A stretch of DNA of 53,884 nucleotides from Marivita sp. (lineage in GTDB: Bacteria; Pseudomonadota; Alphaproteobacteria; Rhodobacterales; Rhodobacteraceae): positions 1 to 53,884 of the forward strand of contig NZ_JAIPUT010000028.1 in NCBI RefSeq assembly GCF_020055635.1, given 5' to 3'. The position numbers and the translations under genes are program-made. The first letter of the stretch is position 1. Each line of letters begins with the position of its first letter. The notes below the pieces were generated by a model that was not told the DNA's origin, ran no database searches, and worked only from the letters and a program-made list of their open reading frames with translations. This document shows positions 1 to 53,884 of this stretch, piece after piece.

Positions 1-275
1 TGAGCGAGGAAGAATTCGACGCCGGGTTTGGCGAGATCGAGGTGTTCGATGAGTGGGACGAGAACGACGACGAGCTGGTCTCCGAGTTCGAGTACTCCAC
101 CGGGTTCGAGAATGACTATGACGCGGGAGGCTTCGCTGAGGCCGACGCCGACGCCGACGCACAACTGACTGAAGACGAGTTCGGAGATGCCGTCTTCGGC
201 GAGTACGACCAAGACGACAGTGGTGTCCTCGAGGAAGAGGAAGCGTCCGTCTTTGGCGACGACGATTGGTTCTGA
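1..275 (+). CDS. Acidic EF-hand calcium-binding protein, 3' end
   Basis: The reading frame is open from base 3, so the gene begins left of the window; only about 90 C-terminal residues are visible. The GTG at 42 is internal to this open frame and need not be the start. The product is extremely rich in Asp and Glu. At least three stretches fit the 12-residue EF-hand loop (acidic residues at positions 1, 3 and 5, hydrophobic at 8, Glu at 12): DENDDELVSEFE, DADADAQLTEDE and DQDDSGVLEEEE. The family usually binds Ca2+ in the periplasm or outside the cell, but any signal peptide would lie outside the window. It is convergent with the potA-like gene. Calcium binding is inferred; the specific role is unknown. 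Confidence 0.7.
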   Translation, partial: SEEEFDAGFGEIEVFDEWDENDDELVSEFEYSTGFENDYDAGGFAEADADADAQLTEDEFGDAVFGEYDQDDSGVLEEEEASVFGDDDWF

Positions 276-629
276 TCGTTCTGCGAGAGCAGCGCGCTCC
301 TTCCATGAGGCCAGGATCCCGGCTCACCGTCCCGAAGTCCGGTGTTGCGGTCTTGTTTCTGGCCACAGGCGGCGCCCTTTAGCGGGCGCTGCTGACTCAA
401 CCGTAAATTTCCACCTACCTGACGGCTACAATGGTCGCCATCGCCGACGGTCAATGGCACACCTGTGGCTTGCCCGCCAGAGCCCTGGCATGCGGAGGCG
501 GCGTGCGACCCGTAGTACCGCATCAGGGGTGGGACCAGTCACCATAGCTGCCCGCACCATACCAGCAGCTTGACCGAATGATGGCGGCAACTGCAACAGC
601 GGCGCTGGGCACGCTACCTTCCCGCAGGC
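276..629. other. 354-bp gap without a recognisable gene
   Basis: This lies between two converging genes. Short open frames cross it on both strands, but none has plausible composition or a ribosome-binding site. One GC-rich inverted repeat, GCGCCC / GGGCGC (372-377 and 384-389), could fold into a hairpin but has no U-tract after it. I see no RNA gene. Confidence 0.5.
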
Positions 630-1715
630 TCAGTCGTTCAATACGGTCATGTTGTCCGCATCCCACCCAACCCAGATCATATCACTGCCAACCGACTGGC
701 CAGTTTCGGCATCCACATAGGCCTTGAGCAGTGTATTGCTCCTTTCGCCGACTGCGATCTGCATGGCCATGCGGCTGCCGAGAAAGGTCTTGCCGACGAC
801 ACGCCCTTGCACCGCATTGGCGGTCTGCGGGCGTTCGGCGTGGAAACCAAGCTTTTCAAGCCGCACCGATGCTGTGATCGGCTGGCCTTTGCCCGGGAGA
901 CCCCCTGGAGCCTTGCCGAAAAGGGTCATGCCCTCCCAGTCCATCACCACCTTGTCGTCCTCGGTGCCGCGCATCAGCCCCGAGAGCAGGTTGGTCTCGC
1001 CGATGAATTCCGCCACGAAACGGCTTGCGGGCCGGAAATACAGTTCTTCGGGTGTGCCGTCCTGCTCCACGCGGCCTGCGTTCATGACCACGATGCGGTC
1101 GGACATGGTCAATGCCTCTTCCTGATCGTGGGTCACGAAAAAGAACGTCTTGCTGGTTCGGCGCTGGATCGACTTGAGCTCCTGCTGAACCTGGCCCCGA
1201 AGCTTGGCATCCAGCGCGCCAAGCGGCTCGTCCAGCAGAAGAAGAGCCGGATCGGGCGCCAGAGCACGTGCCAGAGCCACGCGCTGCCGTTGGCCTCCGG
1301 ACAATTGTGCCGGGTAGCGGCTGCCCAAGGTATCGAGTTCGAGGAAGGACATGATCTCGTCCGAACGGCGCTTGATATCCGCCCTGCCCATTCCCTTCAG
1401 CTCCAGGCCGAAAGCAATGTTCTGCGCGACGGTCATGTGCGGGAACAGCGCATAGTCCTGGAACACCATGTTCACATGGCGTTTTTCGGGCGGCTGGTTG
1501 GTCACATCTTCTCCGTCGATTATCACCCTGCCGGAGGTCGGGCGTTCGAATCCGCCAAGAATGCGAAGCGTCGTGGATTTGCCGCAGCCCGACGGGCCGA
1601 GGAAGGTCACGAATTCGCCCTGCGCGATGTCGAGCGTCAGGTTCTCCAGTGCGATGGTGTCGCCGAAATGTTTCGACAGTCCTTCTATGCGGGCGAGCGG
1701 CTTGTCTTGGATCAT
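630..1715 (-). CDS. potA: ABC transporter ATPase, spermidine/putrescine (PotA) type
   Basis: The cytoplasmic ATPase of an ABC importer, 361 residues, the normal PotA length. Visible motifs are Walker A GPSGCGKST (40-48), Q-loop Gln86, signature LSGGQ (138-142), Walker B LLLLDEP (158-164) and switch His196. The C-terminal third is a TOBE-type regulatory domain. It is the last gene of the operon, 3 bp after the potC-like permease. PotABCD-type importers carry polyamines but also other cationic or amine-bearing small molecules. The opine dehydrogenase upstream suggests the cargo may be an amino-acid or opine-like amine. Family is secure; substrate is not. Confidence 0.88.
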   Translation of the reverse strand: MIQDKPLARIEGLSKHFGDTIALENLTLDIAQGEFVTFLGPSGCGKSTTLRILGGFERPTSGRVIIDGEDVTNQPPEKRHVNMVFQDYALFPHMTVAQNIAFGLELKGMGRADIKRRSDEIMSFLELDTLGSRYPAQLSGGQRQRVALARALAPDPALLLLDEPLGALDAKLRGQVQQELKSIQRRTSKTFFFVTHDQEEALTMSDRIVVMNAGRVEQDGTPEELYFRPASRFVAEFIGETNLLSGLMRGTEDDKVVMDWEGMTLFGKAPGGLPGKGQPITASVRLEKLGFHAERPQTANAVQGRVVGKTFLGSRMAMQIAVGERSNTLLKAYVDAETGQSVGSDMIWVGWDADNMTVLND

Positions 1716-1718
1716 GCC

Positions 1719-2522
1719 TCAGGTTTCCTTGTTCATGCGGCGCGTAAAGCGCTCGGCCCAGAGTCCGACCACCGCCGTCAGGATCAGCGCGACGGTCGCT
1801 ATTGCGTTGATTTCCGGGCTCATGCCCGAACGGAGTTTGGCGAATATCAGGACTGGCAGCGTCGGCTCGTAACCTCCCAAGAAGAAGGAGCGGACGAAAT
1901 CGTCGAAGGACAGCAGCAGGCAGAAGATCGAAGCTCCGAGAATAGCCGGAATGAGGTAAGGCATCGTCACCCGCATAAAGGCGATCACCGGGTCGGCGCC
2001 AAGATCGCGCGCCGCCTCAATCTGGCTTTTCGGCAGGGTGGACAGGCGTGCCATGATCACCAGAACCACGAAAGGCACGTTGTGCACAGCGTGCGCCCAG
2101 ACGATTGCGCCCATCCCCGGTTCGATCCCAAGCCAACGGGCGTAGATGCGGAACGCGATGGCCGAGATGATCCCCGGCACCAGCGCCGGCAGCAACGTCA
2201 GTCCGAAGAGCAGGGCGCGGCCCGTGAATTTGCGCCCCTCGAGAAGTACGGCGATCCAGATGCCGACGATCACGGAGATCAGCGTCGAAAGCACCGCGAT
2301 GGAGACGGAGTAGCCAAAGGTCGACAGGACTTCGGTATCGGCGAAGATCCCGGTGTACCAATCCAGCGTCCAGGACCGGATCGGAAAGCCGATGAAATTT
2401 GAATCCTTGAAGCCCATCATCACCATGAGGATCAGCGGCACGAAGACATAGAGGACAAATGCCCAGTAGACACAGGTGAGGAAGATGCGGTTGCCGCGGA
2501 ACAACTCTACACGATCGTTCAT
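1719..2522 (-). CDS. potC: ABC transporter permease, PotC type
   Basis: Inner-membrane permease of 267 residues with about six hydrophobic helices, starting near residue 13. The cytoplasmic EAA loop that docks the ATPase is seen as EAARDLGADP followed by a Pro-containing helix start. It begins inside the stop of the potB-like gene (ATGA, 4-bp overlap) and ends 3 bp before the ATPase gene, so the three are translationally coupled. It forms a heterodimeric channel with the PotB-like subunit. The substrate is unknown. Confidence 0.87.
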   Translation of the reverse strand: MNDRVELFRGNRIFLTCVYWAFVLYVFVPLILMVMMGFKDSNFIGFPIRSWTLDWYTGIFADTEVLSTFGYSVSIAVLSTLISVIVGIWIAVLLEGRKFTGRALLFGLTLLPALVPGIISAIAFRIYARWLGIEPGMGAIVWAHAVHNVPFVVLVIMARLSTLPKSQIEAARDLGADPVIAFMRVTMPYLIPAILGASIFCLLLSFDDFVRSFFLGGYEPTLPVLIFAKLRSGMSPEINAIATVALILTAVVGLWAERFTRRMNKET

Positions 2523-3505
2523 CTCGGGTCTCCTTTACGCAAGGCACTCATGATCTTCTGGAAGGCCGCCGTGATCAGCAGCGCTGCCGCGAACATGATC
2601 GTGGCAAAGGCCGCACCGGTGGGCCATTGATCACCGGCGACGTGGAAAAAGCCCGCGATGGTCTCGGCGAAGACCGTGGTCGACGGCCCGCCCAGCAGGA
2701 CCGGGGTCGCGTAGAAACCGGTCGAGATCAGGAACACAAGTGTGCACCCCGAGGAAATGCCCTCGATCGTCAGCGGAAGCGATATCCGGCGGAAACGGGT
2801 CCACGCCCCCGCACCCAGATCGGCGGCTGCCTCGTTCATGCTCTTGGGCAGCTTCTCCAGCGCCGAATACAGCGGCAGCAGCATGTAGAGCGAGGTCAGG
2901 TAAACGATGCCGACCCCCATTGAGAAGCTGGTATACATGAAGGGGATGGGTCGATCGACGAGACCAAACGTTGTCAGCACCAGATTCACGGCACCGGTAT
3001 TCCCCAGCAAAATCATGATGGCATAGGTTCGCACGATCTCGCCCACCCAGAACGGGATCAGAAGGAGAAGCAGGAACAGCATCTGGTTCTTGCGGCTTAC
3101 GTGACGGGCCAGGAAATAGGCGACGGGGTAGGTGATGAGCAGGGTACAGAAGGTGAATACCCCGGCAAAGATCAGCGTCCGGAAGAACGGCATCCAGAAG
3201 ATGCTGTCGCCGAAGAAGCGGACATAGTTATCGAGCGTGAAGTTCTGTTCCACGCCCGGTGCGACAGGATAGGCATCGGTCAGCGACACCCGGAACATCT
3301 GTAGCATCGGGCCCAGGTGCTGCGAAAGCACCCACAGGATGGGAAAGGCGGCGAGGATCAGGAACTGCCGGCGGGGCGAGGCCGTCGCAACCCGCACCAA
3401 CGCATGATACGGCCCCCAGCCGGACAAGCGGCCCCAGAATACCGGAGTTGAATTGCCGCCTCCGATGTTTCGTGTGGTCTGCTCCGAGGATACGTTCTGC
3501 GTCAT
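2519..3505 (-). CDS. potB: ABC transporter permease, PotB type
   Basis: Inner-membrane permease of 328 residues. The first ~45 residues are a hydrophilic N-terminal extension, followed by about six membrane helices. The EAA loop is present as EAAADLGAGAWTRFRR. It overlaps the potC-like gene by 4 bp. The gap to the upstream binding-protein gene is 74 bp and holds a strong GC-rich hairpin, a place where ABC operons often lower expression of the membrane subunits relative to the binding protein. No strong Shine-Dalgarno is seen before the ATG. Confidence 0.87.
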   Translation of the reverse strand: MTQNVSSEQTTRNIGGGNSTPVFWGRLSGWGPYHALVRVATASPRRQFLILAAFPILWVLSQHLGPMLQMFRVSLTDAYPVAPGVEQNFTLDNYVRFFGDSIFWMPFFRTLIFAGVFTFCTLLITYPVAYFLARHVSRKNQMLFLLLLLIPFWVGEIVRTYAIMILLGNTGAVNLVLTTFGLVDRPIPFMYTSFSMGVGIVYLTSLYMLLPLYSALEKLPKSMNEAAADLGAGAWTRFRRISLPLTIEGISSGCTLVFLISTGFYATPVLLGGPSTTVFAETIAGFFHVAGDQWPTGAAFATIMFAAALLITAAFQKIMSALRKGDPR

Positions 3506-3528
3506 GCTGTCGACTTTCGGAAGATTTA

Positions 3529-3557
3529 CTCCCGGCAGGCGCGCGGCCGGCCGGGAG
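3529..3557 (-). repeat. GC-rich hairpin in the potD-potB gap, flanked by 9-bp direct repeats
   Basis: A perfect 8-bp inverted repeat, CTCCCGGC (3529-3536) and GCCGGGAG (3550-3557), encloses 13 bases. TTTCGGAAG occurs as a direct repeat on both sides (3515-3523 and 3562-3570). Read on the minus strand, the hairpin is followed by TAAATCTTCC rather than a U-run, so it is more likely an mRNA-stabilising or attenuating element than an intrinsic terminator. Confidence 0.55.
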
Positions 3558-3579
3558 CGGATTTCGGAAGACCGTAAGG

Positions 3580-4689
3580 TCAGGCCGCCTTAATCGCCTC
3601 GACCGCGGGATCGACGAGGCTGTATTTCAGGTCGTTGGCCTCGGCGCGGAAGAATTGCAGGTTGGCCAGTTGCTCTTCAGGGAACGAGGTCGACTTTCTC
3701 TCCAACTCGCTGAGGTATTGATCGGCACCCTTGTAGGTCGAGATGAAGCCCGACGCCTTGGTCATCGCCGCGCCGATCTCGGGAGAGGCGAGGATCGCGT
3801 CGAGGAATTTGTACGCGTTGTCCGCGTTGGGCGCGTTGTTGGCGATGTTGTAGGTGTAGACGAAACCGTAGGAGCCTTCGTTCGGTATCGTCATGCCCAG
3901 CGGGAAGCCGTCGTTGATCAACGCCGCGGCGGGCCCGTTCCAGCTGTGACCCAGCACTATATCCTGGTTGACCATCATCTGTTGGAATTCGGCGCCGCTG
4001 TCGTAGTACTTGCGGACCAGCGGCTTGTGCTCGATCAGGAAGTTCTTGGCCTCCTCCACGATTTGCGCAGCCTTTTCCGGGTCATCCATGTACTCGACCA
4101 TGTTGCCGTCATAGCCCATCATCAGCATGACGACGCTCATCATATCCTGAATGATATAGGCAGTCTGGTTCCTGTAGTCCTCGCTGAACAGCGTGTCCCA
4201 GGTCATCGCCTCTTCCTGGGTGACGAAGTCGGTGTTGTAGGACAGCACTTCCATCCCGGACAGGATTGGTGCGCCCCACTTGTTGCCATTGATCGTGGCC
4301 CAGTCGGATTCCGAGAATGTGGGGTTGATGTTGTTCCAGTTGGACAGTCGGTCGGTGTCCAGCGGCGCGAGCAACTGACTGTCGATGAACTGCAGAAAGC
4401 GGTGGCCCGCGACAGTCATGATGTCAACGGTGGGATTTGGCTGCTCGGCGGCCAAGAGGTTAAACTGTTTGCCCTGGTCGTCCACCAAGCGGATGTTCAC
4501 CTTGATTCCGGTATCCGCCTCGAACTGCTTCTGGAAGCTTTCCGGCACAAAGTCGTTGTAGGTCCAGATATTGACCTCTCCACTCGACTGGGCCGAGGCG
4601 CGCCGAATATACATTGGCGAGGCCAGCACTGCGCTGGTCGCAGCGGCCGAATGCAGAAAGCGGCGGCGATTTAGGATCAGTTTTGACAT
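3580..4689 (-). CDS. potD: Periplasmic substrate-binding protein, PotD/PotF type
   Basis: 369 residues. The N-terminus carries a twin-arginine-like signal (RRRFLH at 8-13, then a hydrophobic stretch and an Ala-rich cleavage region near ASAQS), implying export in folded form. The mature part begins VNIWTYNDF, typical of the PotD/PotF family. A good ribosome-binding site (AAGGAG) precedes the ATG. It delivers ligand to the PotB/PotC channel encoded downstream. It follows the opine dehydrogenase gene by 73 bp. Polyamine specificity cannot be assumed. Confidence 0.87.
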   Translation of the reverse strand: MSKLILNRRRFLHSAAATSAVLASPMYIRRASAQSSGEVNIWTYNDFVPESFQKQFEADTGIKVNIRLVDDQGKQFNLLAAEQPNPTVDIMTVAGHRFLQFIDSQLLAPLDTDRLSNWNNINPTFSESDWATINGNKWGAPILSGMEVLSYNTDFVTQEEAMTWDTLFSEDYRNQTAYIIQDMMSVVMLMMGYDGNMVEYMDDPEKAAQIVEEAKNFLIEHKPLVRKYYDSGAEFQQMMVNQDIVLGHSWNGPAAALINDGFPLGMTIPNEGSYGFVYTYNIANNAPNADNAYKFLDAILASPEIGAAMTKASGFISTYKGADQYLSELERKSTSFPEEQLANLQFFRAEANDLKYSLVDPAVEAIKAA

Positions 4690-4762
4690 GGCTGTTCTCC
4701 TTGTTGGGTTTGGCAGTTTCTTGTTGGTCGGTCGTAAATTGGTGTCGGACGGTGCAAAATGG

Positions 4763-5893
4763 CTATTGCAGCAGACCGGTTTTTGCCGCCCGCCTCAGAT
4801 CTTCAAGGCTGTGGCTGCTCAGATCAAGGGCTTTCAGAATCTCGTTCTCTTCTTCGAAGTCCCGCCCGTACATGGCCGAAAAGATCCGGATGCCTGCCTC
4901 GTGAAGTGGCGCCGGGTGTCCCGTCAGCCGACCAAGTGCGGCGGTCAGGACCAGCCCGTAAGGGACGTCTTCGGTGACGTAGCGGCTGTCGGCGGTAGCC
5001 GGTCCGATGCCACCGTTGCCCTGCATGTGCATCTGCTGATTCATTTCCGAAATCGAGGCGATTGGGACATGGAACGACAGGTGGAAATGCTCGAAGATCG
5101 TCTTCACCTCAAGACCCAGCGCCCCGGCGATTTCCAGGCGTTCCAGATCCAGTTGTTCCAGCAGGCGTCCCACCTTCGGCGTGACGTTCGCGCCCTGGCT
5201 CCAGGTCTCGCCGTGTTCCATCCGGGTGATATTGCCCAAGGCAATGCCCATATGGTTCTGTGGATTGAGGTTCGAGAGCGAGATCGCGAGCAACCCGTCA
5301 CGCGGCTGGAATCGATCGCCAAACAGCGTCTGACAAAGGCAGAGCGCCTCGTTGGAACGCGCTTCGGGAACCGTGCAGAGATCGACGCGGCTGCGCACTG
5401 TGTTTACCTTGACCTCGGCCCCGGATTGCCGCCGACCGGTACAGATCGTGGTGCCCCAGGCGGTGATCGGTACGGTGATGCCCCGCTCGGCCAGAAGTTG
5501 CATCAGATAGATCGCACCCAAGGAAGCGTGCGAAGAAACAATCACGTGATGACGTTCCTCGATATGCGGCGCCAACGCGTCCAGCACAGCTTTGTGGCCA
5601 TAACCCGGCAGTGCGACAATCAGAACGTCATTCTGTCGCGCCAGCTTATCCGGGTTGTCCGCAATTCGGGGTTTCAGCGTGGCCTCCAATGCCCCGACAG
5701 CAGTCAGAGCCTGCCCCGCCGCAAGGTCTGCCGTGCCACTGCCCGAAGGCGACCAGAGCATCGGGTCATGACCCGCATCATGCAGCAACGCTGCTGTTCC
5801 GAATGCGATCGAGCCCGCGCCCGCCAATCCTACAGTTTTGCCCAAAATCCCTACCTGCTTCGCTATGTCAGCTGCTTCATGGAAAAATGCCAT
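4763..5893 (-). CDS. NAD(P)-dependent opine (octopine/nopaline-type) dehydrogenase
   Basis: 376 residues. The N-terminal Rossmann domain shows VGLAGAGSIAFG (21-32) for dinucleotide binding; the C-terminal half is the alpha-helical octopine dehydrogenase domain. His214 (in NPQNHMG) and Asp309 (in VTEDVPYG) are 95 residues apart, the same spacing as the His-Asp dyad proposed for Arthrobacter CENDH (His202/Asp297), so the catalytic pair appears intact. The family reversibly joins an amino acid and a 2-oxo acid by reductive amination. Next to an importer, hydrolytic or oxidative use of an imported opine is plausible; biosynthesis of an opine is the alternative. It lies 32 bp after the CMD gene. 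The start has only a weak Shine-Dalgarno and could be slightly downstream. Confidence 0.82.
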   Translation of the reverse strand: MAFFHEAADIAKQVGILGKTVGLAGAGSIAFGTAALLHDAGHDPMLWSPSGSGTADLAAGQALTAVGALEATLKPRIADNPDKLARQNDVLIVALPGYGHKAVLDALAPHIEERHHVIVSSHASLGAIYLMQLLAERGITVPITAWGTTICTGRRQSGAEVKVNTVRSRVDLCTVPEARSNEALCLCQTLFGDRFQPRDGLLAISLSNLNPQNHMGIALGNITRMEHGETWSQGANVTPKVGRLLEQLDLERLEIAGALGLEVKTIFEHFHLSFHVPIASISEMNQQMHMQGNGGIGPATADSRYVTEDVPYGLVLTAALGRLTGHPAPLHEAGIRIFSAMYGRDFEEENEILKALDLSSHSLEDLRRAAKTGLLQ

Positions 5894-5925
5894 GGTGGAA
5901 TGTCATCCCCTTAAACGGCACGTAT

Positions 5926-6516
5926 TCAACCAACAGTCTTCGGGGGCCGAACCGGTTCGCCGAGCACATGCATTAGTCGGTTAGCCCACCCAAAAAGCGC
6001 GGAAGACAAGATGAGGTCCAGAATTTCGGCCTCATCCAGACCTGCGCTTATCAGTGCCGCCATATGCTGCGGACCCGCCTGTGACGGCGTCTCCGACAGT
6101 GCGACCGCAAAGTCAAAGATGGCCCGGTCCCGCGGGTCAAGTTCCGCCTGCGCACCGTCGCGGAACAGCTTGTCTGTCACATCTGTAGATTTTTCGAGAT
6201 CCGCATGACGCGCCGCATGCACGGCGGCACAATAGATACAATGGTTGACCATTGAAGCCGCCAGCGCACCCAGCTCCCGCTCGGCTCGGCTCATCCCACC
6301 CCGGTCATACATAATGGCGTTGAATAGCGGCGAACGTACCTGCAAGCTCTCGACGTCATGCGCGAGGGTAAGCACGTATTCGGATATCTTGGTGTTCGAA
6401 GGCGTGACCTGCAGCGCGGCCAGCTGATCGGCGCTTGCGTCCTTCAGGTCGACGGGCTTCACACGAGGCTGCCAATGCGGGACGGTGCGTGTAAATTTCG
6501 TGATCACTTCGGTCAT
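5926..6516 (-). CDS. AhpD/CMD-fold peroxidase-related protein with CxxC
   Basis: 196 residues. The carboxymuconolactone-decarboxylase/AhpD core has the redox motif NHCIYCAAVH with Cys93, Cys96 and His100, and an upstream Glu typical of the family. Such proteins act as thiol peroxidases or disulfide reductases in the cytoplasm. The start codon overlaps the stop of the next CMD gene by 4 bp (ATGA), so the two are coupled. From memory, it resembles the paired CMD families named after Avi_7169 and Avi_7170; I could not check this. Its role in the operon is unknown; protection from peroxide made by the flavoprotein is one option. Confidence 0.8.
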   Translation of the reverse strand: MTEVITKFTRTVPHWQPRVKPVDLKDASADQLAALQVTPSNTKISEYVLTLAHDVESLQVRSPLFNAIMYDRGGMSRAERELGALAASMVNHCIYCAAVHAARHADLEKSTDVTDKLFRDGAQAELDPRDRAIFDFAVALSETPSQAGPQHMAALISAGLDEAEILDLILSSALFGWANRLMHVLGEPVRPPKTVG

Positions 6517-6980
6517 GCGTAACCATCCTTCATCAACCGCAGTCCAGCAATCACCCGAAGCTGATATGCAAGAAAGGCGTTCAGCTCACAAAGCCGTACG
6601 ATGTCGGCATCCGAGATGCCCGCCGCCTGCAGACCTGCAATGTCTGCCGCAGTTACATTGCGGGTGTCGGTAGCGACCTTGTCCATGAACGCAACAACGG
6701 TCTCGAGCCCATCGTCGGCCCCATCCTGCGAAGGTTCCGCCAGCGAAGCGAAAGCGCCCGCGCTCGCTGCATATTGGTCGGAGAGTGCGCGTTCGTCATA
6801 TTGTAACGCGATCCGCGCTGCAAAGGCGGCCCGGAGTTCATGCGACCATCGTCCGTAATCCTGCGGCCTCAGCACGGCCTCTTCGGCAGCCTGGGTCATT
6901 TTGAAGATCTTTGCACGTCCCTCGACGGCATCCCCGGGAGCGTTGCCCAATCCTGCGCTTTTCAATGCAGTTGTATTCAT
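6513..6980 (-). CDS. CMD-domain-like protein lacking the CxxC motif
   Basis: 155 residues from the ATG at 6980 (MNTTALKS), 5 bp after the flavoprotein stop; the longer open frame upstream would run into that gene and is rejected. The helical C-terminal half (ELNAFLAYQLRVIAGL) resembles the CMD fold, but the only cysteine is in LCELNA and there is no CxxC pair, so redox activity of the AhpD kind is unlikely. Its coupling by ATGA to the CxxC-bearing paralogue suggests the two form a complex, with this one as a structural or binding subunit. Function is not known. Confidence 0.7.
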   Translation of the reverse strand: MNTTALKSAGLGNAPGDAVEGRAKIFKMTQAAEEAVLRPQDYGRWSHELRAAFAARIALQYDERALSDQYAASAGAFASLAEPSQDGADDGLETVVAFMDKVATDTRNVTAADIAGLQAAGISDADIVRLCELNAFLAYQLRVIAGLRLMKDGYA

Positions 6981-6985
6981 ATCTA

Positions 6986-8452
6986 TCAGGCCACTTTCTC
7001 TTTCTTTCCCGCGAAGGCCGCCTCTGATGGGACCCATTCGCTGCCATCGAGTTCCGGTTTGTCGTAGTCCAGCATCGCCTGCCAGTGCTTGTCTATGTCT
7101 TCGGCGTAAAGCTTCGCCGCAAGGGCGCGCGCCATCCAGCCGGCCCCCTCCGAGATCCCCGGAATGTCGCCACTGACCTTGCCGAGGCTGGCTGAGGCGC
7201 CGTAGTTGAAGCAGTAGACATTGGACAGCCAAGGCGCCTGCCCGGGCACCTTCTCACGGAAGGTGAAATCATCGTTCAGATAAGGAAACCGGCCCAGATC
7301 GCTGGAGGCTTCAGCAGCCGGTGGCGTATAGACGTCCTGCCAGAGAAGGATGTCGTTCGCGGCCTCACCGAACTCGGTCCGCGACATCGGATTGATGTTG
7401 AAGCCGGTGCCGAGGATCATGAAATCCGCTTCATACTTGGTCCCATCGGCAAAGCCCAAGATGACAGCGCCATCGCTCTCGGTTGCTGTCTCCACCGCCT
7501 TGCCAAAATGAAAATGAGCATTTGGATGGCGGCTGACACGTTTGGTGGAGCCATGTGGCGGCGGCGTCTGCGTGGCAAAGGAATATTGCATGAAGCGCCA
7601 GCGCCATTCATCGGGCAGGCTGGCGAAACCGGCGGTAAAACCGAAAGAGCCAATGCCCATCATCTTGTTGATGGTCGGCATTTCCTTACGGCGGATCAGG
7701 TGGCGAACCTCGGCTGCTCCGTGCTCCAGCGCTTCGGCGGCATTGTCCACAGCAGAGGCACCAACGCCCACCACCGCTATGCGCTTGCCTTTCAGCGCGT
7801 CAAAATCGATCTCGTCGGCGCTATGAGCCCAGAATTTGCGGTCCAGGCCTTGCACGAAACCCGGGATATTCGGCTCGCCGGTACCATCGCGCCCGGTGGC
7901 AAAAACCACCTTGCGGGTCAGGATTGACGTCGCCGTCGTGCCCGACAGGTGAAGGCGCAGCAACTCGCCCTCGGGTACCACCCGATCGACAGACACTCCG
8001 TTCTCGATCGGAATCTCAAGCACCCTGCGATACCACTGAAGGTATTCCATCCACATCGGCCGCGGGATCTTATCCAGCGCGTCCCACTTGTCGGACCCGA
8101 ACTGCGCGCGGTACCACGCCTGAAAGCTCAGCGCGCCATGGCCATAGGCCGGGCCGGTCAGTTCCTTTGGGGACCGAAGCGTCTCCATGCGCGCATAGGT
8201 CAGCCACGGGCCTTCCAAGCCTTCCGGGCTGCGGTCCAAAACCCGAATATTGTGAATACCACCGGTCTTCAGCGCCATCCAGGCCACCATGCCGCACATG
8301 CCGCCGCCGATGATCACCATATCGCTGACGCCTTCACGAGGAGGCACCCAATCCTTGCCCGGCCAACAGAGGAATTTCAGGTCTTCACTCAACCGCGCTT
8401 CGAGCGCGGGCAGACCCAAACCATCGATCTTGGGAGTGGTATCCAATGTCAT
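6986..8452 (-). CDS. FAD/NAD(P)-binding oxidoreductase, monooxygenase-like
   Basis: 488 residues. FAD-binding IIGGGMCG (47-54), a second dinucleotide motif GVGASA (229-234) and an ATGRDG linker (185-190) give the two-Rossmann layout of flavin-containing monooxygenases and N-hydroxylases. I do not see a clear FMO fingerprint (FxGxxxHxxxY/F), so hydroxylation, amine oxidation or dehydrogenation all remain possible. The ATG at 8452 is chosen over one 19 codons upstream because it overlaps the MFS gene stop by 4 bp, like the other junctions in this operon. An amine or sulfur compound is a likely substrate class given the neighbours. Confidence 0.75.
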   Translation of the reverse strand: MTLDTTPKIDGLGLPALEARLSEDLKFLCWPGKDWVPPREGVSDMVIIGGGMCGMVAWMALKTGGIHNIRVLDRSPEGLEGPWLTYARMETLRSPKELTGPAYGHGALSFQAWYRAQFGSDKWDALDKIPRPMWMEYLQWYRRVLEIPIENGVSVDRVVPEGELLRLHLSGTTATSILTRKVVFATGRDGTGEPNIPGFVQGLDRKFWAHSADEIDFDALKGKRIAVVGVGASAVDNAAEALEHGAAEVRHLIRRKEMPTINKMMGIGSFGFTAGFASLPDEWRWRFMQYSFATQTPPPHGSTKRVSRHPNAHFHFGKAVETATESDGAVILGFADGTKYEADFMILGTGFNINPMSRTEFGEAANDILLWQDVYTPPAAEASSDLGRFPYLNDDFTFREKVPGQAPWLSNVYCFNYGASASLGKVSGDIPGISEGAGWMARALAAKLYAEDIDKHWQAMLDYDKPELDGSEWVPSEAAFAGKKEKVA

Positions 8453-9831
8453 TTCATCTTCCTGTAAGTCATCGGTTCGTTCACGAAAATATTGGACGGA
8501 TTTCCCCATTTAGGGTGAAGATCATCAATATGAAAGGCATGGGCATGCCGTTGCCGCTGCCCATGCGCCGGGATTTCACGCAGATGACGATGATCCGCAG
8601 GCAGTTCGGGATGCTCATGTTCGCGGGTCAGCGGGTCGGTCGAGGGCCAAGCCCGCAGCGCCAGAATCACCATGCCGATGGTCAGTCCCGATAAAATCAT
8701 GAGCGCCGTTTCCAGTCCGACCCGTGCCCCCAGTTCACCAGCCAGCGGGTAGGCCACCATCCATCCCGCGTGGGACAGCGAAAACTGTGCTGCGAACACT
8801 GCCGCGCGGTTCGCCCTCGCGGCGGAGCGCGCAATTACGAGACCACCCGGCGTCAGCACCAGCGACGCAGCAAGCCCGAAACCGACCCAAAGTGCCATGT
8901 ACCCAGCGTAGCCAAGCGGCAGCACGATCGCAAAGCCGAGCATCGCATGCAGAACCGCGCCCGCAGCCATCGTGCGGCGCTCTTGCAGAGCCTCGATCAG
9001 GCGCGGCACCAGAACAGCGCCGATCACTGCACCCAGCCCGTAGAACGTCATGAGAACCGGGAATTCCGCTTCTGCATTCCCCAGACGCACTCCGGCCAGA
9101 ACGACAGAATTGACCAGCACCCAAGCCATTCCGAGCGATAACGCGAAATTCAGCAGGAACAGCCCACGCAACCTCGGGGTCCTGCGGTATATGGACAACC
9201 CCCTTGACGCCCTTGCGATAAACGATCCCTTTCTCGGATCCACGCTATCCGCCGGGAAATGTGTCAGCAGCAGCATTGCAATGGACCCGAGAAAGGCCAC
9301 GGCCGCCACCCAGAACAAAAACGCAGATGCAACCATCTGCATGACGATGGCTGCGATCACCGGTGAAAGCACCGACTCCAGCGTATACGCGATCCGCGAC
9401 CACACCAACGCCCGACTATAGCCGTGCTCATCCGTCAGCACATCGGGTATCACGGATTGGAACAGGGGCGTGAACCCCGCCGAGACCGCGAAGAAGCAAA
9501 ATGCCAATACGGCTATTTGCCAGGTTTGCGTCGCAAAGGCCATGGGCAGCAGCAGTAGCATGCGCACCACATCCAGCCCCACCATCACCCGTCTGCGCCG
9601 AAGCCCGGAAAACAGCGCTTCGGCCAGCGGCGAGACGCCGACATATGCCACCATCTTCACCGCAAGAAGAAAGCCGAGGATCTGTCCAGCCGCCGCCGCC
9701 CCGCCAATCCGGTAGGCCGCCAGCGACATTGCGACGGTCATCAGGCCAATCGCCAAAAGCGAGAAGATCTGGGCAGCGAAAAGCGTCCGGAACGCTGCGT
9801 TGGCCATAGGACTGAACAAGGTTGCGATCAT
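8449..9831 (-). CDS. MFS transporter with His-rich C-terminal tail
   Basis: 460 residues with about twelve membrane helices and the cytoplasmic loop RRRRVMVG after helix 2-3, as in the MFS group that includes enterobactin exporters and the nickel exporter NreB. After the last helix (ends near residue 408) there is a ~50-residue polar tail with nine histidines, ending in HAFHIDDLHPKWG. It probably exports a small molecule or metal complex; direction and cargo are inferred. It overlaps both neighbours by 4 bp, so it is made together with the aminotransferase and the flavoprotein. Confidence 0.78.
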   Translation of the reverse strand: MIATLFSPMANAAFRTLFAAQIFSLLAIGLMTVAMSLAAYRIGGAAAAGQILGFLLAVKMVAYVGVSPLAEALFSGLRRRRVMVGLDVVRMLLLLPMAFATQTWQIAVLAFCFFAVSAGFTPLFQSVIPDVLTDEHGYSRALVWSRIAYTLESVLSPVIAAIVMQMVASAFLFWVAAVAFLGSIAMLLLTHFPADSVDPRKGSFIARASRGLSIYRRTPRLRGLFLLNFALSLGMAWVLVNSVVLAGVRLGNAEAEFPVLMTFYGLGAVIGAVLVPRLIEALQERRTMAAGAVLHAMLGFAIVLPLGYAGYMALWVGFGLAASLVLTPGGLVIARSAARANRAAVFAAQFSLSHAGWMVAYPLAGELGARVGLETALMILSGLTIGMVILALRAWPSTDPLTREHEHPELPADHRHLREIPAHGQRQRHAHAFHIDDLHPKWGNPSNIFVNEPMTYRKMK

Positions 9832-11288
9832 GACACGAGCATTTCCTTGGGAAAGCTTTCAGAATTGAACCTGCCGTTTCCTGTATCGACACGGTACTGA
9901 TCGACATAATCTGTGGCAACCGCTGCCAGATCATCGACCGCAGCTATAATCGTGTCCGCCTTTTCATCGGTCATCAAAGCTGAAAAATTCAGACGAACCC
10001 AGCCGGGTTTGGCGATTTCATCGCCTCTACCCAATGCCTCGATGGTAGCATCGGATTCGGTTTTGCCCAATCCAAGCAGACGGTGACCGTAAGGACCTGC
10101 ACAAGCGCACCCTCCTCGCGCCTGGATCCCGGTCAGGTCACTGAGCAGGCGTGTAAAGAACTGATGATGCAGCAGCCCCCCTTTTGCATCCCGCACACGG
10201 AAGGAGAAGATCGGAAGCGCGTTTGCACTCGGAATGCCCAGCAGCTCGATCCGGTCATTCTTCCCCCAAGCCTTGACCGCCCGCGCACGCAGTTTTTCGT
10301 GCCGCTCGTCGAGCCAGCCCTGACCCAGTGCTTCCTTGACCAGCATCGCCAGCGCAACGCGAATGTCGCCGATCACGTTCGGAGTGCCACCTTCTTCCCG
10401 CGTCGACAGTCTGTCAGAATAGATGTGGCCCCAAGGCGATACGAAATTTACCGTGCCGCCGCCGGGGAGCGTCGGCGTGGTACGACGGACGATCCCATCG
10501 CGGATCACCAGAACACCACTCGCTCCTGGTCCGCCCGGAAACTTGTGAGCCGAAAAAACCAACGCATCTTTCTGTGCATCGGTCCCGGCCTTCATATCCA
10601 TTTCGCAATAGGGACCGGCACAGCCGTAATCCCATATTGCCAATGCGCCATGCGCGCGAAGCTTGCGCGTCACGGCGTCCACATCTGTCAGAATGCCGGT
10701 CACGTTCGAGGCCGCCGAAAAGGTGCCAACAATCCGCCCCGCCCCTTGGGCAGCGTTCAATGCGCGCTCCAGATCGTCCATGTCGACCCCGCCACCCGGG
10801 GCTTCGGCGATCTCGACCACCTCTGCACCAGTCTCTCGCCAAGGGAGTATATTTGAATGATGCTCGTAGGGTCCGGTCAGGACCACCACTCGCTCACCCG
10901 CGCGAACCAATCCGGAAAGACCGAGAAGACCAACAACGCGGTTGATCCCGGCGGTCGAGCCCGCACCCGCGAACACGACGCTCATGCCCGCGCCCGCGCC
11001 GGTCAGCCTGGCCACCTCGGCCCTCGCACCCTCGCGCAGCTTGGACATGTATTCGCCGCAGAACGACGCTTGCGTATGAGTGTTGGCATAATAGGGCAAC
11101 ACGCGATCGCGCACGAAATCTTCCACCTGGGTCAGAGCGCGGCCGGAAGCCACGTAGTCGGCATAGATCAACGGACGGGCACCGAACGGACCGGCAATAT
11201 GCACATCTTCGCCAATGAGGCCCTCGCGGACCCGATCATGTACTTCGGCGCTTTGCAGCGCGGTCTTGAAAGTATCGAGCGCAGTCAT
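9828..11288 (-). CDS. Class V aminotransferase / cysteine-desulfurase-like PLP enzyme
   Basis: 486 residues, first gene of the operon, with AGAGGAAG before its ATG. PLP-binding residues: Lys249 (SAHKFPGG), Asp220 (IWDYGC) and a stacking His in YEHHSN (141-145). Near residue 392 the loop RGGCACAGPY places Cys394 and Cys396 where NifS/SufS enzymes carry their catalytic Cys (RxGHHCA in SufS). It could therefore be a C-S lyase or desulfurase, or another side-chain-cleaving PLP enzyme. It is longer than the ~400 residues of SufS. It is not part of an obvious isc or suf cluster, so a catabolic or biosynthetic role in this operon is more likely than Fe-S assembly. Confidence 0.75.
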   Translation of the reverse strand: MTALDTFKTALQSAEVHDRVREGLIGEDVHIAGPFGARPLIYADYVASGRALTQVEDFVRDRVLPYYANTHTQASFCGEYMSKLREGARAEVARLTGAGAGMSVVFAGAGSTAGINRVVGLLGLSGLVRAGERVVVLTGPYEHHSNILPWRETGAEVVEIAEAPGGGVDMDDLERALNAAQGAGRIVGTFSAASNVTGILTDVDAVTRKLRAHGALAIWDYGCAGPYCEMDMKAGTDAQKDALVFSAHKFPGGPGASGVLVIRDGIVRRTTPTLPGGGTVNFVSPWGHIYSDRLSTREEGGTPNVIGDIRVALAMLVKEALGQGWLDERHEKLRARAVKAWGKNDRIELLGIPSANALPIFSFRVRDAKGGLLHHQFFTRLLSDLTGIQARGGCACAGPYGHRLLGLGKTESDATIEALGRGDEIAKPGWVRLNFSALMTDEKADTIIAAVDDLAAVATDYVDQYRVDTGNGRFNSESFPKEMLVS

Positions 11289-11364
11289 GTCTTCCTCTGA
11301 TTTGACAAGAGCAACTATGACGCAATTTTCGGGAGGATTTTCACATAAATTTGCCTTTGTGTCG

Positions 11365-11392
11365 GATAATTTGAGTACTATTATCGAATAAT
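11365..11392. promoter_or_regulatory. AT-rich inverted repeats, candidate Lrp/AsnC operator
   Basis: In the 102-bp divergent promoter, GATAAT (11365-11370) and ATTATC (11380-11385) form an inverted repeat with 9 bp between, and ATTAT-CGA-ATAAT (11380-11392) overlaps the regulator's own start codon. Lrp-family proteins bind degenerate AT-rich palindromes and commonly repress themselves while controlling a divergent operon. Binding is inferred. Confidence 0.5.
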
Positions 11393-11855
11393 GGCACGAA
11401 TTTTAGATCACTTTGACCACCGCATCCTTGAGGAATTGCAGCGAGATGCTGCACAACCGCAACGCGCGCTGGCCGAAAAGGTGGGGCTTTCGCAGAATGC
11501 CTGCTGGCGCCGTCTCAAGGCGCTGGAAGCTTCCGGCGCGATCCGCAAACGCACGGTTGTGATCGATCGAGAAAGTCTCGGCGGCGGTTTTGTGGTTTTC
11601 TCCATGATCAAGACGCGCCACCATTCGGCGGAGTGGCTCCAGCAGTTCCGAACCCATGTCTCAGCCATCCCGGAGGTGATCGACTTCTTCCGCATCGGTG
11701 GCGAATACGATTACCTGCTGAAGATCGTCGTCCGAGACATGTCCGGATACGACAGCGTGTACAAACGGCTGATCGAGAACATCGAGCTGGAAACCGTAAC
11801 CTCATACTTCGCCATGGAAGCCATCGAGGAACAACGTCCTATTCCTTTGCGGTGA
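11391..11855 (+). CDS. Lrp/AsnC-family transcriptional regulator
   Basis: 154 residues, the standard family length. The N-terminal winged helix-turn-helix spans roughly residues 6-50 (RALAEKVGLSQNACWRRLKA is the recognition region) and the C-terminal half is the RAM/AsnC ligand-binding and oligomerisation domain. Family members sense amino acids or related metabolites. It is transcribed divergently from the ten-gene operon with only 102 bp between the starts, so it is the likely regulator of that operon, and its effector may be the substrate or product of the pathway. Confidence 0.9.
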   Translation: MARILDHFDHRILEELQRDAAQPQRALAEKVGLSQNACWRRLKALEASGAIRKRTVVIDRESLGGGFVVFSMIKTRHHSAEWLQQFRTHVSAIPEVIDFFRIGGEYDYLLKIVVRDMSGYDSVYKRLIENIELETVTSYFAMEAIEEQRPIPLR

Positions 11856-11876
11856 AATCAGCTTCGGGGCGCGTTC

Positions 11877-11933
11877 ATCGCCAGTTCCAGCCCCCCTTGC
11901 CCGAGCGTTCGGATCTCGTCCCAAACTGGCGAT
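11877..11933. repeat. 10-bp perfect inverted repeat after lrp
   Basis: ATCGCCAGTT (11877-11886) and AACTGGCGAT (11924-11933) are exact reverse complements with 37 bp between them, in the non-coding gap between the lrp stop and the nnrU stop. There is no U-tract, so this is not a canonical terminator. It could be a remnant of a small mobile element or a long-stem hairpin between converging genes. Confidence 0.45.
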
Positions 11934-11984
11934 TCACGGCATGCTCTGAAGCTATCGGCTTGGCCAGATGACCGCTTGTCGGCG

Positions 11985-12653
11985 CTACAAGGCCGGCACG
12001 CCGATCACATGAGGGTGCGCAAGGATCAGCGCCACGAAGGCCCCCAGACCGAGCAGTATGCGCAGGACGGTGCGAGGCCACGAACGCGGGGCGTGAAGCT
12101 TGGGCGCGGCGCGGCGGGATTTGTCCAGGGAACGCCATTGCTCCGCGCCCATGATGCGGCGTTTGCGCCTGTCGATCAGGCTGCGCCCGGCGATTGCGAA
12201 GACGCCAAGGACGCCGAACAGCAGGATGTGGGCGACGTCTCCGTTTGGCAGCAGATGCACACCTGCCCAAAGGGCGAGTGCGTTCAGGATCGGATGACGG
12301 GTCAAGCCGGTGATGCCCGGCCGCGTGGGATCGTATGCCTCGTTTCGGGCGCCGCCGAAGGAAAACGGGTTGGGCCGAGCGATGCTCAGGGCCAACAACA
12401 GGCAGACCGCCAGCATTCCCAGATGCGTCACATGGCGCTGCCACGGAACCTGGGGCCAAAGCTGGACATAGGGGGCCTGTCCTGCTGACCAGATCAGGAT
12501 CGTCAGCATGCCGAGCGACAGGATCGAGTAGCCCAACCCGAAGCCACGCGCGCCCAATGCGGAGGTCAGGTGCGATTTCACCGCCGGGCGCACCGGAATC
12601 GAGTGCGTCAGGAAGAACGCGGCGAAAACGGCGGCATAACCAACCCAGCTCAT
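11985..12653 (-). CDS. nnrU: NnrU family membrane protein
   Basis: 222 residues from the ATG at 12653, which overlaps the nnrS stop by 4 bp; the open frame continues 50 codons upstream inside nnrS and is not used. Hydrophobic throughout with about five or six membrane helices. NnrU was found as a gene needed for NO/nitrite metabolism in R. sphaeroides and contains the conserved LTRHPILNALALWAG motif shared with isoprenylcysteine methyltransferase-like NnrU relatives. It is the last gene of the nor operon. The biochemical activity of the family is unknown. Confidence 0.82.
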   Translation of the reverse strand: MSWVGYAAVFAAFFLTHSIPVRPAVKSHLTSALGARGFGLGYSILSLGMLTILIWSAGQAPYVQLWPQVPWQRHVTHLGMLAVCLLLALSIARPNPFSFGGARNEAYDPTRPGITGLTRHPILNALALWAGVHLLPNGDVAHILLFGVLGVFAIAGRSLIDRRKRRIMGAEQWRSLDKSRRAAPKLHAPRSWPRTVLRILLGLGAFVALILAHPHVIGVPAL

Positions 12654-13840
12654 GCGGTTTTCCCCGGCTTGGGGCGCACCAAGATCGGGCCGTAGGCCAC
12701 GGCGAACCCTGCGAATGCGATGAGCCACAAGAGCCCGGACACGTAACTCAATTCCACCAGCACCGATGCCCCGAACCGGGCTGCCACCGATCCGAACAGA
12801 CACAGATAGATCGCCAGCGTTGCCCTGCCTGCAACCAGGTCCTGTCCGGTATGTCCGAGTGTCGCCCGTGTCATCACGGCCAGCGTCATGGCACCGATGG
12901 CCCCTGACATCCAGAGGTGTTGTGCGGCTGCCGTGGGGTGACCCAGCACGATCGCGGTCCCGAGGGCGAGCGCCCCGATCGGAAGGAACGCGTAAGAGAC
13001 ATGCAACACCCAGACCAGCGCCTCGGCCAGGGTATGATGCCCCTGCCAGCGGGTCAGTCGGGCCAGGTGCAGGGCGCCCATCACGACCAATGCCATGCCC
13101 GTCTGGATGCTGTCCGGGTATGCGACCCAGAGCCCCAGAGCGCCAAGGCTCGCCAACAGGACAATCTTGTCGAAGCGTTGCATCGGCGGCGCGGGGCGCG
13201 CAGATCTTTCGGTGCGTGCCAGCCAGTTGCGGGTGAAGGACGGGATAATCCGCCCACCGATCACGGCGATCATCATCACCGCCATGGCAAGGCCAAGCCG
13301 CAGGCCGTATCCCTGTGCCGCATAGCTCCCGCTCAGGGCCTCGTAGTGGAACACCGCATTGGAAAGCGTGAAAACGGCCAAGAGCGCAAACACGATCAGG
13401 TTGCGCCAGTTCTTCCCGGCGACGATCTCGCGCAGGATCAACGCACCGAGAACGACCGGAAACGCGAGGTCAATTGCCGGTGCGGTGCCGGCGGGCAAAT
13501 TGGCAGAGCCAAGAATGGCAAGGCGCCCGAGCACCCACAGCGTGAACAGCGCCGCCAGCCGCCAACCCACCATCGGCAACCGCCCGGTCCAGTTCGGAAC
13601 AGCGGTCAACAGGAACCCGGCCAGAATCGCGCCCAGATAGCCGAAAAGAAATTCATGCGCATGCCAGGACACCGGGTCCAGCCGCGTCGGCAATGTGAGC
13701 GCCCCCGTCATGGCCGGCAACCAGAGCAGCATTGCCAGCACGACCCAAACCGCACCGAACAGGAAGAAGGGGCGAAATCCAAAGCTGAAAAGCGCAGGCC
13801 CCGTCCAGGCGCGCATTTGTTCTGCCGATGTCTGTGCCAT
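12650..13840 (-). CDS. nnrS: NnrS family haem/copper-type NO-stress membrane protein
   Basis: 396 residues with about twelve membrane helices. Conserved histidine-bearing segments such as DPVSWHAHEFLFG and HLWMSGAIGAMTL mark the NnrS family, a haem- and copper-containing inner-membrane protein that lessens NO stress. The ATG at 13840 is preferred over the GTG one codon upstream because it overlaps the previous stop (TGATG). It is co-transcribed with nor genes upstream and nnrU downstream, fitting joint NnrR control. Confidence 0.87.
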   Translation of the reverse strand: MAQTSAEQMRAWTGPALFSFGFRPFFLFGAVWVVLAMLLWLPAMTGALTLPTRLDPVSWHAHEFLFGYLGAILAGFLLTAVPNWTGRLPMVGWRLAALFTLWVLGRLAILGSANLPAGTAPAIDLAFPVVLGALILREIVAGKNWRNLIVFALLAVFTLSNAVFHYEALSGSYAAQGYGLRLGLAMAVMMIAVIGGRIIPSFTRNWLARTERSARPAPPMQRFDKIVLLASLGALGLWVAYPDSIQTGMALVVMGALHLARLTRWQGHHTLAEALVWVLHVSYAFLPIGALALGTAIVLGHPTAAAQHLWMSGAIGAMTLAVMTRATLGHTGQDLVAGRATLAIYLCLFGSVAARFGASVLVELSYVSGLLWLIAFAGFAVAYGPILVRPKPGKTA

Positions 13841-14094
13841 CACGTGGCTCCGTTGCTGGTTCGGATGCGTGTCAGGACAGTACCGTCATCGGAACATGTC
13901 AGGCGAACACGCCGTCCGGCGTTAAAGAAGGTCAGGCGAAACCGGCCGGCATCCGCGCCTTCGCCGATTTCGAAGCGGCTGGTGATGTCGCCAGATCTCA
14001 TCTTCTCGCGAACCTCTCGCGGCGCCAGATCAAGCAGTTCCGCCAGATCGGACGCGTCGATCACCGGCTCGCCGCTGGTGATGTCGATCTTCAT
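13840..14094 (-). CDS. Small DUF6522-like protein of the nor cluster
   Basis: 84 residues from the ATG at 14094 (MKIDITSGEP), which overlaps the previous stop by 4 bp (ATGA). It has no membrane segment and no cysteine cluster beyond one Cys. The sequence is a compact alpha/beta arrangement ending in a beta-rich stretch (RFRLTFFNAGRRVRLTC). I believe it belongs to the DUF6522 family seen beside nor and nnrS genes, but could not check. Function unknown; a cytoplasmic accessory role in NO metabolism is inferred only from position. Confidence 0.7.
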   Translation of the reverse strand: MKIDITSGEPVIDASDLAELLDLAPREVREKMRSGDITSRFEIGEGADAGRFRLTFFNAGRRVRLTCSDDGTVLTRIRTSNGAT

Positions 14095-14330
14095 GGCGCG
14101 GGGTCTCTGTCGGCCACATCCATCAAGTAACGAATGTGGCGCGCAAAGTACCAGGTGGCGGGTGCTCCGATGGCGCAGCCAATGCCGATGGACGCGGCGG
14201 TCGAGGCCACCGGCCCGCCAACCCAGCTGAAGATCAGCGAGGCGAAGAACACGTTGACCGCCGCCGCCCCTGCCCCGAACGGGTAGAGCGCGATCGCGAT
14301 CCGTGTTGTGGACCACCCTTGCCGCGTCAT
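14091..14330 (-). CDS. Small two-helix membrane protein of the nor cluster
   Basis: 79 residues with two hydrophobic segments (about 11-35 and 42-62), a predicted hairpin in the inner membrane. It starts inside the stop of the 58-residue gene upstream and ends inside the start of the DUF6522-like gene, both by ATGA. Denitrifiers often carry small membrane proteins (NorE, NorF) after norD. The size is close to NorF of Paracoccus (about 77 residues), but I see no diagnostic motif, so I do not assign the symbol. Confidence 0.65.
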   Translation of the reverse strand: MTRQGWSTTRIAIALYPFGAGAAAVNVFFASLIFSWVGGPVASTAASIGIGCAIGAPATWYFARHIRYLMDVADRDPAP

Positions 14331-14503
14331 GTGCGGGCGACCAGCCGTTGCACCAGCACCAGCGCCGCAATCAGCGCGATGCTGCCTATCGCGAACCAGA
14401 ATTCCGCGGTAGCGGATTGGGCCTGCGGAATGGGTCGGTCGAAGCTTGATGCCAGTGTGGGGGATGCCAGCACGGCTGCAATGATCGAGGTGAGAATACG
14501 CAT
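14327..14503 (-). CDS. 58-residue membrane protein of the nor cluster
   Basis: A short gene directly after norD (1 bp gap), preceded by GGAG within the norD end. The product begins MRILTSIIAAVLASPTLASS, which reads as a cleavable signal peptide, followed by a short polar stretch (SSFDRPIPQAQS) and one C-terminal membrane helix (about 35-53), ending VQRLVART. A 4-bp overlap with the next gene shows translational coupling. It may be a single-span accessory subunit of the NO reductase; this is inferred from location only. Confidence 0.65.
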   Translation of the reverse strand: MRILTSIIAAVLASPTLASSFDRPIPQAQSATAEFWFAIGSIALIAALVLVQRLVART

Positions 14504-14504
14504 G

Positions 14505-16388
14505 TCAGGTCTCCTGTGTCAGGGTGCGGTAGATGTCGGGCAGCGCCTTGGTCAGGCGCTCGGGATTGGGCAGCAGCGTAAAGCCGCCCCGGCCAAAGAT
14601 GCGAGCGAACCAGTCCTGCCCGTCTTCGTCGATGATGATACCATGCAGGCTTTGACCCGCGTTTCGGGCCTCGCGCACGGCCATGTGACTGTCTTCGATG
14701 CCGTGCTGGCCTTCGTAATGGTCCAGGTCATTGGGTTTGCCGTCGGTCAACACGATCAGCAGCTTCCGGGCGCTGGGCTGGTCGGCCAGTTGCGTACTGA
14801 CATGCCGGATGGCCGCGCCGAGGCGGGTATAGTGACCAGGCCGCAACGCGCCGATATTGGCGGTGATGTCGGATGACATCTGGTCCTCGAAAGTCTTGCA
14901 GCGGGTCAGGAACACCCTGTCGCGGCGGAGCGAGGAAAACCCCCAGATACCCAGCCGGTCGCCCGCCGCGTCGATGCCACCTGCCAAGGCCGCCATCGCT
15001 TCGCGAGCCACCTCGATCACGGAGGTATCGCCGATGGCGGCTTCGGTGGACCGCGACGTGTCGATCAGGAAGGCCACGGACAGGTCCCGTTCGGTCTGGC
15101 GCGCCGATTGCCAGATGCGGTCGGACCCGCGCCCGGTTGCCATCAGATCGGCGCGTGCTGTCAGCAGCGCATCCAGATCAAGCTCGGTTCCGTCCACCTG
15201 ACGTGGTTGCAGCACGCGGCGCGGGCGCAGCGCCTCGAACTGGCGGCGCACCTCGCGCATGCGGCGGTCGTTGGGCACGAAAGGTGGGCCTTCGGGCCGG
15301 GCGGGCGCGTCCAGAACGCGGCAATGGCCGTCCATGTAGCTGCGGCTGCGGTGGTTCCATTCGGGATAGGTGTGCTCCCCGGCCAAGGCCTCGTGATCGG
15401 CATCCGAGGGCGACAGGTCCAGATGCAGGCGCAGGCGGGTCGCCGCCTTGCGATCCTGCTTCGACAGGGTGATCTCGTCCTGATCGTCTGCCGCCTTCTG
15501 AGCGTTCTCGTCATCATCATCGTCGACGCTGCGATTGATGTTCATCGACTCGACCCAGGACAGGATCGATTCGAACCGGTGGATGATGAAGCTGTCCTTT
15601 CGGTTGTGCTGGTCCTGATCCTTGCGGTTGCCCAGCTTGCGCGTGGTGTGCGCCGCGTTGGGGGGCGGTGCGGCGGGATCGGCCTGTTCGTCGCCCGCGG
15701 CCCTACCCGAACCCGGCAGAGCAAAGCGCAGCCAGATCGGCACGGGGGCAAAGGGCATGTGGGATCTTGCGACCGGATCGACCGTGAGGGTCGGTGCGCT
15801 GCCGCCCAACTGGTCGCGGATCGCTGTCTCGAACACCGCCTCCTGCGGCGGGCGGGCGATGTCGGACCGGGCATCGAGGCACAGTTGCGCCATCGCGGCA
15901 TAGGTGGTGCGCAAGCCCGGACAGGCGGCATAGACCGCATCGGAGGCCGCGACATTGGCGCGGATCTGTGCGCAATCGTGCAGCGGCCCGTCACCGGCAA
16001 GATCGCCGGGATCAAAGGCGCTTTTGGCGGCCATTGCGGTGAGCCAGAAATAGGCTGCCCGGTTGAGGGCCGGGTCCGGGAACGCTGCCAGAAACGGTGG
16101 CAGGGTCAGCCGTTCGCCGTCAAAGCCCGCAACCCATTCGCGGTCCCGCTCCGCCCCCAGCTTGCGGCGCAGGGGACGGCGATGGCGGGCCAGTGTCGGC
16201 GCCGCCTCGGCCAGTTCGACCCCCGCCGCGCCTCCCAGCGCACGGAACAGGACGGCAAGGCTGGGCCGGACCGAGACCAGCGACACGGCAGCGTCAGGGT
16301 AGCTGACCTCTGCCCCGATCCGGCTGGCCATATCGTGCCAGAGGTTTCCGACCGTCTCTTCGGGTTCCATCAGATCGAGAAGGTGCAT
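14505..16388 (-). CDS. norD: NorD, NO reductase activation protein with VWA domain
   Basis: 627 residues. The C-terminal ~200 residues form a von Willebrand A domain with the MIDAS motif DTSRST and downstream metal-coordinating loops. The middle is charged and acidic (a run of Asp and Glu near the SVDDDDDE stretch). NorD works with the AAA+ protein NorQ as a chaperone pair that inserts non-haem iron into NorB. It follows norQ by 5 bp and is followed after 1 bp by the 58-residue gene. Family assignment is secure from order and domain content. Confidence 0.9.
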   Translation of the reverse strand: MHLLDLMEPEETVGNLWHDMASRIGAEVSYPDAAVSLVSVRPSLAVLFRALGGAAGVELAEAAPTLARHRRPLRRKLGAERDREWVAGFDGERLTLPPFLAAFPDPALNRAAYFWLTAMAAKSAFDPGDLAGDGPLHDCAQIRANVAASDAVYAACPGLRTTYAAMAQLCLDARSDIARPPQEAVFETAIRDQLGGSAPTLTVDPVARSHMPFAPVPIWLRFALPGSGRAAGDEQADPAAPPPNAAHTTRKLGNRKDQDQHNRKDSFIIHRFESILSWVESMNINRSVDDDDDENAQKAADDQDEITLSKQDRKAATRLRLHLDLSPSDADHEALAGEHTYPEWNHRSRSYMDGHCRVLDAPARPEGPPFVPNDRRMREVRRQFEALRPRRVLQPRQVDGTELDLDALLTARADLMATGRGSDRIWQSARQTERDLSVAFLIDTSRSTEAAIGDTSVIEVAREAMAALAGGIDAAGDRLGIWGFSSLRRDRVFLTRCKTFEDQMSSDITANIGALRPGHYTRLGAAIRHVSTQLADQPSARKLLIVLTDGKPNDLDHYEGQHGIEDSHMAVREARNAGQSLHGIIIDEDGQDWFARIFGRGGFTLLPNPERLTKALPDIYRTLTQET

Positions 16389-16393
16389 GGCGC

Positions 16394-17188
16394 TTATCCG
16401 TAAATGGTCGAGACCAGGTCGCGCAGCGCCTGCTGCACGTCCGGCTCGTCGCTCAGGGGTTCGATGACAGCGGCCTCGAGTGCCTGATCGACACCCATGG
16501 ACCCGGCGATCAGCGTGGCCGCGTAGATCAGAAGCCGGGTGGACACGCCCTCTTCCAGATCCATGCCCGACAGGTTCCGGATATGCCCGGCCAGCCGCAC
16601 CAGCGGCGCCACGCGTCCCGGCTCCAGACGGCTTTCCCGCGACACCACCGCGATCTCGGTTTCCGGATCCGGAAAGTCGAACGAGATCGACAGGAACCGC
16701 TGACGGGTCGATGGTTTCAGCCGTTTCAGGACGTTCTGATAGCCGGGGTTGTAGCTTGCAACCAACATGAAGTCCCTTGGGGCCACCAGTTCTTCGCCAG
16801 TTCGATCGATCATGAGAGTGCGCCTTGTATCGGTCAGCGGGTGCAGGACGACGGTGACATCCTTGCGGGCCTCGACAACCTCGTCGAGATAGCAGATGCC
16901 GCCGTGCCGCACCGCGCGGGTCAGCGGGCCATCGACCCAGACGGTCTCTCCGCCCTTGAGCAGATAGCGCCCGATCAGGTCCGCTGCCGACAGGTCGTCA
17001 TGGCAGGCGACGGTGTAAAGCGGCTTGCCCAGACGCGCCGCCATATGTTCGACAAAGCGCGTCTTGCCGCAGCCGGTGGGCCCCTTCAGAAGAAGGGGCA
17101 AACCGTTGTCATGAGCCGTCTCGAACAGGTCGCATTCGCGGCCGGTGGGTTGGTAGAACGGCAGGGTCGGTGTGACTTGCATATTCAT
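16394..17188 (-). CDS. norQ: NorQ, AAA+ ATPase for NO reductase maturation
   Basis: 264 residues, MoxR/CbbQ-type AAA+ ATPase. Walker A GPTGCGKT (36-43), Walker B-like ICYLDEV and a sensor region at ASYNPGYQN are visible. It couples ATP hydrolysis to activation of the NorCB complex together with NorD. It begins 3 bp after the norB stop and has GGAGAATAAG before the ATG; a second in-frame ATG lies two codons in. Cytoplasmic. Confidence 0.93.
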   Translation of the reverse strand: MNMQVTPTLPFYQPTGRECDLFETAHDNGLPLLLKGPTGCGKTRFVEHMAARLGKPLYTVACHDDLSAADLIGRYLLKGGETVWVDGPLTRAVRHGGICYLDEVVEARKDVTVVLHPLTDTRRTLMIDRTGEELVAPRDFMLVASYNPGYQNVLKRLKPSTRQRFLSISFDFPDPETEIAVVSRESRLEPGRVAPLVRLAGHIRNLSGMDLEEGVSTRLLIYAATLIAGSMGVDQALEAAVIEPLSDEPDVQQALRDLVSTIYG

Positions 17189-17191
17189 GGC

Positions 17192-18541
17192 TTATTCTCC
17201 GGGAACAGGGTTGGCGGCACCGGGGGTGATGACCTCGGTTCTGCGGACGACCAGGATGGAATAGATGAACAGGATCGCACCGATGACGACGGCCAGTCCG
17301 GCGCCCCAGCGCATCAGGTAGAAGATCGACAGGCTGTCCTGCACGTCCATGTAATAGTCGCCGACGACCCGCTGCATGTGGGTCTGGATGGTGCCCGCGA
17401 AGGTCAGCACGAAGGTCATGAAGGCCATGCCGCCGGTCATCAGCCAGAAGGACGCCATGTTGAGCACCTGGTTATAGGGTGCACGCTCGCGCAGCATCGG
17501 CATCGCATAGGTGAAGATCGCGAGGTTCAGGGCCACGTAAGCGCCGTAGAAGGCAAGGTGCCCGTGTGCTGCGGTGATCTGGGTGCCGTGGCTGTAGAAG
17601 TTCACGCCATGCAGCGTGTGCAGGAAGCCCCAGACACCCGCGCCGAAGAAGGCCACCGTGGAGGATCCGAGCGACCACAGGAGCGCCGCCTTGTTCGGGT
17701 GGTTCTTGCGGCCCTTCCAGACCATGACGAAGGCAAAGGACATCATCAGGAAGAAAGGGATGACCTCGAAGGTCGAGAAGATGGAGCCGATCCACTGCCA
17801 GTAGCCCGGCAAGCCGATCCAGTAGAAGTGGTGCCCGGTGCCGAGAATGCCCGAGAAAAGCGCGGTGGCGACGATGACATAGAGCCATTTTTCGACCACT
17901 TCGCGGTCAACGCCGGTCAGCTTGAGCAACAGGAACGCCAGGATCGCGGCCATCACCAGTTCCCAGGTCGCTTCGACCCAGAGGTGCACGACGAACCACC
18001 AGTACATCTTGTCGAGCGACAGGTTGTCGGGGTTGATGAAGGCGAACACCCACAAGAGCGACAAAAGCCACAGCCCCATGAGCAACACGTTGGTGATCGC
18101 GGTTTTCTTGCCCGCCAGAACGGTCATCGAGATGTTCAGCAGGAAGATCAGCGCAGCAACAAGGATGCCGAACTTGACCCAGAGCGGTTGTTCAAGGAAT
18201 TCGCGTCCGCCGTGGATACCGACAAGATACGACCCCACAGCGCCCAAAGTGCCCACCACAAGAATGATCAACTGGAGATAGGCCAGCTTGGGCGACCAGA
18301 TTTCCCGCTCGGATTCTTCGGGGATCAGGAAGAAGGCAGCCCCGAAGAAGCCCAGCAACAGCCAGACGATCAGCGCGTTTGTGTGGATCATGCGGATGAT
18401 GTGGAACGGCAGGATCTCTGCCAGGAAGTTGGGCGAGACATAGACCCACCCTGCCAGCAGACCGCCCAGCACCTGGATGCCGAACAGCGCCATCGCGGCA
18501 AGGAAGTACCAGTACGCCACCTTTTGAGATTGGTATTTCAT
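17192..18541 (-). CDS. norB: NorB, nitric oxide reductase catalytic subunit
   Basis: 449 residues, the usual size, with twelve predicted membrane helices. It belongs to the haem-copper oxidase superfamily with His ligands in HIIRMIHTNALI, GTGHHFYWIG and HLAFYGAYVA, and the conserved glutamates of the non-haem iron site (for example in WVEATWELVMAA). It reduces two NO to N2O with electrons from NorC. It follows norC by 11 bp with AAGGAA ahead of the ATG. This is the cytochrome-c-dependent (cNOR) form, since it lacks the N-terminal fusion of qNOR and has a norC partner. Confidence 0.96.
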   Translation of the reverse strand: MKYQSQKVAYWYFLAAMALFGIQVLGGLLAGWVYVSPNFLAEILPFHIIRMIHTNALIVWLLLGFFGAAFFLIPEESEREIWSPKLAYLQLIILVVGTLGAVGSYLVGIHGGREFLEQPLWVKFGILVAALIFLLNISMTVLAGKKTAITNVLLMGLWLLSLLWVFAFINPDNLSLDKMYWWFVVHLWVEATWELVMAAILAFLLLKLTGVDREVVEKWLYVIVATALFSGILGTGHHFYWIGLPGYWQWIGSIFSTFEVIPFFLMMSFAFVMVWKGRKNHPNKAALLWSLGSSTVAFFGAGVWGFLHTLHGVNFYSHGTQITAAHGHLAFYGAYVALNLAIFTYAMPMLRERAPYNQVLNMASFWLMTGGMAFMTFVLTFAGTIQTHMQRVVGDYYMDVQDSLSIFYLMRWGAGLAVVIGAILFIYSILVVRRTEVITPGAANPVPGE

Positions 18542-18552
18542 CTGTCTATTCC

Positions 18553-19005
18553 TTATCCGGCGTCATTGGGCGGCCAGCCCTGTGTGTCTGTCTGATCGGC
18601 CCAGCGTAGGAATTCCGCGAGCCCGCGAATGTCTTCGTCGCTGAGGTTGAATGCCGGCATCTGCCTGCGGCCTTCGATGCCGCTGGGTTGGCTCTCCATC
18701 CAGCCTTGCAGGATTTCGAACGCGTCTTCGGGGCTGTCCTGCACACCCCAGCGGGTCATGACATTGCCGACCTCGGGGGCGAAATAGGCGCCTTCGCCGT
18801 GCAGACTGTGGCAGTTGATGCAGGAATTCTGCTCCCACACGTGTTTGCCGTGAATGACCTCCTCGCTGAGCGCCATGCCGGCGGTCGAGGTCTGCACCAC
18901 GTATCGGTGCGAATGGACGGTCATCGCCACGAAGATCACGACAAAGAAGATCGAGCCTCCGTAGAAGATGTTGCGCGCCCGCGATTTCGTTAAGATTTCA
19001 GCCAT
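18553..19005 (-). CDS. norC: NorC, nitric oxide reductase cytochrome c subunit
   Basis: 150 residues. One N-terminal membrane anchor (about 13-31) with the rest in the periplasm. The haem-binding motif CINCH is at residues 62-66 and Met116 (in RRQMPAF) is the likely distal ligand. It passes electrons from soluble carriers such as pseudoazurin or cytochrome c to NorB. First gene of the nor operon, with a strong AAGGAGG before the ATG and an NnrR box about 60 bp upstream. Confidence 0.95.
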   Translation of the reverse strand: MAEILTKSRARNIFYGGSIFFVVIFVAMTVHSHRYVVQTSTAGMALSEEVIHGKHVWEQNSCINCHSLHGEGAYFAPEVGNVMTRWGVQDSPEDAFEILQGWMESQPSGIEGRRQMPAFNLSDEDIRGLAEFLRWADQTDTQGWPPNDAG

Positions 19006-19063
19006 GCTCAGGCCTCCTTGAACTCGGGATGACCTGTTCTAGACGGGGCCTGCGCGGCAAAGT

Positions 19064-19077
19064 TTGCGCCAGCACAA
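19064..19077. promoter_or_regulatory. NnrR box in the norC / DUF1858 divergent promoter
   Basis: TTGCG-CCAG-CACAA matches the NnrR consensus reported for R. sphaeroides (TTGCG-N4-CACAA). It is 58 bp upstream of the norC ATG and 48 bp upstream of the DUF1858 gene, so it can serve both. The surrounding AAGTTTGCGCCAG is identical to the second box before pseudoazurin. Confidence 0.75.
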
Positions 19078-19125
19078 CGTTTGGCGCGATTGCATCTTTA
19101 GACATGTCTGGGAAAGGAGCCTGCC

Positions 19126-19335
19126 ATGCGCAATCCCCGTCTGGACGATCCCGACCTGCCGCTTGCGGACCTGATGACCCATTGGCCCAGGACCATCCCC
19201 GTCTTCGTGCGCCACAGGATGCTGTGCGTCGGCTGCCTGATCAGCCCGTTCCACACGGTCACCGACGCCTGCGCCGAATACCATCTGGATGAAAACGCGT
19301 TTCTCGAGGAGTTGATGCAGGCGACACGCGAGTGA
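19126..19335 (+). CDS. DUF1858 small redox-disulfide-like protein
   Basis: 69 residues, with AAAGGAG before the ATG. Cys34, Cys37 (CVGC) and Cys49 are placed as in the DUF1858 family, a helical domain suspected of carrying a redox-active disulfide and often next to nitrogen-oxide or hybrid-cluster proteins. It is divergent from norC and shares its NnrR box, so it should be induced by NO. Cytoplasmic. Its partner and chemistry are unknown. Confidence 0.75.
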   Translation: MRNPRLDDPDLPLADLMTHWPRTIPVFVRHRMLCVGCLISPFHTVTDACAEYHLDENAFLEELMQATRE

Positions 19336-19401
19336 AGCTGGAATGGTCAGGGCGTCGAGAGACACAAGGCCGTTGCGCTGTCGCCGAATGCCTTCTGCGG
19401 T

Positions 19402-20046
19402 TCAGCCGTCTGGAGACGTCTTGAAGCCGTCATAGAGATCGGAATTCACGCTGCTGCCCTTGATCAGGCGTTGCGCAATGAGCCGGATGACGTAGTGACC
19501 GAATTCCGGATGCTGACGGTAGAGGCTCATGAAGGTCTTTTCGTCGATCGTAAGTATCGTGCAGTCGGACCTGCATATCGCGGACGTGGTGCGGGCAGCG
19601 GAGTCGGTGAAGTACGCCATTTCACCGAACAAGGTGCCGGCGGTCAGAAACTCGCCAAGTTCCGGCAATTCAACCGTGCCGGTATCGACATAGTAAACGC
19701 GGTCCGGCGTATCTCCGCGACGGAAGAGGACATCACCATCCGAAAATCGTGTCGGTTTCAGAAAGGGGCGAAGAACGTCCAGGGGGCGCTCGCTCGAACG
19801 CGCCTCGTTCATCCTTCTCATGCTGACCAGGATTTCCCAGAGGCGAAACAGGTTCAGAGGAAAGAGGGAAACGTGCAAGGCGAGCATGGGATAGACCGGA
19901 ACCAACGCCCCATAGGTTATGAAGGCGACGTTCGCTGCAAGTGCAATGCAGCGGAGTGGAAGCATGTTTCGCATCGAATAGGCGCTTAGTGTGAAGATCG
20001 CGCCAAGCCATCCGAATATTTCGAGATAATCCATTTCCTGGCCCAT
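19402..20046 (-). CDS. Popeye-like membrane protein with cyclic-nucleotide-binding domain
   Basis: About 214 residues. Three hydrophobic helices fill residues ~5-80 (starting at EIFGWLGAIFTLSAYS), followed by a cytoplasmic cNMP-binding beta-roll (about 105-200). The phosphate-binding cassette reads FGEMAYFTDSAARTT, keeping the Gly-Glu and Arg that contact cAMP. There is no helix-turn-helix, so it is a membrane cNMP sensor rather than a CRP regulator. The layout resembles Popeye-domain proteins of animals and their bacterial relatives. Possible starts are 20091, 20046 and 20034; I chose 20046. It converges with the DUF1858 gene and sits between nor and nir genes. Confidence 0.65.
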   Translation of the reverse strand: MGQEMDYLEIFGWLGAIFTLSAYSMRNMLPLRCIALAANVAFITYGALVPVYPMLALHVSLFPLNLFRLWEILVSMRRMNEARSSERPLDVLRPFLKPTRFSDGDVLFRRGDTPDRVYYVDTGTVELPELGEFLTAGTLFGEMAYFTDSAARTTSAICRSDCTILTIDEKTFMSLYRQHPEFGHYVIRLIAQRLIKGSSVNSDLYDGFKTSPDG

Positions 20047-20217
20047 GAACGCGCTACTCTTCCCGAAAGTTTGTTTGCATCCGAGAAGCATGCCACGCGA
20101 GGCGACAATCGCCCATGGGGTTTATTTGAAGGCGGCTCTTGAGGCCCCGGGCCCAGATATCGCCCGAAACGTCGAAACGGCTCAGACGCCCGCAATGGCA
20201 GCCCTGAAACGATCCGT

Positions 20218-20934
20218 TCACCCCTGGCTGAGCACCACCAGCGCATGTGGGTCGCACACCTTGATCCGCTTGCGCTTGCTTTCAACCAGCCCGCGTTTTT
20301 CCCATCCACTCAGAAGACGGCTCACGGTGTGCAGGGTCGTCGCCGTCAGTTCCGACAGGTCTTGACGGGTGATCGGAAAGTCGATCTCGATCCCGCCCTC
20401 GACCTTGCGGCCGGTCTGGTTGATCAGGCGCAAGAGCGCGTTGGCGACGCGCTGCTCGACCTGTTGGGTCGCAAGTTCCACAATGCGCGTGTTCATTTCG
20501 CCCACCCGGTGGCCCAAGGTCTTGTAGGTCTCGGTGGCAAAGCCGTCATACTCGGCAACGAAGGTGTCCCAAAGCCGCGTTGGCCAGCTGATGACAATGG
20601 ATTCGGTCGCTGTCATCGCCGTGGCCGGGTAGGTGTCGCGCCCGATCGCCTTTGCGATGCCCAGGAGCTGCCCCGCGGGGATATGCAGCGCGGTGACCTG
20701 TTCGCCGGTGGGCGTGATGCGTACGACGCGGACATAGCCGTCCAGCAACATGTAGAATCGTTCGGCCTCGTGGCCTTCCTCGAACACGGCGACCCCGGGC
20801 AGGTAACGGCGCGAGGTCGCCTGATCCAGGATCGTGCGGATCTGACGTTTCTCGAGACGCGAGAACGGCGGCAGATGCGTCAGCAGACTCTCATCGAGCC
20901 GCGGCAGTGTCTTTCTGGGCGGGAGATCTTCCAT
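20218..20934 (-). CDS. nnrR: Crp/Fnr-family NO-responsive regulator, NnrR-like
   Basis: 238 residues from the ATG at 20934; the open frame extends 16 codons further but with no support. An N-terminal beta-roll sensor domain (about 15-130), a dimerisation helix, and a C-terminal helix-turn-helix (ITRQDLSELTATTLHTVSRL). It has no N-terminal cysteine cluster of the FNR kind, so it is not an Fe-S oxygen sensor; NnrR/DNR proteins sense NO, probably through haem. It is divergent from pseudoazurin-nirK and the adjacent NnrR boxes match its expected target. Symbol given by context. Confidence 0.78.
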   Translation of the reverse strand: MEDLPPRKTLPRLDESLLTHLPPFSRLEKRQIRTILDQATSRRYLPGVAVFEEGHEAERFYMLLDGYVRVVRITPTGEQVTALHIPAGQLLGIAKAIGRDTYPATAMTATESIVISWPTRLWDTFVAEYDGFATETYKTLGHRVGEMNTRIVELATQQVEQRVANALLRLINQTGRKVEGGIEIDFPITRQDLSELTATTLHTVSRLLSGWEKRGLVESKRKRIKVCDPHALVVLSQG

Positions 20935-21011
20935 GGCGTCCCTCTTGGCACAGATCGAAAGTCGAGACCACGACCGGATCACGCATTCCGCAGATGCAAT
21001 CGCCCGGAAGT

Positions 21012-21025
21012 TTGCGCCAGAGCAA
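21012..21025. promoter_or_regulatory. NnrR box upstream of pseudoazurin-nirK
   Basis: TTGCG-CCAG-AGCAA, one to two mismatches from TTGCG-N4-CACAA, 65 bp before the pseudoazurin ATG and 77 bp before the nnrR ATG on the other strand. AAGTTTGCGCCAG is shared exactly with the norC box. Confidence 0.7.
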
Positions 21026-21090
21026 ATTGCGACGCCGGTGAATGGCTATTCTTCAGGTCAAGCAATCAAGCGATCTGAAAGGACAGACAA

Positions 21091-21522
21091 ATGAACCGCA
21101 CTTTCGCAACCAGCCTCGCACTCGCAGCCCTGATCGGAACATCCGCTTTCGCGGAAACCTTCGAAGTCCAGATGCTGAACAAGGGATCCGATGGCGAGCG
21201 GATGGTATTCGAGCCAGCCTTCATCCAGGCGGCCCCTGGCGACACAGTCAAGTTCGTTGCGGCCGACAGGGGCCACAATGCCGAGGTCAACAAAGGCATG
21301 CTGCCCGAGGGCGCCGAGGCGTTCTCCGGCAAGATCAACGAGGAGTTCGAAGTCACGCTGGATGCCGAAGGCGTCTACGGCGTGATCTGCAAGCCGCACT
21401 ACGCCATGGGCATGGTGATGACCATCGCCGTCGGCGACGTCGACGCACCCGCCGATTTCTTCGAAGGGCGCGTGCCGCCGAAAGCCAAGCAACGGTTCGA
21501 AGCGCAGCTTGGACAACTCTGA
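21091..21522 (+). CDS. Pseudoazurin
   Basis: 143 residues with a clear signal peptide (hydrophobic MNRTFATSLALAALIG, cleavage near SAFA). Type 1 copper ligands are His62, Cys100, His103 and Met108; the spacing of 38, 3 and 5 residues equals that of known pseudoazurins (His40/Cys78/His81/Met86). It is the small periplasmic blue-copper carrier that donates electrons to NirK. AAAGGAC precedes the ATG. First gene of the nir operon, 57 bp before nirK, with an NnrR box upstream. Confidence 0.93.
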   Translation: MNRTFATSLALAALIGTSAFAETFEVQMLNKGSDGERMVFEPAFIQAAPGDTVKFVAADRGHNAEVNKGMLPEGAEAFSGKINEEFEVTLDAEGVYGVICKPHYAMGMVMTIAVGDVDAPADFFEGRVPPKAKQRFEAQLGQL

Positions 21523-21579
21523 CCGAATTCCGGCGCGCAGGCATGACGCCTGCCGCCACATCAACCCCTGGAGGGAATC

Positions 21580-22797
21580 ATGACCAAATTCATCAACCCC
21601 GGACTTGTCAAAACCAGCCGCCGCAACGTGCTGCGGGGATCCGTTCTTGCCGGTGCTGCCGCGATGGCAGGGGCTGGCGCCATGGCCACACCGCGCGCAC
21701 CGAAGCTGACCGGCATCAATGCCAACTCGGCAAAGCTCTACAAGACCGCGGGGCAGCAGGCCGCCGAAAGCACTGCCAAACCCGCGGACCTTTCAGGCTA
21801 CACACGTGTGAAGCAGGAATTGGTCGCTCCTCCTTTTGCCCCGGCCCACGAACAGGTGGCAACCGGCGGCCCGAAGATCATCGAGATCACCATGGAAACC
21901 ACCGAGCGGCTGATGGTGGTCGACGAAGACACCGGTGCCAGCATCTGGGCGCTGACCTACAATGGCTCGGTCCCCGGTCCGCTGATCATCTGCCATGAGG
22001 GCGACATGGTCGAACTGACCCTGCGCAATCCGACCGACAGCATGATGGAACACAATATCGATTTCCACGCCTCGACCGGTGCCCTGGGTGGTGGTGGTCT
22101 GACCCACGTCTATCCCGGAGAGGAAACCGTGCTGCGCTGGAAGGCAACCAAGCCGGGCTGCTTTACCTATCACTGCGCCCCGGGTGGTGCGATGATCCCG
22201 TACCACGTCACTCACGGCATGAACGGTGCTGTCATGGTGCTGCCGCGCGACGGGCTGAAAGACAAGAATGGCAACCCGCTGCGCTATGACAGCATCGCCT
22301 ATATCGGCGAACAGGATTACTACCTGCCTATCGACGACAACGGAGACTACAAATTCTACGAAACCGCTGGTGACGACTATGCCGACAGTCTTGAGGCGAT
22401 GCGGACCCTGATCCCGACACATTCGGTCTTCAATGGCGCGGTGGGTGCCCTGACCGGGGAACACGCGCTCAAGGCCAAGGTCGGCGAAACCGTCCTGATG
22501 ATCCACAACCAGGCCAACCGGGATTCGCGGCCGCACCTGATCGGCGGACATGGCAACTATGTCTGGGAAGCGTCCTTCACAGATGCCCCGATGCAGGACA
22601 TGGAAACCTGGTTTGTGCGTGGCGGCTGTGCCGTGGCGGCGATGTATACCTTCGAACAGCCGGGCGTGTACGCCTATGTGAACCACAACCTGATCGAGGG
22701 TGTGCTGCTGGGCGCGACCGCGCATTTCGTGGTCGAGGGCGAATGGGACAACGACCTGATGGAGCAGGTCGTGGCACCAAGAGCCTTTGCAACCTGA
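21580..22797 (+). CDS. nirK: Copper nitrite reductase NirK
   Basis: 405 residues. A twin-arginine signal (SRRNVLRG at 13-20) exports it folded. Type 1 copper ligands: His158, Cys199, His209, Met214. Type 2 (catalytic) copper ligands: His163, His198 and His369. The active-site Asp161 is in place, and a His in RPHLIGGH fits the second catalytic residue. It reduces nitrite to NO in the periplasm with electrons from pseudoazurin. The ribosome-binding site is CTGGAGGGA. The enzyme looks complete. Confidence 0.97.
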
Positions 22798-22826
22798 CCG
22801 CTCCCGCAACTTGAAAGACCTGACCA

Positions 22827-23573
22827 ATGATCGCCGTCGACAGCCTTGCACCTCGTTTCAGAATGTCCCTTCATTTTGTGCCTCTGGGTCTGTTGGCGGC
22901 GGTCGCCATCGGGGGCGCGCTCATGCAGCGCGTCCCCGAGCCTGCGTTCATGCCTGTCATGGCGGATCGGCCCGTCATGCTTCCGGATGGCGGGACGATC
23001 CATGTCCAGCGGTTCGAAGTGACCATTGCCGAATGGAATACCTGCCACGCGCAGGGCGTCTGCACCCTTGAATTGCACGCACGACCGAACCAGGATCCCG
23101 ACGCCACTCCGGCCACCGGCCTCAGCTATGTTGACGTGCAGGAATACCTGGGCTGGATCAATTCCGTGACAGGACACACATTCCGTCTGCCGACAGCCGA
23201 AGAATGGGACTTCATGGCGGCATCCGTGCTTCCCGAAGAGCCTGATCCCTTGTTCACCGATCCCTCGCTCACCTGGGCTTCGACCTACCTGACCGAAGGG
23301 TTGGCACCGCGTGCGCTTAGATCGCAGGGCAGTTTTTCGACCTCGCCCGAAGGCATTGCCGACCTGGACGGTAGCGTGTGGGAATGGACGAAAGAGTGCT
23401 ATGCCGGTGCGTCCGAGGGCGTCGACCCTGCCCGCTGCCCCGCTTTCTTTGTCGGCGGCGAACACCTCGCCGCCATGTCTTACCTTGTCCGTGATCCGGC
23501 CCGCGGTGGTTGTGCCGTTGGGACACCACCCGCGCATCTGGGAATGCGGCTGGTTTCGGATGATGCGCTCTGA
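22827..23573 (+). CDS. nirV: NirV, formylglycine-generating-enzyme-like protein
   Basis: 248 residues. One hydrophobic segment near the N-terminus (about 13-30) suggests a signal or anchor, followed by an FGE/SUMF1-type fold (FRLPTAEEWDFMA, GSVWEWTKECY). NirV genes follow nirK in R. sphaeroides and other denitrifiers; their function is unsettled. Active-site cysteines of true formylglycine-generating enzymes are not clearly conserved. The start at 22827 has a weak Shine-Dalgarno; an ATG at 22863 is the alternative. Confidence 0.85.
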   Translation: MIAVDSLAPRFRMSLHFVPLGLLAAVAIGGALMQRVPEPAFMPVMADRPVMLPDGGTIHVQRFEVTIAEWNTCHAQGVCTLELHARPNQDPDATPATGLSYVDVQEYLGWINSVTGHTFRLPTAEEWDFMAASVLPEEPDPLFTDPSLTWASTYLTEGLAPRALRSQGSFSTSPEGIADLDGSVWEWTKECYAGASEGVDPARCPAFFVGGEHLAAMSYLVRDPARGGCAVGTPPAHLGMRLVSDDAL

Positions 23574-23613
23574 ACGATTGGCGTCACGCGCGTGAACTTC
23601 GCCCTATTGCGCG

Positions 23614-23994
23614 TTATCCGGATTGGCGGATTGTCCGCGCAATCTCGTCGACCAGGGCTCGTACGGCCGGGCGGGCATTCTCCCAGTCTCTGGCAGTGCG
23701 CATCTGGGATAACGAGAGATCCGCAGCCGCAGACCGCGCACCAAGTTCCGGATATCCCAATGTGTCCGCGACACCGGCGATCTTGTGAGCACGCTCGGCA
23801 ATACCGTCGATCGCCTCTGCCCCCCCCTGCCCGCTGTCCAGGGCACGGCAAAGCGTCGTGATCTGATAGTAACGGTCCGGCAACCGGTCCAGAAACCTCC
23901 GCCGGATATCCTCCACCCGACGCCGCATATCCACAAAGCCTTGCCGGGCGGGCTCTGGCACGAGGGATTGTTCCAGGGGCGACCTAGAAAGCAT
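23614..23994 (-). CDS. Histidine phosphotransfer (Hpt) protein
   Basis: 126 residues. The Hpt motif ERAHKIAGVADTLG places the phospho-accepting His at residue 70. The remainder is helical, consistent with a four-helix bundle. It overlaps the upstream receiver/GGDEF-like gene by 11 bp, so the two are coupled and it probably shuttles phosphate among the receivers and kinases of this cluster. It converges with nirV over 40 bp. Confidence 0.82.
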   Translation of the reverse strand: MLSRSPLEQSLVPEPARQGFVDMRRRVEDIRRRFLDRLPDRYYQITTLCRALDSGQGGAEAIDGIAERAHKIAGVADTLGYPELGARSAAADLSLSQMRTARDWENARPAVRALVDEIARTIRQSG

Positions 23995-24925
23995 ACCGCG
24001 CGTCCTTCACCTCGTTCTCTTTTGCAGAGCGGATCGCTTCATTGATCAGACGCGTCGGATTGGTGATGTTGGTTGCCCGACACGACACAACGGTTCCAAC
24101 GGAAACGACCGGCAGGCGAACTTCCATGTCGTCGTACAGTCGCTGAAATTCGGTCATGAAGCCCAGCAACGTGTCGCCAAGGGCCAGGCATTCACGCTCG
24201 CGTTGCTTGGGCAGAAGGCAGACGAATTCACCGCCGCCCTTGTATGCAATCATCTTGGCCGAGAACGGAAGGCAATCCGAAATGCAGGTGGCGACATCCA
24301 GCATCGCCTCGGCGAAGACGGCGCCTCCTTCCAGATCATAGATTTCCCGCGCGTTCGAGACGTGCACGCCGACGGCGATGACCGACAGGGCCCGAAAGAT
24401 GCCAAGCGCATTGAGGTAGTTCTCCATCGCCAGGACGTCGATGCCGCCGTCGATGCGCTTCATTGGAATGCTGTCGTAAAATCCGATGGAATGAGAAGCC
24501 GAACCCGATCCACCGACCGTTTGATTGCTCAGGTCCGCGCGAAGCCGCTCCTTGATCAGAAGCTGAACCATTCCAAGGCGGCTTCTGATTTCCACCTCGT
24601 CAATCGGCTTGGTCAGATAGTCGGTCGCGCCAGCCGCGAAGGCGTCGTCGATGTACCGCTTCTCGGCCATTGCCGTATTCATCACGATTGGCACTTCGGC
24701 GTAGTCCGGGTGCGCACGAATGATCTTGCACAGATCGATCCCGCTCATCTCGGGCATTTTGATATCGAGGATCAGGCACTCGAAGCCAAATTGGCTGTCT
24801 TCAATCAGATCTATGGCCCGCTGCCCGGAAAGGGCTGTGGTCACGTCGGTGTAACCCATCCCATCCAATGCGTTTACGAAAAGCGCCAAGAAGTCCGGAT
24901 CGTCATCGACAGCCAAAATTCGCAT
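23984..24925 (-). CDS. Response regulator with degenerate GGDEF (GGGEF) output domain
   Basis: 313 residues. N-terminal receiver domain with Asp54 (LILDIKMPEMSG) and conserved Lys in TDYLTKPID. After a linker (about 130-155) comes a GGDEF-fold region whose signature reads YKGGGEF (228-234): the third residue, normally the metal-binding Asp or Glu, is Gly. Diguanylate cyclase activity is therefore doubtful and the domain may bind nucleotide or protein partners instead. It overlaps the Hpt gene by 11 bp. A 116-bp gap separates it from the receiver gene upstream. Confidence 0.78.
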   Translation of the reverse strand: MRILAVDDDPDFLALFVNALDGMGYTDVTTALSGQRAIDLIEDSQFGFECLILDIKMPEMSGIDLCKIIRAHPDYAEVPIVMNTAMAEKRYIDDAFAAGATDYLTKPIDEVEIRSRLGMVQLLIKERLRADLSNQTVGGSGSASHSIGFYDSIPMKRIDGGIDVLAMENYLNALGIFRALSVIAVGVHVSNAREIYDLEGGAVFAEAMLDVATCISDCLPFSAKMIAYKGGGEFVCLLPKQRERECLALGDTLLGFMTEFQRLYDDMEVRLPVVSVGTVVSCRATNITNPTRLINEAIRSAKENEVKDARYAF

Positions 24926-25041
24926 GGTTCGCCCCTATATTGCTGCTAGTTCTCCCAGTATCTTAACGGTTGAACCCAAAAGATGGCATGAACGTGGCCG
25001 GTTTTTGAAGAATTGCGAACAGGCCTCGGATGACCGGGACG

Positions 25042-25458
25042 TCAGATCGCCTGAAGCCTGGCGGCCTTTCTGGTGGCCCAGATGGTGCGGATCTGCTCAC
25101 CCAGGGACATCGGATCGAAGGGTTTCGTGATCACGTCGAGGGCGCCGCTGTCCAAAAGCTCCTTCGAGGCCGTGTCTTCCGCCTTTGCGGTCATGAAGAT
25201 GGTGGCAATATCACCGTGCCTCGGGTCCGATTTGACGATCTCCGACATTTGAAGCCCGGTCATTCCGGGCATCATCACATCCAGGAGGAGAAGTTGCGGC
25301 GAAAGGGTCTTCAAGCCCTCCAGTGCATCCGGCCCCGAGCTGAACTGGTGGAGTTCGAAGTTGTCGACGAGCTCCAAGGCCATCCGCGCGATTTCAAGGA
25401 TATCCTCGTCATCGTCGACATGCAGTATTGTTCTGAGCTCAGACATTCCCGATTCCAT
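25042..25458 (-). CDS. Single-domain response regulator (CheY-like)
   Basis: 138 residues, receiver domain only. The acidic pocket is VDDDED (14-19), phospho-Asp60 is in LLLLDVMMPGMTG, and the conserved Lys is in VITKPFDP. With no output domain it likely passes phosphate to the Hpt protein or acts by binding. It starts 10 bp after the kinase gene, so the pair is probably co-transcribed; a start at 25446 (MSELRT) is also possible. Confidence 0.87.
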   Translation of the reverse strand: MESGMSELRTILHVDDDEDILEIARMALELVDNFELHQFSSGPDALEGLKTLSPQLLLLDVMMPGMTGLQMSEIVKSDPRHGDIATIFMTAKAEDTASKELLDSGALDVITKPFDPMSLGEQIRTIWATRKAARLQAI

Positions 25459-25468
25459 TCTTCAAAGA

Positions 25469-27187
25469 TTAGGCAACAGCCGGCACATCCATGACCCTAG
25501 CGTCCCGACTTGATTTTTCGAGTTCGAAGTAGAACGTCGTTCCTTTTCCGACCTCGGTTTCAAAAGAGATGATGCCGCCGTGCTGCCGGATGATTTCACG
25601 GCAGATGGTCAGGCCCAGCCCAGTGCTTGCGAACTTCTTGTTCTTCAGACCTTCCACCTGAATGAAGCTGTCGAACAGCGTGTCTCGTGCGTGTTCCGGA
25701 ACGCCCGGACCGTTATCCGCGACACTCACCCGCCAGAAGTCTTCGCAATCGCAGAGCTTTAGCGTAACGGCTTCCCCCTCTGGGGAAAGCTTTGCAGCAT
25801 TTGACATCAAATTCGACATGACCTGCATCAATCTGTTCGGATCGGCATTGACGAATGCTGGCTCGTCGGCCGAAAGGACTACGAATTTCACATTGCACTC
25901 TGCGGCAAAGGGAGCGTTCGATTCAGCGGCTTCACTCAGAATGTCGCGAAGATCGACAGCTTGTGTATCGATCGACAGGTCACCGTTTTGCAGTTTTTCG
26001 AGTGTGAGGATATCGTTCACGATCGCCAGAAGTCGATCGGAATTGCGATGCGCCACGTTCACCAACTTGGCAACGTTCGGCTCCATATCGCCCATGACGC
26101 CCGAGTCGAGCAGGCGCAATGCCCCCTTGATAGAGGTCAGCGGGGTGCGCAATTCGTGGCTTACGGTCGACACCGAACTTAACTTGAGGTCCTCGGCCTG
26201 CTTCCGCTCGGTGATGTCCCGCATGACGGAAATGAGACTGCGCTTGCCGTCCATGTCTTCGACAACATGCGTCAGCACCTCTACCGGGCCGAATTCGTCC
26301 TCGGTTTCGAATACGTTCTGTGTTCTTTCGCCCTTCAGAAGGGGACCGAGGTTGCGATAGAGACTGGAAAGCTGCGACTCGGAAAACAGGTTTGTGATCG
26401 ACCGTGAATCCAGATTGTCGGCGGACCAGCCGGTGCGGCGACGAAAGACCTTGTTGGCATAGGTGATCTCGAAGGACGACGGATCATAGATGCACACCCC
26501 GTCCGGAAGAACTTCGACAACATCGTTCCGGCCCTTTTCGGCACTTTGCGCCATGGCGCTCGACACGTCCGTGATGACGGAAACCAGCTCTGACACGGCA
26601 CCGGTCTGCTCGATCTTCGGAAACACGGTTATCTGAGCGGTGATGAAACAGCCCGACTGGCTCCGAAGCTTGTGGAACCCCGACCAGACATTGCCATCCA
26701 ATACGTGTTTGCGAACCTGGAACATCGTCTGTTTGGCCTCGTCGTCAAAGGCCAGGACGGTTGTCGCCACGCCAATGATTTCATCCGCCTGATAGCCGAA
26801 TGTCTCTGTAAACTTCTGGTTTACGGAATTGATCCTGCCGCGCGCGTCGGTCGCCATGACGATCGTGTGTTGGTTCAGGGCTTTCTCGTGGACCTCGACC
26901 GAGCGTTGGTTCACTGCGATGCGTTGAGCAACCCTGCGGGTCCGGGCGATGTTCAGAACGCTGGCCACGGCAGCCGAGGCCAGCAGGAACATTGCCGTCG
27001 TCTTTGTCCAGGCGTCACCCAGATTCGCGGAGTGCACGAGGCTGACCACCCCTGCGGAAAGGCCGAGCACGACCAGGAAACGAAAGCCAAGGTCCGCCAG
27101 CATATTCGGTATCGGAAAATCGTTTAAATACTTGGGCATGACTCGTCTGGAACACTCATGTTGATCGGAGAACTCTGAATGGTTCAT
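25469..27187 (-). CDS. PAS-PAS sensor histidine kinase
   Basis: 572 residues from the ATG at 27187; the longer TTG start at 27229 is rejected. Two N-terminal membrane helices with a very short loop, then PAS domains (about 100-215 and 225-335), HisKA with the phospho-His in TVSHELRTPLTSIKG, and an HATPase domain (N-box NLMSNAAK, G1 DNGPGVP, G2 TGLGLTI). The tiny extracytoplasmic loop suggests a cytosolic or membrane signal sensed through PAS. No receiver domain is fused. It lies next to its likely receiver partner. Confidence 0.87.
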   Translation of the reverse strand: MNHSEFSDQHECSRRVMPKYLNDFPIPNMLADLGFRFLVVLGLSAGVVSLVHSANLGDAWTKTTAMFLLASAAVASVLNIARTRRVAQRIAVNQRSVEVHEKALNQHTIVMATDARGRINSVNQKFTETFGYQADEIIGVATTVLAFDDEAKQTMFQVRKHVLDGNVWSGFHKLRSQSGCFITAQITVFPKIEQTGAVSELVSVITDVSSAMAQSAEKGRNDVVEVLPDGVCIYDPSSFEITYANKVFRRRTGWSADNLDSRSITNLFSESQLSSLYRNLGPLLKGERTQNVFETEDEFGPVEVLTHVVEDMDGKRSLISVMRDITERKQAEDLKLSSVSTVSHELRTPLTSIKGALRLLDSGVMGDMEPNVAKLVNVAHRNSDRLLAIVNDILTLEKLQNGDLSIDTQAVDLRDILSEAAESNAPFAAECNVKFVVLSADEPAFVNADPNRLMQVMSNLMSNAAKLSPEGEAVTLKLCDCEDFWRVSVADNGPGVPEHARDTLFDSFIQVEGLKNKKFASTGLGLTICREIIRQHGGIISFETEVGKGTTFYFELEKSSRDARVMDVPAVA

Positions 27188-27277
27188 TGTGTTTGATCTC
27201 GACAACTTCGCCCAAGAATTCGGCACCAATGCGGCACCAAAGCAGTCAAAAAAGGAAAAATTTCGGAGATGGTCAGG

Positions 27278-29272
27278 TCACGCGGCTTCGGTTTCTGCCT
27301 GCGCGTGTGACAGTTCAAGGCGGAAAACGCTGCCTTTACCCTCGATGCTCTGCACGGTCACTCTACCGCCATGCAGCACCGCAAGTTCGCTGGAAATCGG
27401 CAAGCCCAAACCGACACCGCCATTATCCCGCGTGTTGGAGGCATCCAGTTGTGCGAACCGGTCGAAAATCCTGTCAAGATCGGCCGCGGCAATGCCTCGG
27501 CCGGAGTCCCGAACCTCTACCCATGCCTTTGAACCATCTTTGCCCAAGTGAACCGATATCTCTCCGCGATCCGTGAACTTGATGGCGTTGACAATCAGAT
27601 TCGATGCGATCTGCTTCAGGCGCAAGGGATCGGCGAAAACCTTGCCAGCGTCGCCAGACACGGTCAGTTCAAGACCTTTCTTGTCGGCGAATGGCCGCAT
27701 TTCCGCGGCAACTTCGTCGCACAGCTTTCTCAGATTCACCACTTCGCGCTTCAGGCGAAGCGTGCCTTCTTCAATGGCGGCAAGATCGAGAATTCCGCCG
27801 ATCAGGCCCATCAGTTGCTGGCCCGAGACGTCGATCTGCATGGCGAAACGATCGATGTCAGCTTGGTAAGCGTCCAATGCCTGCGAAAGCGCCACGTTGC
27901 TTTCTGCATCAACGGTTTTCGCAAGAGCCATGTAGGTTGGGAGTGTTTCTGGCTTGCGCAAGAACGCATTGTACCCAAGCACCACCGTCAACGGCGTCCG
28001 CAATTCGTGGCTGATTGTGTTCAGGAATTCGGTTTTCGCCGCGCTCGCCTTTTCGGCCTTTGCGAGGGCAGCCTTCAGCTCCGTGATATCGACCCGAAAC
28101 CCGACCGTGTTCCCCGACGGCGTCCGACGTTCGACAACGCGCAGCCATCGACCGTCGTTCAATCCTTGTTCCATTGGACGACCGGCCGTGCGATGCAATT
28201 CTAGCCGCTTCGAGAGCCATGCCTCTTCATCGCCCAAGGCGGCATTGAACTGTCCTCGGGCCAGTCCGTAACGGACGATGTCCTCAAAGCGGCGGCCGGG
28301 GATCATGGCATCGGCCGATGCCGGGTACATTTCCTTGTAGCGGTTGTTGCACAGGATAAGACGGTCATCGCAATCGTACAGTGCGAAACCATCGTCCAGG
28401 GCTTCAATCGCCTCCATGAGCTGGGTCTCGGCGCGGACACTTCTTGCAAACAGCCAGTCGAAGGACCGCTTTACCAATATGGCCACAATGGCCGCCAGGG
28501 CGACAAGCCCCCACAGCAGGTTGAAGTTCGGAGGCGTTTTCGGCCAACCGCCCCGAGGAACCGAAGACACCGTCCAGCTTACACCGGGGGCCGTAACCCG
28601 CGTCAGCACCGGGTCGCCTTCGATCACCTCGGATTGGCCATAAAGACTCTCACCCCGTTCCGTCTCGATGACGATATCAAGACCATGCGACATATGCAGA
28701 TCTTCGACGGCGCTGAAGAACCGGTTCTTGTCGATCACCAACGACACCACGCCCCAGACACCCTGCGACGCTCCGGTGCCCGACGGATACATGACCGGGC
28801 TGCGCGTGATGAACCCTTGCCCACCCTGAACCAGTTCGAACGGGCCATCGACCAGTGTTTCGCCGAGAAGCATCGCCTGATCGACGCCTCCCATGAAGTC
28901 GGACCGGTCCCGAAGGTCTAGCCCCATCACCGCCTGGTTTTGCTCGAGCGGAAAAACATACTTGAATACGAGGTCCGGTGCCGCTGCGACATTGATGATG
29001 TCCTCCGCCTCCTGAACCATCTTTTTTGCGATCTGGGCGAACCGGTCGGCGGGAAGGTCCGGCTCCGCTTCGAAGACCGCTGCAATGCCTTTGGTGATCA
29101 GAACCTTTTCGTTCAGGGATTTCGTGATTTCCGACGCAATGGACGCGCTGATCTGCGTAACCTGCAAGCGTTGCTCGGCAAGGTAGCGCTGACCGTTCAC
29201 GATGGTGATGCCCACGCCGGCGATGACCGAAACGGCGATGATCAGGAAATATCCCGAGATGGATCGAAGCAT
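27278..29272 (-). CDS. CHASE-type membrane sensor histidine kinase with PAS domain
   Basis: About 664 residues from the ATG at 29272; a GTG 10 codons upstream is an alternative. One membrane helix, a ~220-residue periplasmic CHASE-like domain (with the DLRDRSDF region), a second helix near residue 260, a PAS-7-like domain (VDITELKAA at its end), HisKA (NTISHELRTPLTVVLG) and HATPase (NLIVNAIKF, DSGRGIA, GVGLGLPIS). CHASE domains bind small molecules outside the cell. First gene of the five-gene phosphorelay; the second kinase follows after 90 bp. Confidence 0.86.
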   Translation of the reverse strand: MLRSISGYFLIIAVSVIAGVGITIVNGQRYLAEQRLQVTQISASIASEITKSLNEKVLITKGIAAVFEAEPDLPADRFAQIAKKMVQEAEDIINVAAAPDLVFKYVFPLEQNQAVMGLDLRDRSDFMGGVDQAMLLGETLVDGPFELVQGGQGFITRSPVMYPSGTGASQGVWGVVSLVIDKNRFFSAVEDLHMSHGLDIVIETERGESLYGQSEVIEGDPVLTRVTAPGVSWTVSSVPRGGWPKTPPNFNLLWGLVALAAIVAILVKRSFDWLFARSVRAETQLMEAIEALDDGFALYDCDDRLILCNNRYKEMYPASADAMIPGRRFEDIVRYGLARGQFNAALGDEEAWLSKRLELHRTAGRPMEQGLNDGRWLRVVERRTPSGNTVGFRVDITELKAALAKAEKASAAKTEFLNTISHELRTPLTVVLGYNAFLRKPETLPTYMALAKTVDAESNVALSQALDAYQADIDRFAMQIDVSGQQLMGLIGGILDLAAIEEGTLRLKREVVNLRKLCDEVAAEMRPFADKKGLELTVSGDAGKVFADPLRLKQIASNLIVNAIKFTDRGEISVHLGKDGSKAWVEVRDSGRGIAAADLDRIFDRFAQLDASNTRDNGGVGLGLPISSELAVLHGGRVTVQSIEGKGSVFRLELSHAQAETEAA

Positions 29273-29592
29273 TCTGCCACGCCTGCCTTGCGAGAGTGTC
29301 ACGCTGTCGCCACGTTCTGCCCGATGGCCCGTGGAGAGTCAGCAATTGGGCCAGCGGCCCGCGTATATGAAGATCCTGGCGCCAAAAATCGCTGCTGTTG
29401 CGTAAATGGCACAGTTCGAAGCCGCTGCGATGTCCGGGGCGCACCATGACGCCAAGACCTGTCCGTCATATTTTGTGCCGGGATACGAGGAAAGCTTTTT
29501 GTCTGCAAAGAATAATGGAATGCGGATACAAAGGGTATCTAAAATGCAACTACAGGCTGTTCACTGGTCGTAGTGTCTTGAAGCCGCCGAAA
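29273..29592. other. 320-bp gap between kinase and ligD, no gene seen
   Basis: Contains the upstream region of the CHASE kinase and the end of ligD. Short frames on the plus strand run into ligD as antisense shadows. An AT-richer patch near 29490-29550 could hold part of a promoter, but I find no convincing box or hairpin. Confidence 0.4.
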
Positions 29593-32031
29593 TCACGCCT
29601 GCGACCACTCATCAAGCGCCTCGACGACGCTGCTTCCGATGCCCTTGTCCTGAACAGCCGCAAGCGGACACGGCTGGGCGAGGCGGCCTTCCATGTCGCC
29701 GACCTGAAACATGTCGGGGCGGTCGAGACGCTCAAGCTCGTCCCAAGTGACGGGGACCGCGACCGCGGCGCTGGAGCGGGCGCGCAGGGAATAAGGGGCA
29801 ACGGCGGTGGCGCCGCGCTCGTTACGAAGCCAATCGACGAAAACCCGGCCCTTGCGCTTGGCCTTGGACATGGTCGCGGTATAGCGATCCGGGTGACGAT
29901 CGGCGAGAATGGTCGCAAAGGTTCTGGCGAAAAATTTCACGGTATCCCATTCGGTGATCCGCCGCAGCGGAACGATGACGTGCACGCCCTTGCCACCGGT
30001 CACCATCGGGGCGCTTTCGAGTCCGCAGACCGACAGCCCGTCGCGCACCTCGACAGCAGCGCGTTTCACGTCTTCGAAGTCCAGCCCCTCATCCGGGTCC
30101 AGGTCGAACACCATGCGGTCCGGCCGCTCGATCCGGTCGCGCGCAGCCCCCCAGATATGGAACTCTAGGGTCCCCATCTGCGCCGCCCCGATCAGGCCTT
30201 TCGGGGTCGAGACATACATGTATTCTTCTGCGCCACCGTCTTTTTCCTCGATCGGCAGGGACTTGACCCCGTCCGGAAATCCCTTTCCCGCATGCTTCTG
30301 GAAGAAGCAATCGCCCGATATGCCATCCGGGCAGCGCAGCAGGGACACAGGCCGTTCCGCCGTATATGTCAGCATGCGTTCGGCGACACGCTCATAATGC
30401 CGGGCGACATCGCCCTTGGTCAGCCCGGTCTCGGGAATGACGACGCGGCCGGTGCTGGACACCCTCACTCCAGAGATCGTCTGGTCCCCACCATCCGTTT
30501 CAGCTTCTGCGGTCGCACTCACGTCCTGCGCCTCCTTGTCTTCGCGAAGGCCTTTGTAGACGCCGTGCCGAATGCGGCCCTCGCTGGTGAACTCGGCATA
30601 TTCGACCTCGGCCACGATCCGGGGCGACAGCCAGTGTGCCCCTTTGGTTTCCGATGGCAGATCGCCCTGAAATGGCGCGGTCTTGCGCGAAAGCGATTTG
30701 AAGTGCCCGCCCAAGTCCCTGAAATCGTCCTCGTCAAATCCCGTGCCGACCCGACCCCGGTAAACCAATTCGCCACCCTCGAAACTTCCAAGTAGCAACG
30801 AAGAGAACGGGCGCCCACGCTTGTCCGACGGAGACCATCCGCCGATCACGAATTCCGCCCGCCGCACGCATTTGGACTTGATCCAGGATCGGCTGCGGCT
30901 GCCGCGATAGGGCGCATCGCGGCGCTTGGAGACGATGCCTTCTCCACCTGCCTCGCACATGGCTTCAAGCGCCGCATCGCCGTCGCCCTCAATAACGGGA
31001 CTCAGGCGAAGCGGACCCCGGGGCGGCACACTGTCAAAGAGGCTTTCCAATTCCGCACGCCGGTCTGACAGCGCATCGTCCGTCAGATCCCGACCGTCCA
31101 GATGCAGGCAATCGAAGGCGTAAAAGGTCAGTGGGTCGCCGGATTTCAGGGCGGTTTGCAAGGCCGAGAAATCGCCTCCGGCCCCGCCCGCGATCACCTC
31201 GCCGTCGATCAACGCGGCGTCGCACTCCAGGGCAGCAGCATGTTCGCAAAGCGCGCCAAAGCGGTCCGACCAGTCTTTTCCGTTTCGGGTGTAAAGCCGA
31301 ACCCCACCCTTGCCGACGGCCATCAGACACCGATAGCCGTCGAACTTCGCCTCGTGTTGCCAGCCGTCGCCTCTTGGCGGGGCATCCTGAAGCGTCGCAA
31401 GCTGAACCTTTCGGAAGCGGGGAAGCGGCTTGTCGTGCCTTGCAGGCTTTGCCGCGCGCTTGTCCGACGCGATGGCACGCATTGATCGGCCCGTAGTGAC
31501 GCTGGTCTTGTGCTTGTTGGTCAGGGCATCCGCGCTCCGCCCGGCAAAGTCGTCACGTTCCTTGATCAGCAGCCAGTTTTCCCGCTTTTCGGTCTTCCGC
31601 CCGCGCATCCGGACCAGAGCCCACCCACCCTTCATGCGCGCGCCATGCAGGCGGATACGAAGCTTGCCCTTGGCCAGCCCGTCTTCGGGATCGTCCAGAG
31701 GCTCCCACCAGCCAGCATCCCAAAGCATGACGGTGCCGCCGCCATACTGATCCTTGGGAATGGTTCCTTCGAAGTCACCGTAGGCGACGGGGTGATCCTC
31801 GGTCCTCACGGCAAGGCGTTTTTCGGACGGATCGGTCGAGGGCCCCTTGGTGACCGCCCAGGACAGCAGAACGCCCTCCCATTCCAGCCGAAAATCATAA
31901 TGCAACCGGCTTGCATCATGCTTCTGCACCACGAAGGAAAGACGGTCGCCCCCGGCATCGACCAGCTCGGCGCGCGGTTCAGGCGTGACATCGAAGTCGC
32001 GCTTCTGACGATATGCGTCGAGCGTACTCAC
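29593..32031 (-). CDS. ligD: Multifunctional DNA ligase D
   Basis: 812 residues. Domain order is 3'-phosphoesterase (about 30-180; KHDASRLHYDFRLEWEG), ATP-dependent ligase (about 205-500; adenylated Lys229 in EAKFDGYRC), then primase-polymerase (about 530-810; VFDLDPDEGLDFEDVK). This is the PE-LIG-POL order of Pseudomonas LigD. It processes and seals double-strand breaks with Ku. It starts at a GTG that overlaps the ku stop by 4 bp (GTGA), so the two are coupled. Confidence 0.94.
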   Translation of the reverse strand: MSTLDAYRQKRDFDVTPEPRAELVDAGGDRLSFVVQKHDASRLHYDFRLEWEGVLLSWAVTKGPSTDPSEKRLAVRTEDHPVAYGDFEGTIPKDQYGGGTVMLWDAGWWEPLDDPEDGLAKGKLRIRLHGARMKGGWALVRMRGRKTEKRENWLLIKERDDFAGRSADALTNKHKTSVTTGRSMRAIASDKRAAKPARHDKPLPRFRKVQLATLQDAPPRGDGWQHEAKFDGYRCLMAVGKGGVRLYTRNGKDWSDRFGALCEHAAALECDAALIDGEVIAGGAGGDFSALQTALKSGDPLTFYAFDCLHLDGRDLTDDALSDRRAELESLFDSVPPRGPLRLSPVIEGDGDAALEAMCEAGGEGIVSKRRDAPYRGSRSRSWIKSKCVRRAEFVIGGWSPSDKRGRPFSSLLLGSFEGGELVYRGRVGTGFDEDDFRDLGGHFKSLSRKTAPFQGDLPSETKGAHWLSPRIVAEVEYAEFTSEGRIRHGVYKGLREDKEAQDVSATAEAETDGGDQTISGVRVSSTGRVVIPETGLTKGDVARHYERVAERMLTYTAERPVSLLRCPDGISGDCFFQKHAGKGFPDGVKSLPIEEKDGGAEEYMYVSTPKGLIGAAQMGTLEFHIWGAARDRIERPDRMVFDLDPDEGLDFEDVKRAAVEVRDGLSVCGLESAPMVTGGKGVHVIVPLRRITEWDTVKFFARTFATILADRHPDRYTATMSKAKRKGRVFVDWLRNERGATAVAPYSLRARSSAAVAVPVTWDELERLDRPDMFQVGDMEGRLAQPCPLAAVQDKGIGSSVVEALDEWSQA

Positions 32032-32873
32032 GAAGCTTTCTTCCGCGACCTGCCGGGGCTGGATTTACGCCCATTGCCGCTCTTGCTGGTCTTGAGGCTT
32101 TTCTTGAGCGCATCCATCAGGTCGACCACGTTCTCTGCCTCGCCTCCGCCCCGGTCGTCCGAAGCCTTGGCGCGCGGTGTCTTCTTGGATTTCATCTTTC
32201 GGTCGATCAGGTCCCGAAGCGCCGTCGCATAATTGTCCTCGAAGGCAGACGCATCGAAGGGCGCGGTTTTCTTTTCGATCAGCTGGGTTGCAACCCCCAG
32301 CAACTCCTCGTCGGAGGCTTCATCTTCGATCCCGGAAAACAGCGGATCAGCACTCCGAATGTCCTTTTCGTAATGCAGCGTTTCCATCAGAAGCCCGTCG
32401 CCACAGGGCCGAACCGCACAGAGATACTCCTTGCCGCGCATGGTCAGCTGGCCAAGCCCTGCCTTTCCGGTCTGGCGCAACGCGTCGCGCACCACGCGAT
32501 AGGCGTCCTCGGCCAATTCGTCGGTCGGCACGACATAGTAGGGACGGTCAAACCAGATCGGCGCGATTTCCGTCGCCTCGACGAACTGGACGAGCTCGAA
32601 TGTCTTCTTCGTCTCCAGCTTGATCGCGTCGATCTCGTCCTTTTCCAGCAGGATATACTCGTCACCATCGGTCGCGTAGCCCTTCAGGATGTCATCGCTT
32701 TCGACGGGTCCGACCCCTTGCACCACCTTCTGGTAGTGAACGGGTTTGCCCGAAGGCCGGTGAATCTGGCGAAACGACACGCGCGCCCCCGAATTGCGGG
32801 CAGAGTGGATTTCGATCGGGATCGACACCAGGGAAAGCCTCAACTGCCCTTTCCAGATTGCCCGCGATGCCAT
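32028..32873 (-). CDS. ku: Ku protein for non-homologous end joining
   Basis: 281 residues from the ATG at 32873 (MASRAIWKGQLRLSLVSIPI), the classical Ku start; the 14 codons before it are not conserved in kind. The Ku core is followed by a Lys/Arg/Ser-rich tail of about 35 residues (from LKKSLKTSKS to the end) typical of bacterial Ku proteins that bind DNA and LigD. It binds broken ends as a homodimer. It forms a two-gene operon with ligD. Confidence 0.94.
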   Translation of the reverse strand: MASRAIWKGQLRLSLVSIPIEIHSARNSGARVSFRQIHRPSGKPVHYQKVVQGVGPVESDDILKGYATDGDEYILLEKDEIDAIKLETKKTFELVQFVEATEIAPIWFDRPYYVVPTDELAEDAYRVVRDALRQTGKAGLGQLTMRGKEYLCAVRPCGDGLLMETLHYEKDIRSADPLFSGIEDEASDEELLGVATQLIEKKTAPFDASAFEDNYATALRDLIDRKMKSKKTPRAKASDDRGGGEAENVVDLMDALKKSLKTSKSGNGRKSSPGRSRKKAS

Positions 32874-33004
32874 GATAGAACGCCCCTTTCCGGTTGCGGC
32901 GCGGTTCCACACCACACCGCTTAAACAACCGATGGCGCGAAAAGTTTCCTTGTCGGACAGGTCTGCAAAACGACTGTCAAACCGGGCTCGGATGACGCCT
33001 GAAA

Positions 33005-33688
33005 TCAGTCGTGCAGCTGCAAGAGACGGGTGAAGCTCATGGAAATATGGGCTTGCTGGATGCGCGCAACCGCCTCGAGATCACCGGATTGCAGCGCGAT
33101 CTGGATGGCCTCGAGTTCATGCAGGAATATCCGGTATTCCGCGATCAGGTCGAGTTCGGCCGCGATGGCGCGCACAAGCCAAAGGCGCTTGGTCTTGAAA
33201 TAAAGGCGTTCGAGCACCTGGCGAAGGGGTTCGTTTGCGGTAAGCTCGCTCAGGGTGTGGAAAGCGTCCATGTCGAGTTGAGTGAAGGCGCGCGGGGTGC
33301 CGTCGGGGATCATCGCTTTCGACCGGTCGATCAGGTCCTGCAGCCGTTGCGGGAAATCGCCGTTCGGCGGGACCGGGTCCAGCCGTCCGGTCAGCGCGGT
33401 CAGTTCGACCCGAAGACGGTATTCCTGGCTCAACTCGGTGATGTCGGCGTCCGTGACAAGCGTTCCGACGCCATGCACCGACTGGACAAGACCTTCGTCT
33501 TCCAGACGGGCAAGGACACGGCGCACCGGAGTACGGCTGGTTCCGAACTCCTCGGCCAAGGCGGTTTCCGAAAGCTGCGCACCGGGCGCTACATCCAGAA
33601 GGCAGATCCGCTGACGGATCGTGCGGTGCATCGCTGCGTGACGATCCTTGACCGTGAGGCTCTCGTCGGTGACGGGAGGATCAGTCAC
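33005..33688 (-). CDS. GntR-family regulator, FCD subfamily
   Basis: 227 residues. N-terminal winged helix (about 20-85; TALAEEFGTSRTPVRRVLAR) and a C-terminal all-helical FCD effector domain with metal-binding residues (DAFHTLSELTANE, and a late HISMSF). It overlaps the M20 gene by 8 bp, so it is the third gene of the doeA-like operon and probably controls it. Ectoine-degradation clusters usually use the MocR-type EnuR plus AsnC; this regulator is of a different type. Confidence 0.87.
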   Translation of the reverse strand: MTDPPVTDESLTVKDRHAAMHRTIRQRICLLDVAPGAQLSETALAEEFGTSRTPVRRVLARLEDEGLVQSVHGVGTLVTDADITELSQEYRLRVELTALTGRLDPVPPNGDFPQRLQDLIDRSKAMIPDGTPRAFTQLDMDAFHTLSELTANEPLRQVLERLYFKTKRLWLVRAIAAELDLIAEYRIFLHELEAIQIALQSGDLEAVARIQQAHISMSFTRLLQLHD

Positions 33689-34841
33689 ACAGCCGATCTC
33701 CCAAGCTTTCGAGCATGGTCAGGCATTGGGCAAGCTGCTCGATGGCAAGGTACTCGTCGGCCTTGTGCGCCTGTTCGATGGATCCGGGACCGCAGACAAC
33801 GACATCCGTGCCCATCGCCTGAAAAATGCCCGCCTCCGTCCCGAATGCCACGACATCGCTGCTGTTGGCGCCGGTCAGTTCGGCCATGATCCGGCGCGCC
33901 TCGTTCTCGTCGGTGGGGATCAGGCCGGCCACCTCGCCGATGATCTCGGTGGTGATGTAGGCACCCGGATGAACCGCCCTCATGCGGGGCAGAAGTTCGG
34001 TCTCGCAATAGTGCTGAAGGCTCTGTTTGACGAAATCTGCATCGCCGGGCTGGACCGGCCGCATCTCCCATTCCACTTCGGCTGACGGCGCGATCACGTT
34101 GTGAGCGACGCCACCCGTCAGCGCCCCGACATTCACCGTCGTCCAGGGGGGATCGAAGGGGCTGTCTTTCGGAGCGCGTTCCCGCAAGGCATCCTTGAGA
34201 CCCAGCAAGTGATTGACGTAGCGCACAGCGTATTCGACAGCGTTCACGCCATGATCGGGCAGGGAGCCATGCCCGGCCAGACCATTGAACCGGGTGGTGT
34301 ATTCGTTGCACCCCTTGTGGCCGTCGATGATGCGCATCTCGGTCGGCTCACCAATGATCGCCACGCCAGGCGTCAGGCCTCGTTCGGAGAGTTCGTCGGC
34401 AAGATGCCGGGCGCCCATGCAGCCGACCTCCTCATCATAGGTAAAGGCGAAATGCAGGGGGCGGGCGGCGACACGCTCGGCGAAATGCGGAGCCATCGCC
34501 AATGCCGCGGCGATAAAGCCCTTCATGTCACAAGAGCCGCGCCCGTAAAGGCGCCCGTCGGCTTCGTCCATGACGAATGGATCGCGGGTCCATGCCTGAT
34601 CTGTTACCGGCACGACATCACTGTGCCCCGAGAGAAGGATACCGCCATTGCGATCCGGGCCCAGCGTGGCAAACAGGTTCGCTTTTGTCCCGCAGGGCGA
34701 GGAGATCACGTCACAGCGCGCACCGGCATCTTCGAGCAAGCCGGCCATATGCAGGATCATGTCAAAATTGCTGTCCACCGACACCGTCGGATAGGCGATC
34801 AGATCACCAAGGATTTCCGTCGTGCGCTGCAGATGGTTCAC
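33681..34841 (-). CDS. M20-family deacetylase (ArgE/DoeB2-like)
   Basis: 386 residues. Metallopeptidase M20 residues are present: His in LLSGHSDVVP, Asp in GRGSCDMKGF, Glu-Glu in YDEEVGCMG, Glu in GEPTEM and the late His in EQAHKADEYL. This is the two-zinc amidohydrolase layout of acetylornithine deacetylase. Coming 4 bp after the ectoine-hydrolase gene, its likely substrate is N-acetyl-2,4-diaminobutyrate, giving acetate and diaminobutyrate. Acetylornithine is the alternative. Confidence 0.82.
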   Translation of the reverse strand: MNHLQRTTEILGDLIAYPTVSVDSNFDMILHMAGLLEDAGARCDVISSPCGTKANLFATLGPDRNGGILLSGHSDVVPVTDQAWTRDPFVMDEADGRLYGRGSCDMKGFIAAALAMAPHFAERVAARPLHFAFTYDEEVGCMGARHLADELSERGLTPGVAIIGEPTEMRIIDGHKGCNEYTTRFNGLAGHGSLPDHGVNAVEYAVRYVNHLLGLKDALRERAPKDSPFDPPWTTVNVGALTGGVAHNVIAPSAEVEWEMRPVQPGDADFVKQSLQHYCETELLPRMRAVHPGAYITTEIIGEVAGLIPTDENEARRIMAELTGANSSDVVAFGTEAGIFQAMGTDVVVCGPGSIEQAHKADEYLAIEQLAQCLTMLESLGDRLCD

Positions 34842-34845
34842 GATG

Positions 34846-36030
34846 TCAGTCCTTTACGAAAAGTTTCCGTTCGACGTTGCAGAGAGCCTCCGCCGCTCCG
34901 CTTTCGGTGATAAGGATGGTCTCGGTCGTCTCCAGGCCCCAGTTGTCCATCCAGAGCGCCGGCATGAAATGGAACGTCATCCCCGGTTGCAGAATGGTCT
35001 GGTCCTGAATTCGGAGCGACGCGGTCCTTTCGCCCCAATCCGGTGGATAGCTCAGGCCGATCGGATAGCCACAACGGCCTTCGCGGAAAATCCTGTGCTG
35101 TTCAAGCACATCCACCAGCGCCTTTGCAATGTCGCAGGTCCGGTTCCCCGCCCGAGCCACGTCAAGCGCCGCCTCGATGCCCTCGAGCTGGGCCTCCTCG
35201 GCGTCCCGCATTTCCTGCGGCGGCCTGCCCAGGTACACGGTCCGGCATAACGGCGCGTGGTAGCGGCGATAACAGCCAGAGAGTTCGAAAAAAGTCGCCT
35301 CGCCCTCGCGCATGACGTCGCCATTCCACGTCAGATGCGCTGCGGTGGCGTCCAGACCCGACGGGGTCAGCGGAACGATGGCCGGGTAATCCCCCCAAAG
35401 ATCATCGACGCCCGAGATCCCGGCGTGCATGATATCGGCGACCACGTCATTCTTGCGTACGCCCGGTGCCGCGCGGTCGATCGCCGTTTCGATCACCCGT
35501 TCCGAAATTCGCGCGGCATTGCGGATGAAGACGATCTCTTCCTTCGACTTGACCAGCCGCTGCCAGTTCACCATTGCGGTAGCATCCGAGAGTGTTGCGG
35601 CTGGCAATTCATCGCTCAGGACCTGATGCGCCTTCGCCGAATAATAGTAATTCTCCATTTCGACACCGATCCTTGCGCTTTCGAGACCGAAGCCTTTCAG
35701 CTTTTCGGCAAGGTCTTGCATCGGGTGCCGGATGGCCGATTGCACGTAGCTGTCGGCGTAGCCGAAGATGCTGTCGGTCGACATCCAGCAGGTCCGCTGT
35801 GCGCCGATGGAATCCATGTAGCGGCCCCACCAGACCGGTTCCCCCTCCATCCGCAGGATCACCCCCTGATGCACATAGAAAGACCAGCCGTCATAGCCGG
35901 TCAGCCATGCCTGGTTCGAGGGATCGGTGATGAACAAGGCATCCAGTCCGGCCAATTCCATGGCATAGCGGGTCAGGGCAATCCTGCGGTCATATTCCGC
36001 TGGGCTGAACGGGGCATTTCCCTCGGGCAT
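34846..36030 (-). CDS. doeA: Ectoine hydrolase-type M24 protein (DoeA/EutD)
   Basis: 394 residues from the ATG at 36030. An N-terminal creatinase-like domain followed by a pita-bread M24 fold. The segments LTGYDGWSFYVHQ and GYADSYVQSAIRHPMQDLAE are hallmarks of ectoine hydrolases. The usual M24 metal ligands are not all kept, as expected for EutD, which is reported to work without metal. It opens the ectoine ring to N-acetyl-diaminobutyrate. It is first in a doeA-M20-gntR operon. No ectoine transporter gene is visible here. Confidence 0.8.
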   Translation of the reverse strand: MPEGNAPFSPAEYDRRIALTRYAMELAGLDALFITDPSNQAWLTGYDGWSFYVHQGVILRMEGEPVWWGRYMDSIGAQRTCWMSTDSIFGYADSYVQSAIRHPMQDLAEKLKGFGLESARIGVEMENYYYSAKAHQVLSDELPAATLSDATAMVNWQRLVKSKEEIVFIRNAARISERVIETAIDRAAPGVRKNDVVADIMHAGISGVDDLWGDYPAIVPLTPSGLDATAAHLTWNGDVMREGEATFFELSGCYRRYHAPLCRTVYLGRPPQEMRDAEEAQLEGIEAALDVARAGNRTCDIAKALVDVLEQHRIFREGRCGYPIGLSYPPDWGERTASLRIQDQTILQPGMTFHFMPALWMDNWGLETTETILITESGAAEALCNVERKLFVKD

Positions 36031-36058
36031 GGTTGGTCCTCGGCCACTAATTTTGTAT

Positions 36059-36070
36059 GATGTGCACAAC
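36059..36070. promoter_or_regulatory. GntR operator candidate, site 1
   Basis: GATGTGCACAAC, one mismatch from the perfect palindrome at 36143, sits 29 bp upstream of the doeA ATG. FCD-type GntR regulators commonly bind short TTGT-N-ACAA-like palindromes. Confidence 0.55.
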
Positions 36071-36142
36071 ACGACGGAGTCGCCGTCGGACACTGTGCAA
36101 AATTCTTCGTACATTTCTTGACAGCATCAGGATTTATCGACT

Positions 36143-36154
36143 GTTGTGCACAAC
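36143..36154. promoter_or_regulatory. GntR operator candidate, site 2 (perfect palindrome)
   Basis: GTTGTGCACAAC is an exact 12-bp palindrome, 31 bp upstream of the aminotransferase ATG. The two sites are 84 bp apart (eight helical turns) in the divergent promoter, a spacing that would allow looping. Confidence 0.6.
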
Positions 36155-36185
36155 GATTTGCCACATTTAATGACTGGAAAACGAC

Positions 36186-37559
36186 ATGTTGCGAAACGAC
36201 CAGCTCGATCAGTGGGATCGGGACAATTTTTTCCATCCCTCCACCCACCTTGCACAGCATGCGCGTGGCGAAAGCCCAAGCCGGGTGATCCGGACCGCGT
36301 CGGGGGTCTTCATCGAGGATCGCAACGGCACGCGTCTGCTTGACGCCTTTGCAGGTCTTTACTGTGTGAACGTGGGATATGGTCGCGCCGAGATCGCGGA
36401 GGCGATTGCCGAACAGGCGCGCGAACTGGCCTATTACCATTCCTATGTCGGGCACGGCACGGAAGCGTCGATCACGCTGGCCAAGATGATCCTCGACCGC
36501 GCGCCGGCCCACATGTCCAAGGTCTATTTCGGGCTTGGCGGATCGGATGCGAACGAAACCAACGTCAAGCTGGTCTGGTATTACAACAACATCCTTGGCC
36601 GTCCGAAAAAGAAGAAGATCATCTCGCGCTGGCGCGGGTATCACGGATCGGGCCTTGTCACCGGGTCGCTGACCGGGCTCGAGTTGTTTCACAAGAAATT
36701 CGACCTTCCCGTCGAACAGGTCATCCATACGACGGCGCCTTATTATTATCGCCGGGAAAACCTCGACCAGACCGAGGCGCAGTTCGTCGAACAATGCGCC
36801 GCCGATCTCGAAGAGCTGATCGCGCGCGAAGGCGCCGACACGATTGGCGCGTTTATCGGGGAACCCTTGCTGGGCACCGGCGGCATCGTTCCGCCGCCCG
36901 AGGGATATTGGGCCGCAATTCAGGACGTGCTCAAAAAACACGACATCCTTCTGATCGCGGACGAGGTCGTCACCGGCTTTGGCCGCTTGGGCACGATGTT
37001 CGGCTCCGAACATTACGGCATCGAACCCGACATCATCACGATCGCCAAGGGCCTGACCTCGGCCTATGCGCCGCTGTCCGGATCCATCGTGTCCGACAAG
37101 GTCTGGTCGGTCTTGGAACAAGGCACAGATGAAAATGGCCCCATCGGGCACGGCTGGACCTATTCGGCCCACCCCATCGGTGCGGCCGCGGGTGTCGCGA
37201 ACCTCAAGCTGATCGACGACCTGAACCTGATCACCAATGCGGGTGAGGTCGGTGCGTATCTGAACGACACGATGACCGCTGCCCTGGCGGATCATCCGCA
37301 TGTCGGTGACGTGCGCGGCGAGGGCATGATCTGTGCCGTGGAATTCGTGAAGGACAAGGCGGACCGTGTGTTCTTCGATCCCGCGGACAAGATCGGTGCG
37401 CAGATTTCCGGCAAGCTGCTGGAACAGGACAAGATCATCGCCCGCGCCATGCCACAGGGCGACATTCTTGGCTTCGCTCCGCCGTTCTGCCTGACCAGGG
37501 AAGAGGCCGATCAGGTGGTCGCGGGCACCGTTCGCGCCATCAAGGCCGTGCTGGGCTGA
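36186..37559 (+). CDS. Class III (omega) aminotransferase, possibly DoeD
   Basis: 457 residues. PLP-binding Lys288 ([13 protein letters not shown]) and Asp259 ([12 protein letters not shown]) are in place; [11 protein letters not shown] and [10 protein letters not shown] are family blocks. This group includes putrescine-, GABA- and beta-alanine-pyruvate aminotransferases as well as diaminobutyrate aminotransferase DoeD. Divergent from the doeA operon and sharing its operators, it most likely converts diaminobutyrate to aspartate semialdehyde. General omega-amine use remains possible. The family call is firm; the substrate is inferred from context. Confidence 0.85.
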
Positions 37560-37592
37560 ACGACCGGAATAGGGCAACTATCGGAAAGGGCC

Positions 37593-37611
37593 GCCGAATA
37601 TGCAGTTCGGC
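37593..37611 (+). terminator. Possible terminator hairpin after the aminotransferase
   Basis: GCCGAA (37593-37598) and TTCGGC (37606-37611) form a 6-bp stem with a 7-base loop, about 35 bp after the stop and followed by CGCCTGTTT. The U-tract is short, so termination is likely but weak. Confidence 0.35.
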
Positions 37612-37724
37612 CGCCTGTTTCCTGCGACGGGAAAAAGGGCACAGTTCAGCACAAACCACGCTGATCCCGCCGCACCATGTCCTTTTGGCTTGAGCGCCCC
37701 TGTCCCATGGTCGAAACTCTTCTC

Positions 37725-38522
37725 ATGACCTGTCCTGTGAAGCTTGTTGTCTTTTCCGACCTCGACGGCACGCTTTTGGATCACGAAACTTATCGCTGGG
37801 ATGCCGCGCAACCCGCGCTTGACCGGTTGCGATCGCTGCAGATCCCGGTGGTGCTGGCAAGCAGCAAGACAGCCGCTGAAATCACCCGGCTGCAAAACGA
37901 CATGGGCCTGGAAAGCTACCCGGCCATTGTCGAAAATGGCTCTGGTGTCATCGGTTTGCCGGGCGGCACGACGACCGGAACCTACGCCGCGCTGCGCCGT
38001 TCCCTTGAGGCTATGCCACAGGACCTTCGCTCTCTCTACCGGGGATTTGGCGACATGTCGGCCAATGACGTCGCCGCGATCACCGGGTTGCCCCCAGACG
38101 CCGCGCAACGCGCCAGGCAACGGGATTTTTCCGAACCCGGCATCTGGTCTGGCAGCGCCGCCGAACTTGAGACATTCAAGCAGGCTTTGGCCGAAAGAGG
38201 CATCACCGCCCAGCGCGGTGGTCGATTTCTCACATTGTCCTTCGGCAAGACCAAAGCCGATGCGATGGACAGGATCATCGAGGTGCTGCAGCCCGAAGCC
38301 ACCCTGGCCTTGGGGGATGCGCCGAATGACAGAGCCATGCTGGAAAAGGCCGACCACGGCGTGATCGTCGCCAACCCGCACAGCGCACCGATGCCGGACC
38401 TGCCCGGTGAGGGTGACGGACGCATCACTCGAACCGTCGAGAGCGGGCCCACAGGGTGGAACGCCGCTGTGATCGCCTTTCTCAACAGGCCCGCAACGAC
38501 AGGAAGACACTCGCATGGTTGA
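37725..38522 (+). CDS. HAD-IIB phosphatase, glucosyl/mannosyl-3-phosphoglycerate type
   Basis: 265 residues from the ATG at 37725 (MTCPVKLVVFSDLDGTLLD). HAD motif I is SDLDGT with the nucleophile Asp, motif II is LASSKT, and motif IV is GDAPNDRAML. It falls in the mannosyl-3-phosphoglycerate phosphatase (MpgP) family. The following gene is a glucosyl-3-phosphoglycerate synthase, overlapping by 8 bp, so here it probably dephosphorylates glucosyl-3-phosphoglycerate to glucosylglycerate. The start 16 codons upstream is possible but less likely. Confidence 0.82.
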   Translation: MTCPVKLVVFSDLDGTLLDHETYRWDAAQPALDRLRSLQIPVVLASSKTAAEITRLQNDMGLESYPAIVENGSGVIGLPGGTTTGTYAALRRSLEAMPQDLRSLYRGFGDMSANDVAAITGLPPDAAQRARQRDFSEPGIWSGSAAELETFKQALAERGITAQRGGRFLTLSFGKTKADAMDRIIEVLQPEATLALGDAPNDRAMLEKADHGVIVANPHSAPMPDLPGEGDGRITRTVESGPTGWNAAVIAFLNRPATTGRHSHG

Positions 38523-39735
38523 TTTTCACCAGAACGGCAACATCGCGACGTTGCACAACCTGCGCACCCGGTCGCCACAGGAAATGACCTATGCGCTGGA
38601 AACCTTTGCGCAGACCCGGAAGATGTCCCTGATCCTGCCCTGCCTCTACTCCGAGCTGCAAACCGATGCGATGCCGAACATCCTGTCCGAATTGTCCAAG
38701 GTCACCTATCTGCACCGCATCATCATCGGACTGGACCGCGCCGACGAGGATCAGTTCCGCCACGCCAAGCAGTTCTTCAAGGGGCTGAACCAGAACCATA
38801 TCGTGATCTGGAACGACAGTCCGCGCATGATCGCGCTGGACGAACGGCTGGATCGGATGGGGCTTGCGCCGGGCGAACAGGGCAAGGGCAAGAATGTCTG
38901 GTCGTCCATCGGCTACCTCATCGGGTGCCAGGACAGCGCGGTCATGGCGATCCACGACTGCGATATCCTGACCTATACAAATGAAATGCTCGCGCGGCTG
39001 ATCTACCCGGTGGCCAACCCGACCTTTCCCTACCAGGTGGCAAAGGGCTATTACGCGCGGATCGGATCGGACAAGCTCAATGGGCGGGTCACGCGGCTTC
39101 TGGTCAGCCCTCTCCTGATTGCACTCAAACGGGTGATCGGCGACCGCGATTACATCGACTACCTGCGAAGCTTTCGCTATCCGCTTTCGGGCGAATTCGC
39201 GATGCGCACCAATATCCTGCCCGACCTGCGTATACCGTCGGACTGGGGGCTCGAAATCGGTGTCCTGTCGGAGGCATGGCGCAACCTTGCCCCCAAGGCG
39301 GTCTGCCAGGTCGAGATTGCCGACGCCTACGATCACAAACATCAGGACCTGAGCCCCGAGGACGCTGAAACCGGGCTGAACCGCATGTCGACCGACATCT
39401 GCAAGGCGATCTTCCGCAAACTGGCGGCCGACGGGACGATCTTCACCACCAACGTGTTCCGCACGCTCAAGGCCACGTATTACCGCAGCGCGCTGGACCT
39501 TCTGGATGCCTATTATACCGACGCACAGATGAACGGGCTGAGCGTCGACCGCCATTCCGAGGAAGCCTCGATCGAGCTTTTTGCCGAGAACATCATGCGC
39601 GCCGGGCAGACGTTCCTGGACAACCCGCACGAGACCCCGTTCATCTCGACGTGGAACCGCGTGCATGCCGCCGATCCGACGTTCCTGCGCGACATGCAGG
39701 TCGCGGTTCTGGCGGATTCGAAGGACTATCAGTGA
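38515..39735 (+). CDS. gpgS: Glucosyl-3-phosphoglycerate synthase-like glycosyltransferase
   Basis: 406 residues, GT-A fold. The metal-binding DxD motif is in AIHDCDILTY, preceded by a Gly-Lys-rich donor region (EQGKGKNVW). Overall it matches GT81-type synthases that join NDP-glucose to 3-phosphoglycerate, retaining configuration. Translationally coupled to the upstream phosphatase by an 8-bp overlap. Its end overlaps the end of the convergent GH13 gene by 7 bp. Mannosyl-3-phosphoglycerate synthase (GT55) is the alternative. Product would be the compatible solute glucosylglycerate. Confidence 0.72.
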   Translation: MVDFHQNGNIATLHNLRTRSPQEMTYALETFAQTRKMSLILPCLYSELQTDAMPNILSELSKVTYLHRIIIGLDRADEDQFRHAKQFFKGLNQNHIVIWNDSPRMIALDERLDRMGLAPGEQGKGKNVWSSIGYLIGCQDSAVMAIHDCDILTYTNEMLARLIYPVANPTFPYQVAKGYYARIGSDKLNGRVTRLLVSPLLIALKRVIGDRDYIDYLRSFRYPLSGEFAMRTNILPDLRIPSDWGLEIGVLSEAWRNLAPKAVCQVEIADAYDHKHQDLSPEDAETGLNRMSTDICKAIFRKLAADGTIFTTNVFRTLKATYYRSALDLLDAYYTDAQMNGLSVDRHSEEASIELFAENIMRAGQTFLDNPHETPFISTWNRVHAADPTFLRDMQVAVLADSKDYQ

Positions 39736-41492
39736 CCCGCGTTGCTGATCCAGCGGCACTGATACGGAGCAAGCACGATATCCTCGTCGAAAACCGCATC
39801 GCCTGACAGTAGGTCCTGCCAGACCTCGTCTTCGATGATGTTGAGCGCCGATATGGGCAGGGTCACAATGTCCCGGCTGACATTGTGCAAGGCGAAGACC
39901 GATTGCTGCCGGTCCAGGCTTTGCCGCCAGATACCGAAGACGCGCTGATCGCCTGTGTTCACCGTGAACTGGGTGGCGTTGGGGTGGAATGCCGACTGGT
40001 TCTGCCGGATTTTCAAACGCGCCTTCAACCCGGCCAGCACGCGCGCATGTATGCTGTCAGCGTCGTCCAGATGGCCTTGCAGGATGCCGTAGTCCCACCG
40101 GTGGCGATTGATCGCGCGGTTCATGCCACGGCGCACGACAGCCTCTGAATCGTTCGGCGTCCCGAGCATCGAATGGATGTAGAAGGCCGGAATGCCTTCG
40201 AGCGACATCACGATGGTCTGCGAGCACAGAAAGCGTTCGAGATGGTGGTCATCCGGTCCATCGAAGGTCCGGCTCAGCGCCGCGAAATAGGTGGTATTCA
40301 ACTCATAGGGCGCTTCGCCTCCGCCCGGCAACGCCCGCATCGACACCAGCCCGTCCGCCGCCTCGACGGTTCGGATCATCGCCGCCTGATCGTCGGCCGA
40401 GAGCACCCCTTCCGCGGGGCGCATGCCGATTCCGTCATGGCTGGCCGTGAAATTCAGATAGGCACAGCCCAACGGCGCCGGAGGCATCGACCTTTGCCAT
40501 TTATCAAGGTTCCTTGCCGAACCCGACAGCAACGCGTGCAGGATCAACGGCGGCAAAGGGAAATTGTAGATCACGTGCGCCTCGTCCCGCTTGCCGAAAT
40601 AACTCAGGTTTTCGGCCTTGGGCACATTGGTTTCCGTCAGCAGGACAACGGGCTCGATTGCATAGTCGCAGAGCAGGCGGATCAATTTGACGATGGCGTG
40701 GGTCTGCGGCAGGTGAATCGATGGCGAGCCGATTTCCTTCCACAGAAAGGCCACCGCATCCAGCCGGATGATCCGCACCCCGTTGTCGATATGGGTGCGG
40801 ATGATCCGCAGGAATTCCAAGAGCACATCCGGGTTGCGGAAATCGAGGTCGATCTGGTCATGGCTGAACGTGCACCAGACATGGCGCAGGCCGTTCTTGG
40901 TCTCGACCTTCTGCAACAACGGGGTGGTGCGGGGGCGCACGACCATGTCCAGATCGTCCGTCGGGTCCGCCTCGAAGAAGAACCGGTCATAGGGCGGCTG
41001 GCCCTGGCGGTAGGCATTGAACCATGTTCCCTGGCTCGACACGTGGTTGAGCACCAGATCCGACATCAGCTTGAACTCGCCGGCGATGCGATTGATGTCC
41101 GCCCAGTCCCCAAGTTGAGGGTTGACCGCGGTGTAGTCGGTGACGGCGAAACCATCATCCGACGTGTAGGGAAAGAACGGCAGGATATGAACGCCGTCGA
41201 CCACGCCATCCAGGTATCTGCGCAGGAAATCGTTCAGCAGATCGAGTGGCTTGTGCACGCCATCGACAATCGAATTGCCGTAGGTGATGAGAAGCGCGTC
41301 TTTCTGTGACCAGAGCGCGTTGCCCGGCTTGCGACCGCGCTTTCGCCGGTGTGTTCCCTCGGGCCAGAACGCGTCGATGACCTTGGAAGTCAGGATATCC
41401 GCGTCGAAATCCGGGTATATCTCGCTGACCTTGGCAGCGAGGGCGCGACTGAGGACCGGAGTCTTTTCCTTGCTCGGAGCGTCTTGAAGCAT
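39729..41492 (-). CDS. GH13_18 phosphorylase, likely glucosylglycerate phosphorylase
   Basis: 587 residues, a (beta/alpha)8 GH13 enzyme of the sucrose-phosphorylase subfamily. Catalytic residues are visible as nucleophile Asp245 (IIRLDAVAFLWKE), acid/base Glu287 (LLTETNVPK) and Asp353 (TASHDGIGM). Subfamily 18 includes phosphorylases of sucrose, glucosylglycerol and glucosylglycerate. Its position next to gpgS and the phosphatase points to glucosylglycerate plus phosphate giving glucose-1-phosphate and glycerate. No signal peptide, so cytoplasmic. It faces gpgS, so the two are separately promoted. Confidence 0.78.
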   Translation of the reverse strand: MLQDAPSKEKTPVLSRALAAKVSEIYPDFDADILTSKVIDAFWPEGTHRRKRGRKPGNALWSQKDALLITYGNSIVDGVHKPLDLLNDFLRRYLDGVVDGVHILPFFPYTSDDGFAVTDYTAVNPQLGDWADINRIAGEFKLMSDLVLNHVSSQGTWFNAYRQGQPPYDRFFFEADPTDDLDMVVRPRTTPLLQKVETKNGLRHVWCTFSHDQIDLDFRNPDVLLEFLRIIRTHIDNGVRIIRLDAVAFLWKEIGSPSIHLPQTHAIVKLIRLLCDYAIEPVVLLTETNVPKAENLSYFGKRDEAHVIYNFPLPPLILHALLSGSARNLDKWQRSMPPAPLGCAYLNFTASHDGIGMRPAEGVLSADDQAAMIRTVEAADGLVSMRALPGGGEAPYELNTTYFAALSRTFDGPDDHHLERFLCSQTIVMSLEGIPAFYIHSMLGTPNDSEAVVRRGMNRAINRHRWDYGILQGHLDDADSIHARVLAGLKARLKIRQNQSAFHPNATQFTVNTGDQRVFGIWRQSLDRQQSVFALHNVSRDIVTLPISALNIIEDEVWQDLLSGDAVFDEDIVLAPYQCRWISNAGH

Positions 41493-41676
41493 GTGTTAAA
41501 CAATCACGGCTTTCGAGCAGTTTCAACGTCTTCGCGCATCGCTTCGGTTGCCGGCGGGCACGGGCAGCCACTTGCCTGAATTTAGGGCAAACCGTGCGGA
41601 TCCTTAGTGTTACCTTTGCGCTCAAGGCGCACGAATCTGCTGCACAGCTCTTGTGTCCCTGTGCTAGACCCGCGAA

Positions 41677-42555
41677 ATGAACCAGAGTTCGCAATATCTT
41701 ATCGGCATGGACGGCGGCGGGACGGGCTGCCGCGTCGCGATCAGTGACGCCGACGGGAAGATCGTCGGGCTGGCGACAGGCGGTGCGGCGAACTACACAA
41801 GCGACCACGCAGGCACGGCACGCAACCTTCTGCACGCGTTGGCAGCGGCCGCATCGTCTGCTGGCCTGTCACTCGATCAACTGGCAGAGGCTCCGGCCCA
41901 TATCGGACTGGCCGGCATCATGTCACCGAAGGATGCCGCGGCTTTTGCGGCGGACATGCCGCTGCGCCACGCCACCGTCACCGACGACCAGCTGATTGCT
42001 GTCGTGGGTGCCTTGGGGGATCGGGATGGCGCCCTGGTGGCGATCGGAACCGGTTCGTTCGTTGCGGTGAAACACGGCGACGACATCCGGTATCTTGGCG
42101 GCTGGGGTCTCCAGCTGGGTGACCAGGCGTCCGGCGCGTGGATCGGTCGGGCCATCTTGCAGCGCTGTGCCATGGTATCCGACGGGCTTATGGATAGGTC
42201 CGACATGGTTGACGCCCTTTTGGCCAGCTTCGACTCGGACGCAAGCGCGTTGATTGCCTTCGCCCGGCATGCTTCGCCAGCGGAGTATGCGAAATTCGCT
42301 CCGGTCGTTCTCGACGCAGCCGAGGCCGGGGATGTCAATGCCATCGCGGTCATGGCGGAGGGCGCCGATTATCTGAACCACTGCCTGCACGCGGCACAGC
42401 TTGCGGACAAGGATGTCGTCTGTCTGACCGGCGGGATCGGGCCGCGCTTCGCGCAGTGGCTGGACGGGTCATTTCAGGCGCGGCTGACGGAACCGATGGG
42501 AACGGCGCTTGACGGCGCGCTTCATCTGGCCCGCCAGATGGCGCGGGCCCCCTGA
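41677..42555 (+). CDS. N-acetylglucosamine kinase-like BadF/BadG ATPase
   Basis: 292 residues. The ASKHA fold is shown by the phosphate-1 loop GMDGGGTGCRVAISD (10-24), IGTGSFVAVKHG, and a late adenosine loop (VCLTGGIGPRFA). Bacterial and eukaryotic GlcNAc kinases belong to this family. The next gene is nagA, so it probably phosphorylates GlcNAc to GlcNAc-6-phosphate, perhaps from peptidoglycan or chitin turnover. Glucosamine kinase is the other candidate (GspK-type). It is divergent from the GH13 phosphorylase gene across 184 bp. Confidence 0.8.
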   Translation: MNQSSQYLIGMDGGGTGCRVAISDADGKIVGLATGGAANYTSDHAGTARNLLHALAAAASSAGLSLDQLAEAPAHIGLAGIMSPKDAAAFAADMPLRHATVTDDQLIAVVGALGDRDGALVAIGTGSFVAVKHGDDIRYLGGWGLQLGDQASGAWIGRAILQRCAMVSDGLMDRSDMVDALLASFDSDASALIAFARHASPAEYAKFAPVVLDAAEAGDVNAIAVMAEGADYLNHCLHAAQLADKDVVCLTGGIGPRFAQWLDGSFQARLTEPMGTALDGALHLARQMARAP

Positions 42556-42634
42556 GACGCAAAACGGTCGCGTTTGTCCAGGGCCCCGGCTAGCCTGCGC
42601 ACGAGACCCAGAATACGAAAGCAACCCCGACGAT

Positions 42635-43807
42635 ATGACCCGACGCGCCTTGACCGGAGCCGATATTTTCGACGGGCAGACCCTACACACGGGCTGCGCG
42701 ATCCTGCTGGATGACGCGGTGTTTGCCGGCATCGTTCCGACACGGGACATTCCTGCGGGCGTTCCCCTGAAAACCGTTCCAGACGGCACGCTCTTGCCCG
42801 GATTTGTCGACCTTCAGGTCAACGGCGGCGGTGGTGTGATGTTCAACGACGCGACGGATATCGCGGGCCTCGAAACGATTGCCCGGGCGCATTTCGCGTC
42901 TGGGACGCGGGCGCTCTTGCCGACACTGATCACCGACACGCCGCAAAAGACCCAAACCGCGATCGATGCTGTCGAAGCCGCCATCGCCAAGGGCGTGCCG
43001 GGCATCATAGGCATTCACATCGAGGGACCGCATCTGTCGATTGTCCGCAAGGGCGCACATGACGCATCCCTGATCCGGCCCATGACGGACGAGGATGAAA
43101 CCCGGTTGATCGACGCCGCAAATCGCCTGCCGAACGTGATGGTCACGGTGGCACCGGAAACCGTGGGGCCGGACCAGATTGCTCGGCTCGTTGCTGCGGG
43201 CGTGGTCGTGTCGCTTGGCCATTCCGATTGCAGCTTCGAACAGGCCAGTGCCGCGTTTTCGGCCGGGGCAGTCGGCGCCACGCATCTTTTCAATGCGATG
43301 AGCCAATTGGGAAACCGGGAGCCTGGACTGGTCGGCGCGACTTTGAACTGCGGCGCCGCGCATGCCGGGCTGATCGCGGATGGCATTCACGTGCATCCCG
43401 CGACCCTGCGCGCAGCGCTGGCGGTCAAGTCTTCGCCCGGTGCGCTGTTCCTGGTCAGCGACGCGATGGCGACGGCGGGATCGGAGATCACCGAATTCCG
43501 GTTAAACGGGCGCCGTGTTCTGCGTCGTGACGGTCGGCTGACGCTTGAGGACGGAACCCTTGCCGGGGCGGATCTCGACCTGCCGACAGCCCTTGCCGTG
43601 ATGATCGACACGGTGGGTCTTTCTGCGGAAACAGCCTTTGCGATGGCGACTTCGATCCCGGCGCGGCTCTTGCGGGATGGCAGAAGGTCAGGCGCGTTCG
43701 AGACCGGAGCGGCATGGACCGGGATTCACCTGACCCGGTCCTTGCGCTACGATCCGGATGTCAATGCCGCGCTTCGACAGGCTGTCAATCCCGTCTCAGG
43801 TCCGTGA
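42635..43807 (+). CDS. nagA: N-acetylglucosamine-6-phosphate deacetylase
   Basis: 390 residues from the ATG at 42635 (MTRRALTGADIFDG); the open frame runs upstream into the kinase gene but that stretch is not used. Key residues are Glu in GIHIEGPHLS, His in VSLGHSDCSFEQA, His in GATHLFNAMSQLG and catalytic Asp in LFLVSDAMATAG, with DLQVNGGGG in place of an HxH motif, as in E. coli NagA. It gives glucosamine-6-phosphate and acetate. Its 3' end overlaps the convergent btuF gene by 23 bp. nagB is not in the window. Confidence 0.93.
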   Translation: MTRRALTGADIFDGQTLHTGCAILLDDAVFAGIVPTRDIPAGVPLKTVPDGTLLPGFVDLQVNGGGGVMFNDATDIAGLETIARAHFASGTRALLPTLITDTPQKTQTAIDAVEAAIAKGVPGIIGIHIEGPHLSIVRKGAHDASLIRPMTDEDETRLIDAANRLPNVMVTVAPETVGPDQIARLVAAGVVVSLGHSDCSFEQASAAFSAGAVGATHLFNAMSQLGNREPGLVGATLNCGAAHAGLIADGIHVHPATLRAALAVKSSPGALFLVSDAMATAGSEITEFRLNGRRVLRRDGRLTLEDGTLAGADLDLPTALAVMIDTVGLSAETAFAMATSIPARLLRDGRRSGAFETGAAWTGIHLTRSLRYDPDVNAALRQAVNPVSGP

Positions 43808-44594
43808 TCCTGTCAGCCACCTCTGACACGGCGCGCATGACGAACGGTGTTCCGCAGACCCAGTCGACCGAGGTGTTGAGGACCGGGAACGCGGAAAGCG
43901 CCGGATGCGTCGCCATATTTTCCGACAGGGAAAACCCGTCGAAGGGGCGCGCCCCGATCAGCAAGTCGGGCTGGTTCAGAATGACCTGTTCCAGTGAAAG
44001 CGTGCCATTGCCCTGAAAACCCAATTCCACCGACAGGTTCCGTGCACCTGCCGCCGTGACGATATCGTGGCTCAGCGTTCCGGCACCCAGCGCGTATCCA
44101 TTCGGAAAGAAGAACGCGGCAAGCGGCGCGGTGTCGTCCGGTTCCGTCAAGGCCGCAAGGTCGCGCTCCAGATCAGACGCGATCTCATCGGCCCTGGCCT
44201 GCTGTTTCAGGATGTCGCCCATCATGCGGATTTCGTCAGGAATGTCCGACAACGCGGTTGTGACGGGAAACTGAACCACCTCGATTCCGATGGCGCGCAG
44301 CAGCCCGATCAGGGAGGGATCATCATAGACGTTGGCGACCACGACATCCGGATTGTCCACGGCGATGGATTCGGCCTGCCCGTTGTTCTTGGAAAATTGC
44401 CGTGCCGTTTCCGTCAGGACCGATGCGCGCGGGTCATCCGACAACTGGCTGAGGGAAATGACCTGCCCGGGGTCGGCCAGCAGCATCACAAGCTGGTCGG
44501 TACAGGCATTGACCGACACGACACGCGGCAGGTCGGAAGCGCTGGCCCACATCGGGGCCAGCACAAGGCTTGTCAGCGTCGCGAGACGCCACAT
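43785..44594 (-). CDS. btuF: Periplasmic cobalamin-binding protein, BtuF-like
   Basis: 269 residues with a short signal peptide (cleavage near WASA). Class III binding-protein fold with two lobes and a connecting helix; the start of the mature part, RVVSVNACTDQLV, is typical. It lies 3 bp after btuB and under the same B12 riboswitch, so B12 rather than haem or siderophore is the likely ligand. The inner-membrane partners BtuC and BtuD are not seen here. Confidence 0.82.
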   Translation of the reverse strand: MWRLATLTSLVLAPMWASASDLPRVVSVNACTDQLVMLLADPGQVISLSQLSDDPRASVLTETARQFSKNNGQAESIAVDNPDVVVANVYDDPSLIGLLRAIGIEVVQFPVTTALSDIPDEIRMMGDILKQQARADEIASDLERDLAALTEPDDTAPLAAFFFPNGYALGAGTLSHDIVTAAGARNLSVELGFQGNGTLSLEQVILNQPDLLIGARPFDGFSLSENMATHPALSAFPVLNTSVDWVCGTPFVMRAVSEVADRITDLRRD

Positions 44595-44597
44595 CGA

Positions 44598-46430
44598 TCA
44601 GAACGACGTTTCGATGCCGAAGCGGATGGTCCGCTCGGGCGCGTTGAAGCCGCGAACCGTTTCGTAAGACGTGTCGGCCACGTTATCGATGGCCCCGTAG
44701 ACCGACGCCGTGTCTGTAACGGCATAGCGTGCCGAGACGTCCCAGACGGTGTAATCCTCGAGCGGCGTCGGCGTGCCGAACCCGTCAAGCGTGTCGGCCA
44801 CGCGGATCATGTTGACACCGACCTGCAAGCGATCCGTGACATCGGCTTCGAGCGCCAGCGACAGGTCATGACGCGGAACCAGCACGACCCGGTTGCCATT
44901 GTTTTCCGCGTTGGTCAGCGTGTAGCCGCCCGACAGCCGCACCCGGTCGGTGATCCTGTAGGACCCGCTCAGTTCAAGACCCCGGGTTTCGGTCGTGCCA
45001 TCGGTCTGGATGTAGCACCCGAAAGCCTGCGACGGCAGGCAGTTCGGAGAAGACCCGAACCCGATCAGGTTCTCGATCTCGGACCAGAACAGCGTCGCCT
45101 TGACCGACCCGCGATCGCCGTAGCTGTGTTCGACCCCCAGATCGAAGCTCAGGCTCTCCTCCGGGTCGAGTGGCCGCGATCCGGCATAGGGACCAAAGCG
45201 CTCGTAGAGCGAGGGCGCGCGGTAGCCAGTGCCGAGCGAGGCGCGAACAATGGTCGCCTCGTTCAACTGATAGGACAGCGCCGCGCGACCCGAAAGCTGG
45301 CCGTCGAAATCCGAGTAATCGTCGTAGCGCAGGGTCAGCGACAGTTCGACCGCGTCGGAGGGCGTGGCTTTCAGTTCGGCGAAGACGGCGGAGTTCGACG
45401 CGTCATAAGCGTCACCATCCAGTTCGGCCCGCTCTTCTGTCCAGTCCGCCCCCAGTGCGATCGTCATGTTCGGTGATATGTCGCCTTGGGCCAGATAAGC
45501 CGCGATATCGCGTTCGCCAAGGAAGTTGCGCGTAAAGCCGTCGGCATCGAAGCGGTCGATCTCGTAGCGGCTGAAGGACAGCTCGTGCGACCAAGCCCCG
45601 GTCTGCATTTCGCCGAACATCCGCAATCCGCGCCGTGTCTCGTCGATCTCGCCGGTCGGGTCGAAATCGGACCGGTCGAATTCCGCAGTCCCGTCCGACC
45701 AGAGCCCGGTCAGACCGACTCGGATGGTATCGCTGATCTGGTATGCCGCAAAAAGATTGACGCTGCTTTGCTCGAAGCCATCGTTTTCATCGTCCGCCAC
45801 ACGCGCCGAGAAGCCCTCGGACGTGACGCGGCCGAGGCTCAAGGCCAGTTCGGTCCGGTCATCGAGATAGCCGAATCTCAGGTTGGCCGCGCGGGTTTCA
45901 AAGCTTCCGACCTCGACCTGCGCTTGCCCGGAGAACCCCGACACCTCGGGACGCCAGCTTTCGATCTCGACCACGCCGGCGATGGCGTCGGACCCGTAGA
46001 TGGCAGATTGCGTGCCCTTCACGACGGCGACACGATCCAGCGCGCCGGTCATCAGCGTGCCAAAATTGAAGGCGGTCTGCGGCCCCGACGGGTCGGTTAC
46101 GTCGATCCCGTCGATGCGTGCGCCGACATAAGGCCCGCTCAGTCCGCGGACACGGACCGTGGCACTGCCGCCCAGACCGCCATTTGCGCTGACGGCCACG
46201 CCCGGCAAAGCATCAAGGGCCGCGGTCGCGCCAAGCCCTGCGCGCAGGATGTCGTCGCTTTCGGCAACGTCGATCGTGGCACCCGTGGTGTCGAGGTTCG
46301 TGGGAAGCAGACCGCCGAAGACGACGATCTCTTCCAGTTCGATAACCGCGCCCCCCAGGTCCTGCGCTGCCGCTACGGACGGTGCGACAAGGGTGGTGCA
46401 AAGAAGTAGTTTGGTGGTGAGGCGTGCCAT
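44598..46430 (-). CDS. btuB: TonB-dependent vitamin B12 receptor BtuB
   Basis: 610 residues from the ATG at 46430, with a signal peptide (cleavage near VAAAQD). A TonB box EEIVVFG is at the mature N-terminus, followed by the plug domain (VRVRGLSGPYVGARIDG; KGTQSAIYGSDAIAGVVEI) and a 22-strand barrel ending in Phe (IETSF). It takes corrinoids across the outer membrane using TonB energy. The cobalamin riboswitch about 140 bp upstream confirms the substrate class. Confidence 0.92.
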   Translation of the reverse strand: MARLTTKLLLCTTLVAPSVAAAQDLGGAVIELEEIVVFGGLLPTNLDTTGATIDVAESDDILRAGLGATAALDALPGVAVSANGGLGGSATVRVRGLSGPYVGARIDGIDVTDPSGPQTAFNFGTLMTGALDRVAVVKGTQSAIYGSDAIAGVVEIESWRPEVSGFSGQAQVEVGSFETRAANLRFGYLDDRTELALSLGRVTSEGFSARVADDENDGFEQSSVNLFAAYQISDTIRVGLTGLWSDGTAEFDRSDFDPTGEIDETRRGLRMFGEMQTGAWSHELSFSRYEIDRFDADGFTRNFLGERDIAAYLAQGDISPNMTIALGADWTEERAELDGDAYDASNSAVFAELKATPSDAVELSLTLRYDDYSDFDGQLSGRAALSYQLNEATIVRASLGTGYRAPSLYERFGPYAGSRPLDPEESLSFDLGVEHSYGDRGSVKATLFWSEIENLIGFGSSPNCLPSQAFGCYIQTDGTTETRGLELSGSYRITDRVRLSGGYTLTNAENNGNRVVLVPRHDLSLALEADVTDRLQVGVNMIRVADTLDGFGTPTPLEDYTVWDVSARYAVTDTASVYGAIDNVADTSYETVRGFNAPERTIRFGIETSF

Positions 46431-46569
46431 GACATGGATCCCGGCCTGAACCGGCGCATCGCGCCGGAATGGTAACAAGTATCTGGAATGCACAGGCATC
46501 CGCAGACGGTGAAAGACACCACTACGGACGTGCCGCCGCCCTGTCGCACCCCGCGACCGGACTGGGTGT

Positions 46570-46738
46570 TGTCATACGGCAGGTCTCCTGACTTGCGGGT
46601 CTCGGCTCTGCTGGCCTTCCCAGTGCCCGTTCGGGCCCCAGTGGCAAAATCAGCGTCGCTCGCCGCTCACAGTTGCGGGGGCAGTCGCGGAATTTTCTTA
46701 CGAAGCACCGCGTTCCCTTTTCACCGGACGCTTTGACA
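46570..46738 (-). promoter_or_regulatory. Cobalamin (adenosylcobalamin) riboswitch
   Basis: Read on the minus strand, the order of conserved blocks is GGTGAAAAGGGAACGCGGTG, GACTGCCCCCGCAACTGT, GAGCGACG, the B12-box core TTGCCACTGG and CACTGGGAAGGC, then GAGCCGAGACCCG and AGTCAGGAGACCTGCC. This is the canonical B12 element, which lowers expression when cobalamin is abundant. It precedes btuB by about 140 bp. Ends are approximate. Confidence 0.94.
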
Positions 46739-46973
46739 CGCCCAGACCGTAAACAAGGCCATCTGCACCCGCGGCAACAGAGTCGTCAACCCGCGTCTGT
46801 GTTGGCGGCAGTGGTCGGTTTGTCTCAGGCGCTCCGTGTTGCAAAGTCAGGACACCAAGACCCGCATCCCGTGTCGCCCTTCACGACCACATTTGGCCGG
46901 ATGCCGCTTGCGGGTCCTGGGCGATCCACAAGCCCGTCGACAACCGATCTGCTGGACGGCTTTGCGAAAATAT

Positions 46974-46994
46974 TTCCGACAGATTTAGTCGGAA
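46974..46994. promoter_or_regulatory. Inverted repeat upstream of the iron-binding protein gene
   Basis: TTCCGAC (46974-46980) and GTCGGAA (46988-46994) are perfect complements separated by AGATTTA, 69 bp before the ATG. It is in the operator position for the iron-binding protein gene. I cannot match it confidently to Fur, Irr or RirA consensus. The rest of 46739-47063 holds the riboswitch leader's upstream region and no gene. Confidence 0.45.
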
Positions 46995-47063
46995 TGAGTT
47001 GATCGCCTGCGTGAATCATGTAACTGACTATTTTCGTAAAGAATACACACAACGGAGATTCTC

Positions 47064-48086
47064 ATGCGAGTCCTATGGACAACCTCGACGCTGGCCCTCG
47101 TTGCCAGCACCGCCCTCAGCACTGCCGCCATGGCCCAGGGAGAGGTGAACATCTACTCTTCGCGGCATTATGATAATGACCAGGTGATCTACGACGAATT
47201 CACCGAGCGGACAGGGATCACCGTGAACCGGATCGAGGGGGATGCGGACGAATTGATCGCGCGCCTGAATGCCGAAGGGCAGAACAGCCCGGCTGATATC
47301 TTCCTGACCGTCGATGCAGGGCGCATCTGGCGGGCAGACGAAGCGGGTCTGTTGCAACCCATCGACTCGGAGGTTCTCGAGAACCGCATTCCGGAACATC
47401 TGCGCCACCCCGACGGGCATTGGTTCGGCATGTCGCAACGCGCGCGGATCATCTTCTACGACAAGGAAGAGGTCGAAAACCCGCCGCAGACCTACGAAGC
47501 CCTCGCTGATCCGCAGTACGAAGGCCAAATCTGTATCCGGTCGTCCTCGAACGTCTACAACCAATCGCTGATGGCCTCGATCATCGCGGCCAATGGTGAA
47601 GAAGCCGCCAAGGACTGGGCGGAAGGCGTCGTCGCGAACATGGCGCGCGAACCGCAGGGCGGTGATACGGACCAGTTGCGTGGCGTCGTTTCCGGTGAAT
47701 GCGATATCGCTGTGGCCAACACCTACTATTTCCTGCGCGGCCTTGACGGCGGCGTCGATGGCTTGTCGGGCAGCACCGACATGTTCGGATGGGTGTTCCC
47801 GAACCAGTCGGGTCGCGGCGCACATGTGAACGTCGCAGCCATGGGTGTGACCGCAAACGCGCCGAACAAGGAGAACGCGGTTCAGTTTCTCGAGTTCATG
47901 ACATCCGACTTCGCGCAGAGTTACTTCGCGAACCAGAACAACGAATACGCTGCGGTTCCGGGCGTCGGCCTGGCCGAGAACCCTGCCAGCCTTGGTTTGT
48001 TCCGCATGGACGATGTCAACCTGTCGGTCTTCGGCGAGAACACGCCGCGTGCCCAAGAGATCTTCAACGAGGTCGGCTGGGAGTAA
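47064..48086 (+). CDS. Iron(III) ABC transporter substrate-binding protein (FbpA/FutA-like)
   Basis: 340 residues with a signal peptide ending at MAQG, cleaved before EVNIYSSRHYDND. The start of the mature protein and the paired tyrosines in ANTYYFLRG are typical of ferric-binding proteins that hold Fe3+ by Tyr residues, as FutA1/FbpA. CGGAG precedes the ATG. It converges on the iron permease gene, sharing a bidirectional terminator; the ATPase of the system is not here. Confidence 0.87.
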   Translation: MRVLWTTSTLALVASTALSTAAMAQGEVNIYSSRHYDNDQVIYDEFTERTGITVNRIEGDADELIARLNAEGQNSPADIFLTVDAGRIWRADEAGLLQPIDSEVLENRIPEHLRHPDGHWFGMSQRARIIFYDKEEVENPPQTYEALADPQYEGQICIRSSSNVYNQSLMASIIAANGEEAAKDWAEGVVANMAREPQGGDTDQLRGVVSGECDIAVANTYYFLRGLDGGVDGLSGSTDMFGWVFPNQSGRGAHVNVAAMGVTANAPNKENAVQFLEFMTSDFAQSYFANQNNEYAAVPGVGLAENPASLGLFRMDDVNLSVFGENTPRAQEIFNEVGWE

Positions 48087-48107
48087 GGACCCACGGAAGA
48101 CAACGGC

Positions 48108-48137
48108 AGAGGGCGCTCAGGCGCCCTCTTTTGTTTT
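48108..48137. terminator. Bidirectional intrinsic terminator
   Basis: GAGGGCGC (48109-48116), loop TCAG, GCGCCCTC (48121-48128), then TTTTGTTTT. It terminates the iron-binding protein gene. The permease stop codon lies within the loop on the other strand, so the stem is also part of the permease gene's last codons. Confidence 0.8.
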
Positions 48138-49796
48138 GCCCTGTTCGTTTCGGATGCGGCGACAGAGAAGGATGACCGGCAGGGTCCCTATGGCCACGAT
48201 GACCAGGCTTGGCACTGCGGCCCCAGACAACCGCTCGTCAGACGCCAGGCGATGCGCCTGAACAGCCAGGGTGTCAAAATTGAAGGGTCGCATGATCAGG
48301 GTCGCAGGCAATTCCTTCATCACGTCGACGAAGACGATCAACAATGCAGTGAAAAGGCTGGGACGCAAAAGCGGGAAATGCACGCGCCGCATCAAGCCCC
48401 ATTCATTTTGGCCCAGCACACGTGCCGCCGCATCCATGTTCGGATTGATGACGGCGACCCCGCCTTCATAAGCTCCGATGGCAGCAGCCAGAAAACGGAT
48501 CATGTAGGCGCAGACCAACAGCCAGATCGATCCCGTGAACAGCAAGCCCGTGGAGATATCGAAGGTCTCGCGCATATAGGCGTCCAGCGTGTTGTCAAAA
48601 TAGGCGAATGGCACCAGCAACCCCACCGCGATGACTCCACCGGGCACTGCATAGCCAAGCCGGCCGATATACAGAACGATGGTCGCGAAAAGGGATTTCC
48701 GGTTGCGTGCCAAGCTGCCGAACAGCAGCGCAACGGCAACGGTGATGACCGCGGCACAAAGGCCCAGCGTGACGGAGTTGCGGGCGAATTGCAGGTAACG
48801 CGGGCTGAACAGGCTTTGTTCGGACCCGATCGCCATCTCCGACAGCATGAAAACCGGCAGCAGGCATCCCAGGAACGCGGGCAAGAAGCAGGCGAGGAAC
48901 GCCAGGCCGCCGGACATGCCCCTGAGCGTGACGCGCGGCATCTGCTCGAACTTGCGGCCGAAGGCATAGCGCGCCTCGCCACGGTTGATCCGCTCGAGAA
49001 TGGCCAGGAGCAATGCAAACGCCAGAAGCCCGAGCGACAATTGCGCGGCAGCTGCGCGGTCGGCAAATGTGAACCAGCTCGAATAGATCCCCACCGCGAA
49101 GGTCTGCACGCCGAAATAGGACACCGTGCCGAAATCGGCGATGGTCTCCATGCCCACCAGCATGGCCCCCGAGGCAATCGCCGGGCGCGCCATCGGCAAT
49201 GACACCCGCCAAAACGCACCCAGCCGGGACTGACCCAGCGACCGCGCCGCATAGAAGGTCGTCGCGCTTTGTCCGGCAAAGGCCGCCCGCGCCAAAAGGT
49301 AGACATAGGGATAAAGCACCAGCGTCAGCATGGCCGCCGCCCCGCCCAATGACCGGATTTCAGGGAACCAGTAATCCCGCGGTCCCCATCCCGTCATCGC
49401 CCGCAACGTCGATTGCACGACACCCGGATGATCGAGAACATGCGTGTAGGCATAAGCCAGTACATAGGCGGGAAAAGCCAAGGGCAGCACCAGCGCGATT
49501 TCAAGAATGCGCCGCCCGCGGAAATCCGTGGTTGTGACAAGCCAGGCGGTCAGCGTCCCGATGATCGTGCTGAAGCAAACGACCAGCACCAAAAGCACCA
49601 AGGTCGCCCGTGTGAAGCGGCCAAGCACGGTTTCGGCGAGCGATTGCAGCGTATCGGTCGACCCGAGCAACGCGGCGATAAGCACGCTGATATGAGGCAA
49701 CACGCAGATCGCCGCGATGATGCCTGCAAGCACCCAAGGTATACGGCCGCGAAGCGAACGCGTGGGTGTTCCCGGATTGATCGTGATGTCAGCCAT
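48117..49796 (-). CDS. Iron(III) ABC transporter permease (FbpB-like, fused)
   Basis: 559 residues from the ATG at 49796. Two permease domains are fused in tandem with about twelve membrane helices, as in FbpB/SfuB/ThiP-type proteins. EAA-like loops occur in both halves (AARSLGQSRLGAFWRVSLPM and AARVLGQNEWGLMRRVHFPL). It forms the whole channel with one polypeptide. The binding-protein gene faces it; the ATP-binding subunit must be encoded elsewhere. Confidence 0.87.
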   Translation of the reverse strand: MADITINPGTPTRSLRGRIPWVLAGIIAAICVLPHISVLIAALLGSTDTLQSLAETVLGRFTRATLVLLVLVVCFSTIIGTLTAWLVTTTDFRGRRILEIALVLPLAFPAYVLAYAYTHVLDHPGVVQSTLRAMTGWGPRDYWFPEIRSLGGAAAMLTLVLYPYVYLLARAAFAGQSATTFYAARSLGQSRLGAFWRVSLPMARPAIASGAMLVGMETIADFGTVSYFGVQTFAVGIYSSWFTFADRAAAAQLSLGLLAFALLLAILERINRGEARYAFGRKFEQMPRVTLRGMSGGLAFLACFLPAFLGCLLPVFMLSEMAIGSEQSLFSPRYLQFARNSVTLGLCAAVITVAVALLFGSLARNRKSLFATIVLYIGRLGYAVPGGVIAVGLLVPFAYFDNTLDAYMRETFDISTGLLFTGSIWLLVCAYMIRFLAAAIGAYEGGVAVINPNMDAAARVLGQNEWGLMRRVHFPLLRPSLFTALLIVFVDVMKELPATLIMRPFNFDTLAVQAHRLASDERLSGAAVPSLVIVAIGTLPVILLCRRIRNEQGKTKEGA

Positions 49797-50069
49797 GAGA
49801 GTGTCGCTTTTCCGAAAAGGGCGCGCCCCATTTCCGATAGGTTCGGTCAGGTTTGAAACGGTCTTAACATCAGACGACCCCAAGCGAAATCGGAATTCCA
49901 GGTTTCAGATTGCGCAGGAAAGAAGAGGGGCGTTGCTTGTGCGACAAGAGGCTCCACGCCGCCGGGTCGGCGCGTCTTTCCCGTCGCATCTTTCCACTCG
50001 CAAGCAATTGAAACTCAGAGTGCATACCAAAGCAAATCTTAATCTTTCTCAAGTACGTCCTGCCGGATC

Positions 50070-51131
50070 ATGGCTACAATTTTCGACCTCATCGAAGTCA
50101 CGTATATCAGTCAGCATACCACTTATTCGCAGGCGAATGGCAACCTGCTGGGTGTAGCTGACGGGGCGGTCTCCTCGGAATTCGATGACGGTGAATTCGA
50201 TGAGCGTGACGTCTTTGTCCTCGATGGCGTGGCTTACCGGATCGACCTGATCCAGGAGCCGTCAAGCAGCGGCAGATTCACCGCGGCCGACGGCACCAAT
50301 CTCAGCTTCGACCCCCAGAGCGAAAGCAATCTCGATGTCATTTTCCTGACTGTTTCGAACGCCTCTGAAACCCGCCATTTCATCCTTCCCAGCGACCGCT
50401 ATGGCGATTTGAAGATCGCCGAAATCAGAACCGGTGAGTTGACCGATGTTGGCGGCAGCGACGCCGCCCTCGTTTCAACTCGAAACGACGATGTAAGTGT
50501 AGTTTGTTTCTGCGCTGGAACGAAGATCCGGCTTGGCAACGGGTCGGATATCGCCGTCGAAGCCCTCAAGATCGGCGACGATGTCGAGACACTCGATCGG
50601 GGCGCACAGACCGTCCGTTGGGTTGGGGGACGGTCTGTGCCGGTCACCACCATGTTGCGCTATCCGAAACTGCGACCGGTCTTCATCCCTTCCGGCGCGC
50701 TCGGTCCAAATGTCCCGGAACACGATCTTTATGTGTCGCCACAGCACCGGGTTCTGGTTCGCTCGCGCATCGCAGGTCGCATGTTCGAAACCGATGAGGT
50801 GCTGATTGCTGCCAAGCACCTGGTTGGCGTGAACGGGATCAGAACAGATCAATCTGCCTGGAACGTGACCTATCTGCATGTACTTCTGGACCATCACGAG
50901 ATCCTGCTCGCTAACGGTGCTTTTTGCGAGAGCCTGTTGCTCGGTCCACAAGGCCAAAGGTCGCTCGGCGCCCAAACCATGAAGGAGATCGCGCATCTCC
51001 TGAGTGTCGTGCGGGACCATCCTTCATGTCACGCAAGCGCGCGTCCCCTGATACAGGGGCGGCGAGCGCGTCGTCTGGCCCAACGCCACTTGCGAAACAG
51101 GAAATGCCTCTGTCATCCGGGATGCGCGTGA
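50070..51131 (+). CDS. Hint-domain protein
   Basis: 353 residues. A ~140-residue beta-rich N-terminal region of unknown type leads to a Hint (Hedgehog/intein) domain that begins VVCFCAGTKI, with nucleophile Cys146, and includes block-B-like SPQHRVLVRS. The domain appears complete, ending near residue 310 (HHEILLANGAFCESLLLG), followed by an Arg-rich tail. Such proteins are common in Roseobacters, often with secreted repeats. No standard signal peptide is seen. Autocatalytic cleavage at Cys146 is possible. The function is not known. Confidence 0.78.
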   Translation: MATIFDLIEVTYISQHTTYSQANGNLLGVADGAVSSEFDDGEFDERDVFVLDGVAYRIDLIQEPSSSGRFTAADGTNLSFDPQSESNLDVIFLTVSNASETRHFILPSDRYGDLKIAEIRTGELTDVGGSDAALVSTRNDDVSVVCFCAGTKIRLGNGSDIAVEALKIGDDVETLDRGAQTVRWVGGRSVPVTTMLRYPKLRPVFIPSGALGPNVPEHDLYVSPQHRVLVRSRIAGRMFETDEVLIAAKHLVGVNGIRTDQSAWNVTYLHVLLDHHEILLANGAFCESLLLGPQGQRSLGAQTMKEIAHLLSVVRDHPSCHASARPLIQGRRARRLAQRHLRNRKCLCHPGCA

Positions 51132-51149
51132 CGTCACGAAGCGCATGGA

Positions 51150-52103
51150 TCAGGCTGATCGCGTCTGCGCCGGAACCAGCACCGTCACGGCGAAATGCCG
51201 GTCCGGATCCGTGAGAAATTCGGCAACGTGCCACCCTGCCCCGGCTGCAAGATCCTCGACTGCGTTGCGGGTGTACTTGTGGCTGCTCTCGGTATGAATG
51301 CTTTCGCCTTCGTCAAACGCGATACGATCTGCGCCAAGGTGGATTTCTTGCACCTTGCGGCTGACCAGATGCATCTCGATCCGCGACAGGGCCGCGTTCC
51401 AGCGTGCGTCATGGGCAAATTCCTCGGTCTGGAAATCAGCACCCGCTTCACGGTTCATGCGATGCAGCAGGTTCCTGTTGAATTCGGCCGTCACGCCGGC
51501 AGGGTCGTCATAGGCAAGGATGAGCGTCCGTGGTGCCTTCACCAGGTCGACGCCAAGTATGAAGGCCGAGATGTCGGGCCAGGACCGGAGTCGGTTCAGC
51601 AGGTCCAGCGCCTCGGGCGGCTCGAGGTTGCCGATGGTCGAACCGGGAAAAAAGGCGACCTTGGGTGCCCCGTCGGTGGCTGACGGAAGCGCCAGGTCCT
51701 CCAGGAAATCGCCCACCAACGGAGCGACGGTCAGGGCAGGATACGCCCGGGCGAGATCGTCGGCGACGGAAAGCAGGAAGTCGCCCGACACGTCGATGGG
51801 GACATACGCGTCAAGCGTCTTGAGCGCCCCGAGCAGAATATGGGTCTTCGTGCTGGCACCGCTGCCAAGCTCGATCAACGCCGCGCCTTCAGGTACATAA
51901 GAGGCGATGGCGTCGATCTCGTGGCGCAGGATCGAAATCTCGGTGCGGGTCGGATAATATTCCGGCAGTTCGGTAATGCGCTGGAATATTTTGCTCCCTG
52001 CATGGTCATAGAACCACTTTGGATGCATCCGCTTGGGCTTTGCGCGCAGTCCGGCCAGCGCATCCATGAGAAGGGCGCGGTTCGAGACGAGGGGTTTGTC
52101 CAT
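51150..52103 (-). CDS. egtD: L-histidine N-alpha-methyltransferase EgtD
   Basis: 317 residues from the ATG at 52103; the longer open frame upstream lies within egtB. SAM-binding motif is ALIELGSGASTKTHILL, and the Methyltransf_33 features (FFPGSTIGN, KYTRNAVEDLA) are present. It trimethylates histidine to hercynine, the first step of ergothioneine biosynthesis. It begins 1 bp after the egtB stop, so the two are one operon. Confidence 0.92.
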   Translation of the reverse strand: MDKPLVSNRALLMDALAGLRAKPKRMHPKWFYDHAGSKIFQRITELPEYYPTRTEISILRHEIDAIASYVPEGAALIELGSGASTKTHILLGALKTLDAYVPIDVSGDFLLSVADDLARAYPALTVAPLVGDFLEDLALPSATDGAPKVAFFPGSTIGNLEPPEALDLLNRLRSWPDISAFILGVDLVKAPRTLILAYDDPAGVTAEFNRNLLHRMNREAGADFQTEEFAHDARWNAALSRIEMHLVSRKVQEIHLGADRIAFDEGESIHTESSHKYTRNAVEDLAAGAGWHVAEFLTDPDRHFAVTVLVPAQTRSA

Positions 52104-52104
52104 A

Positions 52105-53355
52105 TCAGGCGTCCTGCGCCAAACGCAGCCCCAGCATCTGCCAGCGCTGATGCGGGTAGAAGAAGGTGCGGTAAGTCGGGCGCATCTGGGCCAGGGGCGT
52201 CGCGCAGGACCCGCCCCGCAGAACGTATTGATTGACCATGAATTTGCCGTTGTATTCGCCGAGGGCGCCCTCTGGCGGGCGGAACCCCGGATAAGGCGTG
52301 AAGGGGCTTTGCGTCCATTCCCAGACGTCTCCCCAAGGTCCCCCGCCGGGCAGCGGCCGCAATTGGCCCTTATCGAGGAAGTTTCCGGCGATGGGCCTGT
52401 CGCGAAACGACACTTCCCATTCGGCCTCGGTCGGCAGACGCGCCCCGGCCCAGCGGGCGAAGGCGTCAGCCTCGTAATAGCTGACATGGACCACGGGCGC
52501 ATCAAGGTTTACCGGCTGCGGCCCGCGTAGCGTGTAGGTCCACCATTCATCGTCCTGCCGCCACCAGTAAAGCGGCGTATCCCAGCCCTCTTTCTGGCAA
52601 CACGCCCAGCCGTCCATGAGCCAAAGCGTCGGCGTCTCGTAGCCGCCCTCCTCCATGAAGGCGATCCAGTCGCGGTTGGTCACCGGCCGGTCTGCGATCT
52701 TGAATGGCTCCAGCCAGGTCTTGTGACGCGGCCCTTCGCAATCATAGGCAAACCCGGGTCCGTCATGCCCGATCTCGATCAGCCCTCCGTCATGGCCGGT
52801 GTAGCTCAGCGCGACCTCTTCGGTGACCGGTATCGGCTCAGGGTCGCGATACGCAGGCATCAACGGGTTGTAGGACAGGCCGTGCAACAGGTCCGTCACC
52901 AGGAGTTCCTGATGCTGCATTTCGTGATGACACCCCAACTCGACAAGATCCGCGACCGTGTCGGCGTCCTCGGATCCAGAGGACAGGAGATCGCACAGCG
53001 CCGCATCCACATGCGCTCGATAGGCAGTGACCGCTTCCCCATCGGGCCGCGAAACCATCGCGCGCTTGTCCCGCGCGTGGCGGGGACCGGCCTGCACGTA
53101 GTACGAGTTGAACAGGAAGGCGAACCGCTCGTCGGGCGAGCGGTAGGCACTGTGATACGGCTTCAGGATAAACTCCTCGAAAAACCAGGTGGTGTGGGCG
53201 AGGTGCCATTTCACCGGGCTGGCGTCCTCCATCGACTGGAGCATCATGTCTTCGGGCACCAATGGCGCGGTGAGCTCCTGGGATCGCTGCCGGACAGACC
53301 TGAAGAAAGTAACCGCGTCGATCGAGCCGCGTTTCGCGGCCGTGCTTCTGTTCAT
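52105..53355 (-). CDS. egtB: Hercynine oxygenase EgtB
   Basis: 416 residues. N-terminal DinB-like domain with the iron-binding His pattern (HTTWFFEEF near residue 55 and ELGCHHEMQHQE near 142) and a C-terminal FGE-sulfatase domain (ARLPTEAEWEVSFR, GDVWEWTQSPF). It is the non-haem iron enzyme that joins a thiol (Cys or gamma-Glu-Cys) to hercynine with O2. GGAGGG before the ATG. No egtA or egtC in the window; many proteobacterial EgtB use cysteine directly or need other partners. Confidence 0.92.
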   Translation of the reverse strand: MNRSTAAKRGSIDAVTFFRSVRQRSQELTAPLVPEDMMLQSMEDASPVKWHLAHTTWFFEEFILKPYHSAYRSPDERFAFLFNSYYVQAGPRHARDKRAMVSRPDGEAVTAYRAHVDAALCDLLSSGSEDADTVADLVELGCHHEMQHQELLVTDLLHGLSYNPLMPAYRDPEPIPVTEEVALSYTGHDGGLIEIGHDGPGFAYDCEGPRHKTWLEPFKIADRPVTNRDWIAFMEEGGYETPTLWLMDGWACCQKEGWDTPLYWWRQDDEWWTYTLRGPQPVNLDAPVVHVSYYEADAFARWAGARLPTEAEWEVSFRDRPIAGNFLDKGQLRPLPGGGPWGDVWEWTQSPFTPYPGFRPPEGALGEYNGKFMVNQYVLRGGSCATPLAQMRPTYRTFFYPHQRWQMLGLRLAQDA

Positions 53356-53440
53356 GGGGAGCCCTCCGAAGTCAGTGTCGGTGAAGAACGCCGAAAGGCG
53401 GGATTTGTTTCACGTCCCTGCCCGGATTTGGTTTGTTCGG

Positions 53441-53602
53441 ACAAACTTGTGGACCGGGTTACTGAAATGGGGCGGATGTGGAGGTGGGTTCACATCGGTC
53501 GGTCGCGATTATGTCGCGATCCTTGATCTGCTCAAAGAGCGTCTAATGGATCCGCAGGCCGTCGCGGCCTTCACGCCGAGTGACCTGCCAGACAAGCCAT
53601 AA
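53441..53602 (+). pseudogene. Fragment of a serine recombinase, internally deleted
   Basis: One open frame reads TNLWTGLLKWGGCGGGFTSV then GRDYVA joined directly to ILDLLKERLMDPQAVAAFTP, ending at a stop at 53602. The first part resembles the zinc-ribbon start of large serine recombinases (LLSGLLKCGVCGGGF). The second resembles their C-terminal helical region (LLRERLMxPxLVxxF). The ~40-60 residues normally between them, with the second Cys pair, are missing, and there is no catalytic domain upstream. It is a degraded element next to tRNA-fMet. The comparison is from memory. Confidence 0.6.
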
Positions 53603-53644
53603 AGGCCGCCGGGCTGCCACCGGACGACCTCAAGCAAATCAATT

Positions 53645-53721
<77 letters not shown>

Positions 53722-53764
53722 ACAGGTTGTTTTCATCGTTTTGAGAGAGGTTGGGGTTTTTGCT

Positions 53765-53882
53765 AGGTTTGGCGGTGACCTACTCTCCCACGACTTGAGT
53801 CGCAGTACCATTGGCGCGGTGGCACTTAACGGCCGGGTTCGGAATGGGACCGGGTGTTTTGCTCACGCTATGACCACCAAAC
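53765..53882 (-). rRNA. rrf: 5S ribosomal RNA
   Basis: About 118 nt on the minus strand, from GTTTGGTGGTCATAGCGTGA to TCACCGCCAAACCT, with complementary ends forming helix I and the conserved CCCATTCCGAACCCGG loop region. It is essentially complete; the 23S gene should lie to the right of the window. Ends are approximate. Confidence 0.95.
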
Positions 53883-53884
53883 CG

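Follow-up and report, generated by a model that had tools for sequence, protein, structure and literature searches.

Ten tightly packed genes of Marivita sp., faced by a divergent regulator gene, appear to form an operon that is both catabolic and detoxifying and whose imported substrate, a compound of the amino-acid type, would contain cysteine or give rise to it. From sequence and gene neighborhood, we give this reading a probability of about 0.4. Its parts differ in strength: catabolism rather than biosynthesis is highly probable, a cysteine conjugate as the substrate is an even bet, and uptake of the substrate as a metal chelate is more doubtful. Catabolism and the cysteine link are the best-supported parts, and we infer the substrate, the metal, and the order of the steps.

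The window, i.e., the whole 53,884-bp stretch of DNA that was analyzed, carries the ten genes on its minus strand, all as intact ORFs, and the Lrp gene on its plus strand:

11391..11855, plus strand: divergent DecR/CyuR-like Lrp/AsnC regulator (44% identity to Escherichia coli DecR)
11332..11355, minus strand: conserved 24-bp footprint of the GGnnAAnAnnTGTGAAGAnTTT type in the PLP-Lrp intergenic region (motif search)
9828..11288, minus strand: SufS-like class V PLP enzyme, predicted cysteine desulfurase/lyase (Pfam Aminotran_5, SufS-type profile matches, predicted fold)
8449..9831, minus strand: MFS transporter with a conserved His-rich C-terminal tail, NcrA/NirA homolog (39% identity to NcrA)
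6986..8452, minus strand: class B-type flavoprotein with FAD and NAD(P) domains, predicted N- or S-monooxygenase (Pyr_redox_3, Lys_Orn_oxgnase)
6513..6980, minus strand: CMDA, CMD-like protein without the conserved cysteine, TIGR04029 relative (profile search)
5926..6516, minus strand: CMDB, peroxidase-related CMD/AhpD-like protein with C93xxC96 and H100 (TIGR01926)
4763..5893, minus strand: octopine/nopaline-type dehydrogenase, ODH (Octopine_DH)
3580..4689, minus strand: potD, PotD-type periplasmic binding protein (SBP_bac_8)
2519..3505, minus strand: potB, PotB-type permease (profile search)
1719..2522, minus strand: potC, PotC-type permease (profile search)
630..1715, minus strand: potA, PotA-type ATPase (TIGR01187)

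Although the open frame of the flavoprotein extends back to 8509, its homologs begin at codon 20 (8452); hence, the MFS/flavoprotein overlap is 4 bp rather than 61 bp. Overlaps of 4 bp were also found at PLP/MFS, CMDA/CMDB, and potB/potC, the remaining operon junctions are gaps of 5, 32, 73, 74, and 3 bp, and the PLP and Lrp genes are 102 bp apart. With intact ORFs and junctions ranging from a 4-bp overlap to a 74-bp gap, the packed ten-gene set facing a divergent Lrp gene stands as the preliminary description had given it. Terminator-like sites numbered 10 where chance alone predicts 10.2, and a sigma-70 promoter scan revealed no excess.

A search for the same gene order across genomes, which had been proposed as a check, showed that many Rhodobacterales and Hyphomicrobiales genomes preserve the arrangement; the grouping is therefore not due to chance. 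The flavoprotein, CMDA, CMDB, ODH, and PotDBCA genes occurred together in 70 of the 80 loci fetched with the flavoprotein, as expected of the one conserved unit claimed earlier, and all eleven genes were present in 24. The PLP gene was found in 34 of these loci and was missing from 46, and 47 of 60 PLP loci drawn from the window's own order lacked the flavoprotein. The sulfur module is therefore optional. The loci of both sets, the 80 and the 60, are related by descent and hence not independent. Flavoproteins linked to PLP were scattered over three or more distinct regions of the flavoprotein tree and had differing partners. At least 516 flavoprotein relatives were confirmed by a scan of genome contigs, and the flavoprotein core was also present on plasmids of root-nodule and crown-gall bacteria. 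Literature searches on the gene combination found no described pathway, in agreement with the preliminary description, whose author knew of none. Among known systems, SMb20278–SMb20285 of S. meliloti comprises genes for a LysR regulator, a PotFHIG-like importer, a pyridine nucleotide-disulphide oxidoreductase, a hypothetical protein, and a CMD protein; in the accessible part of the report, the genes are co-regulated, with higher expression on ammonium, the data being on expression only, and the list equals our S. meliloti locus L128 in kind and number (PMC3596328). L128 differs from the window in that it lacks the PLP, Lrp, and MFS genes and that its ODH gene lies apart, adjoining a TauE-annotated gene.

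The window Lrp shared 44% identity with E. coli DecR (141 bits) and 31% with E. coli Lrp (79 bits), E. coli AsnC being left out of the comparison, and it was the best of the 11 matches of E. coli DecR within its own genome. The dedicated Lrp-type regulator of the preliminary description was thus borne out; what had been missed is that it is, by homology, DecR/CyuR-like, i.e., cysteine-sensor-like. In E. coli, CyuR/DecR is known to respond to cysteine (PMC11408624). The window resembles E. coli decR with cyuPA in this cysteine-sensing type of Lrp-family regulator; the E. coli targets are an importer and a cysteine-degrading enzyme, whereas the window has a SufS-like PLP enzyme, an ABC importer, and extra oxidative enzymes. 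The 24-bp footprint emerged from a motif search that covered 88 of the 92 distinct Lrp-PLP intergenic regions, including that of the window. The 23-bp CyuR site of E. coli gave a mean score of 14.16 over 89 intergenic regions, compared with a mean of 13.83 and a maximum of 14.17 for 100 shuffles. Under an alternative reading of its letters, the site scored 12.62 against a maximum of 12.12 for 30 shuffles, but the difference vanished with the letters defined in the paper. As shuffles score as well under those definitions, this match was not counted.

The PLP enzyme matched Pfam Aminotran_5 and SufS-type profiles, and its predicted fold was best matched by SufS; it scored 126.9 bits against the SufS model cut-off of 475.1 and is accordingly related in fold but not filed as SufS. 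K249, C394, and C396 were invariant in 35 of 35 homologs, and K249 and C396 aligned with the PLP lysine and the catalytic cysteine of SufS-type chains. On Hyphomicrobiales plasmids, a persulfide dioxygenase accompanies the PLP homolog, and in some cases TauE does so too: among the 12 annotated plasmid loci that contain PLP, seven have an MBL-fold gene directly after the PLP gene, three of the seven have TauE, and the two MBL-fold genes tested by HMM both matched the dioxygenase part of Blh (519 and 538 bits). Blh and TauE constitute a known sulfide-to-sulfite route, as far as the available text of PMC5823870 describes it. Blh-like and TauE-annotated genes thus adjoin the PLP homolog in Rhizobium, but the genes of that bigR/Blh/TauE operon are absent from the window operon, and its regulator and sulfur source differ. 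A dioxygenase adjoining PLP was found in Hyphomicrobiales only; among the 60 loci of the window's own order, one (L200) had a dioxygenase relative in its stretch, not adjoining PLP, and persulfide dioxygenase relatives are present elsewhere in the genome of the window organism. We consider it likely that a cysteine-desulfurase-type PLP enzyme is here controlled by a cysteine-sensing regulator. HisC, TyrA, and ChaC genes also neighbor PLP (ChaC in 6 of 60 loci); in some genera they look like a constant chromosomal surrounding, and they counted for little here.

The MFS transporter was 39% identical to NcrA of a Klebsiella plasmid over 436 aligned positions, tail included. Its homology to NcrA/NirA is full-length, the His-rich tail ends in IDDxHPxW, and a tail with at least five His was present in 39 of 40 homologs. 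The "His-tailed MFS exporter" of the preliminary description therefore holds as to its tail, while the homology to nickel exporters had escaped notice. In a rough tree, to be read with a long-branch warning, the window MFS lay outside the NcrA clade, in a separate group. It shares the C-terminal signature of the ncrABCY/nirA nickel resistance operon, but it sits in a catabolic operon with neither NcrB nor NcrC beside it. An NcrA-like MFS occurred at 35 of 80 flavoprotein loci compared with none of the 47 PLP loci without flavoprotein; across 61 whole related genomes, 20 had any NcrA-like MFS. Three of the 35 were separate NcrA relatives, and beside two of these lies a gene related to a metal-sensing repressor. 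A homolog from Phaeobacter that shares the tail had no metal gene in view. Export of nickel, cobalt, or a similar metal is the probable function. In 15 of the 80 loci the MFS was replaced by a MATE transporter, and the two never occurred together. MATE pumps are not known as typical exporters of nickel, and the exported species may therefore be organic. P-type ATPase or CDF genes lie near PLP in L009, L155, and L277; a tblastn scan of the loci, in which an ATPase, a CDF, and a repressor each served as a single query, found no wider pattern for the ATPase or the CDF.

ODH scored 122.2 bits for Octopine_DH (gathering score 30), and the solved structure nearest to it by sequence was 1bg6, N-(1-D-carboxylethyl)-L-norvaline dehydrogenase. 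H214 and D309 of ODH aligned with H202 and D297 of 1bg6, which we take to be the active-site His/Asp pair, and were kept in 75 of 75 homologs. These predicted catalytic residues and the family match uphold the opine dehydrogenase assigned at the outset. PotA just exceeded the TIGR01187 cut-off (356.7 and 355.6 bits), and PotD matched SBP_bac_8 and was PotD/YdcS-like, although far under the cut-offs of those models (PotD, 72 vs. 582 bits). Pot, PAAT, and TRAP importers are exchanged around the same enzymes. ODH goes with the Pot-type importer: it was present in 71 of 72 Pot-type loci versus two of eight PAAT-type loci. The reported "opine/polyamine" transporter SPO2699-2702 of R. pomeroyi could not be linked to the window operon and was left out of account.

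The flavoprotein, which matched Pyr_redox_3 and Lys_Orn_oxgnase (Pfam), was predicted with a mean pLDDT of 80.3, and its fold was best, though weakly, matched by the ornithine N-hydroxylases PvdA/SidA (query TM-score 0.55-0.59, 14-17% identity). Sequence matches to solved structures were also weak, ten reaching E<=1e-5 (best 7.6e-7). CMDB passed TIGR01926 (191.7 bits, cut-off 81.8), and its C93, C96, and H100 were kept in 76 of 76 homologs. CMDA had no Pfam match and scored 59.2 for TIGR04029 (cut-off 100.75), which its homologs in L006 and L007 passed (103.1 and 101.9). The two proteins are a pair of the same kind as the CMD pairs Avi_7169/Avi_7170 (TIGR04030/TIGR04029), since CMDA homologs pass TIGR04029 and CMDB matches TIGR04030; the window CMDB, however, is below the TIGR04030 cut-off (157.6 vs. 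233.15), and the partner here is a class B-type flavoprotein.

In the proposed route, PotDBCA would import the compound, and ODH, judging from its family and conserved His/Asp, would oxidatively split an N-(carboxyalkyl) amino acid into an amino acid and a keto acid, or act on the matching imine. The flavoprotein may oxygenate N or S of the compound, and CMDB may handle the oxidized intermediate via its CxxC/His site with CMDA as a non-catalytic partner. The DecR-like regulator would respond to the cysteine released, from which the SufS-like enzyme would remove the sulfur, the sulfur passing to persulfide dioxygenases. The NcrA-like MFS would expel a divalent metal (nickel or cobalt), either imported along with the compound or freed from it. 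A narrower version, which we regard as improbable, is that a nickel- or cobalt-carrying opine or thiazolidine derived from cysteine serves as a nutrient through this operon or is cleared by it. The chelate would then be imported, its ligand dismantled by ODH and the flavoprotein/CMD set, its cysteine sulfur disposed of by the SufS-like enzyme, and the metal returned by the NcrA-like pump. A thiazolidine nickel ligand of the cysteine-plus-pyruvate type has reportedly been seen in nickel-binding proteins.

The preliminary description had offered two readings, namely catabolism of imported opines or N-alkyl amino acids, and synthesis, export, and recovery of an opine-type metabolite. Catabolism fits better because the importers are interchangeable, control is of the LysR/Lrp type, and the organism's own genome has no nicotianamine-synthase homolog (PF03059; one of 14 control genomes, Methanosarcina, matched). 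For the missing synthase, staphylopine-like synthesis of a metallophore ranks low and is quite unlikely, even though ODH, exporter, and importer form one unit. The accessible part of PMC7438024 describes opine-like zincophore clusters (cntKLM) that pair CntM with MFS, EamA, or MatE exporters; they have an opine dehydrogenase, an importer, and an MFS exporter in common with the window, and their mixed exporters recall the MFS/MATE alternation. Whereas a nicotianamine synthase gene immediately upstream of cntM marks such clusters, the window has none, its importer is not of the Opp or FecCD type, and its MFS resembles metal exporters. Polyamine uptake and catabolism, suggested by the PotABCD-type importer and by the available discussion of the S. 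meliloti cluster as a polyamine system (PMC3596328), is very improbable: amino-acid (PAAT) and TRAP systems replace the importer around the same enzymes, and PotD falls far short of its curated cut-off.

Two further explanations are each unlikely, though less so. The operon could degrade opines or N-alkyl amino acids free of sulfur (octopine, strombine, alanopine), with the Lrp/PLP pair a neighbor with its own job, as would suit the ODH family with its His/Asp, the tight coupling of ODH to the Pot importer, and the 46 loci without PLP. Against this stand the repeated joining of PLP to flavoprotein loci across the tree, the DecR-like divergent regulator, the TauE-annotated gene adjoining ODH in S. 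meliloti, and the lack of ODH in six of eight loci with a PAAT importer. Octopine, strombine, and polyamines, among the compounds first suggested for growth tests, thus give way to a cysteine-linked compound, because the regulator is cysteine-sensor-like, the PLP enzyme desulfurase-like, and the MFS a nickel-exporter homolog. Alternatively, S-substituted cysteines or glutathione conjugates may be detoxified with no role for metal, the flavoprotein forming a sulfoxide, the PLP enzyme cleaving C-S, and CMDB reducing sulfenic acid. Genes in keeping with this occur elsewhere: an M19 membrane dipeptidase beside relatives of the flavoprotein or PLP enzyme; hydantoinase/oxoprolinase relatives in 4 of 60 PLP loci, an EgtC-like amidotransferase in another 4 counts (the one that was tested reached 166.5 bits, short of the cut-off of 218.65), and TRAP plus OsmC in 2; OsmC and P450 on a Ruegeria plasmid; and, among the 80 flavoprotein loci, a DsbA-like isomerase in 4. 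These partners are absent from the window operon, however, the flavoprotein fold is nearest, though weakly, to N-hydroxylases, and the NcrA-like MFS and ODH are left unexplained.

In this module of marine and soil bacteria, the apparent uptake and degradation of an amino-acid-like compound, together with a pump akin to nickel exporters, hints at an unnamed food or metal-carrier molecule. Annotation either names the widespread core as polyamine uptake or assigns it no function, and some compound common in soil, in plants, or at sea may thus escape notice. In Rhizobium etli CFN 42, the flavoprotein, CMD pair, PAAT importer, and PLP-MBL-TauE genes lie side by side, and the idea is therefore directly testable there. 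A cysteine-linked opine or metal chelate, if it is the substrate, would connect nickel metabolism with that of opines and sulfur and would provide the CMD pair with a function open to testing; the chelate reading would represent a pathway of metallophore breakdown and explain a nickel pump inside a catabolic operon.

The operon is real and conserved. It consists of ten genes on the minus strand, with a regulator gene transcribed divergently:

11288 to 630, minus strand: ten-gene operon, from the SufS-like PLP enzyme gene to potA
11391-11855, plus strand: Lrp/AsnC gene, divergent from the operon

The preliminary description reported that almost every junction overlaps or is shorter than 80 bp; when measured, each junction was either a 4-bp overlap or a gap of between 3 and 74 bp. 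Because homologs of the flavoprotein start at the twentieth codon of its open reading frame, the beginning of this gene was placed at 8452 instead of 8509. A terminator scan of the window gave a chance-level result without excess. Beyond the Lrp gene (12000-16400), the ORFs resemble, by eye, denitrification accessory genes (NnrU/NnrS/NorD-like), and an acidic EF-hand-like reading frame, also judged by eye, lies at 3-275, downstream of potA at the window edge.

A scan of genome contigs confirmed at least 516 relatives of the flavoprotein, and the best 80 served as comparison loci (L-numbers denote these and the other loci examined), a sample biased to close relatives because the best matches were retained. 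At these loci, some of which are interrupted by contig ends, the CMD-like proteins CMDA and CMDB were present in 79 and 78, the opine dehydrogenase homolog (ODH) in 74, PotD in 73, and PotA, PotB, and PotC in 72 each; Lrp was found in 37, PLP in 34, MFS in 34, MATE in 15, and LysR in 14. All eleven genes occurred together at 24/80. A search for the same gene order had been suggested earlier; flavoprotein, CMDA, CMDB, ODH, and the four Pot genes were all present at 70/80 loci. These counts therefore define a flavoprotein-CMDA-CMDB-ODH-Pot core, with Lrp/PLP and MFS as a second layer. Of 398 genomes sampled more broadly across the phylum, 23 contained a match to the flavoprotein at E ≤ 1e-60; the CMD pair was not seen at many of the more distant matches.

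The importer varied around the same enzymes, being Pot-type, a polar amino-acid importer (PAAT; in Pantoea, R. etli, R. tumorigenes, Thioclava, Jiella, and others), or, at a few loci, TRAP-type, as assigned partly by size and position alone. ODH was present at 71 of the 72 loci with all four Pot genes; the remaining one, L083, is truncated by the contig end at the flank that carries ODH in its relatives. Adding five annotated plasmid loci to the 72, ODH accompanied Pot at 76/77 loci, compared with 2/8 PAAT loci (L009 and L258; the tally omits L277, of the same type as L126; Fisher p ~4e-7, uncorrected for kinship). From this we infer that the Pot system would import a form needing ODH, e.g., an N-carboxyalkyl amino acid, and that PAAT would import the amino acid itself. 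By sequence, the nearest solved relative of ODH was 1bg6, whose H202 and D297, presumably the catalytic residues, align with H214 and D309 of ODH (numbering counted from the alignment), conserved in 75/75.

The Lrp gene product showed 44% identity to E. coli DecR (141 bits) versus 31% to E. coli Lrp (79 bits), and was the top of 11 DecR matches in its own genome (133.8 bits; next, 108.2). E. coli DecR, also named CyuR, is described as cysteine-dependent (PMC11408624). The PLP enzyme scored 126.9 bits against the SufS profile, far under the cut-off of 475.1, and SufS was the best fit to its predicted model; K249, C394, and C396 were retained in 35/35. It was found at E ≤ 1e-120 in 129 of 341 genomes of the order Rhodobacterales, and 60 of its neighbourhoods there were selected by hand. 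A divergent Lrp gene lay directly upstream in 41 of the 60; a flavoprotein of the operon's family occurred in 13, hydantoinase/oxoprolinase relatives in 4, an EgtC-like gene in 4, TRAP plus OsmC in 2, and a dioxygenase relative, not adjoining PLP, in one (L200). In a quick tree of hand-picked flavoproteins, the PLP-linked ones fell in at least three well-supported parts, and the PLP label changed 13 times across 75 rows. On a Thioclava plasmid (L157), the Lrp/PLP pair is flanked by an ArsO-like flavoprotein (288 bits, under its cut-off), a gamma-glutamylcyclotransferase, and an M19 dipeptidase-flavoprotein-LysR set. A second arrangement, comprising PotA, hydantoinase/oxoprolinase A and B, a binding protein, permeases, and PLP, was observed at L209, L228, and L231; in L228 and L231, PLP is followed by a distinct flavoprotein (49%).

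Directly downstream of PLP, a gene annotated as MBL-fold or beta-lactamase was found at 7 of 12 annotated plasmid loci, all seven from Hyphomicrobiales (L009, L126, L154, L155, L156, L158, and L277; L126 and L277 are close kin), and at 0/5 from Rhodobacterales. By BLAST, the six compared (all but L277) matched the L009 or L155 protein. Two were examined by HMM, and both matched the dioxygenase part of the persulfide dioxygenase Blh; their scores of 519 and 538 bits fall short of the two-domain model's cut-off (625). TauE-annotated genes came next in L009, L126, and L277. Elsewhere in the Marivita genome, three matches above 275 bits to a Blh-like dioxygenase were detected, one with an in-frame stop. 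In L277 (R. etli p42e), genes for a CDF transporter and a metal-sensing repressor (11435-13165) immediately follow the PLP-MBL-TauE genes.

The His-rich tail previously noticed in the MFS protein recurred, with at least five histidines in 39/40 sequences including that of the window. A plasmid search retrieved NirA/NcrA, annotated as nickel efflux; Klebsiella NcrA, whose gene adjoins ncrB, ncrC, and ncrY, was 39% identical over 436 positions, tail included. NcrA-like MFS genes occurred at 35/80 flavoprotein loci, at 0/47 PLP loci lacking the flavoprotein, and in 20 of 61 related genomes. In 32 of the 35, the gene was the MFS of the operon itself; the scoring placed 28 of these immediately upstream of the flavoprotein, and the other four had overlapping ORF calls. 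The remaining three, at L058 (a partial gene at the edge of the locus), L074, and L075, were separate genes 51-68% identical to NcrA; those of L058 and L075 adjoin a relative (53 and 81%) of the R. etli repressor annotated as metal-sensing, which we take to be CsoR/RcnR. Two further NcrA-like genes (L285 and L286; 44 and 43%) lie elsewhere in the Marivita genome. A Phaeobacter MFS with the same tail (L283, 4001-5317) adjoins LysR, Lrp, and AzlCD, with no metal gene in view, so the tail alone is no proof of a metal substrate and may not always be a sign of nickel. MATE replaced MFS at 15/80 loci, the two never occurring together (P = 1.6e-4, uncorrected for kinship).

The predicted flavoprotein structure was class B-like, with PvdA and SidA as best fold matches at modest TM-scores and the bacillithiol disulfide reductase YpdA also close; N-oxygenation and S-oxygenation would therefore both be possible. 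Two distant homologs sit among LLM monooxygenase and acyl-CoA dehydrogenase genes. CMDB kept a CxxC motif and a histidine in 76/76, and a near-invariant cysteine was not found in 60 rows of CMDA, which suggests a catalytic CMDB with a non-catalytic CMDA partner.

The S. meliloti cluster SMb20278-85 is of the L128 type, judging by its described gene list. It was discussed as a polyamine system in a study that reports co-regulation of these genes, with higher levels on ammonium and changes in mutants of glnD and of glnBglnK (PMC3596328). The preliminary description knew of no pathway with this gene set, and none was found by searches of the open-licence PMC literature aimed at it; the operon is, as far as searched, undescribed. 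With low to moderate confidence, sequence comparison leads us to predict that it serves the catabolism of a cysteine-linked amino-acid ligand, together with sulfur disposal and metal export.
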